Positions 1 to 50,016 of a stretch of 50,016 nt of DNA are shown here, piece by piece (position 1 is the stretch's first letter; every line of letters starts with the position of its first letter). A program made the position numbers and the translations under genes. The DNA is from a virus. The stretch covers positions 1 to 50,016 of IMG/VR virus record IMGVR_UViG_3300036979_000962; one strand, given 5' to 3'. The notes below the pieces were generated by a model that saw only the letters and a list, made by a program, of their open reading frames with translations, searched no databases and was not told where the DNA came from.

Positions 1-52
1 GCTCGCGGCGGTTGAGGAGCGGAGCGAACGACTCGGAGAGCAGTATCCTCAC
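1..52 (-). CDS. large terminase subunit, N-terminal fragment at the contig end
   Basis: This holds the GTG start (50-52) and first 17 codons of the large terminase gene. The full gene is at 48625-49842. The fragment exists only because the window repeats its ends; it is not a separate gene. The GTG overlaps the TGA stop of the GP88-like gene. Confidence 0.9.
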   Translation of the reverse strand, partial: MRILLSESFAPLLNRRE

Positions 53-226
53 GGCCGACCCTCCTCCGCGAAGAACGAGAGCCCGCATTGCTCCGGGCGC
101 TCGGCGCAAGTCCCGAGCCAAACGCCGGCGTCGTGGAGCGAGACGAGTTGGCGGCCGCCGCGATAGCCGGGAGCGAGCGTGAGGCGGATGATGCCTTGGC
201 GAACGAGCGGCGAGGTCCGGAAGGCG
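1..226. repeat. terminal direct repeat, left copy
   Basis: These bases match 49791-50016 except at one position (G at 99, A at 49889). The repeat begins inside the large terminase gene and ends inside the GP88-like gene, so joining the ends restores both genes. I infer a circular or circularly permuted genome with redundant contig ends; true terminal repeats cannot be excluded from sequence alone. Confidence 0.95.
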
Positions 227-837
227 CGGAGCGGGTTGTCGATGACTCGGGGGAACTCGAGGAGCCTCGATTGGATGTCAGCGAGCCGGCGCCCGACCTC
301 GTTCTCGAGGTTCGCGTCGATAGTCACGACGCGCAGGACCGAGCGGCCGCCGAGGCGAGCGAAGCGCGTGTATTGTTCGAGTCGGTGGTCGCGTTGGGCG
401 TCGGTATCGAGCGCAGAGACGGAGGTGTTGAGGACGACGCGGGAGTCGACGAGCCGGCGGAGTTCATAGTCACTCGCCGTCCGCCAATGTTTCGTGATGA
501 CGACGACGGGCTTCTCGGCCGGCTCGAGCATCGAGCACACCGTCACCGTCCACAGCCACGCCTCGCTCGGGTCGCCCGAGGTTCCGATTCGGACGAACCG
601 AGAGCGGCTCCGACGGATGTCCGAGAGGATGCGACGATAGGCGCGGACGGAGCGGAAGTGGCGAACGGCGGTGATGTCGAAGGTGAGGCCGCGGGTCTTT
701 GCCGCTCGAGCCGCGTAGCAGAGCCCGTAGCACCCGCCGGCCGTCGCGGCCATCCCGCTCTCACAGCCTTTGGTCGTGTCGAGGTCGAGGACTCCCTTCC
801 GGTTCTCCTCGAGCGTAATCCACGCGCCGTAGTTCAC
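49..837 (-). CDS. GP88-like / radical-SAM-like iron-sulfur candidate protein
   Basis: 262 residues, starting at a GTG that overlaps the TGA stop of the small terminase gene. The N-terminus has a cysteine cluster (C25, C36, C40, the last two in GGCYGLCYA), and a second cluster lies near the C-terminus (C244, C251). The middle has alternating hydrophobic strands (RIGTSGDPSEAW, VVVITKHWRT) as in a radical-SAM or GP88-type barrel. Cysteines spaced like this before CYA are typical of phage GP88/Gp37-type proteins thought to bind an Fe-S cluster; their reaction is unknown. It lies between the small and large terminase genes. In this copy residue 247 is Arg; in the other copy it is Cys. Assignment rests on motif resemblance only. 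Confidence 0.6.
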   Translation of the reverse strand: MNYGAWITLEENRKGVLDLDTTKGCESGMAATAGGCYGLCYAARAAKTRGLTFDITAVRHFRSVRAYRRILSDIRRSRSRFVRIGTSGDPSEAWLWTVTVCSMLEPAEKPVVVITKHWRTASDYELRRLVDSRVVLNTSVSALDTDAQRDHRLEQYTRFARLGGRSVLRVVTIDANLENEVGRRLADIQSRLLEFPRVIDNPLRAFRTSPLVRQGIIRLTLAPGYRGGRQLVSLHDAGVWLGTCAERPEQCGLSFFAEEGRP

Positions 838-1214
838 TTCGTTTTCACAATCTCGATGATGAGTTTGTTGTCGGTCCGGAGTTCGCCCTCGACGGCGTGG
901 TCGTGCTTGTCGCGCCAGCGGTCGGGTTGGCGATTCTTGAGCCAGAAGATACAGGCCGTCGTATCGCCGCCGAGCGCCCGTTCGTAGAGCGACTTGATGA
1001 CTTTGGAGTCCGACTTGACGCGCCCGGATTTTAAGGCGTCCGATATGTCCGCCTTCTTCGCCCACAGGCAGAATGTCGAGCGGGCGATGTTGAGGACGAG
1101 GGCGATGTCGTCGAGGCGGAGCCCGAGCGCGGCATACGACTCGACATCCTGCGTGAGTTTGAGGCGCTCGGCCGAGCCGAACGGGGGGAGTTTCGAGGGT
1201 CGTCCGGTCTTCAT
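834..1214 (-). CDS. terminase small subunit, helix-turn-helix DNA-packaging protein
   Basis: 126 residues starting at ATG 1214, which overlaps the previous stop as ATGA. The N-terminus is a helix-turn-helix (LRLDDIALVLNIARSTFCLW), followed by a helical segment SDALKSGRVKSDSK and the closing motif FWLKNRQPDRWRDK, a pattern common in small terminase subunits of this size. It would recognise phage DNA and recruit the large subunit. The GP88-like gene sits between it and the large terminase gene across the contig junction. Confidence 0.8.
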   Translation of the reverse strand: MKTGRPSKLPPFGSAERLKLTQDVESYAALGLRLDDIALVLNIARSTFCLWAKKADISDALKSGRVKSDSKVIKSLYERALGGDTTACIFWLKNRQPDRWRDKHDHAVEGELRTDNKLIIEIVKTK

Positions 1215-2488
1215 TGTCTGACCTCCCGGTATTCGTAGACGACATCGCCTCGCTCGTCGACCTCGACCGGGACGAGAGCGCCTCCGAAGTAGCGGTAGGG
1301 AGATTTTCCGGAGCCGGTCGCGTTCCAATGGTAGTGGATGTAGTCGGCGAGGGTGCGGCGATGGAACTTGGCGGCGAGTTTGACGGAGCCGGTGTTGAAG
1401 CCGGCCGCGTCGAGCCAATCGAACGAGAAATAGCGGCGGACCTCCGGCTCGATGTCGGACCAGCGGACGCGATGGTCGGGGCGGTTCTTGGCGAGGAGGA
1501 GCGCCTCGGCGAAGTGTCCGCGTTGGACATTGCGCGACGGGTCGAGCCCACAGCAACAGCAGTTGTGGCTCCGCTCTTTGAAGTGGGCGTCGGAGACATA
1601 GAACCGGAGGCCGGCGGCCTTCGCCGCGGCTTCCATCTCGTCGACCGGGACGGCCTTGAGCGAGCGGTTGAGCCGGCGGTAGCCGGAGCCGGGGGAGTTG
1701 CGTCGGTAGAACTCGTAGATATCGTAGCCGACGATGGCCGACATCTTCCGATAGACGGCCTTGAGTTCGTCGTTCGCCCGCGCTTCGAGACAGAAGAACT
1801 CCGTCGAGACGGCGGAAGCGCCGGCGGCGGCGGCCCTGCGGATTAGGTCCAGATGCTCCTGATTTCGGTCTGAGAGGCCGAGGATGAAGGGACGAAGGCG
1901 GAGGGTCGTCCCGCCGGCGTTCGCCCGGCTGACGCGTTCCAGCGCGAGGAGGCGCTCCGCGGGGGAATCGACGCCCCGCTCCATCGCCCGGGCCCGGAGC
2001 GGGTCGAGGTTGATGATGGAGAACTTCACATTCCAATTCGGGTTTCCGCGGAAGAGTTCGAGGTAGCGCTCGTCCGTCGTCCACCAAGTCCCTTTCGTCG
2101 AGAAGCAGACCGGGTAGTCGATGTCGCGGAGGTAGCGCATCACCTCGAGCCCGACGCCGAGCCGGCGTTCGTTCTCGTCGAACGGGTCCGTGAGTCCGCC
2201 CCATTGGATGGTCTTGCGGTCCTCGATGTAGGGACGGAATTGGAGGTCGGAGGCGGAGCCGGAAGTGAACTCGAAGATGGAGCGGACGCGGCGCGGGTCG
2301 ACGGCGGTGAGGTCGACCTTCGCTTTGTAGTTGGTCTTGGGCCCGATGATTCCGAGGCAATGCATCTTCTGGAATGTCGAGAAGCAGTAGAGGCAATCGT
2401 AAGAGCATTTGTTGTAGGTATCGAAGGTCATCGGCAACGAGCAGTCGAGGACCTCGCCCGACCACCGCGGCGACGAGTAGAACTTCAA
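1211..2488 (-). CDS. radical SAM protein, spore-photoproduct-lyase-like
   Basis: 425 residues if it starts at TTG 2488, which makes a TTGA overlap with the preceding stop; AAGGA lies about 10 nt upstream. An in-frame ATG at 2587 would overlap the upstream gene by about 100 nt and is less likely. The motif CSYDCLYC (C28, C32, C35) is the CxxxCxxC that binds the SAM-coordinating 4Fe-4S cluster, preceded by LDCSLPMTFDTYNK as in SPL/Rv2578c-like proteins. A run of four cysteines (HNCCCCGLD) near residue 330 could bind an auxiliary metal or cluster. It follows a ParB-like and a glycosyltransferase gene. I infer a role in modifying DNA or nucleotides; the substrate cannot be read from sequence. Confidence 0.85.
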   Translation of the reverse strand: MKFYSSPRWSGEVLDCSLPMTFDTYNKCSYDCLYCFSTFQKMHCLGIIGPKTNYKAKVDLTAVDPRRVRSIFEFTSGSASDLQFRPYIEDRKTIQWGGLTDPFDENERRLGVGLEVMRYLRDIDYPVCFSTKGTWWTTDERYLELFRGNPNWNVKFSIINLDPLRARAMERGVDSPAERLLALERVSRANAGGTTLRLRPFILGLSDRNQEHLDLIRRAAAAGASAVSTEFFCLEARANDELKAVYRKMSAIVGYDIYEFYRRNSPGSGYRRLNRSLKAVPVDEMEAAAKAAGLRFYVSDAHFKERSHNCCCCGLDPSRNVQRGHFAEALLLAKNRPDHRVRWSDIEPEVRRYFSFDWLDAAGFNTGSVKLAAKFHRRTLADYIHYHWNATGSGKSPYRYFGGALVPVEVDERGDVVYEYREVRQ

Positions 2489-3270
2489 GCGCGCACCGTC
2501 CTTCTCCGCAATCCCGAGCGCGTCACATCGCGAAAGCGGAGTTCGGCGTGTCCCGTCGAACGACGAACATACAGAGTGACCAGCCAAGGATACTTTTTGG
2601 CGAGGTAGACAGCGCTTTCCGTAATGCGCTGTTCGGTGCGCGTGTCTTGGAGTCCGCCCGGCTCCTTGTAGAATCGCGTCTTGAGAGCGAGGTCGTCGAA
2701 GCGGACGATGCGCCCGTCTTTGAGATAGTAGAGGATGTTGCGCTCCATATCCTCTTTGTCGTCGAGGTGGACGAATAATTCCCGGTCGTGGCGGGCGATG
2801 AATCCGAAGGCCGAGCCGTTGATGTAATGGAGTTCTAGCGATATTCTGTTGCGCATATAGAACGGGTTGGGAACATTGTTTACGCCGAACAGGAACGCCC
2901 CGTAGGTCTCACAGGCTCGGAAGCCGCGCTCGATGAGTTCGGTGACGAGGTTGGTCAGGGGTTTGAGCGTCTTGTCGTCGACGCGGCGGAGGATGTCGCT
3001 GAGGTCGTCGTCAAAACACATCACCTTCGTTCCGACGGGGTAATAGGTCTCGATAAAGTTGCGCGTGGCCCCGATTCCAGCCGGCGCTACGACGATTTCC
3101 CTCACCGCTCCGGGCGCGAGCGCCTTCCGATACGCCTCGCGTTCCTGCTCCGAGGCGACGAACACGCGGATTATGTTCGACGGGACTCCGCCGCGCTTGA
3201 GCAACGGGAGGGTCTTGACTCGTAGGCACTCGGTGCGGTGGAACGACGGGATGGCGACTTCGTAGTTCAT
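2485..3270 (-). CDS. TET-associated-type (TAGT-like) glycosyltransferase
   Basis: 261 residues from ATG 3270, which overlaps the ParB-like stop as ATGA. The order of motifs fits a GT-A nucleotide-sugar transferase: AIPSFHRTECLRVKTLPLL at the N-terminus, IRVFVASEQEREAY, a GIGATRN segment, then the acidic metal-binding stretch MCFDDDLSDI near residue 89. This arrangement resembles TAGT glycosyltransferases that decorate modified bases in phage DNA. No TET/JBP dioxygenase was found in the window, so the acceptor (DNA base or something else) is open. It lies between ParB-like and radical SAM genes. Confidence 0.7.
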   Translation of the reverse strand: MNYEVAIPSFHRTECLRVKTLPLLKRGGVPSNIIRVFVASEQEREAYRKALAPGAVREIVVAPAGIGATRNFIETYYPVGTKVMCFDDDLSDILRRVDDKTLKPLTNLVTELIERGFRACETYGAFLFGVNNVPNPFYMRNRISLELHYINGSAFGFIARHDRELFVHLDDKEDMERNILYYLKDGRIVRFDDLALKTRFYKEPGGLQDTRTEQRITESAVYLAKKYPWLVTLYVRRSTGHAELRFRDVTRSGLRRRTVRA

Positions 3271-3866
3271 CGGACGAGGAGCACCTCGAGTTTCTCGAAC
3301 GCGACGGAGCGCGAGCCGTCTTTGAGCCCGAGGCGCGAGAGGAACTCGACATAGGCGGCGTGGTCTTCGAAGTTGACGACGATGTAGTTGCCGATGGCGT
3401 CGGAGAGTTTCCCCTCGATTTCGGCGTCGGCGAGTTTATCGCCGCCAGCGTCGGCCGGCCGGAGCCAATCCTCCGGAAGCGCAATGCCCCAATCGTCGAG
3501 CGGGAGCCCGTCGAAGTTGTTGGCGAGGAGGTCCCAATCCCACTCGCCGAACTCGCCGTTGTCCTTGATGATGATTTCCCGCTCCTGCTTCTCCGAGAGT
3601 CCGGAGAAGAGGATGGTCGGGATTTCCTTGTAGTCGAGTTGCTTGGCGGCCCGCCAGCGCTTGTCCCCGCCGATGATGATGCGGGAGCCGTCGGCGCGGA
3701 CCGAGACGAGAACCGGCCGAGCGAGGAAGAGGTCCGGACACTCGGCGAGCGACTTGACGAGGCGGTCGAATTGGAGCGAGGAGATTTGCCGCGGGTTATA
3801 GGGATGGGGAGCGACGGAATCGACGGGCGAGAAGACGATGGAGAACGGAGCGGGCTTTAACTTCAC
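3267..3866 (-). CDS. ParB-like nuclease/NTPase-domain protein
   Basis: 199 residues from ATG 3866. The N-terminal half carries ParB/Srx signatures: HPYNPRQIS, a segment LARPVLVSVRADGSRIIIGG, then KRWRAAKQLDYKEIP. The second half (EREIIIKDNGEFGEWDWDLLA) matches ParB-like proteins that often sit near phage terminases and DNA-modification genes. No partition system or centromere-like array is present, so plasmid-type partition is unlikely. It starts a run of overlapping genes (ParB-like, glycosyltransferase, radical SAM, small terminase, GP88-like). Confidence 0.85.
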   Translation of the reverse strand: MKLKPAPFSIVFSPVDSVAPHPYNPRQISSLQFDRLVKSLAECPDLFLARPVLVSVRADGSRIIIGGDKRWRAAKQLDYKEIPTILFSGLSEKQEREIIIKDNGEFGEWDWDLLANNFDGLPLDDWGIALPEDWLRPADAGGDKLADAEIEGKLSDAIGNYIVVNFEDHAAYVEFLSRLGLKDGSRSVAFEKLEVLLVR

Positions 3867-4138
3867 TTTTCATTTTCCTTTCGTAGCATAATCATCGAGA
3901 GCGAGTCGATTTTGCCAATGATGACCTTGTGTTCGTCCCGGTTCTCGGTGCGGTTCGTGTCGAGGCCGGCTTTGATGGCCCGTATCTCGACTTCGACGGC
4001 CGTGATGCGGTTCGTGTTGAGGAGGACTTGGGAGACGAGCGCGGTGATGAGGACCGTGGCGACACCGATGAGGATTTTTTTCACCGTCGACCAATTCCCC
4101 CCGCTCGAGGAGCCGTTGAGCGAGAGTTCCTTGCTCAA
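3863..4138 (-). CDS. small membrane protein with coiled-coil tail
   Basis: 91 residues. I chose TTG 4138 because it forms a TTGA overlap with the previous stop and has GGAAGGGAG about 7 nt upstream. One membrane segment (ILIGVATVLITALVSQVLL, about residues 19-37) is followed by a charged helical tail (ITAVEVEIRAIKAGLD) likely to form a coiled coil. It lies two genes after the endolysin, so an accessory lysis role is possible, but no family was recognised. Confidence 0.7.
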   Translation of the reverse strand: MSKELSLNGSSSGGNWSTVKKILIGVATVLITALVSQVLLNTNRITAVEVEIRAIKAGLDTNRTENRDEHKVIIGKIDSLSMIMLRKENEK

Positions 4139-4389
4139 GGCGTGACTCCCTTCCGGAGAATCGTGAATCGGTCGGGGAGGTAGGTCCCGAGCGCGATGAG
4201 TTCGGCCCGCGTCTTCTCGCATTGGCGATGGGAGAACGGGCCGGCCTTGAGAAGCCACTTGTCGTCGCGGCCGAGATACCACAGACAGAACGGCTTTTTC
4301 TTGAAGAGTCCCGGGAGGACGCCGATGACGGCGCCGATGGCGGCGATGACCTCGCCGACACCGATTTTCAACGCTCTCGCTAGGCTCAT
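4135..4389 (-). CDS. small membrane-associated protein in the lysis group
   Basis: 84 residues from ATG 4389; AGGAGG lies 5 nt upstream and the start overlaps the endolysin stop as ATGA. The N-terminal third is hydrophobic (VGEVIAAIGAVIGVLPGLF) and the rest is basic and soluble. Holin or accessory lysis function is an inference from position after the endolysin. Confidence 0.7.
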   Translation of the reverse strand: MSLARALKIGVGEVIAAIGAVIGVLPGLFKKKPFCLWYLGRDDKWLLKAGPFSHRQCEKTRAELIALGTYLPDRFTILRKGVTP

Positions 4390-4835
4390 ACCATACCTCC
4401 TGCGAACGGGTCGAGAATAACAAAATCGCGGCCTCGGTAGCCGAGCGGCCGGAGTTTGATGAACGCATTGGCCGAAGCCGCGGCGTCGTCGGAAGTCGTC
4501 GAGGAGCCTCCGCCGGAGGCGCCGAGCGTGTGGAACGGGTCGACCATCAGTTCCGTGTGGATGGCCTTCCGGCCCTTGAGCCACAGCACGACACAGCCGG
4601 CCCCTCCTCCGTCGACGACCTCATACTCCCGCCATCGGCGCAAGAGCCCGTCGGCGGTCGAGTCGAATCCGTGCGGGAGGAGACCGACCGCTGTCAGGAC
4701 TTCGATGACGAAGCCCGAGCAGTCGAATCCGAGAATCGGGTCGTCGCCGCCCCACCGATACGGGAGCCCGACGAACGAGAAGGCATAGCGGACGGCAATC
4801 TCCCGCGCATATTTCACTCGGAGGTCGTCGGGCAT
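4386..4835 (-). CDS. NlpC/P60-family cell-wall peptidase (endolysin)
   Basis: 149 residues from ATG 4835, preceded by GAGG. The NlpC/P60 cysteine-peptidase core is clear: LPYRWGGDDPILGFDCSGFV with catalytic Cys39, and His93 in KAIHTELMV. Enzymes of this family cut peptide bonds in peptidoglycan. It has no signal peptide, so it would need a holin to reach the wall. It is the first gene after the candidate late promoter and terminator, as expected for a late lysis gene. Confidence 0.9.
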   Translation of the reverse strand: MPDDLRVKYAREIAVRYAFSFVGLPYRWGGDDPILGFDCSGFVIEVLTAVGLLPHGFDSTADGLLRRWREYEVVDGGGAGCVVLWLKGRKAIHTELMVDPFHTLGASGGGSSTTSDDAAASANAFIKLRPLGYRGRDFVILDPFAGGMV

Positions 4836-4848
4836 TTTTGTCCTCGAT

Positions 4849-4882
4849 AAAAAAGTGGACGGGCCGGAGGGACGACCCGTCC
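4849..4882 (-). terminator. intrinsic terminator directly before the endolysin gene
   Basis: In the minus transcript a 7-bp stem GGACGGG/CCCGTCC is followed by AC and a run of six T. It lies 14 nt before the endolysin ATG and about 35 nt after a likely transcription start, so late genes could be read only by passing through it. Confidence 0.8.
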
Positions 4883-4922
4883 TAGACCGAAGAGAGAGAA
4901 ACGCCGTTGCTTACACAATCTC

Positions 4923-4928
4923 ATTATA
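4923..4928 (-). promoter_or_regulatory. candidate late promoter (-10 box)
   Basis: A perfect TATAAT on the minus strand in the gap after the gene at 4940-5350. No convincing -35 box is found at 16-18 bp (GACGAG at 17 bp), so it may need an activator. Transcription would start near 4916 and meet the terminator at 4882-4849 about 35 nt later. Confidence 0.55.
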
Positions 4929-4939
4929 CAACATTCCGT

Positions 4940-5350
4940 CTACCACTCGTCGCCGACCGAGGCGCGATGGAAGGTGAGGCGCTGGATGATGGCGCGGATT
5001 TCGTCGGGAGTCTTCTCCCGTATTCCGCGCCGCGCATAGCCGGGGTCGACGCCGAGCGTTTTACAAACGACCGCGAACGAGAACGCCGGACAGGCCGGCC
5101 GATAGCGCGGGTCGAATAGGTATCGGTCGGCGTCGGCCTTACGGCGGGCGGCTCGCGAACGGGCCCGAGGATTCTTGATTTGTTCGGGACGAAGGAAGTA
5201 ATCCTTGACCTCGACGAGAGCGACCGCGGCGAGCAGTTTGCGGACGGATTGGTCGGGGAACTCGGCCCCACCGAATATCTCGCGGAAGAGCGCCGGCTGG
5301 TCGGCAAGAGTCCGCTCCTTGGTCGCGTTGTGGTAGAGGCGGCCGGTCAT
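4940..5350 (-). CDS. candidate late-gene regulator, last gene of block B
   Basis: 136 residues from ATG 5350. It is basic in the middle (NPRARSRAARRKADADRY) and has the segment FSFAVVCKTLGVDPGYARRG, a pattern like a helix-turn-helix seen in small phage proteins at the same place. No family was firmly recognised. It is the last gene before the promoter and terminator that precede the late genes, where lambda carries Q; a role as antiterminator or activator is inferred from position. The ribosome-binding site is weak. Confidence 0.65.
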   Translation of the reverse strand: MTGRLYHNATKERTLADQPALFREIFGGAEFPDQSVRKLLAAVALVEVKDYFLRPEQIKNPRARSRAARRKADADRYLFDPRYRPACPAFSFAVVCKTLGVDPGYARRGIREKTPDEIRAIIQRLTFHRASVGDEW

Positions 5351-5359
5351 TCGCGGCGC

Positions 5360-5557
5360 TCACGGCGTCCGGCTCATCCACACAGATTCGCCGGCGACGA
5401 CCGCGAACGACGCTCCGCACGCCGGACACACGAGGTCCGCCGCGGCCTCCTCCCGAACGCGCTCCATTTGGAGATAGACTCGGCCTCGGCACTTCCAGCA
5501 CAACGCAAAGAACACCCGCGGAAAACGCGGCCGTCGAGGCCGCGGCTCTTTCGCCAT
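5360..5557 (-). CDS. small zinc-ribbon protein
   Basis: 65 residues. ATG 5557 is preferred over GTG 5566 because GGAGG is 8 nt from the ATG. Two knuckles, CWKC and CPAC, would hold one zinc ion; the N-terminus is strongly basic (KEPRPRRPRFPR). Nucleic-acid binding is plausible. It overlaps nothing but follows the preceding stop within a few bases. Confidence 0.7.
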   Translation of the reverse strand: MAKEPRPRRPRFPRVFFALCWKCRGRVYLQMERVREEAAADLVCPACGASFAVVAGESVWMSRTP

Positions 5558-5562
5558 CGTTC

Positions 5563-5841
5563 TCACCTCCGCGTGGATGGGATTATTTTCGCCGGCGCCC
5601 CGGGATTAGGGTTCTTCTTCGCGGCTTCGGTCGCCTCGGCCCGGCGCCGAGTCGCGACCTCATCGGTCATCGTCTGGATGTAGGAGACGAGCCGCCGCGG
5701 AACCCAAAAGCGGTCCTCCGAAGTGAACGCTTGGGCCGAGACCGGGAAGCGGAAGAAGAGAGCGACCCGCGACAGGAACGAGAGCCGCTCTCCCCGACAG
5801 ACGAGTTGCTTCCCGTCGGTCGTGTAGATTATGACCGGCAT
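5563..5841 (-). CDS. hypothetical protein
   Basis: 92 residues from ATG 5841, sharing bases with the previous stop as TAATG. The N-terminus looks like beta strands (VIIYTTDGKQLVCRGERLSF), then a hydrophobic stretch, then a charged, disordered tail ending NPNPGAPAKIIPSTRR. No family recognised. It follows the holin candidate. Confidence 0.65.
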   Translation of the reverse strand: MPVIIYTTDGKQLVCRGERLSFLSRVALFFRFPVSAQAFTSEDRFWVPRRLVSYIQTMTDEVATRRRAEATEAAKKNPNPGAPAKIIPSTRR

Positions 5842-6107
5842 TACATCGCCTTGTAGATGCCGTTCGCCTCGATGAAGACGAGGACCGAGTAGCCGAGGAA
5901 CAGCGGGAGCGTGAAGATGCCGTTGGCGAGAAGGTAGTAGGCCGTCGCGCCGAACGCGACGATGGCCGCGGTGGCGTAGGCGATGACCTTCGGGTTGACC
6001 TTCGGGAGCCAGCCGACGAGGAGCCGCTTGACCATCTCGATGACGCCGACGATGGCGGGAGCCGAGACGATGGCGATGATGAGGGCGACGACTTCTTTGC
6101 TGAACAT
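5841..6107 (-). CDS. candidate holin, three membrane segments
   Basis: 88 residues from ATG 6107 with GGAGG 6 nt upstream. Three hydrophobic segments are visible at about residues 8-26, 41-61 and 67-85, joined by short charged loops (VKRLLVGWLPKVNPK). Size and topology match class I holins, which form pores that let the endolysin reach the wall. It is unusual in lying upstream of the late promoter, away from the endolysin, so another membrane role is possible. Confidence 0.6.
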   Translation of the reverse strand: MFSKEVVALIIAIVSAPAIVGVIEMVKRLLVGWLPKVNPKVIAYATAAIVAFGATAYYLLANGIFTLPLFLGYSVLVFIEANGIYKAM

Positions 6108-6109
6108 TG

Positions 6110-6559
6110 TCAGCCTCCTTCGGAAGATTTCGTGAACGGCTCGATTTCGATTTCCGTTCTAGGATTTTCCTTGTCGATGAACTGCTCGACCTCGAGCGAG
6201 AGCCACTTCGGCGAGTCGTTCCATAGCAATCCTATGTCGCGCATCGCGTCGAGGTGGACTTTGAGGCCGGCGGCGGCGTTGTCGGGGTCGAGGAGCCGGT
6301 CCCGGAAGACGCGGACGACGACCCGCATCTTCTCCGGCCGGCGGTAAGCGACGGAGCCGTCGTCGAGGAGTTCCAAGACCTCGCGATTCGCCCGCACAGG
6401 GAATGGGATAGGGAGCCCGGCGTCGAGGAGCGCGAACCGAATCTCCCACGCGAGCCGGGCCCGCATTTTCTTCTTCAACGCCCACCGGGCCCGCGGCGAC
6501 CTCGCGAGGCGCTCGAGTTGATTGCCGGAGGGCGGGACCGAGGCGAGCGTGAACTTCAA
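6110..6559 (-). CDS. rusA: RusA-like Holliday junction resolvase
   Basis: 149 residues. TTG 6559 forms a TTGA overlap with the stop of the small gene before it. The RusA pattern is present: an N-terminal basic strand region, then RLLDPDNAAAGLKVHLDAM with acidic residues and DN, then IGLLWNDSPKW. RusA dimers cut four-way junctions formed in recombination. It goes with the RecT annealing protein and replication protein in the same block. Confidence 0.85.
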   Translation of the reverse strand: MKFTLASVPPSGNQLERLARSPRARWALKKKMRARLAWEIRFALLDAGLPIPFPVRANREVLELLDDGSVAYRRPEKMRVVVRVFRDRLLDPDNAAAGLKVHLDAMRDIGLLWNDSPKWLSLEVEQFIDKENPRTEIEIEPFTKSSEGG

Positions 6560-6699
6560 TAGAGCGCCTCCTCGTCCCGGTCGATTCCGATTGCGGCGGA
6601 GACAGCCGCGAGCGCCAGCGACACGAAGAACAGGACCGCCGCGCCGATGAACGCGAAGCCGACGAGCGCGAGAACGAGGCGGATGACTATGGTGGTCAC
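6556..6699 (-). CDS. one-helix small membrane protein
   Basis: 47 residues from GTG 6699, overlapping the previous stop as GTGA. A long hydrophobic region (residues 4-39, including LVLALVGFAFIGAAVLFF) is followed by an acidic end IDRDEEALY. First of the compact run in front of RusA with clear coupling at both ends, which supports it being real despite its size. Function unknown. Confidence 0.65.
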   Translation of the reverse strand: MTTIVIRLVLALVGFAFIGAAVLFFVSLALAAVSAAIGIDRDEEALY

Positions 6700-6905
6700 T
6701 TCTTCGCCTCCTCGGCCGCTCGAGCCTTCGCGGCCGCGACGAGCAGGATGTCGTCGATGTCGGCCTTCTGCCGGGCCGCCTCCTCCGCGTCCGAGCAGTT
6801 GCTCGAGGCTCTCGCGAGCACGAGCAAAAAAGCGAACGCGATGAAGAGCAAGCCCGCGATAAAAGCGATTACGAGAATGTTCGCATTAAGCAATTCGGCC
6901 ATCAT
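6696..6905 (-). CDS. small membrane protein
   Basis: 69 residues from ATG 6905 (or 6902) with GGAGGGG upstream. One strong membrane helix (ILVIAFIAGLLFIAFAFLLVL, about residues 10-30) and an alanine- and charge-rich cytoplasmic tail. Second of three adjacent one-helix membrane proteins; no family recognised. Confidence 0.7.
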   Translation of the reverse strand: MMAELLNANILVIAFIAGLLFIAFAFLLVLARASSNCSDAEEAARQKADIDDILLVAAAKARAAEEAKK

Positions 6906-7102
6906 TTTTCCCCTCCGTTTTTTTGATTATGTTCGACCCCTCCCGCGAAACCGGGAGGAAAATCGTCTTGAAAGAATCGGAGGCCGGCCTCGGAGCGCTC
7001 ATAGGTTCTCCTGCTCCAATACTCATCGAATAGGACAATCATAACACACAGCAGGAGCACAATTACAAGCGCCGCGACGAACGCCGGCCTCGGAGCCCTC
7101 AT
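6902..7102 (-). CDS. small membrane protein
   Basis: 66 residues from ATG 7102, overlapping the previous stop as ATGA. One N-terminal membrane helix (FVAALVIVLLLCVMIVLF) then a charged domain with DEYWSRRTYERSE. First of three adjacent one-helix proteins. Function unknown; membrane delivery of a small regulator or superinfection block would be guesses. Confidence 0.7.
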   Translation of the reverse strand: MRAPRPAFVAALVIVLLLCVMIVLFDEYWSRRTYERSEAGLRFFQDDFPPGFAGGVEHNQKNGGEK

Positions 7103-7674
7103 CCCTTCTCCTTCCCTTCGCGGTAGGCGGCAAGGGCATCGTCAAGGGACGCCACCGCCTCGCCCAGAACCGGGTCATTACCGTATGCATCGATGGTATC
7201 CTCAACCTGCTGGATGAGCGGCCTCGCCGCGTCCGCTTCGCTCCGCAGGGCGGTCAGTTCGGCCTCGGCTTTCCGCGCCACGGCCATCCTTGACCGGACA
7301 TAGGCGAACGATTCATCAAGGATTTCGGGGTTGGCGGTGTTGTTCCGGGCGGCGGTTTCAATCCCAAATAGGGCTACCTCATCGTCCTCGTGTTCGTTCC
7401 CCGGCTCTGGGGTCAGCCGCTCCACCTCGGCCTTGAGCGCGTCCCGCTCGTCAATAACCCTAGTCGTCTGCTGTTCTGCGATTCCAGTTAGGTTCCTAGA
7501 GGCCAGGAGTTCAAGTTTGAGGCGGTGAATCTGCTGAAAATCATCGGCCATTATTTCTTTTCTAGCGGCGATGTCGGCCTTGAGCGCGGCGTTCTCCTTG
7601 CGGAGCCGCTCAACCTCGCGCATCTCGTCCAGTTCGGCGTCCGTGGGGACGCTGGCCTTGTCGTAGGTGTCCAT
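7099..7674 (-). CDS. coiled-coil protein
   Basis: 191 residues from ATG 7674, with GGAGG 6 nt upstream (GTG 7677 is the alternative). Heptad-like charged helices fill residues about 15-90 (EVERLRKENAALKADIAARK), followed by an acidic linker PEPGNEHEDDEVA and a second helical part. No catalytic motif. Codon use looks slightly less GC-biased than neighbours. Function unknown. Confidence 0.7.
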   Translation of the reverse strand: MDTYDKASVPTDAELDEMREVERLRKENAALKADIAARKEIMADDFQQIHRLKLELLASRNLTGIAEQQTTRVIDERDALKAEVERLTPEPGNEHEDDEVALFGIETAARNNTANPEILDESFAYVRSRMAVARKAEAELTALRSEADAARPLIQQVEDTIDAYGNDPVLGEAVASLDDALAAYREGKEKG

Positions 7675-7889
7675 CACTTTCCTCCTTTAGTTTTTCGCCG
7701 TGGGGTAGCGCGGCGGTTCCAGGCCCAAGTTGATTGAGCGTTATCGATTACCCAATATCGCTCTATGTAGGAGAAGTAGCACTCGGGAGTGTGCTGGACA
7801 AAATAATCCTCTTGGTCTTTGTCGTATTCGGGCTTGGCCCCGCAGAACGGGCAGGGCTTCAGCCTCGGCGCGGACTTCGCGGGGGCCAT
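7674..7889 (-). CDS. Lar-like (restriction alleviation) zinc protein
   Basis: 71 residues from ATG 7889. The pattern LKPCPFCGAKPEY, a later HTPECYF, and a final WAWNRRA matches the Lar/restriction-alleviation family: a small zinc fold with a CPFCG knuckle and a terminal W-N-R-R motif. Lar of Rac prophage modulates type I restriction; whether this copy does so is not known, since the fold is widespread in phages. Confidence 0.75.
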   Translation of the reverse strand: MAPAKSAPRLKPCPFCGAKPEYDKDQEDYFVQHTPECYFSYIERYWVIDNAQSTWAWNRRATPRRKTKGGK

Positions 7890-8125
7890 CACTTCTCCTC
7901 CTTCGGCGCGTCGGGTAGGGCGGCGAGGCCGAGTCCGCGGAGCATATCGACGATGCGCCTCGCTTGTTCATCTTCCCCATAACTTTCGTTTCCTTCGGCG
8001 AACACCCCGGCCCACTTTTTCACGAAAGTCACCGTGACGGGCCGCATCCGAGCGAGAAGGATGTCGATGTCCGTCGGGTCGTGTCCGACGACGCCGATGA
8101 AATAATGGTCCCGGTCGCCGCTCAT
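7889..8125 (-). CDS. hypothetical protein
   Basis: 78 residues from ATG 8125, ATGA overlap. Begins SGDRDHYFIGVVGHDPTDID and continues as a mixed alpha/beta small protein. No family recognised; operon position links it to the Lar-like and wHTH-like genes. Confidence 0.65.
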   Translation of the reverse strand: MSGDRDHYFIGVVGHDPTDIDILLARMRPVTVTFVKKWAGVFAEGNESYGEDEQARRIVDMLRGLGLAALPDAPKEEK

Positions 8126-8577
8126 TCCATCCTCTCCGAAGCCTCAAGGTCTTCAAGTTCAAGTTCGTCCGGCTCGTCCGCCTCCTCGAGCCCGGGGAGG
8201 AGGAGTTGATTCCGGTAGGGCCCGAACTGCGGATAGGCCCGGCGGATTCGAGCGATGCGGCGGCCTGTCCCGCGAATCTTCGCCATCAAGTAGTCCTCGG
8301 TCGCCCGGATGTCGTCCGGGCCGGCGGCGAGGAAAATCCCGGTGTCCGCACAGCAGATTCCGGCCTCCGAGTTCGCGTAGATATTGCGGAAGAGTTCGTC
8401 CGTGATTTTCGTCCACGGCTCCTCCGGGTCGAGCGGCCGGAAGTTGGCGTTCGCGGCGGCGAGGAGGTAGGCGCGGTCGATAGCGTGAGCGGCCCCGATG
8501 GCCGGCGCGTGGTCGCGGTCGCCGAGGACGAGGCGGTTGTAGATGAAGCGCTCGATTGCTTCGCGGTCGTGTTTCAT
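8122..8577 (-). CDS. winged-helix-like phage protein
   Basis: 151 residues from ATG 8577 with GGAGG 7 nt upstream. The middle part (WTKITDELFRNIY, GICCADTGIFLA, then a long basic helix MAKIRGTGRRIARIRRAY) resembles small phage DNA-binding proteins with a wing followed by a basic helix. The C-terminus is acidic (EEADEPDELELEDLE). Function unknown. Confidence 0.65.
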   Translation of the reverse strand: MKHDREAIERFIYNRLVLGDRDHAPAIGAAHAIDRAYLLAAANANFRPLDPEEPWTKITDELFRNIYANSEAGICCADTGIFLAAGPDDIRATEDYLMAKIRGTGRRIARIRRAYPQFGPYRNQLLLPGLEEADEPDELELEDLEASERME

Positions 8578-8948
8578 TTCGCGGCCTCCTTCTCCACGAA
8601 GTCGAAGCAGATGAACTTCACCTCCGAGGCGGTCGTCGACCCGAGGACCTTGCAGAACTTCGCACACCGCGCACACCTCGGGAGCGTCCCGCGCTCCTTC
8701 ATCTTCCCGCGCCGGGCCTCGTCGCGGATTTGCTTCGACTTGCTGTTCGGGTAGTAGAGATTGTTCGCTATGTATTCGAGGCGCGAGAGGTCCGACTTTC
8801 CGAGGCATATGGAGTTGCGCCGGCCCGCGCCGCCGGGCCCCGACGCCTTGCCGTCGCCTCGCGTTCCGAACGGGGAGACGACGCTCGCCGAATGGAAGAC
8901 CTCAGCCCGCTTCTTCTTGTCCTTCCGCGGCCGGTATGCTTTTTTCAC
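8574..8948 (-). CDS. zinc-finger protein, unknown function
   Basis: 124 residues from GTG 8948, which overlaps the stop of the replication gene as GTGA. Very basic N-terminus (KKAYRPRKDKKKR), and a C-terminal cysteine cluster CARCAKFC followed by FICFDF. Probably binds nucleic acid. No family recognised. Confidence 0.65.
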   Translation of the reverse strand: MKKAYRPRKDKKKRAEVFHSASVVSPFGTRGDGKASGPGGAGRRNSICLGKSDLSRLEYIANNLYYPNSKSKQIRDEARRGKMKERGTLPRCARCAKFCKVLGSTTASEVKFICFDFVEKEAAK

Positions 8949-9772
8949 GGCTTCCCCCGGACGAGGTTCTTCCGGTCCCACTCCGCGAGCGCCTTCGCGA
9001 TTTCGGCCTCGTCGCGGGTGTTCTTCCGGAGTTCCTTCTCGAACGACTTGCGGTATCCGAGCCGCTCTTCGGCCGTCGGCTGATAGGTGCTTTTACCGAC
9101 GCGGCTCTCGACCGACGGGATGAACTTCCCGCGGGTCCCGCCGGCCGCCTGTGAGCGCTCGAGCCATCCGGTGATGAACTTCCGCCACGCCCGCTTCTGA
9201 CCTCGAGGGCCGGCTCCGAGGAGCCACTCTCTCGCCTTCGCGAGTTCGATGCGGATGTCGCACGCCGGGAACGCCTCGGCCCATCCGTCGATGTCTTTCT
9301 TCGAGACGCCTCTCCACTCTCTCGCCTCGTGGTCGAAGCGGAGCGTCGCCTCTTCTTCTCTCTCTCTCTCTCTATCTAAATCTAAATCTACTGCGGACTT
9401 TTGTCCGTCGTCCGGTCGGACTTTTATCCGCCCGACCTTTTTCCGCTCGTATTCGGATTGGTATTTGCTCCAATTACAAACACTTATGACGCCGCGGGCG
9501 TCGACGCGGACCTTCCCCTTCTCGACCATCCTCGCGAGCGCCGGCTCGATGGAGGACTCGTCGACGCCGAGCGTATCGGCAAGGACGGGCCCGCGGTGTC
9601 CGACGGGCTCGCCGTTCTCGTCCTTCCGGCGGTAGACGACGCCCGGGATGTCCGAGTCGCCGGCGAGGAGCAGGATGCCTATGAAAATCCAGCGTTGCTC
9701 CGGCGAGAGTTCCTCAATCATCGAGCCGCGGAGGCATTGGTCGACCCAAAGTTTAATCCAAGTTCTGCTCAT
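8945..9772 (-). CDS. replisome-organizer-like replication initiator
   Basis: 275 residues from ATG 9772. The N-terminal 110 residues (RTWIKLWVDQCLRGSMIEEL, PEQRWIFIGILLLAGDS, then a winged-helix part EPALARMVEKGKVRVD) match the N-terminal domain of phage replisome organizers and lambda O/DnaD-like initiators. A low-complexity acidic/basic linker (LDLDREREREEE) joins it to a C-terminal helical part that could contact the host helicase loader. The start has no clear Shine-Dalgarno, and its upstream region folds into a long hairpin. The linker-coding DNA is repeat-rich and may be the origin. Confidence 0.75.
   Translation of the reverse strand: MSRTWIKLWVDQCLRGSMIEELSPEQRWIFIGILLLAGDSDIPGVVYRRKDENGEPVGHRGPVLADTLGVDESSIEPALARMVEKGKVRVDARGVISVCNWSKYQSEYERKKVGRIKVRPDDGQKSAVDLDLDREREREEEATLRFDHEAREWRGVSKKDIDGWAEAFPACDIRIELAKAREWLLGAGPRGQKRAWRKFITGWLERSQAAGGTRGKFIPSVESRVGKSTYQPTAEERLGYRKSFEKELRKNTRDEAEIAKALAEWDRKNLVRGKP
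9357..9446. other. candidate replication origin inside the initiator gene
   Basis: A CT-rich dinucleotide run, then three tandem ATCTAA-type repeats (AT-rich, rare in this genome), then palindrome CGGACTTTTGTCCG (9394-9407), its near-copy CGGACTTTTATCCG (9417-9430), and a weaker third copy near 9433. This resembles lambda, where iterons and an AT-rich tract lie within gene O. Inferred, because low-complexity coding could produce part of the pattern. Confidence 0.45.
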
Positions 9773-9863
9773 TGTGTTCTCGTGGAGAACGGGGAGCGGG
9801 CGAGCCCAAGCGAAAGTCTAGGAGGTATCCGTAAGAATCGAAACCCACCCGCTCCCCGCTCGT
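9773..9863 (-). promoter_or_regulatory. long hairpin with a loop complementary to the shared RBS
   Basis: Arms at 9848-9858 and 9790-9800 form an 11-bp GC stem. The roughly 45-nt loop in the minus transcript contains ACCTCCTAGAC (9826-9816), complementary to GTCTAGGAGGT in front of the gene at 13897 and over 9-10 nt to other early leaders. No T-run follows, so it is not a terminator. On the plus strand the motif looks like a ribosome-binding site, but no start codon lies within 20 nt. Confidence 0.5.
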
Positions 9864-10598
9864 TCATTTCGGGGTCCTGACGGAGATGTTCTTCTTCCGG
9901 AAAATCCGGACGCCCGGGATGACGGCTTGCTCCTTCATCGCGGCGATGAAGTTCCGGATGCGCTTCTCGTTCGGGATGAGGAACGCCCGGGGGATGAGTT
10001 CCTCGTTCTCGATTTCGAAGTTCCACTCGTCGCGCAGATAGGTCCCGGGAGCGACGGGTTTCGGCGGGATGGCGGCCTCGGCCGCTGAAATCGCGCTGGC
10101 GGCCTTATCGGCGACGCCCGAGCGGACGGCCGCGGCCTCGTCCAAAAGCCCGTCCTGAAGCATCTGGTGGGCCTTATCGACGGAGTTTTCGGCCTCCCGG
10201 GCGGCCCGTTCCTTCGCGAGTTGAGCCTCGCGCTCCGCCTCGAGCCGCCGGCGGTCCTCGACCTCGAGGTAGTGGGCGACCTTCGGGCGGAGTTCCGCCT
10301 CGGCCTCGTCGAGCGTCCCGGTCCACTTTTTCTTCTGCGCGACGAGCGCCTTGTGGAGAGCGTGAGCCCGCTGAATCCCCGGGTCGAACTCGGCGTCGAG
10401 CCGGCGGCGAATGTCTTTGATGTGGAGGAGGCGCTCGGTCGCTTCGGTGAGCGAGGTTTGGTCGACGACCTCGAGTTCGCGGGCCCGGACGACGAGCGAG
10501 AGCGCGGCGAGTTTGACGGCGGCCTGTTCGTCGTTCGTCCCGTCGTCGACGAACGCGACCGGCTCCTCCGATTCGGGAACGAAGATGGGCGTGTCCAT
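9864..10598 (-). CDS. recombination-associated coiled-coil protein
   Basis: 244 residues from ATG 10598 (GTG 10601 possible). Helical, charged middle (DEAEAELRPKVAHYLEVEDR) and a conserved-looking C-terminal domain with DEWNFEIENEELIPR, FLIPNEKRIRNFI and AVIPGVRIF, a pattern I associate with phage proteins encoded next to RecT. It sits directly after RecT with an overlapping start. Exact activity is not known. Confidence 0.7.
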   Translation of the reverse strand: MDTPIFVPESEEPVAFVDDGTNDEQAAVKLAALSLVVRARELEVVDQTSLTEATERLLHIKDIRRRLDAEFDPGIQRAHALHKALVAQKKKWTGTLDEAEAELRPKVAHYLEVEDRRRLEAEREAQLAKERAAREAENSVDKAHQMLQDGLLDEAAAVRSGVADKAASAISAAEAAIPPKPVAPGTYLRDEWNFEIENEELIPRAFLIPNEKRIRNFIAAMKEQAVIPGVRIFRKKNISVRTPK

Positions 10599-11665
10599 CA
10601 CTTCGCTCCCTTCGCGGCGGCCGCCTTCTTCTCGTCATCTTCCAGCGACGCCCGCCATCGCAAGAGGTAGCCGTGGACGAGTTCCATCTCCGCCTCGTTG
10701 AAGTCGGAGAGTTCGCCAACGGTGCGGTTGTAGGTCTTGAAGACGAAGCGCTGGATGCCGACCCACATCTTCTCCTCGCTGATTCCGCGCGCGGCGAGGT
10801 CGGTCTTGACCTTCGCGAACTTTTCGAGTTGCGTGAGCGTCGGCGTCTCGCCCTTCTTCGGCTTCGACTTCTTCGCGTGGTCCTCGGCGGTGTCGGCGCC
10901 GATTTCCTCGCCGAACGACGGGCCCTCGCCCTTCTCCTCGCCCTTCCCGGGACCGGGCTCGAACGACCCCTCGAACTCGTCGACGGGACGGCCGAGCGGC
11001 CGGCGCTTCGACTCCTCGTAGGAGGTCTTCGAGAACGGGTCGACCTTTGGGTCGGTGAGGTCCGCGACGACTTCGGTCGTCGGGAGTTTCGCGTGGTCGA
11101 CGGGCATCTCCTCGGCCGTGTAGGGCATCCCGGCGAACTCGTCGGGGAACGCCATCCGGAACGCTTGGGCGATGGCGACCTTCTTGAGCATCGTCCGCGG
11201 CTTGTCGGCCCAAAACTTGGTCGGGATTTTGCGGCCGGTCGGCTGTCCGTCCTTCCACTCCGGCTTCGTCTGGACATACTCCGAGAAGAATACCTCGTGG
11301 CGGAGCGGCTTCTCCCAATCCTTCCGGAAGACCTCGACCCACGCCTTCACGGGCGTCCCGTCGGGCCCGTCCTCGGTTCCCGAGTTCATCCCCGCCCACT
11401 TCCCGCTCCGGTCGGCGCGTTTGATGTAGGTCTCGTAGCCGACGACGAAAGTCGCGGGGTCCTTCGGGCTGTATTTGATGAGGTAGATTTCCCGCTTAAA
11501 CGGGTTCAGCCCGAACATCGCGCATTGATTGAGGAAGAGCGCGATTTCCTGTTGTGTGGCGAGCGCGTTGACATAGCGCGTCACCGTCTCCGGCGACAAC
11601 ACGATTGCCGCCGACTCGGCCGCCTTCACGACCGCCGAGGTTCCCGTCGTTTCTCTCTCTGACAT
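10598..11665 (-). CDS. RecT/Bet-family single-strand annealing protein
   Basis: 355 residues from ATG 11665, with CTAGGAGGT upstream. The Bet/RecT core is recognised in EIALFLNQCAMFGLNPFKRE, YLIKYSPKDPATFVVGYE and KIPTKFWADKPRTMLKKVA. Such proteins bind single-stranded DNA and promote annealing at forks. From about residue 210 the chain becomes acidic and repetitive (PGPGKGEEKGEGPSF), then a helical C-terminal domain follows. No partner exonuclease was recognised, which is common for RecT phages. Confidence 0.85.
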   Translation of the reverse strand: MSERETTGTSAVVKAAESAAIVLSPETVTRYVNALATQQEIALFLNQCAMFGLNPFKREIYLIKYSPKDPATFVVGYETYIKRADRSGKWAGMNSGTEDGPDGTPVKAWVEVFRKDWEKPLRHEVFFSEYVQTKPEWKDGQPTGRKIPTKFWADKPRTMLKKVAIAQAFRMAFPDEFAGMPYTAEEMPVDHAKLPTTEVVADLTDPKVDPFSKTSYEESKRRPLGRPVDEFEGSFEPGPGKGEEKGEGPSFGEEIGADTAEDHAKKSKPKKGETPTLTQLEKFAKVKTDLAARGISEEKMWVGIQRFVFKTYNRTVGELSDFNEAEMELVHGYLLRWRASLEDDEKKAAAAKGAK

Positions 11666-11677
11666 TTCTCCAACCTC

Positions 11678-11893
11678 CTAGGTTTGGGATTTGACGAGCG
11701 CTTCGAGTTTCTCGATGCGCTTTTTCATCTCTTCGATTTTCGCGCCTCGCGCCTTCCGCGAGTAGAACGCGTAGATGCGGCAGTTGTCCGAGCAGAACTT
11801 CTGCCAAGTCCGGCGCGTCCGGAACGCCTTGCCGCAGGGCCCGTAGGCGCATCTCCGGACGACCCCGGCCGTTGTCCTTCGGTCGTTCGTCAT
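11678..11893 (-). CDS. small zinc-binding protein with coiled coil
   Basis: 71 residues from ATG 11893, with AAGGAG upstream. Cysteines at CAYGPCG and FCSDNCR would form a zinc knuckle, followed by a coiled coil (IEEMKKRIEKLEALVK). First gene after the block-B promoter, a position often taken by early regulators. Function unknown. Confidence 0.7.
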   Translation of the reverse strand: MTNDRRTTAGVVRRCAYGPCGKAFRTRRTWQKFCSDNCRIYAFYSRKARGAKIEEMKKRIEKLEALVKSQT

Positions 11894-11933
11894 TATCGCT
11901 CCTTCCCGAATTGTTGCGCTTCGAACGGAACGA

Positions 11934-11963
11934 ATTATAATCCGAGTCCGCGGAAAAACTCAA
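11934..11963 (-). promoter_or_regulatory. promoter of early/middle block B
   Basis: TTGAGT (11958-11963) and TATAAT (11934-11939) are separated by 18 bp on the minus strand, in the gap between the block-A terminator and the gene at 11893. A sigma-70-type promoter fits well. Transcription would start near 11927. Confidence 0.75.
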
Positions 11964-11997
11964 GCGATTTGTTAAACTCATCCGGCCGATTGCGGGC

Positions 11998-12038
11998 AAA
12001 AAAAAAGGCCGGGGCCCCGCGGGGGACGCCCGGCCTTT
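11998..12038 (-). terminator. strong intrinsic terminator of block A
   Basis: In the minus transcript AAAGGCCGGG and CCCCGGCCTTT pair around a GC-rich loop, followed by a run of nine T. It separates the DUF932-like gene from the block-B promoter. The plus strand could also fold but lacks as long a T-run. Confidence 0.9.
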
Positions 12039-12047
12039 GTCGGTCGG

Positions 12048-13421
12048 CTACTTCTTCTTCCCGGCGCACTTCGCGCAGAGGCGGTCGCGGTTGAGTTCGC
12101 TCGGCTTGAACTCGCCCGCGCACTTGTCGCAGAAGAGGATGTCTTCGTCGTCCTTGAGGAAGGCGATTTTCTTGAAGCCACGCCTCCGGACGACCTCGCC
12201 CTTCGGGGCCTTCCCGACCTTCGTCTTCACGGGCTCGGCCTCGGCCGCGATGACCTCGCGGACCCGGACGCGGGAGGTCCGGCGGGCCTTCGTCGTCGGC
12301 TTCGGGAACGCCGGCGCGTAGGACTGCAACTCGAGGTTGCGGTCGCGCTCGCTCGTCTTCTTCTTCGCGGCCTTCTTCGGGGTCCGCATCTTCGCGTCCA
12401 CGGCCTTCTGCTTGGCCGTCCGGTCCTTCGGGCCGGCCTCGGGGCGTTCGCCCGCCACAGGGGCTCCTGCGGCCGTTTTCGGGGCCTTCCCGGCCTTCTT
12501 CGCGGGCGCCTCGGCCGCCCGGGCGGCCTTCGCGGCCGCCTTCTTCTCGCGCCGGCTCTCGACGACCTTCTCGCGGAACTCGGCCCGGAGAGCGCTCGCC
12601 GAGATTTTCTTCTCCTCCCGCGCCTTCGCGATGGCTTCGTCGGCCGGAGCCTCGACCTTGTCGAACGAGTAGAACTTCTTGTCCGCGTTCTCGGAGAGGA
12701 GGAGCGGGACCTCGTGGTCGATGAAGGCGTTGAGGCGCGTCTGCTTCGCGGCGACGCACATAATCGGGAGCGGGTTCATCAACTCGGTCGTCGCTCCGTG
12801 CCAGCCGTGGAGCGTCGGCGTGTATTTCGACTTCTCGTCGTCCGTCCCGTAGAAGAGGCGGTCGAAGTCGCCGAACCGCTTGGCCGGGATGAGGTCGCGC
12901 CGCATCGCGGCGATGGTCAGAATCGACGCCTGTTTGATGGAGAGGTCGCGCTCGAGCATCGCCGAGTGCCACGCGGCGAGCCCGTCCCACCGCGCCATCG
13001 TCGCGGCGAGAGCCTCCCGCGCCATCAGCACGATTTCCGAGGAGTCGAGCATCCCGGTGTGCTTCCGGAAGAGGACATAGTCGGACGAGAAGACCATATT
13101 GTCGCAGACGAAGACGCGCTCGCCCGCGCACAGCCCGACCGCCATCGACTTGTTGATGGAGTTGCGGATTCCGATGGCGAACCGGAACCCCTCCGCGCCG
13201 CGGTTGACCTCCCAGATGCCGAACATCTGAGCGCCGGTCGTTATCGAGTATTCCTTCCGCTCGACCGACAGCCCGGCCTCGGCGACCGCGGAGGCGACCG
13301 CGCCGATGACTTCGCCGTGAGCGAACGGATGCCACGACGCCGTGAAATCCGGTTGCGGCTCGGCGAGGACCACCGACTCATCGACCCTCCGCGTGACCTT
13401 GTGAGAGAGAACAGCGTTCAT
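12048..13421 (-). CDS. DUF932-like protein with C-terminal zinc ribbon
   Basis: 457 residues from ATG 13421. Residues about 20-260 carry the DUF932 signatures (SWHPFAHGEVIGAV, GFRFAIGIRNSINKS, AVGLCAGERVFVCDNMVFS). A lysine/alanine-rich linker (about 260-380) then leads to a zinc ribbon (CDKC, CAKC). DUF932 proteins are common in phages and plasmids and often flank recombination genes; the function is not established. The basic linker and ribbon suggest nucleic-acid binding. Confidence 0.8.
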   Translation of the reverse strand: MNAVLSHKVTRRVDESVVLAEPQPDFTASWHPFAHGEVIGAVASAVAEAGLSVERKEYSITTGAQMFGIWEVNRGAEGFRFAIGIRNSINKSMAVGLCAGERVFVCDNMVFSSDYVLFRKHTGMLDSSEIVLMAREALAATMARWDGLAAWHSAMLERDLSIKQASILTIAAMRRDLIPAKRFGDFDRLFYGTDDEKSKYTPTLHGWHGATTELMNPLPIMCVAAKQTRLNAFIDHEVPLLLSENADKKFYSFDKVEAPADEAIAKAREEKKISASALRAEFREKVVESRREKKAAAKAARAAEAPAKKAGKAPKTAAGAPVAGERPEAGPKDRTAKQKAVDAKMRTPKKAAKKKTSERDRNLELQSYAPAFPKPTTKARRTSRVRVREVIAAEAEPVKTKVGKAPKGEVVRRRGFKKIAFLKDDEDILFCDKCAGEFKPSELNRDRLCAKCAGKKK

Positions 13422-13519
13422 AAAAAACCTCCTAGAGAATTAGCCTGAGCCCGGGTTTGGACGGGCTCCTCCGGCTTAGGGCGGGCCTCCCGCTCCGCCC
13501 CCATCGCCAAAGACATCGT
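13422..13519 (-). ncRNA. repeated two-hairpin leader element, copy A
   Basis: In the minus transcript: a first hairpin (GCGGG/CCCGC), the spacer CTAAGCCGG, then hairpin P3 GAGCCCG/CGGGCTC with loop TCCAAACC, ending at CTCTAGGAGGTTTT before the DUF932 gene start. The stem bases differ from other copies but pairing is kept. Confidence 0.7.
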
Positions 13520-13897
13520 TCAGTAGGACGCGACGACGACGACGGGCTTCCCCGTCTTCTTCTCCATCCGCTCGGCGAGCCGGACGAAATCGGAGAAGGA
13601 CTTGGCGACCTTCGCGATGGCCTTCGCGTCGGTCTGCTTGTAGATGGTCCGCTCGCGGACCTCTACCGCGGCCCTCGCCGTGTCGAGCCGGTCGCGCATC
13701 GTCCGCGCCGGGATGGCCGCCTTCCCGTCGTGCGAGAAGAACGCCTCCGGAACGAGCGCCCGGGTCGCGTAGGGGTCGCCGTGGTAGGCTTCCCGAAGGT
13801 AGCCGACGCGGCCGGCCGTGACGGAGAAGCCGGTTATCTGAGCCTTCTTCTCCGCCTCGGTCTGCCCCTCCCATTCCATATAAATGTCGATGCCCAT
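13520..13897 (-). CDS. conserved-type phage hypothetical protein
   Basis: 125 residues from ATG 13897, with CTAGGAGGT upstream. Begins MGIDIYMEWEGQT and contains GRVGYLREAYHGDPYATRAL, a combination I recognise from small phage proteins of unknown function. The C-terminus is helical and basic (KAIAKVAKSFSDFVRLAERM). Confidence 0.75.
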   Translation of the reverse strand: MGIDIYMEWEGQTEAEKKAQITGFSVTAGRVGYLREAYHGDPYATRALVPEAFFSHDGKAAIPARTMRDRLDTARAAVEVRERTIYKQTDAKAIAKVAKSFSDFVRLAERMEKKTGKPVVVVASY

Positions 13898-13950
13898 AAG
13901 AACCTCCTAGACGAACGCGGCTTGGATTCGGCTCGCGCCGGACCGCGCTC
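13898..13950 (-). ncRNA. repeated leader element, short copy B
   Basis: In the minus transcript GAGCGCGG pairs with CCGCGTTC (one G-T) around an inner GGC-GCGA-GCC hairpin. The loop keeps ATCCAAG, and the element ends GTCTAGGAGGT. It lacks the separate first hairpin, so it is a reduced copy. Confidence 0.5.
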
Positions 13951-14493
13951 TCACTTGTCGTCGCCGTCGTAGGCGGCGAACTTGCGGGCGAGTTTCATAT
14001 CGACCGAATCGAGCGGTTGGACCGCGAGGAGCCGGCGCTGGAAGTTCACCTCGGCCGCGCCTTCCTCCGGGTCGTTCCGTCCCTTCTTCTCGGCCCGGTA
14101 GTTGACGGCCCGGTCGTCGCAGTCGTTGAAGTCGACGGTGCCGCCGAAGAACCTCGCGAGTCCCTTGAAGACGGCGATGTTGATGGCGTAGGAGCGAGCC
14201 GAGAGATAGCGCCGGCCGCGGCCGCCCTCGAACGCGTAGAACGCCGACCAGCACTCGCCGAGTTTCAGCCACGCGAGCGACTCTCCCGGCTTCGGCCGGA
14301 CGATGATGTCGGCGAAGCCGGCCTCGAACGAGGCGGCGTTCACCTTGACCCGGTGGTCGGGCGCCTCCGCGAAGAACGAGCCGTCGACGAACTCGTGCTT
14401 GTGGATAGAGACGCCGAGGAGCGCCGCCGCGACGAGAGCGACATCCTTGACGCGGACATCGCTCGGAAGGTAAAGATGAGTGTCAACGCCCAT
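13951..14493 (-). CDS. hypothetical protein
   Basis: 180 residues from ATG 14493, with CTAGGAGGT upstream. Begins MGVDTHLYLPSDVRVKD, similar in style to the next gene's MGIDIYMEW, and has an alpha/beta pattern with AWLKLGECWSAFYAFEGG. The C-terminal part is helical. No family recognised. Confidence 0.75.
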   Translation of the reverse strand: MGVDTHLYLPSDVRVKDVALVAAALLGVSIHKHEFVDGSFFAEAPDHRVKVNAASFEAGFADIIVRPKPGESLAWLKLGECWSAFYAFEGGRGRRYLSARSYAINIAVFKGLARFFGGTVDFNDCDDRAVNYRAEKKGRNDPEEGAAEVNFQRRLLAVQPLDSVDMKLARKFAAYDGDDK

Positions 14494-14589
14494 TGTAAAA
14501 CCTCCTAGAGAAAATGGATTTGCGCGCCCGGGCTTTGGACCGGGACCGCCGCATTAGGGCGGGCTCCGAGAGTCCCGCCGCCATCTGCG
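14494..14589 (-). ncRNA. repeated two-hairpin leader element, copy C
   Basis: Minus transcript: outer pair CGCA/TGCG encloses a hairpin GGCGGG-A-CTC/GAG-CCCGCC; then P3 CCCGG/CCGGG with loop TCCAAAGC; then AAATCCATTTTCTCTAGGAGG. Clear match to the consensus. Confidence 0.75.
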
Positions 14590-14793
14590 TCACGCAGTAG
14601 GGTCGAAGCGGATGCGGTCGCACCGGAGGCACCGGACCTCCCGCCTCCCGACCCGCTCCAAGGCGCCGCCGCACCAATGCTTCTCGTCCAGCGTCCGCCG
14701 CCGCCACGCGGCCTTCCGGCCGGCGGTGCGGGCCTGTTCGCGAAGCAGGACCCGGAGGCCCCGCTTCTCGGCTTCGGTGATGTGGATAGTCAT
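14590..14793 (-). CDS. small zinc-finger protein
   Basis: 67 residues from ATG 14793, ATGA overlap with the previous gene. A basic helix (LLREQARTAGRKAAWRRR) precedes WCGG and CLRC, which could hold zinc. Function unknown. Confidence 0.65.
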   Translation of the reverse strand: MTIHITEAEKRGLRVLLREQARTAGRKAAWRRRTLDEKHWCGGALERVGRREVRCLRCDRIRFDPTA

Positions 14794-15089
14794 TCTCCGA
14801 GCCTCCTCCGCTCGATGTCGTTGTCGACCATCCGGTCGAACGCCTCGTCCGGGTCCGGGCCTTCGGGGAACTCCCGAGCCTCGCCCTCTTCGAAGCGCTG
14901 GCCGGTCTCCGGGTCCGTGAGCGACCCGTCCTCGTCGTCGCGGACGAACTCCGCGGCGTCGCACTCTTTCCCGCATCCCGCGCAGACATCGAAGATGTCG
15001 TCGGGGTCGAGGCGGTCCGTCGAGGCCCGCTTCCCGACGACGACCGGCGCGAGACAGCAGAGCGACCTGTCGACGAGCGTCGTAGCCAT
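14790..15089 (-). CDS. small cysteine-rich acidic protein
   Basis: 99 residues from ATG 15089 (GTG 15092 possible). Cysteines at SLCCLAP and CAGCGKEC suggest a zinc site; the rest is strongly acidic (EFPEGPDPDEAFDRMVDNDI). No family recognised. Confidence 0.7.
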   Translation of the reverse strand: MATTLVDRSLCCLAPVVVGKRASTDRLDPDDIFDVCAGCGKECDAAEFVRDDEDGSLTDPETGQRFEEGEAREFPEGPDPDEAFDRMVDNDIERRRLGE

Positions 15090-15433
15090 CACTTGCCGCC
15101 CTTCTTGTCGGGGTAGCCGAAGCCCGGCCCAATCTTCTCGTCGGCCTCGTGGACGGCGGCGTCGATTTCGTCCTCTCCGTCGAGGTCCTCCGGGTCGTCG
15201 GCGCACCCGACGAACTCCTCGATGGCGGCCTCGATGGTGGCGCGGTTGGCTTTGACGCCCTCCGCGTTCCGGACCTCGAATCCGAGAGCCTCGAGGATGT
15301 CGACGCAAGTCTCGACGAGCGAGACGCGGGCCGGGACCTCGTAGTCGTTGAGGTCGCGGTCGAGGATGTGCTCGGCGCAGTCGCCGAGGTCCGACGAGGT
15401 GTTCTCGAACCGGCAGTAAGACATATTGGACAT
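15089..15433 (-). CDS. phage protein of the MSYCRFENT type
   Basis: 114 residues from ATG 15433 with GGAGG 7 nt upstream. The start SNMSYCRFENTSSDLGDC is a pattern I recognise from many small phage proteins of unknown function. The remainder is acidic and helical (VGCADDPEDLDGEDEIDA). Confidence 0.75.
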   Translation of the reverse strand: MSNMSYCRFENTSSDLGDCAEHILDRDLNDYEVPARVSLVETCVDILEALGFEVRNAEGVKANRATIEAAIEEFVGCADDPEDLDGEDEIDAAVHEADEKIGPGFGYPDKKGGK

Positions 15434-15533
15434 CGTAAAACCTCCTAGAAAAATTAGGGGTCGGAGGGCTTGGGAACCTCCGGAGCCGCCTTAGAGAAGG
15501 TGTCATCGGAGTCACCTTCTCCCCTCGGCGATT
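15434..15533 (-). ncRNA. repeated two-hairpin leader element, copy D
   Basis: Minus transcript: the outer pair is CGCC/GGCG instead of CGCA/TGCG, a compensated change. The inner hairpin is GAGAAGGTG/CACCTTCTC (9 bp). P3 is CGGAGG/CCTCCG with loop TTCCCAAGC, followed by TTCTAGGAGGTTTT. The best single case of covariation. Confidence 0.8.
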
Positions 15534-15764
15534 TCAGAACTTCGTCATCTCGACCTTGGTCGCCGCGGAGGTCGAGAGCGTGACCGCCGGGCATCCGTAA
15601 GTCCCGATGTAGAGACCCTCGAGGTCGGAGACGAAGATTTGGACGAGCCCGTGAGGCGTGTCGACCCACAGGAGCCTGTCCTTCGGGCCCATCTTGACCT
15701 CGCGGAACTCGCCGGTGACCTTCCCGGTCGCCTTGTCCTTGTTCCGGACGAGCCTGAGTTTCAT
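15534..15764 (-). CDS. hypothetical protein
   Basis: 76 residues from ATG 15764, ATGA overlap. Mostly beta-strand-like (VTGEFREVKMGPKDRLLWVD, HGLVQIFVSDLEGLYIG). No family recognised. Confidence 0.65.
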   Translation of the reverse strand: MKLRLVRNKDKATGKVTGEFREVKMGPKDRLLWVDTPHGLVQIFVSDLEGLYIGTYGCPAVTLSTSAATKVEMTKF

Positions 15765-15979
15765 ATCGCTTCTCCCTTCTTCGATTCGAGATGGGCGGAG
15801 ACCTTCTCCGCGAACGAGACGCGCTCGTAGGCCCGGATGAGGAACGGGTCGCGCATCCCCTTGACTGTCCGCTCGGCGTAGGCCGCGGCGAGTTCGGTCG
15901 GCTCGCCGGCCGCGACGCGGCGGCGGAGGATGTCCTTGAAGACCGCCATCATCATCTCGACCTTCCGGTCGGCGTCCAT
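15761..15979 (-). CDS. hypothetical helical protein
   Basis: 72 residues from ATG 15979, TGATG overlap. Helical, with VFKDILRRRVAAGEPTELAA and a basic middle. No family recognised. Confidence 0.65.
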   Translation of the reverse strand: MDADRKVEMMMAVFKDILRRRVAAGEPTELAAAYAERTVKGMRDPFLIRAYERVSFAEKVSAHLESKKGEAI

Positions 15980-16443
15980 CAGAACATCCCCGGGAAGTCG
16001 ACGCACACATTCGAGGCGTCGTCGATGGCCGACTCGGCGGCTTCGAGGAACTCCTCGAGTTCGTCGGCCGAGGTCGTCGTGAGGTCGTTGAGGTCCGCGT
16101 CCTCGAGCCCGCTCGTGAACTCCTCGAGGTTCGAAATCGCCTCCTCGAGTTCTTCGGCCTTCGACCCGGACTGCAGATTCTCGGGAAGATTGTCGAGCCA
16201 ATTTTGGAGTTCTTCGCTCAACTCCTCCGCGTTCTGCTTCGCGTCGTCGACGATTCCGGCCGCCCGCTCCGCGGCCGCGAGTTCTTCCGGCGTGAAGACG
16301 ACGATGGTCTCGGCCTCGATGTGAGTCGCGCCGAGTTCGGTCCGGACCTTTTCGAGAAGGTCTTGGACGGTGGAGAGAGCGTCGCCGAGCGCCGACTGAA
16401 TCTCCGCGAACCGCTCGCGCCTTGACGGATTCCGCTTAGACAT
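15979..16443 (-). CDS. acidic coiled-coil protein
   Basis: 154 residues from ATG 16443, with CTAGGAGGT upstream. After a basic start (SKRNPSRRERF) the chain is acidic and helical (EELSEELQNWLDNLPENL, AEELEEAISNLEEF). Function unknown; such acidic proteins can be DNA mimics, but nothing here shows that. Confidence 0.7.
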   Translation of the reverse strand: MSKRNPSRRERFAEIQSALGDALSTVQDLLEKVRTELGATHIEAETIVVFTPEELAAAERAAGIVDDAKQNAEELSEELQNWLDNLPENLQSGSKAEELEEAISNLEEFTSGLEDADLNDLTTTSADELEEFLEAAESAIDDASNVCVDFPGMF

Positions 16444-16534
16444 TTGAAAACCTCCTAGAGAAAATTGGATTTACGGGGCCGGGCTTGGGACCGGCCAGCC
16501 GCATTGACGGGACCCGCGTCCCGCCCCTCTGCGA
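16444..16534 (-). ncRNA. repeated two-hairpin leader element, copy E
   Basis: Minus transcript: CGCA/TGCG outer pair, inner CGGGAC/GTCCCG hairpin with loop GCGG, then P3 GGCCGG/CCGGCC with loop TCCCAAGC, then AAATCCAATTTTCTCTAGG. The first hairpin is identical to copy F. Confidence 0.8.
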
Positions 16535-16768
16535 TTAGGTCTTCTTGGAGATTCGGAGACCGCCATACTTCTTGTCTTCTTCGGCGGGACGAATCGACAT
16601 TCCAGAGAGGTCGCCAATGACCATCTCTCTCTGCTTCGGCTCATCTCCATCCTGATTGACGACCATCAAGAAGATGAGGCCGCTCTTCTTGTCGATTCTC
16701 TTGTAGGCCCAAAAGCGCCGCCCGTCGTTCGTGACGACATACCAATACTGATACTTCGGATAAATCAT
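16535..16768 (-). CDS. hypothetical protein
   Basis: 77 residues from ATG 16768, with GGAGG upstream. Strand-rich (YQYWYVVTNDGRRFWAYKRI, GLIFLMVVNQDGDE). No family recognised. Confidence 0.7.
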   Translation of the reverse strand: MIYPKYQYWYVVTNDGRRFWAYKRIDKKSGLIFLMVVNQDGDEPKQREMVIGDLSGMSIRPAEEDKKYGGLRISKKT

Positions 16769-16848
16769 CTGTCCCTCCACTATAAGGAATGCCCGGGCTT
16801 GGGACCGGGCCGCCGCATTGACGGGACCCGCGTCCCGCCCCTCTGCGA
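16769..16848 (-). ncRNA. repeated two-hairpin leader element, copy F
   Basis: Minus transcript: same first hairpin as copy E; P3 is GCCCGG/CCGGGC with loop TCCCAAGC. The 3' part differs: TTATAGTGGAGGGACAG replaces the usual CTAGGAGG. Confidence 0.75.
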
Positions 16849-17118
16849 TTAGGATGTCCAAGTGTCGGCGAGGTCCGCGAGCCTTCGCTCGTGCTTCTCG
16901 TTGACCGACTCTTGAATCTCGACGGCCTTCCGGACGACCATCTGCTTGTCGACGACTTCTTTATAGAGGCTCCGCCAAAGGTCGCGGAGGTCGTCGAGTT
17001 TCATCCGATTGAGATTCGGTTGGGGCCGCTCGAGGTAGTTCGTCGCGATGCGGATTTGGATGCCGAGTTCGTTCCGCCGCGAATACTCCGCCCGGTTGCT
17101 TCCGAGAGCGTGTCTCAT
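16849..17118 (-). CDS. hypothetical helical protein
   Basis: 89 residues from ATG 17118, with CTAGGAGGT upstream. Basic N-terminus, then a helical region (LDDLRDLWRSLYKEVVDKQM). Function unknown. Confidence 0.7.
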   Translation of the reverse strand: MRHALGSNRAEYSRRNELGIQIRIATNYLERPQPNLNRMKLDDLRDLWRSLYKEVVDKQMVVRKAVEIQESVNEKHERRLADLADTWTS

Positions 17119-17204
17119 CGTGACCTCCTAGAATTGCGGGTTTGATTTAGCGCGGGCTTGGGACCGCGCTTGCCGCATTAGCCGGCCGGGCCGGCCCCTC
17201 TGCG
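17119..17204 (-). ncRNA. repeated two-hairpin leader element, copy G
   Basis: Minus transcript: CGCA/TGCG outer pair, inner GCCGG/CCGGC hairpin, P3 GCGCGG/CCGCGC with loop TCCCAAGC, then TTCTAGGAGGTCACG and ATG. Confidence 0.8.
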
Positions 17205-17447
17205 TCAGGCGATGACGAAGCCTTCGAGAGCGACCTTCAAGGACCGGAGCCGCTCGTAAGCGTCGAACTGGTCGGTGGCGGGATATTCGAGGTGAACATT
17301 CCCATCAGCCCCATCAATCTCGGCGTAGACATCGTGGGCGATGCTTCCGTCCGAGAGCCGCTTCTCCGTGACCGAGAGCGTGGCGAACTTGTTGGCGTCG
17401 AGTTTCACGGATTCTTGAAGGACGACTTTCTGATGACCGAGTGACAT
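17205..17447 (-). CDS. hypothetical protein
   Basis: 80 residues. ATG 17447 is chosen because GGAGG lies 5 nt upstream; the ATG at 17459 lies within that ribosome-binding site. Strand-rich with SVTEKRLSDGSIAHDVYAEI. No family recognised. Confidence 0.7.
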   Translation of the reverse strand: MSLGHQKVVLQESVKLDANKFATLSVTEKRLSDGSIAHDVYAEIDGADGNVHLEYPATDQFDAYERLRSLKVALEGFVIA

Positions 17448-17534
17448 TGGAACCTCCATCGAAGTTGAGATAGCGTCGATGTCCGGGCTTGGAACCGGAC
17501 CGCCGCATTACGGCCTCGCGGCCGTCCTCTGCGC
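17448..17534 (-). ncRNA. repeated two-hairpin leader element, copy H
   Basis: Minus transcript: CGCA/TGCG outer pair, inner ACGGCC/GGCCGT hairpin with a GNRA-type GCGA loop, P3 GTCCGG/CCGGAC with loop TTCCAAGC, ending GATGGAGGTTCCA. The loop change pairs with a change in the 5' purine strand (GAGGAC). Confidence 0.8.
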
Positions 17535-17972
17535 TCAACAAAGATTCCGGGGCCGCTCGGCTTCGTAAGAAGCCTTGTCGTCCTCGTATTGCTCCCGGGC
17601 CGGCTTCTCGCCGACCTTCTCGTAGGCCGAGCCGTTCCAGAAGACGGAGTTGAACTCCGACACGGCGTAGCGGTCGCGGCGGTCCATCGCTTTGTAAGCG
17701 GCGAACTCTTCGCGGGACATCTTCCGGAACCCGACGAACTCGACGAGGTAGAGGATGCCGAAGAGGTCGATGACATCGCCCATCGACACGGAGCAGAACG
17801 GCCGCGGCTGAAAATCGTTCTGGCCGTAGCGGAAGATGAGGTCGAGAACATTGTCTCTGTCCTCGCGGTAAGCCTTGCCGTATACATCGAGCGGGACATC
17901 GACCTTCCGAACTTCGTCGTTCCGGAACGCCATCAAGTGAACATCGAACTCGACGACTGCGTAAGTGGACAT
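17535..17972 (-). CDS. hypothetical protein, first gene of early block A
   Basis: 145 residues from ATG 17972, with CTAGGAGGT upstream. Strand-rich start STYAVVEFDVHLMAFRNDEV, then helical with REEFAAYKAMDRRDRYA. First gene made from the block-A promoter, so possibly a host-takeover protein; no family recognised. Confidence 0.7.
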   Translation of the reverse strand: MSTYAVVEFDVHLMAFRNDEVRKVDVPLDVYGKAYREDRDNVLDLIFRYGQNDFQPRPFCSVSMGDVIDLFGILYLVEFVGFRKMSREEFAAYKAMDRRDRYAVSEFNSVFWNGSAYEKVGEKPAREQYEDDKASYEAERPRNLC

Positions 17973-18095
17973 TCGAACCTCCTAGAACATTTTGGATTTT
18001 CGGAGAGCGTCTCCGTCCGACGATTCGACCGCCGTCGTTCGAGTCGTCGGATGGAGGAGCGGGCCCGCGCCCGCTCGTCTCCAACTATTTTTCGT
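17973..18095 (-). ncRNA. leader of block A, hairpin element copy I (atypical)
   Basis: Minus transcript: GAGCGGGC/GCCCGCTC hairpin (loop GCGG), then a long stem CCGACGA/TCGTCGG extended by CTCC/GGAG, then AAAATCCAAAATGTTCTAGG. It keeps the two-hairpin layout and the 3' AAATCCA...CTAGGAGG end but not the TCCCAAGC loop. Confidence 0.5.
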
Positions 18096-18275
18096 TTGTC
18101 CGTTGCTTCGTCGGGAGTCGTCTCGTTCTTCCGTCCGGTGGGGTCCGTCTCTTTCGAGTTCGACCGCCGCTCCCGACCGGGTTCTCGTTCGGCTCGACCT
18201 CTTGGCCGCCGGCCTCCCGCCCCCGGGTCTCTCCCCGACCCTCCCGGGGTCGGGCCGATTCGTTTATCGAATCGT
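18096..18275 (-). other. 5' part of the block-A leader RNA, no gene
   Basis: No convincing coding region. The transcript start folds GATTCG/CGAATC (18273-18257), followed by CCGACCC/GGGTCGG (18253-18235). Hairpins at an mRNA 5' end often slow decay. A purine-rich, unstructured stretch follows. An arginine-rich reading frame here is judged spurious. Confidence 0.5.
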
Positions 18276-18281
18276 GCCTTC

Positions 18282-18309
18282 ATTATAATCCATCCCGCAG
18301 GCAAAGCAA
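18282..18309 (-). promoter_or_regulatory. promoter of early block A
   Basis: TATAAT (18282-18287) with TTGCTT (18304-18309) at 16-bp spacing, minus strand, in an AT-richer island. Transcription would start near 18275 and read the block-A genes after a roughly 300-nt leader. A tandem 10-mer AAAAATCTTC (18371-18390) upstream could be an operator. Confidence 0.7.
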
Positions 18310-18329
18310 ATTTCGCCTATAAAGAGGTT

Positions 18330-18440
18330 GACTTTTTAGGCTCGCAAACGACTGATAATGAACGGGTTGAAAAAATCTTCAAAAATCTTCAAATCCTACC
18401 CTGTTTTTATGGTAGGTTTTGAGACTTTTTTTAGGCTCGC
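18330..18440 (+). repeat. imperfect direct repeat flanking the kdsB terminator
   Basis: GACTTTTTAGGCTCGC at 18330-18345 and GACTTTTTTTAGGCTCGC at 18423-18440, differing by two T. The second copy covers the kdsB stop codon. They bracket about 77 bp that hold the terminator and a tandem 10-mer. This looks like a past duplication or recombination point. Confidence 0.6.
18369..18418 (-). terminator. terminator after kdsB, probably two-way
   Basis: CCTACC/GGTAGG stem with a 10-nt loop; in the minus transcript ATTTGAAGATTTTTGAAG follows, in the plus transcript TTTTGAGACTTTTTTT. It would end the late unit before the early promoter. The T-run is broken on the minus strand, so strength is uncertain. 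Confidence 0.5.
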
Positions 18441-19138
18441 GAGGAGAGCGCGGAGGCGGCCCGCTCGAGGTCCGCCGGAGTGTCGACGGCGATTGTCTCG
18501 GCTCCGGCGTCGACCATCCGGAGGCTGTATCCGGCGCGGAGCCACGCGACTTGTTCGAGGTCGGAGGAGAGCGGCAACGCGACGAGCCTCGCGAGCGTCT
18601 CGCGACGATAGGCGTAGACGCCGATGTGGACGCCGTGTTCGATTTCGGCGCGGACCGGCTTGCGTGTGAACGCGAAGGCGCGGCCGTGGTCGTCGATGAT
18701 GACCTTGACGCGGTTCCGGTCGCGGTTGTATTCGCGGCCGGTCGGACGATAGAAAAGCGACGCGACGCGTGTGCCGCGGTCGAGGAACTCCGTCGCCAAC
18801 TTATCGAGCGCGTCGGGACGGATGGTCGGCTCGTCGGCTTGGATGTTGATGATGACTTCTTCGTCGTCGCGGGCGGCGAGTTGGCGCATCGCGTCGGCGA
18901 CGCGCTCGGTCCCGTTCCGACACGACCGCGCCGTGACGAGGAACGGAATCCTCTCCCGCTCGCAGACCTCCACAATTTCCGGGTCCGGCGTCGCGACGAA
19001 GACGGCGGAGATGAGCCGGGTCCGGACCGCCGCGTCGACCGCCCACTCCACCATCGGCCGACCGAGGAGCGGCGCGAGCGGCTTCGCCGGGAACCGCGTC
19101 GACGCCATCCGCGCCGGGACGATTCCGATGACTCTCAT
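18431..19138 (-). CDS. kdsB: CMP-Kdo synthetase (3-deoxy-manno-octulosonate cytidylyltransferase)
   Basis: 235 residues from ATG 19138, overlapping the kdsA stop as ATGA. KdsB joins Kdo to CMP using CTP. Motifs: IVPARMASTRFPAKPL at the N-terminus (nucleotide-binding loop), FVATPDPEI, CRNGTERVADAM, NIQADEPTI (the QxDEP substrate loop), TRKPVRAEIEHGVHIGVYAY and SSDLEQVAWLRAGYS. Length is near the family's roughly 245 residues. It follows kdsA in the same unit, so phage infection would supply activated Kdo, the sugar of Gram-negative LPS inner core. Confidence 0.9.
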   Translation of the reverse strand: MRVIGIVPARMASTRFPAKPLAPLLGRPMVEWAVDAAVRTRLISAVFVATPDPEIVEVCERERIPFLVTARSCRNGTERVADAMRQLAARDDEEVIINIQADEPTIRPDALDKLATEFLDRGTRVASLFYRPTGREYNRDRNRVKVIIDDHGRAFAFTRKPVRAEIEHGVHIGVYAYRRETLARLVALPLSSDLEQVAWLRAGYSLRMVDAGAETIAVDTPADLERAASALSSRA

Positions 19139-19902
19139 CGAACGGCCTCGTGGAGCCGCGTGAGAACGCGCAGGAGCGACGCGAGGTCGGCGAGCGGGAG
19201 CGAGTTCGGGCCGTCCGACTTCGCCCGCGCCGGGTCGTCGTGGACCTCCAAGAACACGCCGTCCGCGCCGGCCGCGACGGCCGCCTTCGCGATGGTCGGG
19301 ATGAGGTCGGGCCGGCCGGTCGACGAGCCTCGCCCGCCGCCGGGCCGCTGGACCGAATGAGTCGCGTCGATGATGACCGGGAATCCGAGCGCCCGCATCG
19401 TCGGGATGGAGCGCATATCGACAACGAGGTCGTGGTAGCCGAAGGTCGTCCCGCGCTCCGTCAGCCAAATCTCCCGCGCTCCGGCCATCCACGCCTTCTC
19501 GCCGGCGTAGAACATATCGTCGGGAGACATAAACTGACCCTTCTTTATGTTGAGCGGCCGGCCGGTCCGCGCCGCCGCGACGATGAGGTCGGTTTGACGC
19601 GAGAGGAGCGCCGGGATTTGGAGGATGTCGACGACGCGGGCCGTCGGCTCGGCTTGAGCCGGCTCGTGGATGTCGGTCGTGAGGCGGACGCCCGTCTCCG
19701 CCTTCACTTCGCCGAGGATGCGGAGACCCTCGACGAGCCCGGGCCCGCGGAACGCGCCGGCGGAGGTGCGGTTGGCCTTGTCGAACGACGCCTTGAAGAC
19801 GAACTCGACGCCCGCCTCCGCGCAGACGCGCTTGATTCGCGCCGCCATTCGGACGGCGTGGTCTTCAGATTCGATGACACAGGGACCGAGGATGAAGAAC
19901 AT
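19135..19902 (-). CDS. kdsA: Kdo-8-phosphate synthase
   Basis: 255 residues from ATG 19902, with GGAGG 7 nt upstream. KdsA condenses PEP with arabinose-5-phosphate. Visible motifs: FILGPCVIES, FKASFDKANRTS, TTDIHEP, QIPALLSRQTDL, NIKKGQFMSP, LTERGTTFGY, DATHSVQRPGG and FLEVHDDP...SDGPNS. The Cys in GPCVIES with the His, Glu and Asp of the later motifs matches the metal-dependent class rather than the E. coli type, which has Asn there. The N-terminus is minimal compared with the 284-residue E. coli enzyme. No phosphatase gene (KdsC) was seen, so the host one would be used. Confidence 0.93.
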   Translation of the reverse strand: MFFILGPCVIESEDHAVRMAARIKRVCAEAGVEFVFKASFDKANRTSAGAFRGPGLVEGLRILGEVKAETGVRLTTDIHEPAQAEPTARVVDILQIPALLSRQTDLIVAAARTGRPLNIKKGQFMSPDDMFYAGEKAWMAGAREIWLTERGTTFGYHDLVVDMRSIPTMRALGFPVIIDATHSVQRPGGGRGSSTGRPDLIPTIAKAAVAAGADGVFLEVHDDPARAKSDGPNSLPLADLASLLRVLTRLHEAVR

Positions 19903-19903
19903 C

Positions 19904-20023
19904 TCATTCCCTCCAAAGCGGTCGGCCGCGGAAAGTTATCGGTCGATGAACGAGCGCGACGAGGAGGACCGGGAACGCGAAGAACGCGAGGAACCCGACC
20001 GCGCAGTAGAGGCGTTCAATCAT
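19904..20023 (-). CDS. 39-residue membrane protein before kdsA
   Basis: Starts at ATG 20023, ATGA overlap with the hub gene, and stops one base before the kdsA start. One membrane helix (GFLAFFAFPVLLVALV) then a basic tail RPITFRGRPLWRE. Coupling at both ends supports it. Function unknown; it could anchor or assist Kdo use at the inner membrane. Confidence 0.55.
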   Translation of the reverse strand: MIERLYCAVGFLAFFAFPVLLVALVHRPITFRGRPLWRE

Positions 20024-23000
20024 AGCGTGTAGGTGATTCGGATTCGGCTCCCCGAGCCGTTTCCGGCCCCGGGCGTAGGTAAAGGCGCCCCGTTCGTGTC
20101 CTCGCCCTGACCGCCGCCGCCGCCGCCCGGCCACATCTCGTCGACCGGATTGTTCGGATAAGGCGCGTCCTCGCCGCTCTCGTCCGAGCCGCCGCCCAAA
20201 CCGCCTCGCCCGGCGTCGGTTCCTGCCGCCCCGCCGGTCTGTCCCGACGCTCCCGCTCCGTCTCCGTCCGGCCCGGCCGAGGCTCCGCCTCCGCCGCCGA
20301 CGGCCGAGGAGACGCGATTCGCGCCCGCCCCGCCGGAATACTTCGTGTCCCCGACACCGTTGGCCGCCGCGCCGCCCGGACCGCCGGAAGGATTATCTGC
20401 TCCGTAGAATCCGCGCTCGGCTTTGCAGATGGTCGCTCCTCCGGAGTCCTTCACATAGGTATCGACGATGCCGCCGGAGCCCTGAGAGGCTCCGCGAAGA
20501 GTGTAATAATCTCCCGGCTCCGCGTTCACGGTCGTCTTGGAATACGCCCCGCCGCCTCCGCCGCCGCCGGCGGTATAGGCGTTCGAGTAGGGGCTTCCCG
20601 GCCCGCCGCATCCCCAACACTCGAACACGACGGAGAGCGTTTGTCCCGAAGTCCATCCGTCGGGATACGGGACATCCCAATTAAACTCGCCGCTCGAAAA
20701 ATCCCCGGCGTAGTATTCTTCGATTGTCGGCCCGCCGGAAGTGGAAGCCGAAACAGGAGCGCCCGAACATATCACGCGAATCCGTCCCGGCTGACGCAGG
20801 AGGAACGAGCCCTCGTAGGCGCCGCCCATCCCTGCGCCCGGGCCCGCGCCCGGCTGTCCCGCGTATTGCGTCCACTTCCCGCCTTGTCCTCCGTTCCATC
20901 CGAGGACCGGAGCATTGCCGCCGATGCGGCCCGAGGCGTTGCCGCCCGCGGCGGTCGGGCCGGCCGACGCCCCTCCGCCGCCGCCGAAGAGTAGCGAGCC
21001 GCCCGCTCCGTCCCCGCCGTCAAACGAGGAGTCCCCGACACAATCGACCGCCCGCCCGCCGTCCGCGCCGAGGTAGCCCGTCGCGTCGTCGCCGTAGTCG
21101 CCCCGGCAGATAAGCGACGATTCGTCGTAGACCTCGGAGAACGCGGGCCCGCCCACCGAAGGAGCCGGGTAGAGATAGAACAAGTCGCCCGCCACGACGG
21201 CCACCGTGGTCACGGCGCAAGCCGCGCCGCCGCCGCCGCCGCCTTCCGGAGCGGAGACGCCTCCGGTCCCCCACACTTGGAATGTCACGGAGTCGACGCC
21301 CGTCGGAACCTCGAAAACTAGGTAGGGAAAACTTCCCGAAGCGACGAGGCTCGAGTCGTTGCCGTCGATGTCTACGCCGCAAAGGTCCTGTGGCCAATCG
21401 GCTCCGGAGCCGGAGATAGGTCCCGACTTCGAGGCCGAGAGGCTCGCCGACGGGAGGTCGCCCGTCGACCAAAAGTCGTCAGCGATTTCGACCTTGTAGT
21501 TGATTTCGCTGTTGTTGATTTTGATGTCGCGGATTATCCCCATCAGATTCACGACGAGGTTCCCCGATGCGCTCCCGCCGAGCGAGCCGGAGTCAAAGTC
21601 CGTCGGCTCGAGTTCGACCGGCCACGCCACGAGGTCCCCGATTTCGAGCGGGATGGGGTTGGCGAAGGTCTCGAGTTCCGCATACCACTTCGGGTCCTTG
21701 AACTCGAGCAGTAGCGCCTCGGCCATATTCTCGCACGCGTGATTGCCTTGAAATAGCGTGTTGTTTATCGTGTGGGTTTTTTCGAGGTAGGTCTCGATGG
21801 AGGTTTGGTCGGAGTCCTCGCCCCGGAAGTTGTCGCCGGCCTTGTCGTCGCGGGTGACTTGATACATCGCCCGCTCGCACCCCTCGACAACGATTCGGTT
21901 CCGAATCATATCGTCGTCTTGGAACTCGGCGATGTCCTTGAAGTCCCCGAAGCCGGGGAACGAGACGGCGATGGAGGTCGCGACCGGAGGCGGGAGGAAG
22001 CAGGGCCGCCCGTCGAACGCGAGCCAAAATCGGTAGTTCGCCCGCTCGCATATTTTCTGGACGGCCGCGAGCGCGACTCCCGCGTCGAACCAGACGCGAG
22101 CGATTGAGATTCCCGTCGGCTCGTAGTCCAAGTCGGCGAGCGCCGCGGCCCGGTCCGCATAGAGCCCCGACCACACCAAAAGGTCGGCGAGCACATTGTC
22201 CAGAACTTGCGTCGTGTAGTAGTAGATTTTCACATTCCCGACGCCGGCCTTCACATCCATCGTGTCGTTGAAGAAGAGACTCTTCGTCTCCTCGACATAG
22301 TGCCATCCGCCCTCGCCCTCGCCGTTTGGAGTGTCGCCTTGGTCGCCTTGTCCGACCGGCTCGTCGTTGAGCGTCACGAGCCACGGACCATTACACTCAT
22401 CGGGGAGGATGTATCTCTGCCAAAAGTCGGTCGCATACTGCTTGACCGATATCTCGTCGAGGTCGAGGAAGAACATCGGGAACGAGTTTGCGCCGCCGGT
22501 GAAGAGCGAGAGGCGGAGCGAGCCGGTGTCGGCGATGTGGACGACGAACGAATACAGCGTCCACTCCCCTCCGTTCTTTCCGAGGTCGATTTGCCCGACA
22601 TTCCGGACCGGCGTCATCGGCGTCGCCGAAACATTATAGGCAATCATCCTCGCGGTCGGGCTCGTCGCCGGGAGCCTCGCCCAAAACGAGATTTGGACGG
22701 AGGTCGAGCCGACGACCGCGGCCGCGTTGTCGCGGGTGTAGGTCTGCTCGGTGCTGTAATGAGTCCGGATTATCCGGAGCGCGTAAGTCGACTCTTGGGC
22801 CGGGCTCGCGATTTGGATGAGGCCGGCGGAAGCGCCGTGGTCCGTCTCCCACCGCCAGCCGTTGGCCGAGTTCGCCTCGGCCGCGCCGATGCCGCACGCG
22901 TCGCCGCCGACATATAACTCCGGGCCGAGGTTGCCCGGCGAAGCGACGGCGTTGAACTCCGCCCGCCGGCCCCAATGGAGCGGGCCGTTGATGATGTCGT

Positions 23001-23496
23001 CGACCTCGGCCGACCCGGACCCGGAGCCGGAGACGGCGACGGGATTTAGGTCGCGGAGAGCCGTGTCGGCGAGAAGTTTCATATAGTCCATCCCGCCAAT
23101 CTCGACGACCCGGGAGCCGTGGGAGAAGCGCGGCGCGTCCATAAATCCGATGAGCCGTTGCCAATAGTAATCGACTCCGCCGTATGTCCCGCCGATGGAG
23201 ATGCGGACCTCGCGGCCGACGCGCAGGAGCGAGGCGTAGGGGGAGGTCGGATGCTTCGGATGGAAGATGCCGTTGCCGTTGTCGACTGTGGCGTTCCAAG
23301 TCCCGGCGATGGGGTTCGTCGTGAGGCCCGCTCCGCCGAGCGACACCGCAACGCTCTTGAGATAGTTCGCGCCGCCGCTCCCGCCGAGTTCGCTCAAGTC
23401 CTCCCACGCCGCCCCGTCCCACACCTCGACCCGGTAGAGGATTTGCTGGACGGGCTCGAGGAAGTCCGCCACCGCGACGGGCGCGAAGGCTTGCAC
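20020..23496 (-). CDS. tail hub / receptor-binding protein with two glycine-rich domains
   Basis: 1158 residues from GTG 23496. The N-terminal half has tail-tip features: YRVEVWDGAAWEDLSELGG, IAGTWNATVDNGNGIF, GREVRISIGG, and later AVQKICERANYRFWLAFDGR and IRNRIVVEGCE, as in baseplate-hub/tail-associated proteins. An inserted jelly-roll-like part lies around residues 200-350. From about residue 735 there are two tandem glycine-rich domains (each a VxFxxWG start, a GGGGGG run, then ...AGD.Y/F), like poly-glycine adhesin folds that recognise receptors. It is the last tail gene before kdsA. Confidence 0.75.
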   Translation of the reverse strand: MQAFAPVAVADFLEPVQQILYRVEVWDGAAWEDLSELGGSGGANYLKSVAVSLGGAGLTTNPIAGTWNATVDNGNGIFHPKHPTSPYASLLRVGREVRISIGGTYGGVDYYWQRLIGFMDAPRFSHGSRVVEIGGMDYMKLLADTALRDLNPVAVSGSGSGSAEVDDIINGPLHWGRRAEFNAVASPGNLGPELYVGGDACGIGAAEANSANGWRWETDHGASAGLIQIASPAQESTYALRIIRTHYSTEQTYTRDNAAAVVGSTSVQISFWARLPATSPTARMIAYNVSATPMTPVRNVGQIDLGKNGGEWTLYSFVVHIADTGSLRLSLFTGGANSFPMFFLDLDEISVKQYATDFWQRYILPDECNGPWLVTLNDEPVGQGDQGDTPNGEGEGGWHYVEETKSLFFNDTMDVKAGVGNVKIYYYTTQVLDNVLADLLVWSGLYADRAAALADLDYEPTGISIARVWFDAGVALAAVQKICERANYRFWLAFDGRPCFLPPPVATSIAVSFPGFGDFKDIAEFQDDDMIRNRIVVEGCERAMYQVTRDDKAGDNFRGEDSDQTSIETYLEKTHTINNTLFQGNHACENMAEALLLEFKDPKWYAELETFANPIPLEIGDLVAWPVELEPTDFDSGSLGGSASGNLVVNLMGIIRDIKINNSEINYKVEIADDFWSTGDLPSASLSASKSGPISGSGADWPQDLCGVDIDGNDSSLVASGSFPYLVFEVPTGVDSVTFQVWGTGGVSAPEGGGGGGAACAVTTVAVVAGDLFYLYPAPSVGGPAFSEVYDESSLICRGDYGDDATGYLGADGGRAVDCVGDSSFDGGDGAGGSLLFGGGGGASAGPTAAGGNASGRIGGNAPVLGWNGGQGGKWTQYAGQPGAGPGAGMGGAYEGSFLLRQPGRIRVICSGAPVSASTSGGPTIEEYYAGDFSSGEFNWDVPYPDGWTSGQTLSVVFECWGCGGPGSPYSNAYTAGGGGGGGAYSKTTVNAEPGDYYTLRGASQGSGGIVDTYVKDSGGATICKAERGFYGADNPSGGPGGAAANGVGDTKYSGGAGANRVSSAVGGGGGASAGPDGDGAGASGQTGGAAGTDAGRGGLGGGSDESGEDAPYPNNPVDEMWPGGGGGGQGEDTNGAPLPTPGAGNGSGSRIRITYTL

Positions 23497-23497
23497 C

Positions 23498-23884
23498 TTA
23501 CCGGACCTCTTCGAGTGTCATCGCGAGCGACCAGCGGCACGACGACGGGCCGGCCTTGAGGAACGGGTTGATGTCGAAGTCGGTTATCACGACGAGCCGC
23601 CAAGTCGCGTCCTCCCAATTATTTTGGAAGTAGAGCGCGGAGTTCGCGGCCCGGAGCGCTAGGAAGGTCGTCATCTCGGCGTCCGTCAACATCTCCCACG
23701 ACATACTCCAAGTCCTCGGCGATTTGCTCTTGAAGTTGAACCGGCGCGAGCCGTCGAGCATTGTCGCGTCCTCGACTTGCTTCGGGATGCTCGTCGGGAA
23801 CGCCGGGTCCCCGCCTCCGGTCCATCGGAACGGTGGGAGCGGAGCGATGGCGCTCGCGGTGAGTCCGAGGTAGACATCGGCCAT
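23498..23884 (-). CDS. distal tail component, small
   Basis: 128 residues from ATG 23884, TAATG overlap with the tape-measure stop. Contains FKSKSPRTWSMSWEMLTDAE, then ALYFQNNWEDATWRLVVITD and SLAMTLEEVR, a layout like small distal tail or Dit-like proteins after the tape measure. Assignment from position and motif style. Confidence 0.65.
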   Translation of the reverse strand: MADVYLGLTASAIAPLPPFRWTGGGDPAFPTSIPKQVEDATMLDGSRRFNFKSKSPRTWSMSWEMLTDAEMTTFLALRAANSALYFQNNWEDATWRLVVITDFDINPFLKAGPSSCRWSLAMTLEEVR

Positions 23885-26800
23885 TAGATTTTCCTCCCGA
23901 CGCGCCGGAGTTGCCGGCTGACTATGTGCGCCATCTGCTCGCCGGCCGCCTCGAGGTCTCGCCGCGAGACGCCGGTCGTCGAGACGAGAGGTCCGTTGAA
24001 TTGGATGGTCGGTCCGCCGCCGCCCGCGCCCGCGAGGGCCGGCGCGAGAGCGGGAGCGCCCGAGAACCGCGGGAGCGTGAAGGCGTCGCGGACGATTCGG
24101 ACGAGTTTCTTTTCCGGAAGGACATACTCCGGGCCGGCCTCGCCGATGAGAACATCCTTGAGCCGGGTCGGCTCGTCGAACGCCGCGCCTTCGGCGAGCG
24201 GGGTCGGCTGGGCGGCGATGAGGCCGACTTGGACCGCGCCCATCGCGCCGACGAGAGCCGCCATCACGATTCCGACCCACGGCGGGCCCGACAGCGCGAG
24301 CGCGTTCGTCACGGCGACGGCCGTGTTGACTATCGCGTTCATCAGCGCGATTCCCTTCGTCAGCGCGGCGCCCTTCCGCTGGGCGGCGTCCTTCTTGACT
24401 TGGTATTCGGCCTCGAGCGCGGAGATGGCCTCCTGCTTTTTCGTCTCATCGGTTATCGTCTTGTTGATGTAGGCGAGCCGGGTCTGATATTCATTCTCCA
24501 CGGTTATCGCCGCGTTCGTCTGGATTTGTCCGGCGATGTCCGAGAGGACCCCGCTCAACATACTCCACGCTTGAGACACCTTGTCGACGGCCCGGGTCGC
24601 CGCCGAGACGAATCTCCCCCACGGGCTCGTGTTGGCCGCGATTTTCTGGAGCCGCTCGAGTTCGTCCGAGAGTTCCGCATAGCGCTCGGTCGTCAATCCC
24701 GGGAGGAGGAGCGCTTGCTTGACCTCTTCGATTCGGAGCGATACCTCACTCAGCGTCCCGCCCTTCGTCAAACTCTCCATCGCCGTCCGTATGCCTTCGC
24801 TCGACGCGAATCCGGCCGTCGCGAGGTCGCCGAGGAGGTCGCCGAGGACGCCTTTGAGGAGGAGCGACTTGTCGCCGGTTTCGGAAAGAATTTGCGCCCA
24901 ACTCTCCTCCCAAGTCTCCTCGTTGAGTTTGAGTTCGAACTCGGCGCTGAACAGCCCCTCCGGGCCCTCCCCCGTCTTCATATACTTGTCGAAGTCCTCG
25001 AACTTTATGTCCCATCCGGTCCGCTCTTTGACCGCCTTCTCCCACGCCGTCGCGTTCTCCGCGACCGCCTCGGTCAGCGTGTCGATGGCCTCGGAGAAGG
25101 TCGTATACTTCGGAGTCACGCCGCTAATCTCCTCCTCGATTGCGGCGATGGCGTCCTTCATTTTCTTAATTTGGCCGGGAGTCTTCTCCGTCGACGCCAT
25201 CAGTTGGTCGAGCGCGGCCCGCGCCGCCCGGAGGTCGCGTTGGAGTTCCGCGTTGGTCTTGAGGTCGTAGGTCTTCCAGATGTCCGCGACGGCCGCGCCC
25301 GTCTCCGCGGCCTTCCCTTTGAGGAAGTCGAGCGACTTCCCGAGTTCCCACACCACCGCCCCGAGCCGGCTGAGGCCCGTCCCGAAGTCTTCGGTCCCCT
25401 TCGTCGCCGTCGGCCAATAGCCGGTGAGTTCGGCAACCTTCTTCCGGAGCGTCTCGACATCCGCGTAGAGCGCCGCGGTCTTCTTCCGCGTCTCCTCGGC
25501 CACCGCCGCGTTCTTCGCCCACTTCGCGGCGAGCGTGTTGAGTTCGGTGCTTCCGAGGTCGCCCGATTTCGCCCACTCGGCTTGGAGGAGGCGGAGCGCT
25601 TCGGCGTAGTTCTTTACCTTGCCGTTCGACAACTCGAGCGCCTTGTTCCAGACCTTCGTCCGGAGCGCGGCCCGCTCGGTCGCGCCGGCCGTCAGTTCGA
25701 GTTCCTTCCTTCCGATTCCGAGGATTTTCCCGATGCCTTTCCCGACGCTAATCCACAGCCCATACCACCATTGGAGGACCTTGTCGAATCCGGTCAATTT
25801 CGAGAGGAGCCGCGTGAGCCCGTAGGCGAGGCCGCCGACGACGAGCGCGAGGAGAGCCGCCCCGAGGGCCCCGAGCGCGGTCGCGGCTTGAGCGAAGTAG
25901 GCGGCGAGCATCGGCGCCGTCTTCAGCAACAGCGCTTGGGAGGCGAGGAGCCCGGCCGCGCCTATCGACGCCGCCCCGAACGCGAGCGCGAGAACGCCGA
26001 GCGCGGTCGCGAGCGTCCCGATGACGCCGATGTAGGTCGTGTTGCCGTCGACAAGGTCCGTGAGATGCTTGGTCGTCCAGCGGAGCGCCGAGTTGAGAGC
26101 CTCGACTTGGGGCGCGAGCGACTTGCCTATCGCTTCGGCGAGGAGGTTCATCTCGTTCTTCGTGAGTTGGAGTTGGCTCTTGAGGCTCTCGAGTTGCTTC
26201 TTGGCTATCTCCTCGGTCGTCCCCTTCGCCTTCCGGAGTTCCTTCTCCATATTCCGGAGTTCCTTCGAGAACCCGATGAGCGACATAATCGAGGCGACGC
26301 TCCGGTCTTGGAAGTCCATCTCCATCAAAATCGACCGGCGCTTCTCGTCCGACTGCCCCTTCATCGCCACTTCGAGTTCGCCGACGATGTCGGCGAGGTT
26401 TCTCATCTCGCCGGCCGAGTCGAACACGGTGACATTGTATTTTTCGAAGGCCGCCTTGTTATTGAGGGTCCGCGTTTGGAGGTCGCGGAGAACGATGTCG
26501 AGCCGGGTCCCGGCCTCCGCGCCCTTGATGCCGGCGTTCGCCATAATCGCAAGCGCCGCGACGCCCTCCTCGACATCCTTCCCGACCATCCGCAACGCCG
26601 GCGCGGCCCGGTTCGTGAGCGCCTCGGAGAAGTCTTGGATGGAGCCGTTGGCGAGGATATTCGCCTTCGAGAGAACATCGGAGACGCGGACCATATTCTC
26701 CATATTCTTGACCGCGTCGTCGCGAATGCGGAGCCCGAGCGCCGATTGCGCGTCGGCGAGAAGAGTCGTCGCTAACTCGAGGTCGAACATACCGGCTTGG

Positions 26801-27231
26801 GCGAACTTCGCGACCGCCGGGAGCGCCTTCATTGACTCTTGCGCGGAGAGTCCGGCCGAGGAGAGGAAGTAGTAGGCCGCGGCCGCCTTCTCCGACGACA
26901 CGGTCGTCGTCCTCGCGACCTCTTTCGCGACGGCCTCGAGTTCGTGACGGAGTTTCGCGCCGTCGTCTCCCATAATCGCCAACGACTTCGACATCGCGTC
27001 GTTGAACTTCGTGAACGAATTGACGGCGACGGCGGCGACGCCGACGATAGCGCCGCCGAGCATCGCCATCTGGACGCCGAATTGACGGAGCGAGCCGGCC
27101 AACTGCTCCGCGCCGGCGGCGGTCCGCTGATTTTGGCGGACGACATCGGCCATCGCCGAGTTCCAGCCGCTCTTGTCGAGGACGAGTTTCGCGACGATGG
27201 ACCCGGCCATAAAGCCAGCGGTAACGGCCAT
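23884..27231 (-). CDS. tape measure protein (TP901 family)
   Basis: 1115 residues from the start at 27231. The N-terminus has the TP901 core: SAMADVVRQNQRTAAGAEQL, FNDAMSKSLAIMGDDGAKL, VSSEKAAAAYYFLSSAGLS, RAAPALRMVGKDVEEGVAAL and GTRLDIVLRDLQTRTLNN. Hydrophobic segments (about residues 395-475) could cross the host membrane on ejection. The C-terminus has VTNALALSGPPWVGIVMAAL and PTPLAEGAAFDEPTRLKDVL. Such proteins set tail length; by the usual 1.5 Å per residue this suggests a tail of about 165 nm. Confidence 0.9.
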   Translation of the reverse strand: MAVTAGFMAGSIVAKLVLDKSGWNSAMADVVRQNQRTAAGAEQLAGSLRQFGVQMAMLGGAIVGVAAVAVNSFTKFNDAMSKSLAIMGDDGAKLRHELEAVAKEVARTTTVSSEKAAAAYYFLSSAGLSAQESMKALPAVAKFAQAGMFDLELATTLLADAQSALGLRIRDDAVKNMENMVRVSDVLSKANILANGSIQDFSEALTNRAAPALRMVGKDVEEGVAALAIMANAGIKGAEAGTRLDIVLRDLQTRTLNNKAAFEKYNVTVFDSAGEMRNLADIVGELEVAMKGQSDEKRRSILMEMDFQDRSVASIMSLIGFSKELRNMEKELRKAKGTTEEIAKKQLESLKSQLQLTKNEMNLLAEAIGKSLAPQVEALNSALRWTTKHLTDLVDGNTTYIGVIGTLATALGVLALAFGAASIGAAGLLASQALLLKTAPMLAAYFAQAATALGALGAALLALVVGGLAYGLTRLLSKLTGFDKVLQWWYGLWISVGKGIGKILGIGRKELELTAGATERAALRTKVWNKALELSNGKVKNYAEALRLLQAEWAKSGDLGSTELNTLAAKWAKNAAVAEETRKKTAALYADVETLRKKVAELTGYWPTATKGTEDFGTGLSRLGAVVWELGKSLDFLKGKAAETGAAVADIWKTYDLKTNAELQRDLRAARAALDQLMASTEKTPGQIKKMKDAIAAIEEEISGVTPKYTTFSEAIDTLTEAVAENATAWEKAVKERTGWDIKFEDFDKYMKTGEGPEGLFSAEFELKLNEETWEESWAQILSETGDKSLLLKGVLGDLLGDLATAGFASSEGIRTAMESLTKGGTLSEVSLRIEEVKQALLLPGLTTERYAELSDELERLQKIAANTSPWGRFVSAATRAVDKVSQAWSMLSGVLSDIAGQIQTNAAITVENEYQTRLAYINKTITDETKKQEAISALEAEYQVKKDAAQRKGAALTKGIALMNAIVNTAVAVTNALALSGPPWVGIVMAALVGAMGAVQVGLIAAQPTPLAEGAAFDEPTRLKDVLIGEAGPEYVLPEKKLVRIVRDAFTLPRFSGAPALAPALAGAGGGGPTIQFNGPLVSTTGVSRRDLEAAGEQMAHIVSRQLRRVGRKI

Positions 27232-27913
27232 TATCGTATCCTCCTCGCCTTCGACGGAGCCTTGAGTTTCTTCTTAGGCTTCCCCGCGGCCTTCCGCTTC
27301 GCGAGGACTTTCGCGGCGTGAGCCCGGCGTTCTTTTATGAGGACGGCGTTGTCCTTCTCTGTGTCGGCGATGTTGTCGGTGACATCGAACTCCATCATCT
27401 CGGCGCGGAGCGCGTCGAGTTCCTCTCGGATGTGCTCCGGCTTTTGATACGGGAGGAGCGAGGCGTTGAACGAATCAACCCTTCGGTTCAACATCTTCCG
27501 CCTCGCCTCCGTCGCCCAAAAGAATAAATCCCGCACCCCCATCCCGGCAAAATCCGAAAACGAAAACAGGCCGGGGAACTCTCCCGCTACGAGGGCAACG
27601 ATTCGCCACCCGGCCCGGATGCGTTTTTTTCTTCAGCCGCCGGATTGATGGAGCGCTCGATGAGCACCTCGACCAACTTCCGAAGTTTCGAGAGTTGGAG
27701 GTTGCGGACGACGGAGATGTCGCCCTCGATGAGAGCCTCGAGCGTCCGCCGAATCGCGGCCGCGGAGCCGGCGTTCAAGTCGGTCTGGAGTTCTTGGATT
27801 TTCTCGAGACTCCCGAGCGTGACCTCCTTGACGCGATAGACCTTCCCGTCTATCTCGACCTCGACCGGCTCGAACAGCGACGCCTTCGTATCGAGTTTGA
27901 GGACTATCGCCAT
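27231..27913 (-). CDS. tail assembly chaperone, -1 frameshift product (G-T fusion)
   Basis: The shorter chaperone frame contains A AAA AAC at 27629-27623 in the zero frame. Slipping back one base leads into an open frame (KRIRAGWRIVALVAGEFPGL, then SFSDFAGMGVRDLFFW) that continues to 27231, giving about 227 residues joined at base 27623. No stop interrupts this path. Lambda G/GT and most siphophages use the same device. The product would bind the tape measure during tail building. Between the zero-frame stop and 27542 no good ribosome-binding site is visible, which supports fusion rather than separate start. Confidence 0.85.
27587..27913 (-). CDS. tail assembly chaperone, short form (G-like)
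   Basis: 108 residues from ATG 27913, TAATG overlap with the tail tube stop. Strand-rich start IVLKLDTKASLFEPVEVEID, VKEVTLGSLEKIQELQTDL, then helices, matching small tail assembly chaperones. It ends TAG after GGESLPS, shortly past the slippery site. Confidence 0.85.
   Translation of the reverse strand: MAIVLKLDTKASLFEPVEVEIDGKVYRVKEVTLGSLEKIQELQTDLNAGSAAAIRRTLEALIEGDISVVRNLQLSKLRKLVEVLIERSINPAAEEKNASGPGGESLPS
27623..27629 (-). promoter_or_regulatory. slippery heptamer for -1 programmed frameshift
   Basis: A AAA AAC in the minus transcript, read as GAA AAA AAC in the zero frame. It fits the X XXY YYZ rule exactly. Downstream sequence is GC-rich and could form a short hairpin GGC/GCC. Confidence 0.85.
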
Positions 27914-28449
27914 TAGAGGATGCTCGCGCCGGAGTCCATCCCGATGGTCCCGTAGTCGCCGACGGTGGCCGACTCCTGCGACACGAACACCTTGAACTTC
28001 ACCGGGAAGATTCGCTGAGTGTCCTTGTTGTAGGTGAGGTCGAGGCCGGCGACGGGATAGGTCTTGTAGAGATGGACCCACTCGCAGGGATTCGTCGAGA
28101 CGATGTTGCCGCAGACGGGCTTGATGACGAGCGCCTTCGAGAGCGGGTAGAGGTCGCATCCGATTTGATTCCGAATCGGGATGACGCATCCGCTCTCGTC
28201 GACATTCAGAACGCGAGCGAGTTGAGCGACCGAGAGCCGCGTCAGCGGGACCTCGAGCGTCACGACCGAGCCGGTGAGGACGGCGTTGACGGCGGCGTCG
28301 CCGGCTTGGTCCTCGTTGATGTCGGAGGCGTTCGTCTCCATCGTCAACTTGACATCGCCGAGCGTCTTGCCGAGGTAGGCCGCGTCGCTCTCGCCGTAGC
28401 CCCAAACGATTTCGCAGGGGCCCTTGTCCAGCATAGGGGATGTAGGCAT
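27913..28449 (-). CDS. major tail tube protein
   Basis: 178 residues from ATG 28449, with TTAGGAGGT upstream. KGPCEIVWGYGES, LGDVKLTMETNASDINEDQAG and VFVSQESATVGDYGTIG fit a tube protein fold of two sheets. It sits between the tail terminator and the chaperones, the standard place. A strong ribosome-binding site fits a highly made structural protein. Confidence 0.85.
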   Translation of the reverse strand: MPTSPMLDKGPCEIVWGYGESDAAYLGKTLGDVKLTMETNASDINEDQAGDAAVNAVLTGSVVTLEVPLTRLSVAQLARVLNVDESGCVIPIRNQIGCDLYPLSKALVIKPVCGNIVSTNPCEWVHLYKTYPVAGLDLTYNKDTQRIFPVKFKVFVSQESATVGDYGTIGMDSGASIL

Positions 28450-28474
28450 TAGAACCTCCTAAGTTCTATTCGGC

Positions 28475-28897
28475 TCAAGGCGTTCCGGACACACAGGAGC
28501 CTTCTTCCATTCGGAATATGTAGTTCGTCGAAAAGAGATGGCGGCGGTTGTCGTCTTGGCCGAGCGATTGCGGGATGTAAAGCGCTTCGACTGTCATCGC
28601 GAGGTAGCCCTCGCCGCTCCCGTCGAGCCGCGGGAGATTCCATCCGGAGGTGCCGTGGAGCGCGTGGTAGACGGCGTAGGCGTCCTCGCGGGCGTCGAAG
28701 TAAGTCTCGGCGCGGTTGAGGATTTGGATGGCGACATCGGCCATATCCTCGTTCGGGTAGAAGTAGGTCGGCCCGCCCGCCTCGATGACGAGCACCATCC
28801 GCGGCGGAGCGTTCTGGAGAGCGTGGCCGATTTGGAGTTTCGTCCCGATGGTGAAGCCGGTGAGGCCCTCGATGAGCGTGGCGATTTCGCGTATCAC
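28475..28897 (-). CDS. tail terminator / head-tail joining protein
   Basis: 140 residues from GTG 28897, GTGA overlap. REIATLIEGLTGFTIGTKLQ at the N-terminus and DMADVAIQILNRAETYFDAR then LAMTVEALYIPQ look like tail terminator or minor capsid 3-type proteins. Position just before the tube gene supports it. Confidence 0.75.
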   Translation of the reverse strand: MIREIATLIEGLTGFTIGTKLQIGHALQNAPPRMVLVIEAGGPTYFYPNEDMADVAIQILNRAETYFDAREDAYAVYHALHGTSGWNLPRLDGSGEGYLAMTVEALYIPQSLGQDDNRRHLFSTNYIFRMEEGSCVSGTP

Positions 28898-29349
28898 TTC
28901 ATCCCCGTCCCGGCCCCGATTTGGTCGGCCATAATTTCGAGATACTTGTTGCGGTTCATCATCAACTTCGACTCGAGGAACTTCGGCCCGGGCTGAGAGG
29001 CGCCCTTGTCGTAGGTCCAATGGATTCCGGCCGTGAGCGGGACCTCGTGCCACTTGTGGGCGTATTCGATGTTGAACCCGGCCTCGATTTCGGCGAAGCC
29101 GGCGGAGACCTCGGCCTTCGTCGTCCGGGCCGAGCGCCAAAGGTCGCCCGAGCGCTTCGGCGCTTGGGGCCCGACATCGCGGGCGTCGGCGAGGAGTTCG
29201 TTCGCCGCGGCGAAGAGCGCCTTCCCGGCGGCCTTCGAGTCGACGAGTTCCATCAGCACACGGAGCCGGGCCTCGACTTGCGAGGTGTCGAAAGTCCAAT
29301 GGGCCTGTATGCCGTGGCCGCCGGCCGTCGGTCGAGTCGTTGCCGCCAT
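28894..29349 (-). CDS. neck / head-tail connector (HK97 gp10-type)
   Basis: 151 residues from ATG 29349. AAANELLADARDVGPQAPKR, then RSGDLWRSART, then FNIEYAHKWHEVPL and GPKFLESKLMMNR are typical of gp10/minor-capsid-2-type connectors. They complete the neck where the tail joins. Confidence 0.8.
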   Translation of the reverse strand: MAATTRPTAGGHGIQAHWTFDTSQVEARLRVLMELVDSKAAGKALFAAANELLADARDVGPQAPKRSGDLWRSARTTKAEVSAGFAEIEAGFNIEYAHKWHEVPLTAGIHWTYDKGASQPGPKFLESKLMMNRNKYLEIMADQIGAGTGMK

Positions 29350-29357
29350 CGTCTCCT

Positions 29358-29720
29358 CTATGCCAAGTAAATCTCGTAATGAGGATGCGAGAAGTCCTTA
29401 GGCTTCCTGATTTCGATTATAGCACGGTCAAACGACTCGCCGCCGATTTGGATGCGGTCCTCGAGCGAGAGTTTTCTCCCGAGGAACGCGGCCCGCTCTA
29501 TCTTCCTCGGAAGGTATATCATCACGGTCGAGACGACCTCCTCGGCCGTCGCCGTTTTCCCGGCGCCGGTCTTCCGCGTCCGAACGAGGTTCGTCTTCCA
29601 TTCGACATATCCCCGGACGACGACCGAGGTCCCCGACTCCGGCTCGCCCCACGAGTCGTAGCCCTCGTGTTTGAGGATGGTGATTTCGTCGACCGCGTAG
29701 GCGTTTAACATTCCTCTCAT
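29358..29720 (-). CDS. head-tail connector (minor capsid 1-type)
   Basis: 120 residues from ATG 29720, ATGA overlap. ILKHEGYDSWGEPESGTSVV and EEVVSTVMIYLPRKIERA then SLEDRIQIGGESF match head-completion proteins. Gene order connector-neck-terminator-tube is normal. Confidence 0.75.
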   Translation of the reverse strand: MRGMLNAYAVDEITILKHEGYDSWGEPESGTSVVVRGYVEWKTNLVRTRKTGAGKTATAEEVVSTVMIYLPRKIERAAFLGRKLSLEDRIQIGGESFDRAIIEIRKPKDFSHPHYEIYLA

Positions 29721-29920
29721 CGCCGCCCCTCCTTCGTTTCGAAGTAGACCCGGTTCGCCTCGTCCTCGTCGCCGCGGAGGTGGTCGTGCGGGTCCGCGCC
29801 GAAGAGAATCTCCATCGGAATCCCGTCGCCGGCCGGGAACGCCGCGCAGAACACGGGCGGAGCCGCGCCGCGGCGGGAGCGGAGATGCCGGCAGTCCCAA
29901 CAAGTGTCGTGTGGTCTCAT
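29717..29920 (-). CDS. small cysteine protein of the connector region
   Basis: 67 residues from ATG 29920. CWDCRHL, FCAAFPAGDGIPMEILFG and then a conserved H (DPHDH) match a small phage zinc protein encoded next to minor head genes. Its role is not known. Confidence 0.7.
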   Translation of the reverse strand: MRPHDTCWDCRHLRSRRGAAPPVFCAAFPAGDGIPMEILFGADPHDHLRGDEDEANRVYFETKEGRR

Positions 29921-31530
29921 CGCACAATCCTCCTCGCCGTCGCCCGGGCGGCTTGCTTTACGACCGTGATTCGCTTCGGGTCGAAGACGACATACCAGTA
30001 ATACGGGCGCTCCCCGCGGACAAAAGAACTTCGCTTAATCCGGATGGCGTCGATGCCCCTCGACTTCGCCCACTCCGCGAGCGCCTCGTCGTAGTGAAGG
30101 AACGAGCCCGGGTGTGCCGGCTCCCAAACCATTCGTATCCAAGTTTGCGCGGCATCGAAAACGCCGTCGGAGTAATCGACGACCTTCCGGACATTCATCC
30201 GGACTTTGAGATTGATGGGCCCGAAGGCCGGCTCCGCAACTCCCGACGAGTAGACGCCGCGGCCGTAGGCGTTATTGTTGCCGGGCTGGAGCCCGCTGTT
30301 CATTATCCCGCGGACCGATTGCTGAGTTCGCGTATTATGATTTAGGTCCATCTTGAGGATGCTGTCCTTCGACCACGCGTCCGCCTCGCTCTTCGTCATC
30401 CACGGCTTCCATTCGACCTCGCGGACGCCGGCGGCCTCGACCGGCGGAACGGGCGGAGGAGCGACGACCGGAGGCGGAGGAGGAGGTGGCGGTGGAGCCG
30501 GCGGAGGCGCCGGGGCGGGAACGGGCTTGGGAGGCGCTAGGACGGGCTTTCTCGCCGAGCCCGGCCTCGGCCTCGGGACGGGCTTCGTTCGGGCCGCCTT
30601 GGGCCGCGCAGGGGCCGTCCGGGCCGCCCTCCGGACGAGGGCCGCGGCAATATCCTCCGTCGACAGCCCCGCGGTCCCCCCGCGCACTCCCGCGGGCCGG
30701 GTCGCGAGCGCGACCTCCGTCGTCGGGAGGAGCGAGTGTTCGCAGTTCGGGTGGAGCGGCGGAGACTCGGTGAGCGGAGGATAGGTCGGATGCTTTCCGG
30801 AAATCGAGTAGATGTTCCCCTCGTATTCGAAGCACGCCGCGCAAATCGTTCCGTGGTCGGACCATTGAACGAGGTCGTTCTCGTATTGCCCGCAGAGGTC
30901 GAGCGTCGCCGCCGTCTGCGCTTCGGCGTAGGTATTCCGGGCAACGAGTTCCGCGTATTTGCTGGCTTGGAAGGTCCGCCCGTTTATGACTATCGTCTTG
31001 TCGTCGCCGATGATTTCGCGGAGGTGCTCTTTGACTTGTTTGGCGAGGACGCCGCGGGCCTTCTCCCGCGCCACCGCGTCCCGCGCCATCCGCGTCACTT
31101 GGTCTTCGATTTGACCGAAGGCGAACTCGCGGACCTCGGCCGCCGCGACCACTCGCGACGCCATCGCCGTCACCGCAAGGAACCGCTCGGCCGTCTCGAC
31201 GATAGAGGCGTTGGCGCGGAGGAGCGTGACGGAGAGTTCGTCTTTGATGAGCCGGCGGCGGTCGATGTAGAGCGGGCGGACCGGATGCTTTCCGATGATT
31301 TCGAGCGCCGTCCGAGCCGTCGTCGCGCCGGCCGCGTAGGCCCGGTCGACCGCGCCTTCGGCCCACGCGACGACCGCCACATTCAGCGCCCGGACGATGC
31401 GCCGGGTCCGGTCGACCGCGGCGGCCGCGGCCGAGGCTCGGAACTCCCCGAGGTCGACCGCGAACAGCGCGGTCCGGAGTTCCCGCCCGGCCCGGTCGTA
31501 TATCGCCACGAGGCGCTCGGTATCCCCCAT
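29917..31530 (-). CDS. Mu F-like minor head protein with C-terminal ADP-ribosyltransferase-like domain
   Basis: 537 residues. The N-terminal about 290 residues fit a Mu F/SPP1 gp7-type minor head protein: ASKYAELVARNTYAEAQTAA, then a zinc-like cluster ICAACFEYEG (C230, C233) and PLHPNCEHSLLP (near 260). A proline-rich linker (about 304-364) with an unbroken run of prolines follows. The C-terminal part (about 376-537) has LNHNTRTQQSVRGIMNSGL (H398) and AYGRGVYSS (422-429), resembling the H-Y motif of PARP-like ADP-ribosyltransferases. Proteins fused to Mu F are carried in the head and may be injected. Catalytic third residue not assigned with certainty. Confidence 0.75.
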   Translation of the reverse strand: MGDTERLVAIYDRAGRELRTALFAVDLGEFRASAAAAAVDRTRRIVRALNVAVVAWAEGAVDRAYAAGATTARTALEIIGKHPVRPLYIDRRRLIKDELSVTLLRANASIVETAERFLAVTAMASRVVAAAEVREFAFGQIEDQVTRMARDAVAREKARGVLAKQVKEHLREIIGDDKTIVINGRTFQASKYAELVARNTYAEAQTAATLDLCGQYENDLVQWSDHGTICAACFEYEGNIYSISGKHPTYPPLTESPPLHPNCEHSLLPTTEVALATRPAGVRGGTAGLSTEDIAAALVRRAARTAPARPKAARTKPVPRPRPGSARKPVLAPPKPVPAPAPPPAPPPPPPPPPVVAPPPVPPVEAAGVREVEWKPWMTKSEADAWSKDSILKMDLNHNTRTQQSVRGIMNSGLQPGNNNAYGRGVYSSGVAEPAFGPINLKVRMNVRKVVDYSDGVFDAAQTWIRMVWEPAHPGSFLHYDEALAEWAKSRGIDAIRIKRSSFVRGERPYYWYVVFDPKRITVVKQAARATARRIVR

Positions 31531-31539
31531 CGCATCGCC

Positions 31540-32013
31540 CTAATCCAAGTCGCAGACATCCTCGTTGACGGAGAAGTTCTCGTCCCGGCAGAGGTCGACC
31601 ACGCCGAACGCCGTCTCCACCTCTCCCGCGAGGTAGGCGCATAGAATGTCGCGAACGAACTGCGGGATGGCCGTGTCGTAGAGTTTGTCCTTGTCGTATT
31701 TTTCCTTGACGATGCCGGCCTCGACGACGGCCTGAGCCTCGAGCCCTTTGCGCCGGTCCTCATCGTCTTGATGGACGGCGAGATAGTAGGCCATCTCGCC
31801 GTTCGCCTTCCGCAGAACGACAAGGTCGTCGCTCGTCGCGTCGGCGTAGGTCGGAACGATGAACTCTTTGGAGTGATAGATTCGGTTGTAGGCGTTGACG
31901 AGGACCCTCTGCTTCTGCGCGTTCGTGAGTTCGTCCCACGCCTCCGTCTCGAGCCGCTCGAGCGAGAAGTAGTTCTCCGCGTCCGCCACATCCAAGAACC
32001 ATCCGAATGCCAT
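31540..32013 (-). CDS. head-tail adaptor (gp6-type)
   Basis: 157 residues from ATG 32013. AENYFSLERLETEAWDELTN, then KQRVLVNAYNRIYHSKEF, is the recognisable adaptor pattern; the rest is helical. It would sit on the portal and receive the neck. Confidence 0.8.
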   Translation of the reverse strand: MAFGWFLDVADAENYFSLERLETEAWDELTNAQKQRVLVNAYNRIYHSKEFIVPTYADATSDDLVVLRKANGEMAYYLAVHQDDEDRRKGLEAQAVVEAGIVKEKYDKDKLYDTAIPQFVRDILCAYLAGEVETAFGVVDLCRDENFSVNEDVCDLD

Positions 32014-32031
32014 TTTAGTCCTCCTCGCCGT

Positions 32032-34605
32032 CTATTCCGGGCATCGCTTCGGCTTCGCGCCGACCGGCCCGCACTTCGGCCCGACGACCGAACACTTCTT
32101 GCCTCGCCGCTCGCACTTCGGACCTCGGTGGACGACCTTCGAGCCGAGCGGGTCGCCGCAACGATTCCGGCTCTCCCAAGTATAACACGGCGCTCCGGGG
32201 TGGATGAACCCGACGAGCGAGGGTGTGCCGAACGCCTCGCCGCTCGGTATCCCGCCGGGATAGATGACGCCCGGCTCGACGACGGCGGGCTCGCCGAAGT
32301 CCTCGCCGCTTAGAATCCCGTCGGGTTGAATCGTGCCGTTCAACTGCGGCGTTCCGACGACCTCGCCGCTCGGTATCCCGCCCGCCCCGAAGATTCCCGC
32401 AATGAGCCGCGGCGTTCCGAACGCCTCGGAGGTCGGGATGCCGCTCGTGACTATCTGCCCGTTGAGCCGCGGAGAGCCGACCCCGGCTCCCGACGCGATT
32501 CCGCTCGGCTTGATGATTCCGGCGAGAGCCGGCGAGCCGACCGCTTCTCCCGTCGCTATCCCGCCGGCGCCGAGGACGGAACCGACGAGCCGCGGTTGGC
32601 CGACCGCTTCGGCGCTCGGGATTCCCGACGGGTTGATGACATCCGGAAGGACGAGCGAGACGATATGCGAGCCGACGGCTTCTCCGGTCGCGATTCCTCC
32701 GGCCGCGAGGATTGTCCCATTCAACTGCGCCGCACCGAACGATTCGGCCGACGGGATTCCGCCCGCCCCGATTATCCGGTCGGTCCTCGCGAGCGTGGCG
32801 TTGCCGAACGCCTCGCCCGACGGGATGCCCGACGGAGAAATCGTCCCGCGCAGGGCCGGCGTCCCGACCGCTTCCGCCGACGCTATCGCCCCGGCCCCGA
32901 CGATGTGGTCGGTGCCGCGGAGCGCGTGGCTACCGATTGCCTCGCCCGACGCGATTCCGCCGGCGGCGAGAATCGAGCCGTTGAGTTGATGCGAGCCGAG
33001 CGCTTCGCCGGACGCTATTCCTCCGGCATCCGAGATGGTGGTCGCCGCCGGGGTTTGTATTGTGTGTGAGCCGACAGCCTCGCCCGAAGCGATGCCTCCC
33101 GCCGCAAGAATCGTCCCGTTTATCTGCGGCGAGCCGATGGCTTCGGCGCTCGCTATTCCACCAGCCGCTATGATGGAGCCCTGCAGACTCGCGCTCCCGA
33201 CCGCTTCGGCCGAGGCGATGCCGGACGGCGCTATGGCCGCTTGAAGCGCAGGGGTTCCGAGCGCCTCGAGGCTTGCTATTCCGCCCGGGAAGAGCGTCTC
33301 GACCAGCGCCGGGTCGCCGAGCGCCTCGGCTCCCGCGATGCCGCCCGCGCCCTGAATCGTCCCCTTGACCTTCGCCGCCCCGAACGCTTCCGCGCTGGCG
33401 ATTGCGCCGGCCCCGATGATGGTCTTGTTGTAGAGGGCCGGGACGCCGACCAATTCCTCGGATACCGAGAGGTCGTCAAACCAGACGGAACTCGACGCCG
33501 CCGAGCCGCCGAAGGTAACCCCGGCCCCGAACGCGAAAAAATACCTATTGTATGACGGATGCTCGCGGAAAAATATCGTGAATCTCGTCCACTCGGTTGC
33601 TTCGGGAAGCGGGATGGCGGTTTCTACGCCGACCCATTCTCCAGAGGCGGTCAGGTATACAGGAGCCCCATTCACCTGGACAAAAAACCCGCAGGTTTTT
33701 CCCGCTTGCGTTTTATACATTCCGGAGATGCGATAGAATCCGTCGGCCGTCAGCGCTCCGGCGGCTGGCGACATGTATATAATGGCAAAGTTATTTGCCG
33801 CGTCGATGTCGAAGCGAACACAGAACTTCCCGTCATACGGCGACGAGTCCCGGTTGATGGATGAGGTGCCTGTTTTCGAGGTTCCCCAAATAGACGGGGC
33901 CGTAGCAGAAGCCCAACTCTCTAGTCCGGTGTTGAGCAATTCTTCGTCGGGGTTTATCCCCCCGGCGTTGATGATGCTACCGGCGAGCGCCGGGGTGCCG
34001 AGGGCCTCCGCGCTGGCGATGTTCCCCGCGCCCTGAATCTCCCCGATGAGAGCGGGCGTTCCGAGCGCTTCAGCGGTAGCGATGGCCCCCGCGTCGGAGA
34101 TTATCCCAAGCGGGATTTTGACCGTGTGGCTACCGATGGCTTCGCCGGAAGCGATGCCTCCTGCCGCGAGGATGGTCCCCTTCAACGCGGGCGTCCCAAC
34201 GGCCTCTGCTGTGGCGATGCCCCCGGGCTTTATGTTCCCGTTGAGTTGAGCCGAGCCAAGAGCCGCGCTGGACGCGATACCGCCCGCAGAGAGTATGGCC
34301 CCTTTGATTTTCGCAGAGCCGAGCGCCCCGCCCGAAGCGATGCCGCCGGCGCTGTATATAGTGGTCTGAGCCTTTGCGACGACGGTGGCCGAGCCGAACG
34401 CTTCGCCCGAGGCGATGCCGCCGCAGAGGTGGGGCGGGTAGTTATGAACGACGGGCGTCCCGAATGCCATCACGGAGGCGATGGCTCCGACCGCCAGCAC
34501 CTTCGCCCGTATGCTCGGGGTCCCGACTGCTTCAGCCGAAGCGATGCCTCCCGGGGAAACCGACGCCCCGCCTTGAAGCAATAGCGGCTGAAAAAGCCAA
34601 GACAT
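32032..34605 (-). CDS. repeat fibre protein with an inserted carbohydrate-binding-like module
   Basis: 857 residues from ATG 34605, with GAGGG upstream. About 30 repeats of roughly 19 residues follow the pattern GGIASGEAxGxxxLxGxI, with IPSAEAFG-type variants. They break at about residues 220-378 for a domain with beta strands (NTGLESWAS, KFCVRFDIDA, WTRFTIFFRE, VWFDDLSVSEE) that looks like a CBM-type jelly roll. A cysteine-rich tail (KCERRGKKCSVVGPKCGPVG) ends the protein. The repeats would make a long beta-solenoid-like shaft. Related repeats are known in phage tail proteins; receptor role is inferred. Confidence 0.7.
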   Translation of the reverse strand: MSWLFQPLLLQGGASVSPGGIASAEAVGTPSIRAKVLAVGAIASVMAFGTPVVHNYPPHLCGGIASGEAFGSATVVAKAQTTIYSAGGIASGGALGSAKIKGAILSAGGIASSAALGSAQLNGNIKPGGIATAEAVGTPALKGTILAAGGIASGEAIGSHTVKIPLGIISDAGAIATAEALGTPALIGEIQGAGNIASAEALGTPALAGSIINAGGINPDEELLNTGLESWASATAPSIWGTSKTGTSSINRDSSPYDGKFCVRFDIDAANNFAIIYMSPAAGALTADGFYRISGMYKTQAGKTCGFFVQVNGAPVYLTASGEWVGVETAIPLPEATEWTRFTIFFREHPSYNRYFFAFGAGVTFGGSAASSSVWFDDLSVSEELVGVPALYNKTIIGAGAIASAEAFGAAKVKGTIQGAGGIAGAEALGDPALVETLFPGGIASLEALGTPALQAAIAPSGIASAEAVGSASLQGSIIAAGGIASAEAIGSPQINGTILAAGGIASGEAVGSHTIQTPAATTISDAGGIASGEALGSHQLNGSILAAGGIASGEAIGSHALRGTDHIVGAGAIASAEAVGTPALRGTISPSGIPSGEAFGNATLARTDRIIGAGGIPSAESFGAAQLNGTILAAGGIATGEAVGSHIVSLVLPDVINPSGIPSAEAVGQPRLVGSVLGAGGIATGEAVGSPALAGIIKPSGIASGAGVGSPRLNGQIVTSGIPTSEAFGTPRLIAGIFGAGGIPSGEVVGTPQLNGTIQPDGILSGEDFGEPAVVEPGVIYPGGIPSGEAFGTPSLVGFIHPGAPCYTWESRNRCGDPLGSKVVHRGPKCERRGKKCSVVGPKCGPVGAKPKRCPE

Positions 34606-34614
34606 TTTTGCCCT

Positions 34615-34959
34615 CTATATTTTCCGTATCGACCAAGTAATCGTCCGGTCCGACCCCGCGATTCTCAAGAGCGACACATCCCATCCGTTCATCAAGACGA
34701 GCGCCGGGCTGACCCAAATCGGTGTCCCCTGCGGCCCTCCGAGGAACGCTTCATAGACGACGCGCTGAGTGTCTCCGGCCTGAACCTTCTCGTAGATTCG
34801 GACGCGGAAAAGGTCGGCCCCGACGATGGCGCTGACATCGAGAAAGACTTGGTAGACCCCGGCATCGGTTAGCGATGCGAGAGAATCGTCGTCGCCGGTC
34901 AGCGACCATTCGGTCGTCGTGACGGATTGCGTCCCGGCATAGGCTTCTGTGATGGCCAT
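34615..34959 (-). CDS. virion-associated protein
   Basis: 114 residues from ATG 34959. Strand-rich (VTTTEWSLTGDDDSLASLTD, GVYQVFLDVSAIVGADLF, GWDVSLLRIAGSDRTITWSI). Similar small beta-rich proteins sit beside fibre genes. No firm family. Confidence 0.65.
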   Translation of the reverse strand: MAITEAYAGTQSVTTTEWSLTGDDDSLASLTDAGVYQVFLDVSAIVGADLFRVRIYEKVQAGDTQRVVYEAFLGGPQGTPIWVSPALVLMNGWDVSLLRIAGSDRTITWSIRKI

Positions 34960-34960
34960 T

Positions 34961-35809
34961 TTATCCTCCCATCGCGTAGACGATTGTCGAGAGATTCGAG
35001 TCGGCTGTCGAGTGACATTGCATCCGGACATAGATTCGCTTGCCGGAATCGACTTCACCGACACAAGCGATAAGATTGGCGAGGGCTTGGACCATCTGCT
35101 CTGCCGAGCCGCTCGAAGAGTGGATGATATCGCTCACGATAATCTCCTCTGCTCCGGCTGTCCCGTAGGCTATATCCATCGTATAAAATAAAGCGCCTAG
35201 CGATGAATCGTTCGCGCCCCATCCGACTTGCCAGAACCAATACGGCTTCGTCGTATCGCCAGCCGTTACTTCGGTCCAATTCCCCTCGCTCACACCGCCA
35301 GCCGTGATAGTCGTTCCGTCTGAAGCGGCCGTGACTGCACCGAATGTATCTACATAACTTCCAGCCCGGACCAATTCCGGATGCGTAGGGCGGCCGTAAA
35401 GTTTTACGGCTACATAGACTGTCCGGACGGTGGCGTTGTTGACCGATGCTTTCGCCGCGATGGCCGACCCCGCCGGGATGAAAAGAGGGAAGTAGTATCG
35501 GACGCCTCCGAAGAGCGGCGTCCCGCAATTCGTAGCGATGAGATGATTGATTTCGCAATCCGTGTAGGTCGTCCCGCCGGCGTGGTCGATGCCGATGGTG
35601 ATGAGTATGTCTCGAGCCTCTGCCGTATACGCCCCGCTATGAATAAAAATCTCTATTCCGTAGCAATCGTAGGCCGTGTCAGCGAGGATTTCAACATAGG
35701 CCGGGTAGGAGTTTTGCGCCGGGGTCAACTGCGTTCCCCAAGTCACGGCGGGCCGTCCCGTCATATTCGTGATGATGCCCTTGAAGGCGTTTTGTGGTGT
35801 GTGGAGCAT
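34961..35809 (-). CDS. virion-associated beta-rich protein
   Basis: 282 residues from ATG 35809. Two parts of strands: RPAVTWGTQLTPAQNSYPAY with YDCYGIEIFIHSGA, and KPYWFWQVGWGANDSSLGAL. Probably a tail or fibre component by position. No family recognised. Confidence 0.65.
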   Translation of the reverse strand: MLHTPQNAFKGIITNMTGRPAVTWGTQLTPAQNSYPAYVEILADTAYDCYGIEIFIHSGAYTAEARDILITIGIDHAGGTTYTDCEINHLIATNCGTPLFGGVRYYFPLFIPAGSAIAAKASVNNATVRTVYVAVKLYGRPTHPELVRAGSYVDTFGAVTAASDGTTITAGGVSEGNWTEVTAGDTTKPYWFWQVGWGANDSSLGALFYTMDIAYGTAGAEEIIVSDIIHSSSGSAEQMVQALANLIACVGEVDSGKRIYVRMQCHSTADSNLSTIVYAMGG

Positions 35810-35813
35810 CGCG

Positions 35814-36935
35814 CTATACCTCCGATTGAATCGTCCCGCGCATCATCGCCGTCCCCGCCGCGAAGCCCGAGCCGATAGCCCCGGCTCCTGTGACCCCGGG
35901 AGCAGGCCCGTCGTCGATGCCGATGCTGTAGTTTACCATTGTGTCGCCGTCGATATCGACCGTGTAGTTGAGCGGCGCAGACTCTCCGCTGTTGTCGTAG
36001 CCGGCGCCTTGGAGCGGCGAGTTCCCGTCGGCGGCGAGGTGGAAGTCCTCCGAGCCGCCCGTCACATTCACGAAGGTATCTGCGTCGAGCGCGACCCCGG
36101 TTATGCAGTCGGTCGCGGTTTCATCGTCCCCGGTATCGTCGGCAGAGGAATCTTCCGAGGCGCAGTTGACTTTGTTGAGCGTGGCGGCGGTGGAGCCGAT
36201 TGCAAAATCTTCGGTAAAGGACCCTCCGCAGTAGGTGTTCTTTGCGTTGATTACGCCCGACGCGCCCTCGTATCCCCCAGCCATAATCCCGTACTTCCCG
36301 CCGGCAACGACGGAATTATAAATGTTGACGACTCCTTCGTCTGCCCTTATTCCAGCCGACATCGAGTGGTCTAAGGTACTTGCCCCGTAGATGGCGCAAT
36401 CGATGAAATAACTCGTCCATTGTGAGTCGGCAAGAAAGACGGACGGGCATCGATAATCTTCGGTTCCCGACCCGCGCAAAATACAGCGCCGGAAACAAAG
36501 GAATGACCCGTCCTCGGTGGTGTATTCCGCGAATAGCGGGGACTGGTAATTCGCGTTCGCCGCCGACACCCCAATTTGGATATCGTCAAAATACATATGA
36601 TGGCAATAAAATGCCGAGTTCACATATAGAGCCGTGGCGTTGGCGACCTCGAGGCGGTATGCTCCCTCGTCCCACTTTCCGTCGTGCCTCGCCGCCGCCG
36701 TTGTGTAGATTCGGATATACCGCGTCGGGTCGGTTATAATCGAATACGCTCCGGTATCGATGGGAGCCGTGTCGGCCCCGCCGGACCAATCGCCGCCTAT
36801 CTCCAGTTCAGCATAAACATCGGCCGTCGGAAGGTCGCCGTGGGCAGACTCTAAGTGCGCCATCGCGTCGGCGAGCGAGTTGAAGTCGCCGCCCTGACCG
36901 GCGGGCGTGATGGTGTGCTTGAGCAGGGAGGCCAT
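35814..36935 (-). CDS. right-handed beta-helix tail spike-like protein
   Basis: 373 residues from ATG 36935. It starts HTITPAGQGGDFNSLADAMA, the usual opening of parallel beta-helix spikes, then strands in turns (YFIDCAIYGAS, VNIYNSVVAGG, GVINAKNTYCGG). Near the end DFHLAADGNSPLQGAGYDNSG is a typical cap. The last residues (GAGAIGSGFAAGTAMMRGTI) echo the neighbouring repeat fibre. Such proteins bind or cut host glycans; no catalytic pair was assigned. Confidence 0.75.
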   Translation of the reverse strand: MASLLKHTITPAGQGGDFNSLADAMAHLESAHGDLPTADVYAELEIGGDWSGGADTAPIDTGAYSIITDPTRYIRIYTTAAARHDGKWDEGAYRLEVANATALYVNSAFYCHHMYFDDIQIGVSAANANYQSPLFAEYTTEDGSFLCFRRCILRGSGTEDYRCPSVFLADSQWTSYFIDCAIYGASTLDHSMSAGIRADEGVVNIYNSVVAGGKYGIMAGGYEGASGVINAKNTYCGGSFTEDFAIGSTAATLNKVNCASEDSSADDTGDDETATDCITGVALDADTFVNVTGGSEDFHLAADGNSPLQGAGYDNSGESAPLNYTVDIDGDTMVNYSIGIDDGPAPGVTGAGAIGSGFAAGTAMMRGTIQSEV

Positions 36936-37211
36936 CTATGCCACCATCGTCGCGAGTTTAGCCCGCTTCTCTTTCCTCCGCTCGGCCTCGCGCTCCGGCG
37001 AAGGAACGAACCGCCCGTCCGCACCGCACCAGAAGCAACGGAAAAGTCCCTTGTCGGCCCAAATCGTGAACGAGCGCTCGTGTCCGCAGAACGGGCAATT
37101 GCCGCCGAAGATTCCGTCGGACTTTCCGAGGAGGGTGAGCGAGTTGCGCTCGATGAGGCGCGTAATCATCTCCGGGTCCGAGAGGCCCCGGGCGGTCGAG
37201 CGATAGGACAT
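36936..37211 (-). CDS. stand-alone primase-type (CHC2-like) zinc ribbon
   Basis: 91 residues from ATG 37211. CPFCGHERSFTIWADKGLFR and CFWCGADG form the DnaG-type zinc-binding fold, without any Toprim or helicase part. It lies among tail genes, away from the replication block, which is odd. The C-terminus is basic helical. Its role is unclear; nucleic-acid binding is likely. Confidence 0.7.
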   Translation of the reverse strand: MSYRSTARGLSDPEMITRLIERNSLTLLGKSDGIFGGNCPFCGHERSFTIWADKGLFRCFWCGADGRFVPSPEREAERRKEKRAKLATMVA

Positions 37212-37212
37212 T

Positions 37213-37983
37213 TCAGTTCCCCCCGAGCCGAGCCGTGGCTATCGTCACTCCGTCCGAAATCGTCAGCGACACCTCGAAGGTCCCGACCTCGGAGAACGCG
37301 TGAACGGGCGACCTTTCGGTGCTCGTCGTCCCGTCGCCGAAGTCCCACAGCCAACTCACGATGTCGCCTTTCGAGAAGTCGGTGAATTGAATCGGGCGTC
37401 CGACGCGGGCGACCGAAGGCCGGGAGGCGAATCCCGGCGAGAGCGGGACGCGGGCGGGAGCGGCGTCGGAGACGACCTTCGCTCGAATCGAGGTCCTGTT
37501 GAATTGAATCCCCGAGACGCCGAAGGCGTTAGGCAGAGCGGCGTAAGGCATCGAGACATAACTGAAAGAGAAGGCCGTGTTCTGGTAGACATCGACGGAA
37601 ACATCGTTCACCCACGCAAGCCAAATCCTCTCGCCCGCGAAGAGGTGAAGGACCCCGGGAGCGACCGCGACGGAGTTCCATCCGACGACCGGATTCACGA
37701 CCTCCCCGGCGTCGAGCCGCAAGTAGCCCGGGTTCGTGTTGCTGTCCTGATGGTAGTAGAACCCGAGCCGGATGCGCCCCGTCGCCGGGGCGAAGAGATA
37801 AATGCCGATTTCGGTGATGCTCCCTGCTCCGGCGGTGTTCTCGAAGAGCGAGGCCCGAAGGCTCCCCGGCGGTCGGACGGCGTGTCCGTTCCCGGCGTCG
37901 TTCTGCCCTATGTAGACGCCCTGTCCGAAGGCGGTCGGAGCGAGCAGGAGCGCGACAAGAAGTAGCGCCCGAAGTCGCTTCAT
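37213..37983 (-). CDS. secreted protein with C-terminal PKD domain
   Basis: 256 residues from ATG 37983. An N-terminal signal peptide (KRLRALLLVALLLAPTAFG, cleavage likely after A-F-G) is clear. The middle is beta-rich (GRIRLGFYYHQDSN), and the end is a PKD fold with SWLWDFGDGTTSTERSP and VHAFSEVGTFEVSLTI. Export by the host Sec system is expected, unusual for a gene among virion genes. Confidence 0.75.
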   Translation of the reverse strand: MKRLRALLLVALLLAPTAFGQGVYIGQNDAGNGHAVRPPGSLRASLFENTAGAGSITEIGIYLFAPATGRIRLGFYYHQDSNTNPGYLRLDAGEVVNPVVGWNSVAVAPGVLHLFAGERIWLAWVNDVSVDVYQNTAFSFSYVSMPYAALPNAFGVSGIQFNRTSIRAKVVSDAAPARVPLSPGFASRPSVARVGRPIQFTDFSKGDIVSWLWDFGDGTTSTERSPVHAFSEVGTFEVSLTISDGVTIATARLGGN

Positions 37984-37987
37984 CGGA

Positions 37988-38386
37988 TTACTCGTCGACG
38001 GCCGTCAGCGAACAGGTGTAGGTCGAGTTCGATTGGAGGAGCGCCGAGTTGACCGTGAGCGTCGTCGTCCAAGCGGTCGGTCCGACCGTGTCGTTCGCCA
38101 GCGTATAGGAGCCGTCGGGAAGTCCCGCGATGGTGAAATGGACCGGGGCGTCGAATCCGCCGGACGGGACGACCGCGATGTCGTATGTCACGACCGCTCC
38201 CTTGACGCACTCTTGGTCTTCCGGCGTGATGGTGACGGCGAAGTCCCCCGCGGCCGTCACGGTCAGCGAGAACGGAACGGAATGTTCGATGCCTCCGCCT
38301 CCACCGCCCCGACCGATGAGCCAGCCCGCCCCGACGAGGACGACGATGGCGAGCGCGATGAGCGTTGCCTTGAGCCAAGTTTTCAT
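37988..38386 (-). CDS. membrane-anchored Ig-like protein
   Basis: 132 residues from ATG 38386. A membrane helix or signal (ATLIALAIVVLVGAGWLIG) followed by a glycine run and an Ig-like domain (FSLTVTAAGDFAVTITPEDQ, APVHFTIAGLPDGSYTL, TYTCSLTAVDE). It precedes the PKD protein; both may act at the cell surface. Confidence 0.7.
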   Translation of the reverse strand: MKTWLKATLIALAIVVLVGAGWLIGRGGGGGGIEHSVPFSLTVTAAGDFAVTITPEDQECVKGAVVTYDIAVVPSGGFDAPVHFTIAGLPDGSYTLANDTVGPTAWTTTLTVNSALLQSNSTYTCSLTAVDE

Positions 38387-38814
38387 CTTTTGCCTCCGAT
38401 GTTCCCGACCTTCTCGGCGGTCGGTATGCCGGTGGGCCCGATGCGATGCTTCGCCGGTTTTCCGCGGAGCGTCGGAAATCCGAACTTCACTCCGCCCGGG
38501 ATTCCCCCGGGCATAAACCGGCGGAGGTCGCGGTTGTGAGCGGCCTCGTTCCCGGCCTCCTTGAAGACCTCGGGGTTGGGCGTGAGCGCGATGGGAACGC
38601 CGGCTCGGATGAGGAAGGCTTGGTCGGAGATGACCGCCTCGACCTTCGCCGTCTGCTCGGCGCGGGCCGCTTGGAGCCGGATGACTTTGGCGAGGTCGAG
38701 CGCGGCGTCCCACGGCAAGTCGAGCAGGAGCGTCCCGCTCTGGATGAGTTGGACGCGGGAGCCTTCGCGCCGGACCGTGACCGATGTGACCTTGGGGATG
38801 TAGAACTCGCCCAT
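38383..38814 (-). CDS. hypothetical protein of the structural region
   Basis: 143 residues from ATG 38814. A small strand-helix unit (TSVTVRREGSRVQLIQSGTL) followed by a helix, then a repeat-like basic end (MPGGIPGGVKFGFPTLRG, GPTGIPTAEKVG) that echoes the IPSAE/GIPTAE repeats of the fibre. No family recognised. Confidence 0.65.
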   Translation of the reverse strand: MGEFYIPKVTSVTVRREGSRVQLIQSGTLLLDLPWDAALDLAKVIRLQAARAEQTAKVEAVISDQAFLIRAGVPIALTPNPEVFKEAGNEAAHNRDLRRFMPGGIPGGVKFGFPTLRGKPAKHRIGPTGIPTAEKVGNIGGKR

Positions 38815-38818
38815 TGTC

Positions 38819-39217
38819 TTACAGCGTGAAAATCTTGTTGGCGCCCGCGTCCCATTGGACTTCGATGTCGCCGCCGGAGGGCGTGAACGGGAGCCCGGTC
38901 GCCGTGTCGATGTAGGCGATGAGAGCGTCGCTCGCGTGCGTGTCCGAGTAGATGTTGATGCTCTCGAACGGGTCGCCCGTGACCGTGGCGACCGTGATGT
39001 CGGCGGCGTCGGCGGTCCCGCCCGTCGAGGACTTCGTTCCGAAGTTCCCGCTCGTGGCGATGGTCCCCGCGGCGATGTCCGCGAGGTCGTCGTCGGTCGC
39101 CGGGACGGGAGTGTCTACGGCGTGGTCGGTGAAAACAAGTTTGATGTCGTCCGCCGACCAATGAATCGCGCCGTCGAGGAACCGCGCCCGTCCGATTGTG
39201 TAGAGTGCGTTAGCCAT
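38819..39217 (-). CDS. virion protein, beta-rich
   Basis: 132 residues from ATG 39217, with GGAGG upstream. ANALYTIGRARFLDGAIHWS then DDIKLVFTDHAVDTP and IYSDTHASDALIAYID match a common class of small virion proteins in siphophages of this kind. Strong ribosome-binding site. Confidence 0.75.
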   Translation of the reverse strand: MANALYTIGRARFLDGAIHWSADDIKLVFTDHAVDTPVPATDDDLADIAAGTIATSGNFGTKSSTGGTADAADITVATVTGDPFESINIYSDTHASDALIAYIDTATGLPFTPSGGDIEVQWDAGANKIFTL

Positions 39218-39232
39218 CTTTGCCTCCTTGGG

Positions 39233-39733
39233 CTAGAAATTAAAAACGAACATATATTTTTTACAAGGTCCCCGGTCGACCAACATTCCGTCGCCCTCTT
39301 TCACGCCGAACCATTCACCGTATTCCTTCCATCCGATGCGGTGGTGCTCGGTCCGACATTTATACGGCACCGTTATGATAGCACGACGGGCGACTCGCCT
39401 CACCTCGCCGAACGCATCGCGTTGACGACCGGAGAAGTGCTCGAACGCCTCGAGCGCGACGACGAGGTCATACGCCTTGTCTCCGACCGGCCACGGGACC
39501 CGTCCGGCGTCGTGGAGAATCGTCGGATGGAACGCCGCGCAGTTGTCGAGCGTGTCCGCTCCGAGGACTATCGGCCGGCCGGTCGGACCGGGCCCGACCT
39601 CGAGGACGCGCCCGACCTCGCCCATCGCCTCGATTTTTTCGATGACGCGGGAGGTGAACCCCCACCGGTCCTTGAAATACTTTTCTCTCCCGGGAGCGTG
39701 AAGGAATGTTTCGCGGTCTATGAACCTCGTCAC
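39233..39733 (-). CDS. SAM-dependent methyltransferase-like protein
   Basis: 166 residues from GTG 39733, GTGA overlap. The SAM loop is VGRVLEVGPGPTG, followed by the acidic loop region and YDLVVALEAFEHFSG, RRVARRAIITVPY as in class I methyltransferases. It is the last gene of the glycan cassette and may methylate a sugar. Confidence 0.8.
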   Translation of the reverse strand: MTRFIDRETFLHAPGREKYFKDRWGFTSRVIEKIEAMGEVGRVLEVGPGPTGRPIVLGADTLDNCAAFHPTILHDAGRVPWPVGDKAYDLVVALEAFEHFSGRQRDAFGEVRRVARRAIITVPYKCRTEHHRIGWKEYGEWFGVKEGDGMLVDRGPCKKYMFVFNF

Positions 39734-40413
39734 TCGACCCTCCTCCAAACCCTCTTGTTCGCGAGGCAGACGCGGCACGCCGGATGGCGCTTCCGGTCCA
39801 TCGCCTTTATGGCCGCCAGCCAATCCCGGCTCCCGTCGTTGACCGGAACCCACGCCATCTCTAAATCGAAATCGTATCCCATTCGTTTCGAATGAGGGTA
39901 GACATCGGCACATTGATAGACGCGGCCGGCGAATACGGCCGGCCGGTCGCATCCGCACTCCGCCGGCAACACGCCCTCCATCGCCGCGGTCGGGAGCGGT
40001 TTGTGGCGGAGTCGATTGCGGCCGATGATGAGGTCCTTCGGGAACGCCGCGAGGATTTTCTCGACGCCGGCCGGCGAGGAGTTCGACACTTGACAATAGA
40101 CCAAGTCGACCAACCCCGCCGCGAGCGCCTCCGTTAGCGTCGCGTGCTTTAGGCAGTTCGACGAGACTTCGATTCGCCGGGACAACCCGGACTCTTTCAC
40201 GGCCCGGAGGCCGGCCTCGAAGTGCCGCCACAGCGTCGGCTCTCCGCCGGCGATGTGAACGATGTCGAAGCGATGGCCGGCGGCGGCGACAGCCACGATT
40301 TCGTCGGGAGTCATATGGTAGTCGGAGAAGTCGCGGCGCCACGCTCCTTGCGAGCAATGCGGGCAGTCGAGATTACAAGCGCCCGTCACCATCAGCGTTA
40401 TTTCGCGCCTCAT
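39730..40413 (-). CDS. radical SAM protein with SPASM-like C-terminus
   Basis: 227 residues from ATG 40413, TGATG overlap. VTGACNLDCPHCSQGAW holds CxxxCxxC for the 4Fe-4S cluster; HIAGGEPTLWRHF is the GGE motif. Near the C-terminus CGCDRP, QCADVYPH and CRVCLANK could bind an auxiliary cluster. Such enzymes modify peptides or sugars; the place in a glycan cassette suggests a sugar or a glycosylated protein. Confidence 0.85.
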   Translation of the reverse strand: MRREITLMVTGACNLDCPHCSQGAWRRDFSDYHMTPDEIVAVAAAGHRFDIVHIAGGEPTLWRHFEAGLRAVKESGLSRRIEVSSNCLKHATLTEALAAGLVDLVYCQVSNSSPAGVEKILAAFPKDLIIGRNRLRHKPLPTAAMEGVLPAECGCDRPAVFAGRVYQCADVYPHSKRMGYDFDLEMAWVPVNDGSRDWLAAIKAMDRKRHPACRVCLANKRVWRRVE

Positions 40414-40991
40414 CACCGGCTCCTCTTCCACGCCAAGAGGTTCGAGCCGTCGCGGTCGGTCTTCCCGAGGATGTTGATGCGGTAGCCGAGGTCGCGGAAG
40501 TCTCGCGGGTAGAGCGCGGCGCGGTGGCGCTCGTGAGGATTGCCGTAGGCGTCGCCCTGCGGGCTCCGGCCGGATGGCGCGGCAAGGACGACCATCCCCC
40601 GGGCCGTCCGCTCGAGCCGGCCAAGGACGGCCGGGAGTTCGGAGCGCTCGATGTGTTCCGGGCCGTGCCACCACACGACGACATCGTATCCGGCCGGGCG
40701 CTCGAAGAGACGGACATCGCCGATGTGGATTTTGCTGATAGCGCCGGCGCCCTCGCCCGCGTTCCACGCCGCGACCTCCGCCGCGTTCTCCGGCCAAATC
40801 TCGAGGATGTCGATGCGGAACTTCCTCGCGACGAAGAGGTCGAGCATTTGGCGGCGGTTCGCGTTGGCGCCGATGTAGAGGAGCGAACGGAACTCGAGGG
40901 CCTCCGGTATACAGCGCAAAAATTGCCGCTCGCGCTCCTCGTTGACGAGTCGCCAGAACCGGCTCTGCGGCTTCTTCCTCTCTTCGCTCAT
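40413..40991 (-). CDS. methyltransferase-like protein
   Basis: 192 residues from ATG 40991, ATGA overlap. FRSLLYIGANANRRQMLDLF and RIDILEIWPENAAEV, then YDVVVWWHGPEHIERSELP, follow the class I methyltransferase strand order with an altered glycine loop. Activity less certain than for the neighbour at 39233. Confidence 0.7.
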   Translation of the reverse strand: MSEERKKPQSRFWRLVNEERERQFLRCIPEALEFRSLLYIGANANRRQMLDLFVARKFRIDILEIWPENAAEVAAWNAGEGAGAISKIHIGDVRLFERPAGYDVVVWWHGPEHIERSELPAVLGRLERTARGMVVLAAPSGRSPQGDAYGNPHERHRAALYPRDFRDLGYRINILGKTDRDGSNLLAWKRSR

Positions 40992-41701
40992 CCCTCGACC
41001 TCCTCGAGCCGTCCGAAGACGGGCTCGACCCGGAGATTTCCGTTCCTCATCGCTTGCTCCTTGGATGTCATTTTGTGGTAGACGCGGCGGAGGCGCGAGT
41101 TCCCCGCGGTCTCCGGACGAGAAGTTATCGAGCCCGCGTGCTTCCGATAGTCGAACAGCGGCCGCGGCGACAGCACCGCCGGGCCGAGAGCGCGGAGGGC
41201 CCGCTTGCGGAAGTCCGAGTCGGCGGCACAGCGCCACGGCTTGAATCCTCCAAGGCGCTCGAACGACTCGCGTCGGATTCCGAAGGCTCCGGACGCGCCG
41301 TTCGGGAACGGGACGCGGCCGCGGGCTCCGCCGTAGACCATCACGAATCGGAATTGGACGAGGCCGAGGTGTTCGCGGTTCGCCTCGCACCATTCGACGA
41401 GACCGGGAAGCATCACATCGTCGGCGTCGAAAAAGATGAGGAACTCGCCGCGAGCGGCGTAGGCGAGCGTGTTGCGGACGATGTAGGGCCCGAGGTTCGT
41501 CGGCGACGAGAGGACCCGGAGCGCCGGCACTTCGGCTCTCATCGCCCGCGCCTTCGCGAGCGTCGCCTCGCACCCGTCGACCCCGACGAGGACTTCATAG
41601 TCACCGGCCGTCCCGAAGCGCGACTGAGCGACGACGGAGCGGAGGCACTCTTCGAGGAACCGCTCCGCCCGCCACGCCGGGATGAGGACCGAGTATCTCA
41701 C
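40988..41701 (-). CDS. family-2 glycosyltransferase
   Basis: 237 residues from GTG 41701, GTGA overlap. YSVLIPAWRAERFLEECLRS at the start, LSSPTNLGPYIVRNTLAYAA, the metal-binding FLIFFDADDVMLPGL, and a C-terminal AADSDFRKRALRAL match GT2 enzymes. It would add a sugar from a nucleotide donor to a cassette product. Confidence 0.85.
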   Translation of the reverse strand: MRYSVLIPAWRAERFLEECLRSVVAQSRFGTAGDYEVLVGVDGCEATLAKARAMRAEVPALRVLSSPTNLGPYIVRNTLAYAARGEFLIFFDADDVMLPGLVEWCEANREHLGLVQFRFVMVYGGARGRVPFPNGASGAFGIRRESFERLGGFKPWRCAADSDFRKRALRALGPAVLSPRPLFDYRKHAGSITSRPETAGNSRLRRVYHKMTSKEQAMRNGNLRVEPVFGRLEEVEG

Positions 41702-42348
41702 GCGACCCGCCCGGTGAACGGGCTCCGCGCCGGCCGCGTCGAGCGGAGGTTGTGGCGGAGGCGACGGGAGGCTTGAAAATGCTCGATAACGGGCTCTACG
41801 CCCCGCATCCCGGGATGGTCGAAAATGCGCGTGTAAGCCCGCGGGAGGCGGTATATGCGCTCGCCCGGCTCTCCGGGCCGGCCGGCCCCGAGAACGACCG
41901 CCAGCGCCTTCTGGTGACGAATCTCCGGGTGTTTCCGGGCATATCGGTCCCACCGCTCGACGATTCCGCGGCCGGCGGCCGTGTTCGCCACCCACAGCGT
42001 CCCGCTCAGAAGTTCCCCGCGCTCGAGCCGGCTCTCTTCGAAGAAACACGCCGCGAGGTCGTGCGCCCGGCTCTCCGACAACTCGTCGAACAGCCGAGGA
42101 TACGAGCGAATCACAGCGTCCGCGTCGAGGAAGACGATGTCGCGGTCGGGCCACTCGTCGAGAGCGTGGAGAATGACGGCGCTCTTGTCGTTGAGGTTCA
42201 AGCGCCAACTTCCTCGGTTCGGAACGGCGTAGGCGACGAGCGGAACGCCGAACGCCTCGGCCGAAGCGAGGAGTCGCTCGACCTCGCGCTCGTAGCCGGT
42301 GTCGGCGGTGTAGAAGGAGACGGCGGTCCAGCCCATTCTCTCGCCCAT
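41698..42348 (-). CDS. GT-A-type glycosyltransferase
   Basis: 216 residues from ATG 42348. WTAVSFYTADTGYEREVERL, then DKSAVILHALDEW and DIVFLDADAVIRSYP (DxD), then GELLSGTLWVANTAAG and HQKALAVVLG, look like GT8- or DUF273-type nucleotide-sugar transferases. Donor and acceptor unknown. Confidence 0.75.
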   Translation of the reverse strand: MGERMGWTAVSFYTADTGYEREVERLLASAEAFGVPLVAYAVPNRGSWRLNLNDKSAVILHALDEWPDRDIVFLDADAVIRSYPRLFDELSESRAHDLAACFFEESRLERGELLSGTLWVANTAAGRGIVERWDRYARKHPEIRHQKALAVVLGAGRPGEPGERIYRLPRAYTRIFDHPGMRGVEPVIEHFQASRRLRHNLRSTRPARSPFTGRVA

Positions 42349-42350
42349 CG

Positions 42351-42725
42351 CTACGCCGCGGCCTTCGGCGGAACGAGCCCGCCCTCGGAGCGGCGGATGA
42401 TGTCCTCTTCGACGGGAGCGGCCTCGTAGATTTCGAGCGCGATGGTCGTGTCGACCGCCCGGAACGAGTGCCACACGCCGAGCGCTATCGTCTTCGAATC
42501 GCCCGACTCGAGGAACGAAACATCCGGCTGGTCTTGGTCGAGCGGCGGAGCCGGCCATTCGAAAATCATCAGCCGGCCCGAGAGGATGAAGAAGTGATTG
42601 ACCTTCCGCTCGTGGCGGTGTTCGGAGCAGAACCCGCCCGCCTCAATCCGCAGGAGATGGACCGAGTAGTGGGCCGAGCCGCAGAGCAGATGCGTCGTCC
42701 CCCAAACTTTTCCCTGCTTGTCCAT
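42351..42725 (-). CDS. cupin protein, mannose-6-phosphate isomerase type II-like
   Basis: 124 residues from ATG 42725. KVWGTTHLLCGSAHYSVHLL and GGFCSEHRHERKVNHFFILS give the cupin motif with HRH metal ligands. These proteins isomerise or epimerise sugar phosphates, or bind sugars. It overlaps the previous gene by 83 bp, a long overlap, but both frames have conserved-looking motifs. Confidence 0.8.
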   Translation of the reverse strand: MDKQGKVWGTTHLLCGSAHYSVHLLRIEAGGFCSEHRHERKVNHFFILSGRLMIFEWPAPPLDQDQPDVSFLESGDSKTIALGVWHSFRAVDTTIALEIYEAAPVEEDIIRRSEGGLVPPKAAA

Positions 42726-43458
42726 TCAACGCCTCCTCGACCGACCGGAACTTGAAACACCGAAGCCCGCTCGCCGGGTTGAGATTATATATCCAATCGA
42801 CATTCGGGATTTTCTTGGCCATCTCGCGGAACTCCGCGACGAACGACTGAGAGACGCCCGGCCGGCTCTTCATCCCGTAGCCGGAATGGAAGTGGCTCCG
42901 GCCCTTCGGGTCCCGCGTCATATCGTAGCCGAGGAGATATATCGGCCGGGCCCGGAGCGCGAGCGCGAGGTTGAGAGCGCCGTGTCCGCTGTTGTTGCCG
43001 TGATACAAGCCCTTCGCTATCGACCACGACACGCCCCGCCTTCCGAGCGAGCGGACCGAATAGCAGTCGTCGAGTTTCCGTCCCATCAAATTCAGAAAAA
43101 CTTTCATCCCGCCGAACGCCTCCCACTTCTCGCGCTTCGCGGGTTCGTCGTGACACATTTTATAGAACCGGTGGTCCATAAAGAACAGCAAGTCCGCCCA
43201 CGGCACGAACTCGAACGCCCGGTTGATGACGATGACGCGGCCTCGCCCGCGGAGCCGCTCGAAGTCGAAGCCGACGAGCGACGGGCCGCCGCCGATGATG
43301 AACGCCGGCTCGCCCGCCCACGCCCCGTCCGCGAGCGCTTCGGAGAGCGGGCGGTGGGGAGAGACTTGGCGCTTGATGTTGTCGCGGATAGTGCGCTGGG
43401 CTTCGTCGCGCTGGCGGAGGATTTGTTTGACGCTCCGACTTCGGGTCGTGAGGAGCAT
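42643..43458 (-). CDS. MptE/DUF115- and sialyltransferase-like protein
   Basis: 271 residues from ATG 43458. EPAFIIGGGPSLVGFDFERL followed by RVIVINRAFEFVPWADLLF fits the MptE-like/GT42 pattern of proteins that use CMP-activated or other nucleotide substrates. Later YHGNNSGHGALNLALALRAR and IYLLGYDMTRD are also typical. Because the same late unit makes CMP-Kdo, this protein is my best candidate for the transferase that uses it; that is inference. First gene of the cassette after the capsid gene. Confidence 0.7.
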   Translation of the reverse strand: MLLTTRSRSVKQILRQRDEAQRTIRDNIKRQVSPHRPLSEALADGAWAGEPAFIIGGGPSLVGFDFERLRGRGRVIVINRAFEFVPWADLLFFMDHRFYKMCHDEPAKREKWEAFGGMKVFLNLMGRKLDDCYSVRSLGRRGVSWSIAKGLYHGNNSGHGALNLALALRARPIYLLGYDMTRDPKGRSHFHSGYGMKSRPGVSQSFVAEFREMAKKIPNVDWIYNLNPASGLRCFKFRSVEEALNGQAGKSLGDDASALRLGPLLGPSPAD

Positions 43459-43470
43459 CAGTTGGAGCCT

Positions 43471-43520
43471 AAATAAAGCCGGGCAGGGCCGGAGCCTTGA
43501 AGGAAGCCCCGACCCCGCCC
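43471..43520 (-). terminator. terminator after the major capsid gene, probably leaky
   Basis: In the minus transcript GGGCGGGG pairs with CCCTGCCC (one G-T) around a roughly 24-nt loop, followed by CTTTATTT. Leaky terminators after capsid genes are common and would lower expression of the glycan cassette. Confidence 0.5.
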
Positions 43521-43561
43521 GTTGACAATTTCCAATGAGAGCCTCGAACATCCCCTTCCGG

Positions 43562-44716
43562 TTACTGCTGTTCGGGCTCGAACTCGCTCGTCCGGAGGTC
43601 GCCCACGGTCTTGTCGTCGCCGACCGTGACATCCTTACACGCGCCGATGGGATAGAACCCGGTCGGCGTCGGGCAGGAGCCGGAGGTCGGAGTGAAATCG
43701 ATACAGGCGATTTGGTCGGTGTCGCCGACGCACCCGCCGTGCCGCATCCAGCCGGCGACGGTGTCCGTGTAGGAGAGCATATCGAACGAGTCGAACAGCG
43801 TCAGGTCCATCCGGTAGCCGAGTTTCAGCGTGCGCTTCGGCAGGATGACCATAACGCGGTTCGGGTTCGTCAGCATCATCGAGGTGACTTGCCGGAAGTT
43901 GTAGTCGATGACGGCGGTCGACTCGGCGAAAGCCTGAGTCCGGACGCCGAGGGCCTGACGAACGCGGCCGCGGAGACCGAGCGGAGTGAGGACGATGAAC
44001 TCGGTCGTCTGCGGGTTGAGGTTGTAGCCGCGGTCCTTGACTTTCGTGAGAATGGTCATCGCGGCGTAGTTGATGGACTCGGCGATGGACCGAGCGTCCG
44101 CGGAGCAGTCGGAGCAGTCCGACGCGACCGCCGAGCAACAGCCGTTGTGGTCGGCCGCCGCTTCGAGCAGGGCGTAGTAGGTCGCGGCCCGCGAGAGGTA
44201 GGCCGCGTTGCGGAACTCGATGGCGTTGTCCTCGATGGTCCACCAATCGCCGTCCTCGAAGAGTTGGCGATGCCAGCCGAGCGCTCCGCCGTAGTAGCAG
44301 AAGTAGCACCGATACTTCGCGCCGGCGGACTGATAGACCTTGAGTTTCTCGCCCGGCTGGACCTCGTTGAAGGTCAGGCCGGAGGTGACGCCGGCGACAT
44401 CGAACCCGGACGCCTTCGTTCCGGAGAAGTCGCGGACATCGAAAATCTGCTCGTAGCCGTTGTCGTATTCGGCCATCAGATGGAACTTCTCCACGACATC
44501 GATGGCCTTCTCGTTCGCGTAGCCGTCGCTCATCATCGTGAACTCACGAATCTGAGCGTGGGCCTTGACGAACTCTTCGACCTTGGCGAAGCGCGAGGGG
44601 ATGAACTTGTTGGGGAGAGCGGCAAAGTACTGAAGAGCGCCCGCGAGTTGAAGCCGCTGTTCCGGGGCGTTGTAGTCGAAGGACTCCCAATCGAGGTTGA
44701 AGATTCTGCTTTTCAT
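43562..44716 (-). CDS. major capsid protein
   Basis: 384 residues from ATG 44716, with GGAGG well placed. FNLDWESFDYNAPEQRLQLA at the N-terminus, EKFHLMAEYDNGYEQIFDVR, later TTEFIVLTPLGLRGRVRQAL and VMVILPKRTLKLGYRMDLTL fit an HK97-fold capsid protein of the Mu/SPP1-like groups. It follows the protease/scaffold and decoration genes. Notable cysteine run CCSAVASDCSDC in the middle. Confidence 0.85.
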   Translation of the reverse strand: MKSRIFNLDWESFDYNAPEQRLQLAGALQYFAALPNKFIPSRFAKVEEFVKAHAQIREFTMMSDGYANEKAIDVVEKFHLMAEYDNGYEQIFDVRDFSGTKASGFDVAGVTSGLTFNEVQPGEKLKVYQSAGAKYRCYFCYYGGALGWHRQLFEDGDWWTIEDNAIEFRNAAYLSRAATYYALLEAAADHNGCCSAVASDCSDCSADARSIAESINYAAMTILTKVKDRGYNLNPQTTEFIVLTPLGLRGRVRQALGVRTQAFAESTAVIDYNFRQVTSMMLTNPNRVMVILPKRTLKLGYRMDLTLFDSFDMLSYTDTVAGWMRHGGCVGDTDQIACIDFTPTSGSCPTPTGFYPIGACKDVTVGDDKTVGDLRTSEFEPEQQ

Positions 44717-44726
44717 TTCATCCTCC

Positions 44727-45140
44727 TCAAGCCCCGAGTTCTGCGACGACGCCGGCGCCGTCGAGGTCGATTTCGACTGTCGTGTCGGAGAAGATGGCCG
44801 GCTCCGTCGCGATGCCGATGCGGTAGTAGGAAGTGTCGGGGATGGCCGTGACATATCTCGTCGCGGGGTCCCAATAGACGATGTCTCCCGGGATGAAAAC
44901 ATCGAGCGTATCGGTCGACTTGGCGACGATAATCTTCTCGGCTTGGTAGACGAGGACGCCCTCTTCCCCGAAGGCGACATCTTCGAGCAGGGCCCCGACG
45001 CTGTCGCCGACGAGATAGAGCCACGGCGCTCCGGCGGCCCACGCCGAGGCGGCGCCGTCGAGGCCGGCCGTGACCTCACAGATGAACTTGAACGACCGCC
45101 AATCGCCGTTCGGCGTTGCGGTCCGAAGAACTTGCGGCAT
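44727..45140 (-). CDS. capsid decoration protein (DUF2190-like)
   Basis: 137 residues from ATG 45140. VGDSVGALLEDVAFGEEGVL, VYQAEKIIVAKSTDTLDVF and GDIVYWDPATRYVTA follow the DUF2190 pattern. These proteins cover the capsid surface and could be a target of glycosylation. Confidence 0.8.
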   Translation of the reverse strand: MPQVLRTATPNGDWRSFKFICEVTAGLDGAASAWAAGAPWLYLVGDSVGALLEDVAFGEEGVLVYQAEKIIVAKSTDTLDVFIPGDIVYWDPATRYVTAIPDTSYYRIGIATEPAIFSDTTVEIDLDGAGVVAELGA

Positions 45141-45186
45141 AGTGGATTCTCCTTCTGTTAGTGTTGCCGCCGCGAGCGGTCCGTCG

Positions 45187-46344
45187 TCACGCGAGTTTAA
45201 TCATCGGATTTTGGGCCGGGTCGAGATACTTGTTCTCCGGGCCGCCGGTCGGCTTCCCTTTGTCCGGGCCGGTGCCCTTGTCGCCGCCGTTGGCGGGCGG
45301 CTCGACCTTCTTGTCCTCGATGCCGAAGACCTCTCTCGCTATCTTCCCGTACTCATCGACCTCGGCGTCGAGGTAAGCCTCGAACTCCTTGTCGATGTCT
45401 TCGGGCTTCGACGGCGTGAACCGAGCGAGGCGATTCTGGATGAACTTCGTCTGCCGGTCATCCAACTTCCGGCTTGTCCGCTGTTTTTCGAACATCGGAC
45501 CCACTTGGGACTTCGCGGCCGCTATCCGGAGGTCGGTGATTTGGCGCGTGAACGCCGACTCCTTGTCGGCCGCACCCTTCTCGATTTTCTCGAGTTTCTC
45601 TTCCGCCTCTTTCCTTCGGGCGAACTCCCCCGCAATCCGCTCCTTCACGCGGTCTTCGGCGAGCCCTCGAACAACGGGGTCCGCCGCCATTTCTTCCATC
45701 GGAAAAATGTCCGACGGCTTTACCTTCTCCGTTTTGAGGAATGCGCGAACATCCTCGAGAGTAAGGTCCATAAGGTTGTCTCCTATGTCCTTCGACCGGG
45801 CGAAGGCTTGAAGTTGCCCGAGCAGGGTCGCCCCCGCGAATCCGGGCTTTTCGATTGCTGAGTTGGCGAGCGCGATTCCCGTCACGCGCTCGACCTCCGC
45901 CACATACAGCCCGCGCCTCGCGTCCTCTTCGAGCGCGACTTCGGCTTCGATGGACGCGACATCGAGCGGGAGATGGCGGAACGACGGGTAGATGTAGCAC
46001 GCGACGACCGCCGAGAGCCGGTCGCCTATCTTCATCCCGCGCTTCCCGACGACCTCGCCGATGGCTTGGCGGCCGGCGTTGTCGTTGGTCTCGCCGTGGC
46101 CGTGGAAGAGTTGGAGCCCGACGGAGATTTTCCGCGTCAACATCTCGATGGCCTGTCGGAACCACCGCTTGACCGTATTGCCGAGCCCGACGACATAACC
46201 CTTCGCCTCGCCTTCGTGGCCGACGACGAACGCCTTGAAAAGCGGATGGGGGTCGTGAGCGCGGATTTCGCGGAGTCGGTCCGGCTCAATCATCGCCGCG
46301 ATTTCGTTCGACGCCATCTCGCGGAGCCGGGCTTGGATACGCAT
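45187..46344 (-). CDS. capsid maturation protease fused to scaffold
   Basis: 385 residues from ATG 46344. N-terminal protease-like part with KISVGLQLFHGHGETNDNAG (His), DRLSAVVACYIYP and DVASIEAEV, then a charged coiled coil (ERIAGEFARRKEAEEKLEKI) acting as scaffold, as in Mu gpI-like proteins. The end is disordered (GGDKGTGPDKGKPTGGPENK). Place between portal and capsid genes is normal. Confidence 0.75.
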   Translation of the reverse strand: MRIQARLREMASNEIAAMIEPDRLREIRAHDPHPLFKAFVVGHEGEAKGYVVGLGNTVKRWFRQAIEMLTRKISVGLQLFHGHGETNDNAGRQAIGEVVGKRGMKIGDRLSAVVACYIYPSFRHLPLDVASIEAEVALEEDARRGLYVAEVERVTGIALANSAIEKPGFAGATLLGQLQAFARSKDIGDNLMDLTLEDVRAFLKTEKVKPSDIFPMEEMAADPVVRGLAEDRVKERIAGEFARRKEAEEKLEKIEKGAADKESAFTRQITDLRIAAAKSQVGPMFEKQRTSRKLDDRQTKFIQNRLARFTPSKPEDIDKEFEAYLDAEVDEYGKIAREVFGIEDKKVEPPANGGDKGTGPDKGKPTGGPENKYLDPAQNPMIKLA

Positions 46345-46361
46345 AACTATCTCTCCCGCCG

Positions 46362-46370
46362 ATTATAACA
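46362..46370 (-). promoter_or_regulatory. candidate extended -10 promoter before the protease/scaffold gene
   Basis: TGTTATAAT on the minus strand in a 37-bp gap, with no clear -35. It could raise expression of protease, decoration and capsid genes. Start would be near 46354. Confidence 0.4.
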
Positions 46371-46381
46371 CGCTCGAGCGA

Positions 46382-46708
46382 TTAGCGGGCCTTCTTCGGC
46401 CGGCCCGGCCTCTTCCCCTCGGCCGGAGGCTCGGAGGCCGTGGCGGGCCGCTGGAGGGCCTTGGCGGCCTTCTTTTGGGCGACGGCGAGAGCCGTCTTCT
46501 TCGCCTCGGCCATCGGGCGGAGGTCGGAGGTTTGGAGCGGACCGCGGGAGCGGTTCGTCGGGAACTTGTTGACCCCCGGGAATCGGCCCGGCTCGAAGTC
46601 GAACGCGAACTTCTTGGGCTTCGCATCGGCCGCAAGGACGACGCTCTTTTTCTGCGGCCCGGCGCCGGGCTTCGGCTTGGTGGTGTCGGTCGAGAAGAAT
46701 GTGCCCAC
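46382..46708 (-). CDS. basic hypothetical protein
   Basis: 108 residues from GTG 46708 (7 nt after GAGG); TTG 46714 with a TTGA overlap is the alternative. Mostly disordered, lysine- and proline-rich (TTKPKPGAGPQKKSVV, EPPAEGKRPGRPKKAR). Head-associated by position. Confidence 0.65.
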   Translation of the reverse strand: MGTFFSTDTTKPKPGAGPQKKSVVLAADAKPKKFAFDFEPGRFPGVNKFPTNRSRGPLQTSDLRPMAEAKKTALAVAQKKAAKALQRPATASEPPAEGKRPGRPKKAR

Positions 46709-46710
46709 GG

Positions 46711-46923
46711 TCAAGCCTCGCTCTTTTTCGTCCGCTTCGCCCGCGGCTTCGCGACGACCGGCTCGACCCAAGTCCCGGCCCGCTTCGCGGCGCGGATGCG
46801 GCGGCGACGCTTGATGCTCGCCGTCAGGAGTTCGTTCTCGGTCAGCGCCGGCGCCTTCGCCGCGACCTTCCGGACGCGCCGCGTCGAGAGGACGGGCTCG
46901 TCGACCTTCGTCGTTTTCTTCAT
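46711..46923 (-). CDS. small basic protein
   Basis: 70 residues from ATG 46923. Lysine- and arginine-rich (ASIKRRRRIRAAKRAGTW), histone-like composition. May bind DNA in the head; function unknown. Confidence 0.65.
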   Translation of the reverse strand: MKKTTKVDEPVLSTRRVRKVAAKAPALTENELLTASIKRRRRIRAAKRAGTWVEPVVAKPRAKRTKKSEA

Positions 46924-46957
46924 CTCACGCTCCTCTTTCAGATTTTATCACATTCGT

Positions 46958-47155
46958 TCACAGCCCGAACGGATTTTTGAACCGACCCTTCCGCCTCCGG
47001 ATTCCGAACACGGTCGCGCACGCCGGGTTGAAACACCTCGCGCACACCGTCCATCCCCGCCGCTTGAACGGACACGGGCACGGCTTCCGGAACGCCGGCC
47101 CGCCGCACTTCGGACACCGGTCGCCGGTGACGATTCCCGGGACGACCTCTTCCAT
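46958..47155 (-). CDS. small zinc-ribbon protein after the portal gene
   Basis: 65 residues from ATG 47155, TGATG overlap with the portal stop. CPKCGG, CPCPF, CARCFNPAC give eight cysteines, enough for two zinc sites. Function unknown. Confidence 0.7.
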   Translation of the reverse strand: MEEVVPGIVTGDRCPKCGGPAFRKPCPCPFKRRGWTVCARCFNPACATVFGIRRRKGRFKNPFGL

Positions 47156-48612
47156 CAGTTCTCCTCCCGCGAGAGCGTCCGCCCGTTCGACGGGCTCGCC
47201 GCGGCGGATGCCTTGATGCGCTCGAGTTCGACCTTCGCCTCCTCCTCGGCCGCGGCCTCCGCCTCCTCGCGCTTCTCGGCCTCGTCCTCGAGGTCGACGC
47301 CCGGGATTTGCGACGCGACGAACTCCTTGGAGATGATGCCGCCGAGGGCGGCCGGGATGAGCACCAACTCGAGGTTCTTCCAATGGTCTTGGGAGATGAG
47401 CGGGATGTCGACGCCGACCTTCTCCGGGTCGAGGCGGTCGGACTTTTGGGCCCGGCCGCTCTTGTCGTTGAACATCGCCATCGCCTTCTCTAGCAACTCC
47501 TCGTAGGCCCCGACCCAAATCGAGCGCTCCCGCGTCGTCGCCGCCATCACGAGTTCGCGAGTGTTGTCGCCGGTGGCGCGATTCTTGAGGAGGTCGAGGA
47601 GCCCGAGGTAGTGGATTGGGATGCCGGTCGTCCCGCTAATCATCTTCGTGTTGAGTTCGATTTCGGAGACGAGGCTCTCGATTCCGGAGGAGTCGGGCGA
47701 GACGAGCGTGAAGTCGGCGATAGACGCCATCGCTTTGCCTATACGCCAATTCGTCGCCTTGAGATGGAGGAGGAGTTGAGTCGCTTGCTGGGCCGTGAGG
47801 CATTTGAAGTGCGGCGTCGGGGAGGCGAAAAGGTGATTGATTTCGCGGAGGTCGCGGAGCGCCTTGTCGAGTCGGTCGACTTGCGTCAGGCACTTCATAA
47901 TCTTCGGCTGGGCCTCGTTCGGGTTGCTGATGCGGCCGCCGAACTTCTTGTAGACGAACTCCTCCTCGGAGGCCGAGCCGGGCCCGCCCGCGGCCGTCGC
48001 CGGCCAAGTCAACTTCCGATACCACATATAGTCGTCCGGGTCGGCCTCGACGACATACTTCCGCGACAGCCACGACAGGAACCGGACCGACACCATCCCC
48101 GGCCACGACCGGAACGGCTCGGCGTCGTAGGAGAGGCGGAGCGCGACCTTCCCTTCGATTTCGCTCTCCTTCGCGAGTTCTTGCGCCATCTCCTCGTCGA
48201 GTCCGTTGTATTCGAGGAAGTCCTTGGCCCACTCGAGTTCGGTCTCGGCCTCGGATTTCGTGTCGGTCTTCGCGAAGACTTGGATGCCGTCGCCGAGGAT
48301 GAAGGCGGCTCGGAGGTCGACGATGGTCCCGGTCTGAAGACACCCCCACTCCGACTGCCCGTTGTATTTTTCGGCGATGGCTTTGACGGCCGCGGCGTAG
48401 TCGGGGTAGTCGTTCCCGACATACTTCTGCGCGATGGTCTTGATGGAGAGGATGTCGTCGACGATGAGTTCTTGGACCTCGCGGAGTTTCTTGAACTCTC
48501 CGGCGAGTTTCGCCGTCTCTTGCGCCGCGGTCTCGCGGGCGGATTCGGCCTCGTCGACGCGCCGCGTCATCTCTTGGAGTTCGGCCCGGGACCGGGAATT
48601 GAAGATAGCCAT
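47155..48612 (-). CDS. portal protein
   Basis: 485 residues from ATG 48612, with GGAGG upstream. TIVDLRAAFILGDGIQVFAK, then AKDFLEYNGLDEEMAQEL, then MISGTTGIPIHYLGLLDLLK and TRELVMAATTRERS match the core of phage portal proteins. The C-terminus is acidic and coiled (EEAEAAAEEEAKVELERIKA). It follows the large terminase, as usual. Confidence 0.9.
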   Translation of the reverse strand: MAIFNSRSRAELQEMTRRVDEAESARETAAQETAKLAGEFKKLREVQELIVDDILSIKTIAQKYVGNDYPDYAAAVKAIAEKYNGQSEWGCLQTGTIVDLRAAFILGDGIQVFAKTDTKSEAETELEWAKDFLEYNGLDEEMAQELAKESEIEGKVALRLSYDAEPFRSWPGMVSVRFLSWLSRKYVVEADPDDYMWYRKLTWPATAAGGPGSASEEEFVYKKFGGRISNPNEAQPKIMKCLTQVDRLDKALRDLREINHLFASPTPHFKCLTAQQATQLLLHLKATNWRIGKAMASIADFTLVSPDSSGIESLVSEIELNTKMISGTTGIPIHYLGLLDLLKNRATGDNTRELVMAATTRERSIWVGAYEELLEKAMAMFNDKSGRAQKSDRLDPEKVGVDIPLISQDHWKNLELVLIPAALGGIISKEFVASQIPGVDLEDEAEKREEAEAAAEEEAKVELERIKASAAASPSNGRTLSREEN

Positions 48613-48624
48613 TTTTGCCTCCGC

Positions 48625-49842
48625 CTAGTTATCAGGATACACCGAATGTTCAACGACCCCAAGGAACCCGGCTTGCCGGAGGTGCGTCGTGACGCCGTAA
48701 CGGGCGGCGTCGATGAGGTGGTCGTCGAACTTGACGGGCTCCGGCAGGACGCGCTCGTTCTTGTCCTCGCGCCAATGGTATCGGGTCGCCTCGCGGATGA
48801 GGTTGGTCGAGCCGTCGACGATGTGGATGGTCTTCGATTTGAGGAAGTCGATGGAGGAACGAACCGAGTCGGCACCCTTCTCGCAAGGCATCGCCGTGAA
48901 GCCGGCGTTGCGGATTTCGTCGATGGACTTCGGCTCGGCCGAGTCGAAGTAAATCACCGTCGCCTTGTCGACATCGAGCGCCTCGAGTTCGACGCACAGC
49001 GCTTGATTCGTGAGGCCGGTGCGGTAGAGGATTTCCTCGAGCCAAATCTCGTCCGCCCGTCGGTAGATGCGAACGACGGCGGTCGGGTCGACCGAGTAGC
49101 CGAAGTCGGCGCCATACCACACCTCGTCGAAGCCGTGGTCGGTCGGGAGCGCGACGACATCCCAATCGAAAATCCTTCCGCGTTGGGCCGCCCACATCCC
49201 GAGCCGATAGATTTTGTAGAACGGCTCGTCCTTCTCCTTGAGCGCGTCGAGGCGGGCGCGGTAGGCATCGCGGAGTTCGGCGATGGGGTTGTCGTCGACG
49301 GTGGAGATGTGGACGAAGGCCGCGGGGTCCTTCTTGTCGAAGAACATCTCCTTCAGCCACGGCCCGGCCGCCTCGTCGGGGTTGAACGAGAGGATGATTT
49401 GGTGATAGGACGGGCCGACCTCGCGGAGCCGGAGGTCGATTTGGAGGAACTCGGAGCGCGTGAACTCCGTCGTCTCTTCGAGCCAAACGCCGGTGATGCC
49501 TTTGATGCTCTTGATTTTCTCCGGGTCGTCCATCCCCTCGAACAGCAACTCGCAGGGCCCGTAAGGCGTCGTGAATGTGATGATGCGGTCGCTCTTGTTG
49601 TATTCGTATTCGATGCCGTTCTCGGCGAGGACGGAGAGGAAGACGAGGATGACCGAGCCGGCGAGCGTCCGCCGGACCTTCCGCATAACGAGGAACCGAT
49701 GATGGCCTTCGGACTGACAGCGGTAGAAAATCTTGCGGGCCGCGAACTCCGACTTCCCCGAGCCGCCGCCGCCGCATAGGACAAGGTATCGCTCGCGGCG
49801 GTTGAGGAGCGGAGCGAACGACTCGGAGAGCAGTATCCTCAC
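48625..49842 (-). CDS. terminase large subunit (PBSX type)
   Basis: 405 residues from GTG 49842, GTGA overlap with the GP88-like stop, with GGAGGAGG about 8 nt upstream; an upstream TTG at 49911 would run into that gene. ATPase: Walker A GGGGSGKS (24-31), Walker B region GVWLEETTEF. Nuclease acidic positions: WYGADFGYSVDPTAVV, VIYFDSAEPKS, DDHLIDAARYGV. It packages DNA into the head and cuts it; the PBSX family usually packages by headful. Confidence 0.93.
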   Translation of the reverse strand: MRILLSESFAPLLNRRERYLVLCGGGGSGKSEFAARKIFYRCQSEGHHRFLVMRKVRRTLAGSVILVFLSVLAENGIEYEYNKSDRIITFTTPYGPCELLFEGMDDPEKIKSIKGITGVWLEETTEFTRSEFLQIDLRLREVGPSYHQIILSFNPDEAAGPWLKEMFFDKKDPAAFVHISTVDDNPIAELRDAYRARLDALKEKDEPFYKIYRLGMWAAQRGRIFDWDVVALPTDHGFDEVWYGADFGYSVDPTAVVRIYRRADEIWLEEILYRTGLTNQALCVELEALDVDKATVIYFDSAEPKSIDEIRNAGFTAMPCEKGADSVRSSIDFLKSKTIHIVDGSTNLIREATRYHWREDKNERVLPEPVKFDDHLIDAARYGVTTHLRQAGFLGVVEHSVYPDN

Positions 49843-50016
49843 GGCCGACCCTCCTCCGCGAAGAACGAGAGCCCGCATTGCTCCGGGCACTCGGCGCAAG
49901 TCCCGAGCCAAACGCCGGCGTCGTGGAGCGAGACGAGTTGGCGGCCGCCGCGATAGCCGGGAGCGAGCGTGAGGCGGATGATGCCTTGGCGAACGAGCGG
50001 CGAGGTCCGGAAGGCG
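49791..50016. repeat. terminal direct repeat, right copy
   Basis: Same as 1-226 except A at 49889 in place of G at 99. In the GP88-like frame this turns Arg247 into Cys, giving CAECPEQC. Confidence 0.95.
49839..50016 (-). CDS. GP88-like protein, C-terminal fragment at the contig end
   Basis: C-terminal 58 or so residues of the gene at 49-837. This copy encodes Cys at residue 247 (CAECPEQC), so three cysteines replace two in the C-terminal cluster. It is the same locus read twice, not a second gene. Confidence 0.85.
   Translation of the reverse strand, partial: AFRTSPLVRQGIIRLTLAPGYRGGRQLVSLHDAGVWLGTCAECPEQCGLSFFAEEGRP

Follow-up and report, generated by a model that had tools for sequence, protein, structure and literature searches.

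The element repeated between the early genes of this uncultured phage is a known self-cleaving RNA, the type-P5 twister ribozyme (Rfam RF02684). Seven copies, all on the minus strand, are present in the window, by which we mean the whole 50,016-nucleotide stretch of IMG/VR record IMGVR_UViG_3300036979_000962 that was analyzed (Table 1). We conclude that the array very probably consists of cis-acting ribozymes that turn a polycistronic early mRNA into separate messages. This conclusion draws on sequence, fold, covariation, conserved catalytic nucleotides, placement, recurrence in other phages, and orthology. The RNA class is already known; an array that is anchored to stop codons and independent of gene identity is, as far as our literature search reached, undescribed.

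Six of the seven copies passed the Rfam gathering cut-off (39-60 bits, E 1e-4 to 5e-10). Copy 5 was missed by Rfam; it fits the fold and was recognized by model R1, a covariance model built in this analysis and used beside Rfam. Copy 7 scored weakly with model R1 (E 0.07), yet it exceeds the Rfam cut-off and can be parsed completely. Both of these copies have diverged and may cleave slowly or not at all. A preliminary description of this DNA had counted seven full copies, all of which are recovered here on the minus strand, together with two variant copies. The variants, most likely the junction at 13950-13898 and the leader of the first gene near 18080, turned out to be ordinary hairpins that lack the catalytic core. 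The leader gave no match with Rfam or model R1, and the junction hairpin is possibly a decayed twister copy. Within the window, no twister-P5 copies were found outside the single minus-strand transcription unit. RF02684 was the only Rfam family above its gathering score in 18 array loci. Type-P1 twisters were considered and rejected, since they gave only sub-threshold matches in array phages, mostly on top of P5 copies.

Table 1. Features of the early transcription unit and its surroundings, in the order of transcription. G010 is a distant relative of the phage.
Feature	Position	Strand	Details
Putative sigma-70-type promoter	18282..18309	-	TTGCTT, 16 nt, TATAAT; read from sequence
Structured 5' leader of gene 1	17973..18260	-	Long hairpin read from sequence, without twister core
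Gene 1	17535..17972	-	145 aa
Copy 1	17481..17533	-	Predicted cleavage 17510^17509 (U^A); T1 GGA/UCC; Rfam 53.1 bits
Copy 2	17149..17204	-	Predicted cleavage 17180^17179 (U^A); T1 GGG/CCC; Rfam 59 bits
Copy 3	16791..16847	-	Predicted cleavage 16820^16819 (C^A); T1 GGG/CCC; Rfam 58.1 bits
Copy 4	16477..16533	-	Predicted cleavage 16506^16505 (C^A); Rfam 59.9 bits; G010 ribozyme at equivalent position
Genes 5-7	15534..16443	-	154, 72 and 76 aa; -1/-4 overlaps, no ribozyme within block
Copy 5	15462..15530	-	Predicted cleavage 15493^15492 (U^A); P2 CGCC/GGCG; long P1; one extra U in L4; model R1 E 2.4e-5; G010 ribozyme at equivalent position
Genes 8-10	14590..15433	-	114 (phrog_8760-like), 99 and 67 aa; -1/-4 overlaps, no ribozyme within block
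Copy 6	14527..14589	-	Predicted cleavage 14556^14555 (U^A); T1 UGG/CCA; Rfam 51.1 bits
Sole gapped junction without twister	13898..13950	-	Plain hairpin; no core match, fold z -1.1
Copy 7 (divergent)	13447..13509	-	Predicted cleavage 13478^13477 (U^A); P2 GGC/GCC (3 bp); T1 UGG/CCA; T2 GG/CC; Rfam 39 bits
Last gene of unit	12048..13421	-	457 aa, phrog_1221-like; G010 homologue also directly after a twister
Intrinsic terminator of unit	11998..12038	-	GC hairpin followed by T9
Next promoter	11934..11963	-	TTGAGT, 18 nt, TATAAT; opens twister-free recombination genes

The copies have the P5 permutation, in which the P1 hairpin is closed and the ends of the RNA lie open outside P2 and P4. The two hairpins of the preliminary description are there, but it had omitted the two pseudoknots that join the purine strand to the loop and GC to GC and that make up the catalytic core. 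T1 (L1 purines with L4) and T2 (L2 GC with L4 GC) are each present in all seven window copies. So are the other features taken from the crystal structure (PMC5408937): the guanine after P2, the AA at the cut site, and the G-U in L4. The catalytic guanine and the cut-site AA are conserved at columns 5 and 106-107 of alignment A3. Because our own descriptor demands these bases, matches found by the descriptor only provide no independent support for them.

Covariation was measured against shuffled pairings. Among 95 non-redundant copies, taken from this phage and from others, 93 have a completely paired T1, compared with 47.2 +/- 2.9 after shuffling, and T1 pairing was no requirement of the search that collected these copies. 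T2 is paired in 92 of the 95 (78.1 +/- 1.4 shuffled). The same search returned one match in 3.8 Mb of reversed sequence. Paired cells made up 98.1% of a 21-copy alignment, against 83.4% when shuffled, and 96.8% against 76.7% for 90 distinct copies. In the latter set both sides had changed in 14 of 15 pairs, with 234 double-sided changes compared to an expected 58 +/- 8. The stem changes quoted earlier are correct, the covariation lies far above chance, and there is strong support for the proposal that compensatory changes reflect selection on RNA structure. Copy 3, for which the free-energy fold favors an alternative structure, counts against our best explanation, as do the divergence of copies 5 and 7, the one gapped junction that has no ribozyme, the lack of twisters with most relatives of the last gene, and the weak promoter.

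The preliminary description also suggested a translation switch read by a phage or host factor. Non-cleaving structured leaders, either bound by such a protein or switching translation, would be compatible with the fact that every copy precedes a start codon that has a strong ribosome site. They would not account for a known ribozyme's catalytic nucleotides and two pseudoknots all being kept, nor for elements that adjoin the upstream stop codon and not the start. Openness of the ribosome site is also nearly independent of the upstream part of the element: its predicted value is 0.52 with cleavage and 0.47 without, a non-significant difference (p = 0.06), and we rejected a ribosome-site switch. 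Non-cleaving leaders are thus very improbable. As a self-cleaving ribozyme, the element should work without any phage or host factor.

We examined where the ribozymes lie relative to genes. All seven copies fall within one minus-strand unit running from a putative promoter at ~18.29 kb to a terminator at ~12.0 kb. The promoter is called putative because its -35 element is weak and a consensus scan did not list it. Gene 1, which opens the unit, has no protein family match. Twisters occupy seven of the eight gapped junctions in the window and none of the four overlapping ones. Typically no more than 1 nt separates the beginning of a ribozyme from the stop codon upstream, and the ribozyme ends 12-66 nt before the next start; the copies do precede start codons, as first described, but they are nearer to the stop. 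Across phages, 93 of 98 copies start beside a stop codon (mode -1/0 nt). A stop codon upstream together with both a ribosome site and a start codon downstream was found for 76 of the 98, compared with 9% of random positions and 3% of antisense positions. The copies thus have the sense orientation between a stop codon and the following ribosome site that is expected of an mRNA processing array. Because the ribozymes sit at these positions, the long transcript should be divided by its own ribozymes into separate messages. The earlier suggestion of an mRNA processing site that gives each gene its own segment comes close to this explanation, though it missed the known self-cleaving ribozyme.

We infer that these ribozymes cleave themselves in the cell and that the phage benefits. 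Each twister would fold and cut during transcription of the early RNA, between N and the first A of an NAA motif, where N is U or C, directly 3' of the P1 hairpin. Cleavage would divide the early transcript into eight segments, most of them with a single gene or a single block of overlapping genes. Upstream products would end ~30 nt past the stop codon with the GC-rich P1 hairpin and a 2',3'-cyclic phosphate. The first nucleotides of downstream products would be AA carrying a 5'-hydroxyl; the P4 hairpin and the ribosome-binding site would come next. A hairpin would therefore lie close to every new end. The likely gain is that the level and decay of each message would be uncoupled from its neighbors. 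Both ends of a segment would be shielded from the usual entry points for decay, and no host nuclease would be used.

Cutting might also be governed by a ligand or by translation of the upstream gene. Upstream translation could control it because a ribosome that terminates there would sit over P2 and the purine strand: in most copies the stop codon is located right at the first strand of the ribozyme. The element has no added conserved aptamer-like domain and its P1 loops are unconserved, which argues against regulation; we consider regulated cleavage unlikely. Creation of a start codon in AAUG by the cut was rejected as well, since the resulting reading frames have scattered lengths (median 21 codons, 1 to 300).

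The predicted segments could alternatively be intermediates on the way to circular mRNAs. A 5'-hydroxyl and a 2',3'-cyclic phosphate are the type of ends joined by RtcB, and the P2 halves contributed by two neighboring ribozymes are complementary and mostly exchangeable between neighbors. However, RtcB is encoded in only one of the 34 twister-bearing phage records examined, one with a single twister, and in none of the arrays; host RtcB is a possible source. T1 compatibility between neighbors (44 of 62) is no higher than in within-genome permutations (41.8 +/- 1.9), and window copies 5-7 are poorly compatible. Circularization as the purpose of cleavage is therefore highly doubtful. The same numbers gave no signal for a T1 'private code' that separates neighboring ribozymes.

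About ten phage lineages with nearly no genes in common carry such arrays, which have 4-9 copies. Their junction genes gave three matches among 91 proteins, and few genes are common overall. G010, with ~38% protein identity to the window, has ribozymes ahead of the same three genes. One of these pairs, copy 7 and the G010 ribozyme ahead of the same last gene, has the rare T2 variant GG/CC in common and a compensated T1. Most homologues of the last gene have no twister (49 homologue-bearing records lack one), and gene-linked regulation was rejected. The arrangement is therefore dispensable for that gene family, and the element is not tied to particular genes. The preliminary description had asked whether relatives keep the genes while losing the element and pairing at random, and the answer is mixed: nearly all last-gene relatives lack it, but pairing is precise where it is present, and G010 keeps the junctions. 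Single-sequence searches for close relatives of window proteins gave two distant matches only for one protein and none for another. A search of cultured phages by blastn, a weak method for such RNA, found no convincing twister-P5. Bacterial-genome matches to the DNA pattern were mostly chance, with Rfam-supported copies in three of seven genomes checked.

This distribution bears on the idea that the ribozymes cut but are mostly neutral passengers, left over from duplicated or mobile RNA elements and of no benefit to the phage. Arrays are sporadic, and the copies of one genome frequently resemble each other (copies 3 and 4 have a common P1; G028 and G058 have a uniform T1), as passengers might be. 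The strict way in which copies fill the interval from stop codon to ribosome site, the retention of junctions with compensated T1 at the divergence of G010, and recurrence in about ten lineages make passengers quite improbable. Somewhat more likely than not is a general strategy in many unrelated uncultured phages, whereby the early transcript would be self-cut into separately tuned, end-protected messages, possibly with circles formed via host RtcB, and ribozymes would be gained and lost at junctions independently of genes.

We compared the array to known systems. In phage T7, host RNase III processes the early polycistronic mRNA between genes to yield separate messages. T7 thus uses a host protein nuclease, whereas the RNA of the window phage should cut itself. 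The type-P5 twister class is attributed to Roth et al. 2014 (reference 25 of PMC10085705), and the window copies are members by sequence, P1/P2/P4, T1/T2 and cut site. Bacterial twisters are described as enriched near certain phage genes and other ribozymes for unexplained reasons (PMC10085705); the array here differs in being of one class, anchored to stop codons, and present at almost all gapped junctions within a single unit. Tandem hammerheads in phage-like loci, such as the three around ardA in Agrobacterium tumefaciens, likewise equip a single polycistronic RNA with several self-cleaving ribozymes. Their cleavage was shown in vitro and in E. coli, and their purpose is unexplained in the account we cite (PMC3088659). 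They belong to another class, number about three copies, and come with no junction rule in that account. Haloarchaeal phages HF1 and HF2 similarly carry a hammerhead just ahead of an early gene, a helicase, with a mapped 5' end <=3 nt from the cut site (PMC3088659); this is one copy of another class. The RiboJ insulator, which raises protein 2-10 fold in E. coli (PMC6206723), and engineered ribozyme-assisted polycistronic co-expression (as cited in PMC12819055) also set a self-cleaving ribozyme and a hairpin ahead of each ribosome site, and both are man-made.

The role of self-cleaving ribozymes in bacteria and phages has been described as unexplained ever since hammerheads and twisters turned up close to phage genes (PMC10085705, PMC3088659). 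Arrays placed at stop codons and off overlapping junctions, in unrelated phages and with compensated pseudoknots, offer a concrete and testable answer: RNA-only processing of the early operon. The occurrence of similar arrays in about ten unrelated lineages makes the role of such ribozymes directly testable. If this explanation is true, the arrays would parallel in nature what engineered ribozyme insulators do, and they would be an equivalent of T7 RNase III processing that needs no host nuclease.

The window, a linear IMG/VR virus record of 50,016 bases, contains 13 genes in a single minus-strand unit bounded by a putative promoter and a terminator. The recombination genes that follow a second promoter include a RecT family member (PF03837) and an exonuclease. 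An Rfam search of the window identified six type-P5 twister self-cleaving ribozymes inside the unit and none outside it. A seventh copy was added with a twister-fold descriptor and a covariance model built in this analysis. Among the window copies, the T1 pseudoknot is GGA/UCC, GGG/CCC or UGG/CCA, and the T2 pseudoknot is GC/GC or GG/CC. Of the 12 gene junctions in the unit, four are -1/-4 overlaps, none with a ribozyme, and eight are gapped (53-100 nt). All seven gapped junctions of 80-100 nt contain a twister, and the 53-nt junction has a plain hairpin in its place. The ribozymes start 0-10 nt past the upstream stop codon and end 22-33 nt ahead of the next start.

Coordinates of features in the window and in compared records (G, L)
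Feature	Record	Position	Strand	Remarks
Putative promoter of unit	window	~18.29 kb; TATAAT 18287-18282	minus	-35 weak
Terminator of unit	window	12038-11998	minus	
Next promoter	window	11963-11934	minus	precedes recombination genes
Seventh twister copy	window	15530-15462		
Cytidylyltransferase (PF02348) beside DAHP-synthase-family protein (PF00793)	window	18431-19902	minus	just upstream of array unit
TET-associated glycosyltransferase (PF20691) adjoining ParB-N protein	window	2485-3866	minus	
Weak radical-SAM match	window	1211-2587		
Sub-threshold type-P1 twister matches amid type-P5 copies	G005	3827-5690	minus	possibly mixed array
Divergent twister-like element	L330	4856-4912	plus	T1 GCC/GGC, T2 CC/GG (descriptor match)
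Three twister-P5 copies within 0.9 kb	L242 (MAG DS3.bin64 contig JAJYPP010000002.1, G127:C104)	52948-53803		
Twister-bearing record encoding RtcB	G026 (IMGVR_UViG_3300011442_000017)	7486-8598 and 11579-11635	minus	

The descriptor demanded pairing in stems P1, P2 and P4 and a few fixed core bases; the pseudoknots were not demanded. Across the window, a set of matched viral contigs and the genome contigs, it picked out 102 unique copies (95 non-redundant), and the reversed-sequence control gave 1 match in 3.8 Mb of the same DNA. T1 was fully paired in 93 of the 95 non-redundant copies, with more than 10 different triplet pairs, compared with 47.2 +/- 2.9 after shuffling (maximum 58 in 10,000 shuffles). 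T2 was fully paired in 92/95 (shuffled 78.1 +/- 1.4, maximum 84). Pair counting gave 98.1% paired in an alignment of 21 copies and 96.8% in one of 90 distinct copies, in which 14 of 15 pairs were altered on both sides and slid controls were 24-40% paired; the model to which alignment A3 of the copies was fitted contained P1, P2 and P4, which biases counts for these stems towards structure, and T1 and T2 were absent from it.

We compared the window with its distant relative G010. The genes of 154, 114 and 457 aa have a twister upstream in the window, and their G010 homologues are likewise preceded by one. The 99-aa gene, joined by an overlap in the window, has a G010 homologue that also lacks a ribozyme directly upstream. 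The ribozymes ahead of the 457/480-aa gene (window/G010) share the rare T2 pair GG/CC and differ in T1 (UGG/CCA versus GGG/CCC). A homologue of the 457-aa gene also occurs, with no twister present, in a further 49 records. The twister trait is old where present, but it is not tied to the 457/480-aa gene.

A DNA pattern for the core found 94 stretches among 2.9 million viral contigs. RF02684, the type-P5 twister family, scored above cut-off in 44 of 75 pattern-bearing records searched, and arrays of 4 to 9 copies, each with every copy on one strand, occurred in G003, G010, G020, G028, G030, G036, G037, G038, G048, G058, G062 and G066 (apparently a near-duplicate of G036); these records were preselected for the core, and the numbers do not estimate prevalence. 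RF02684 was found in 0 of 14 control genomes, and no other RNA family scored above cut-off at 18 array loci. A stop codon adjoined 93 of 98 copies with flanking sequence (mode -1/0 nt), and 76 also had a ribosome site and start codon ≤70 nt downstream, compared with 9% at random same-strand positions and 3% for ribozyme sites read antisense, with starts and stops assigned by a simple script rather than a trained gene caller. The junction proteins are nearly all unrelated across phages (3 matches among 91). The arrays are present in about ten lineages, because comparison of whole records puts just two pairs together, the window and G010 (24 shared frames, median 38% identity) and G028 and G038 (55 shared frames, 63% identity); any other two records have 0-4 frames in common, and several of the records are partial.

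Along most of the G036 array (L136), T1 alternates GGA/GGG; a general rule across genomes was not found. L242 lies in a bacterial genome bin; it may be an array in a prophage whose host could be recovered. G026 is the sole checked twister-bearing record also encoding the RNA ligase RtcB, whose substrates are ends of the type made by twisters. In the window, the PF02348 and PF00793 pair resembles the KDO-synthesis proteins KdsB and KdsA, a possible hint of a Gram-negative host. The PF20691 glycosyltransferase by ParB-N, together with the radical-SAM match, suggests DNA base hypermodification.

The twister class is already published, as is the finding that it is enriched close to phage genes and to other ribozymes (PMC10085705), and PMC3088659 describes tandem hammerheads. 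Both papers call the reason for ribozymes near phage genes unknown. Our literature search found no paper on twister arrays at phage gene junctions; the text or supplements of Roth 2014 and Weinberg 2015 may already describe part of this.

Twisters cut between a non-conserved nucleotide beside P1 and a conserved A, and the reaction is fast in vitro, at 1.4-2.5 per minute for the constructs tabulated in PMC5408937, which corresponds to half-times near 20-30 s. Cutting at the predicted sites of all seven copies would yield eight segments. If it occurred during RNA synthesis, the P1 hairpin would close the upstream segment, its end bearing a 2',3'-cyclic phosphate, and the downstream segment would begin with a 5'-hydroxyl, then the P4 hairpin, then the ribosome site, leaving a predicted 5' leader of median 56 nt. 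RNase E entry is disfavoured by 5'-hydroxyl ends and terminal hairpins. With RiboJ, an engineered equivalent of the proposed ribozyme and hairpin arrangement, transcript rose roughly two-fold and protein two- to ten-fold (PMC6206723). Overlapping genes would stay uncut and gain from one continuous message. We infer both the cleavage and its benefit: the ribozymes probably work as in this scheme, cutting the early polycistronic RNA into separate messages.
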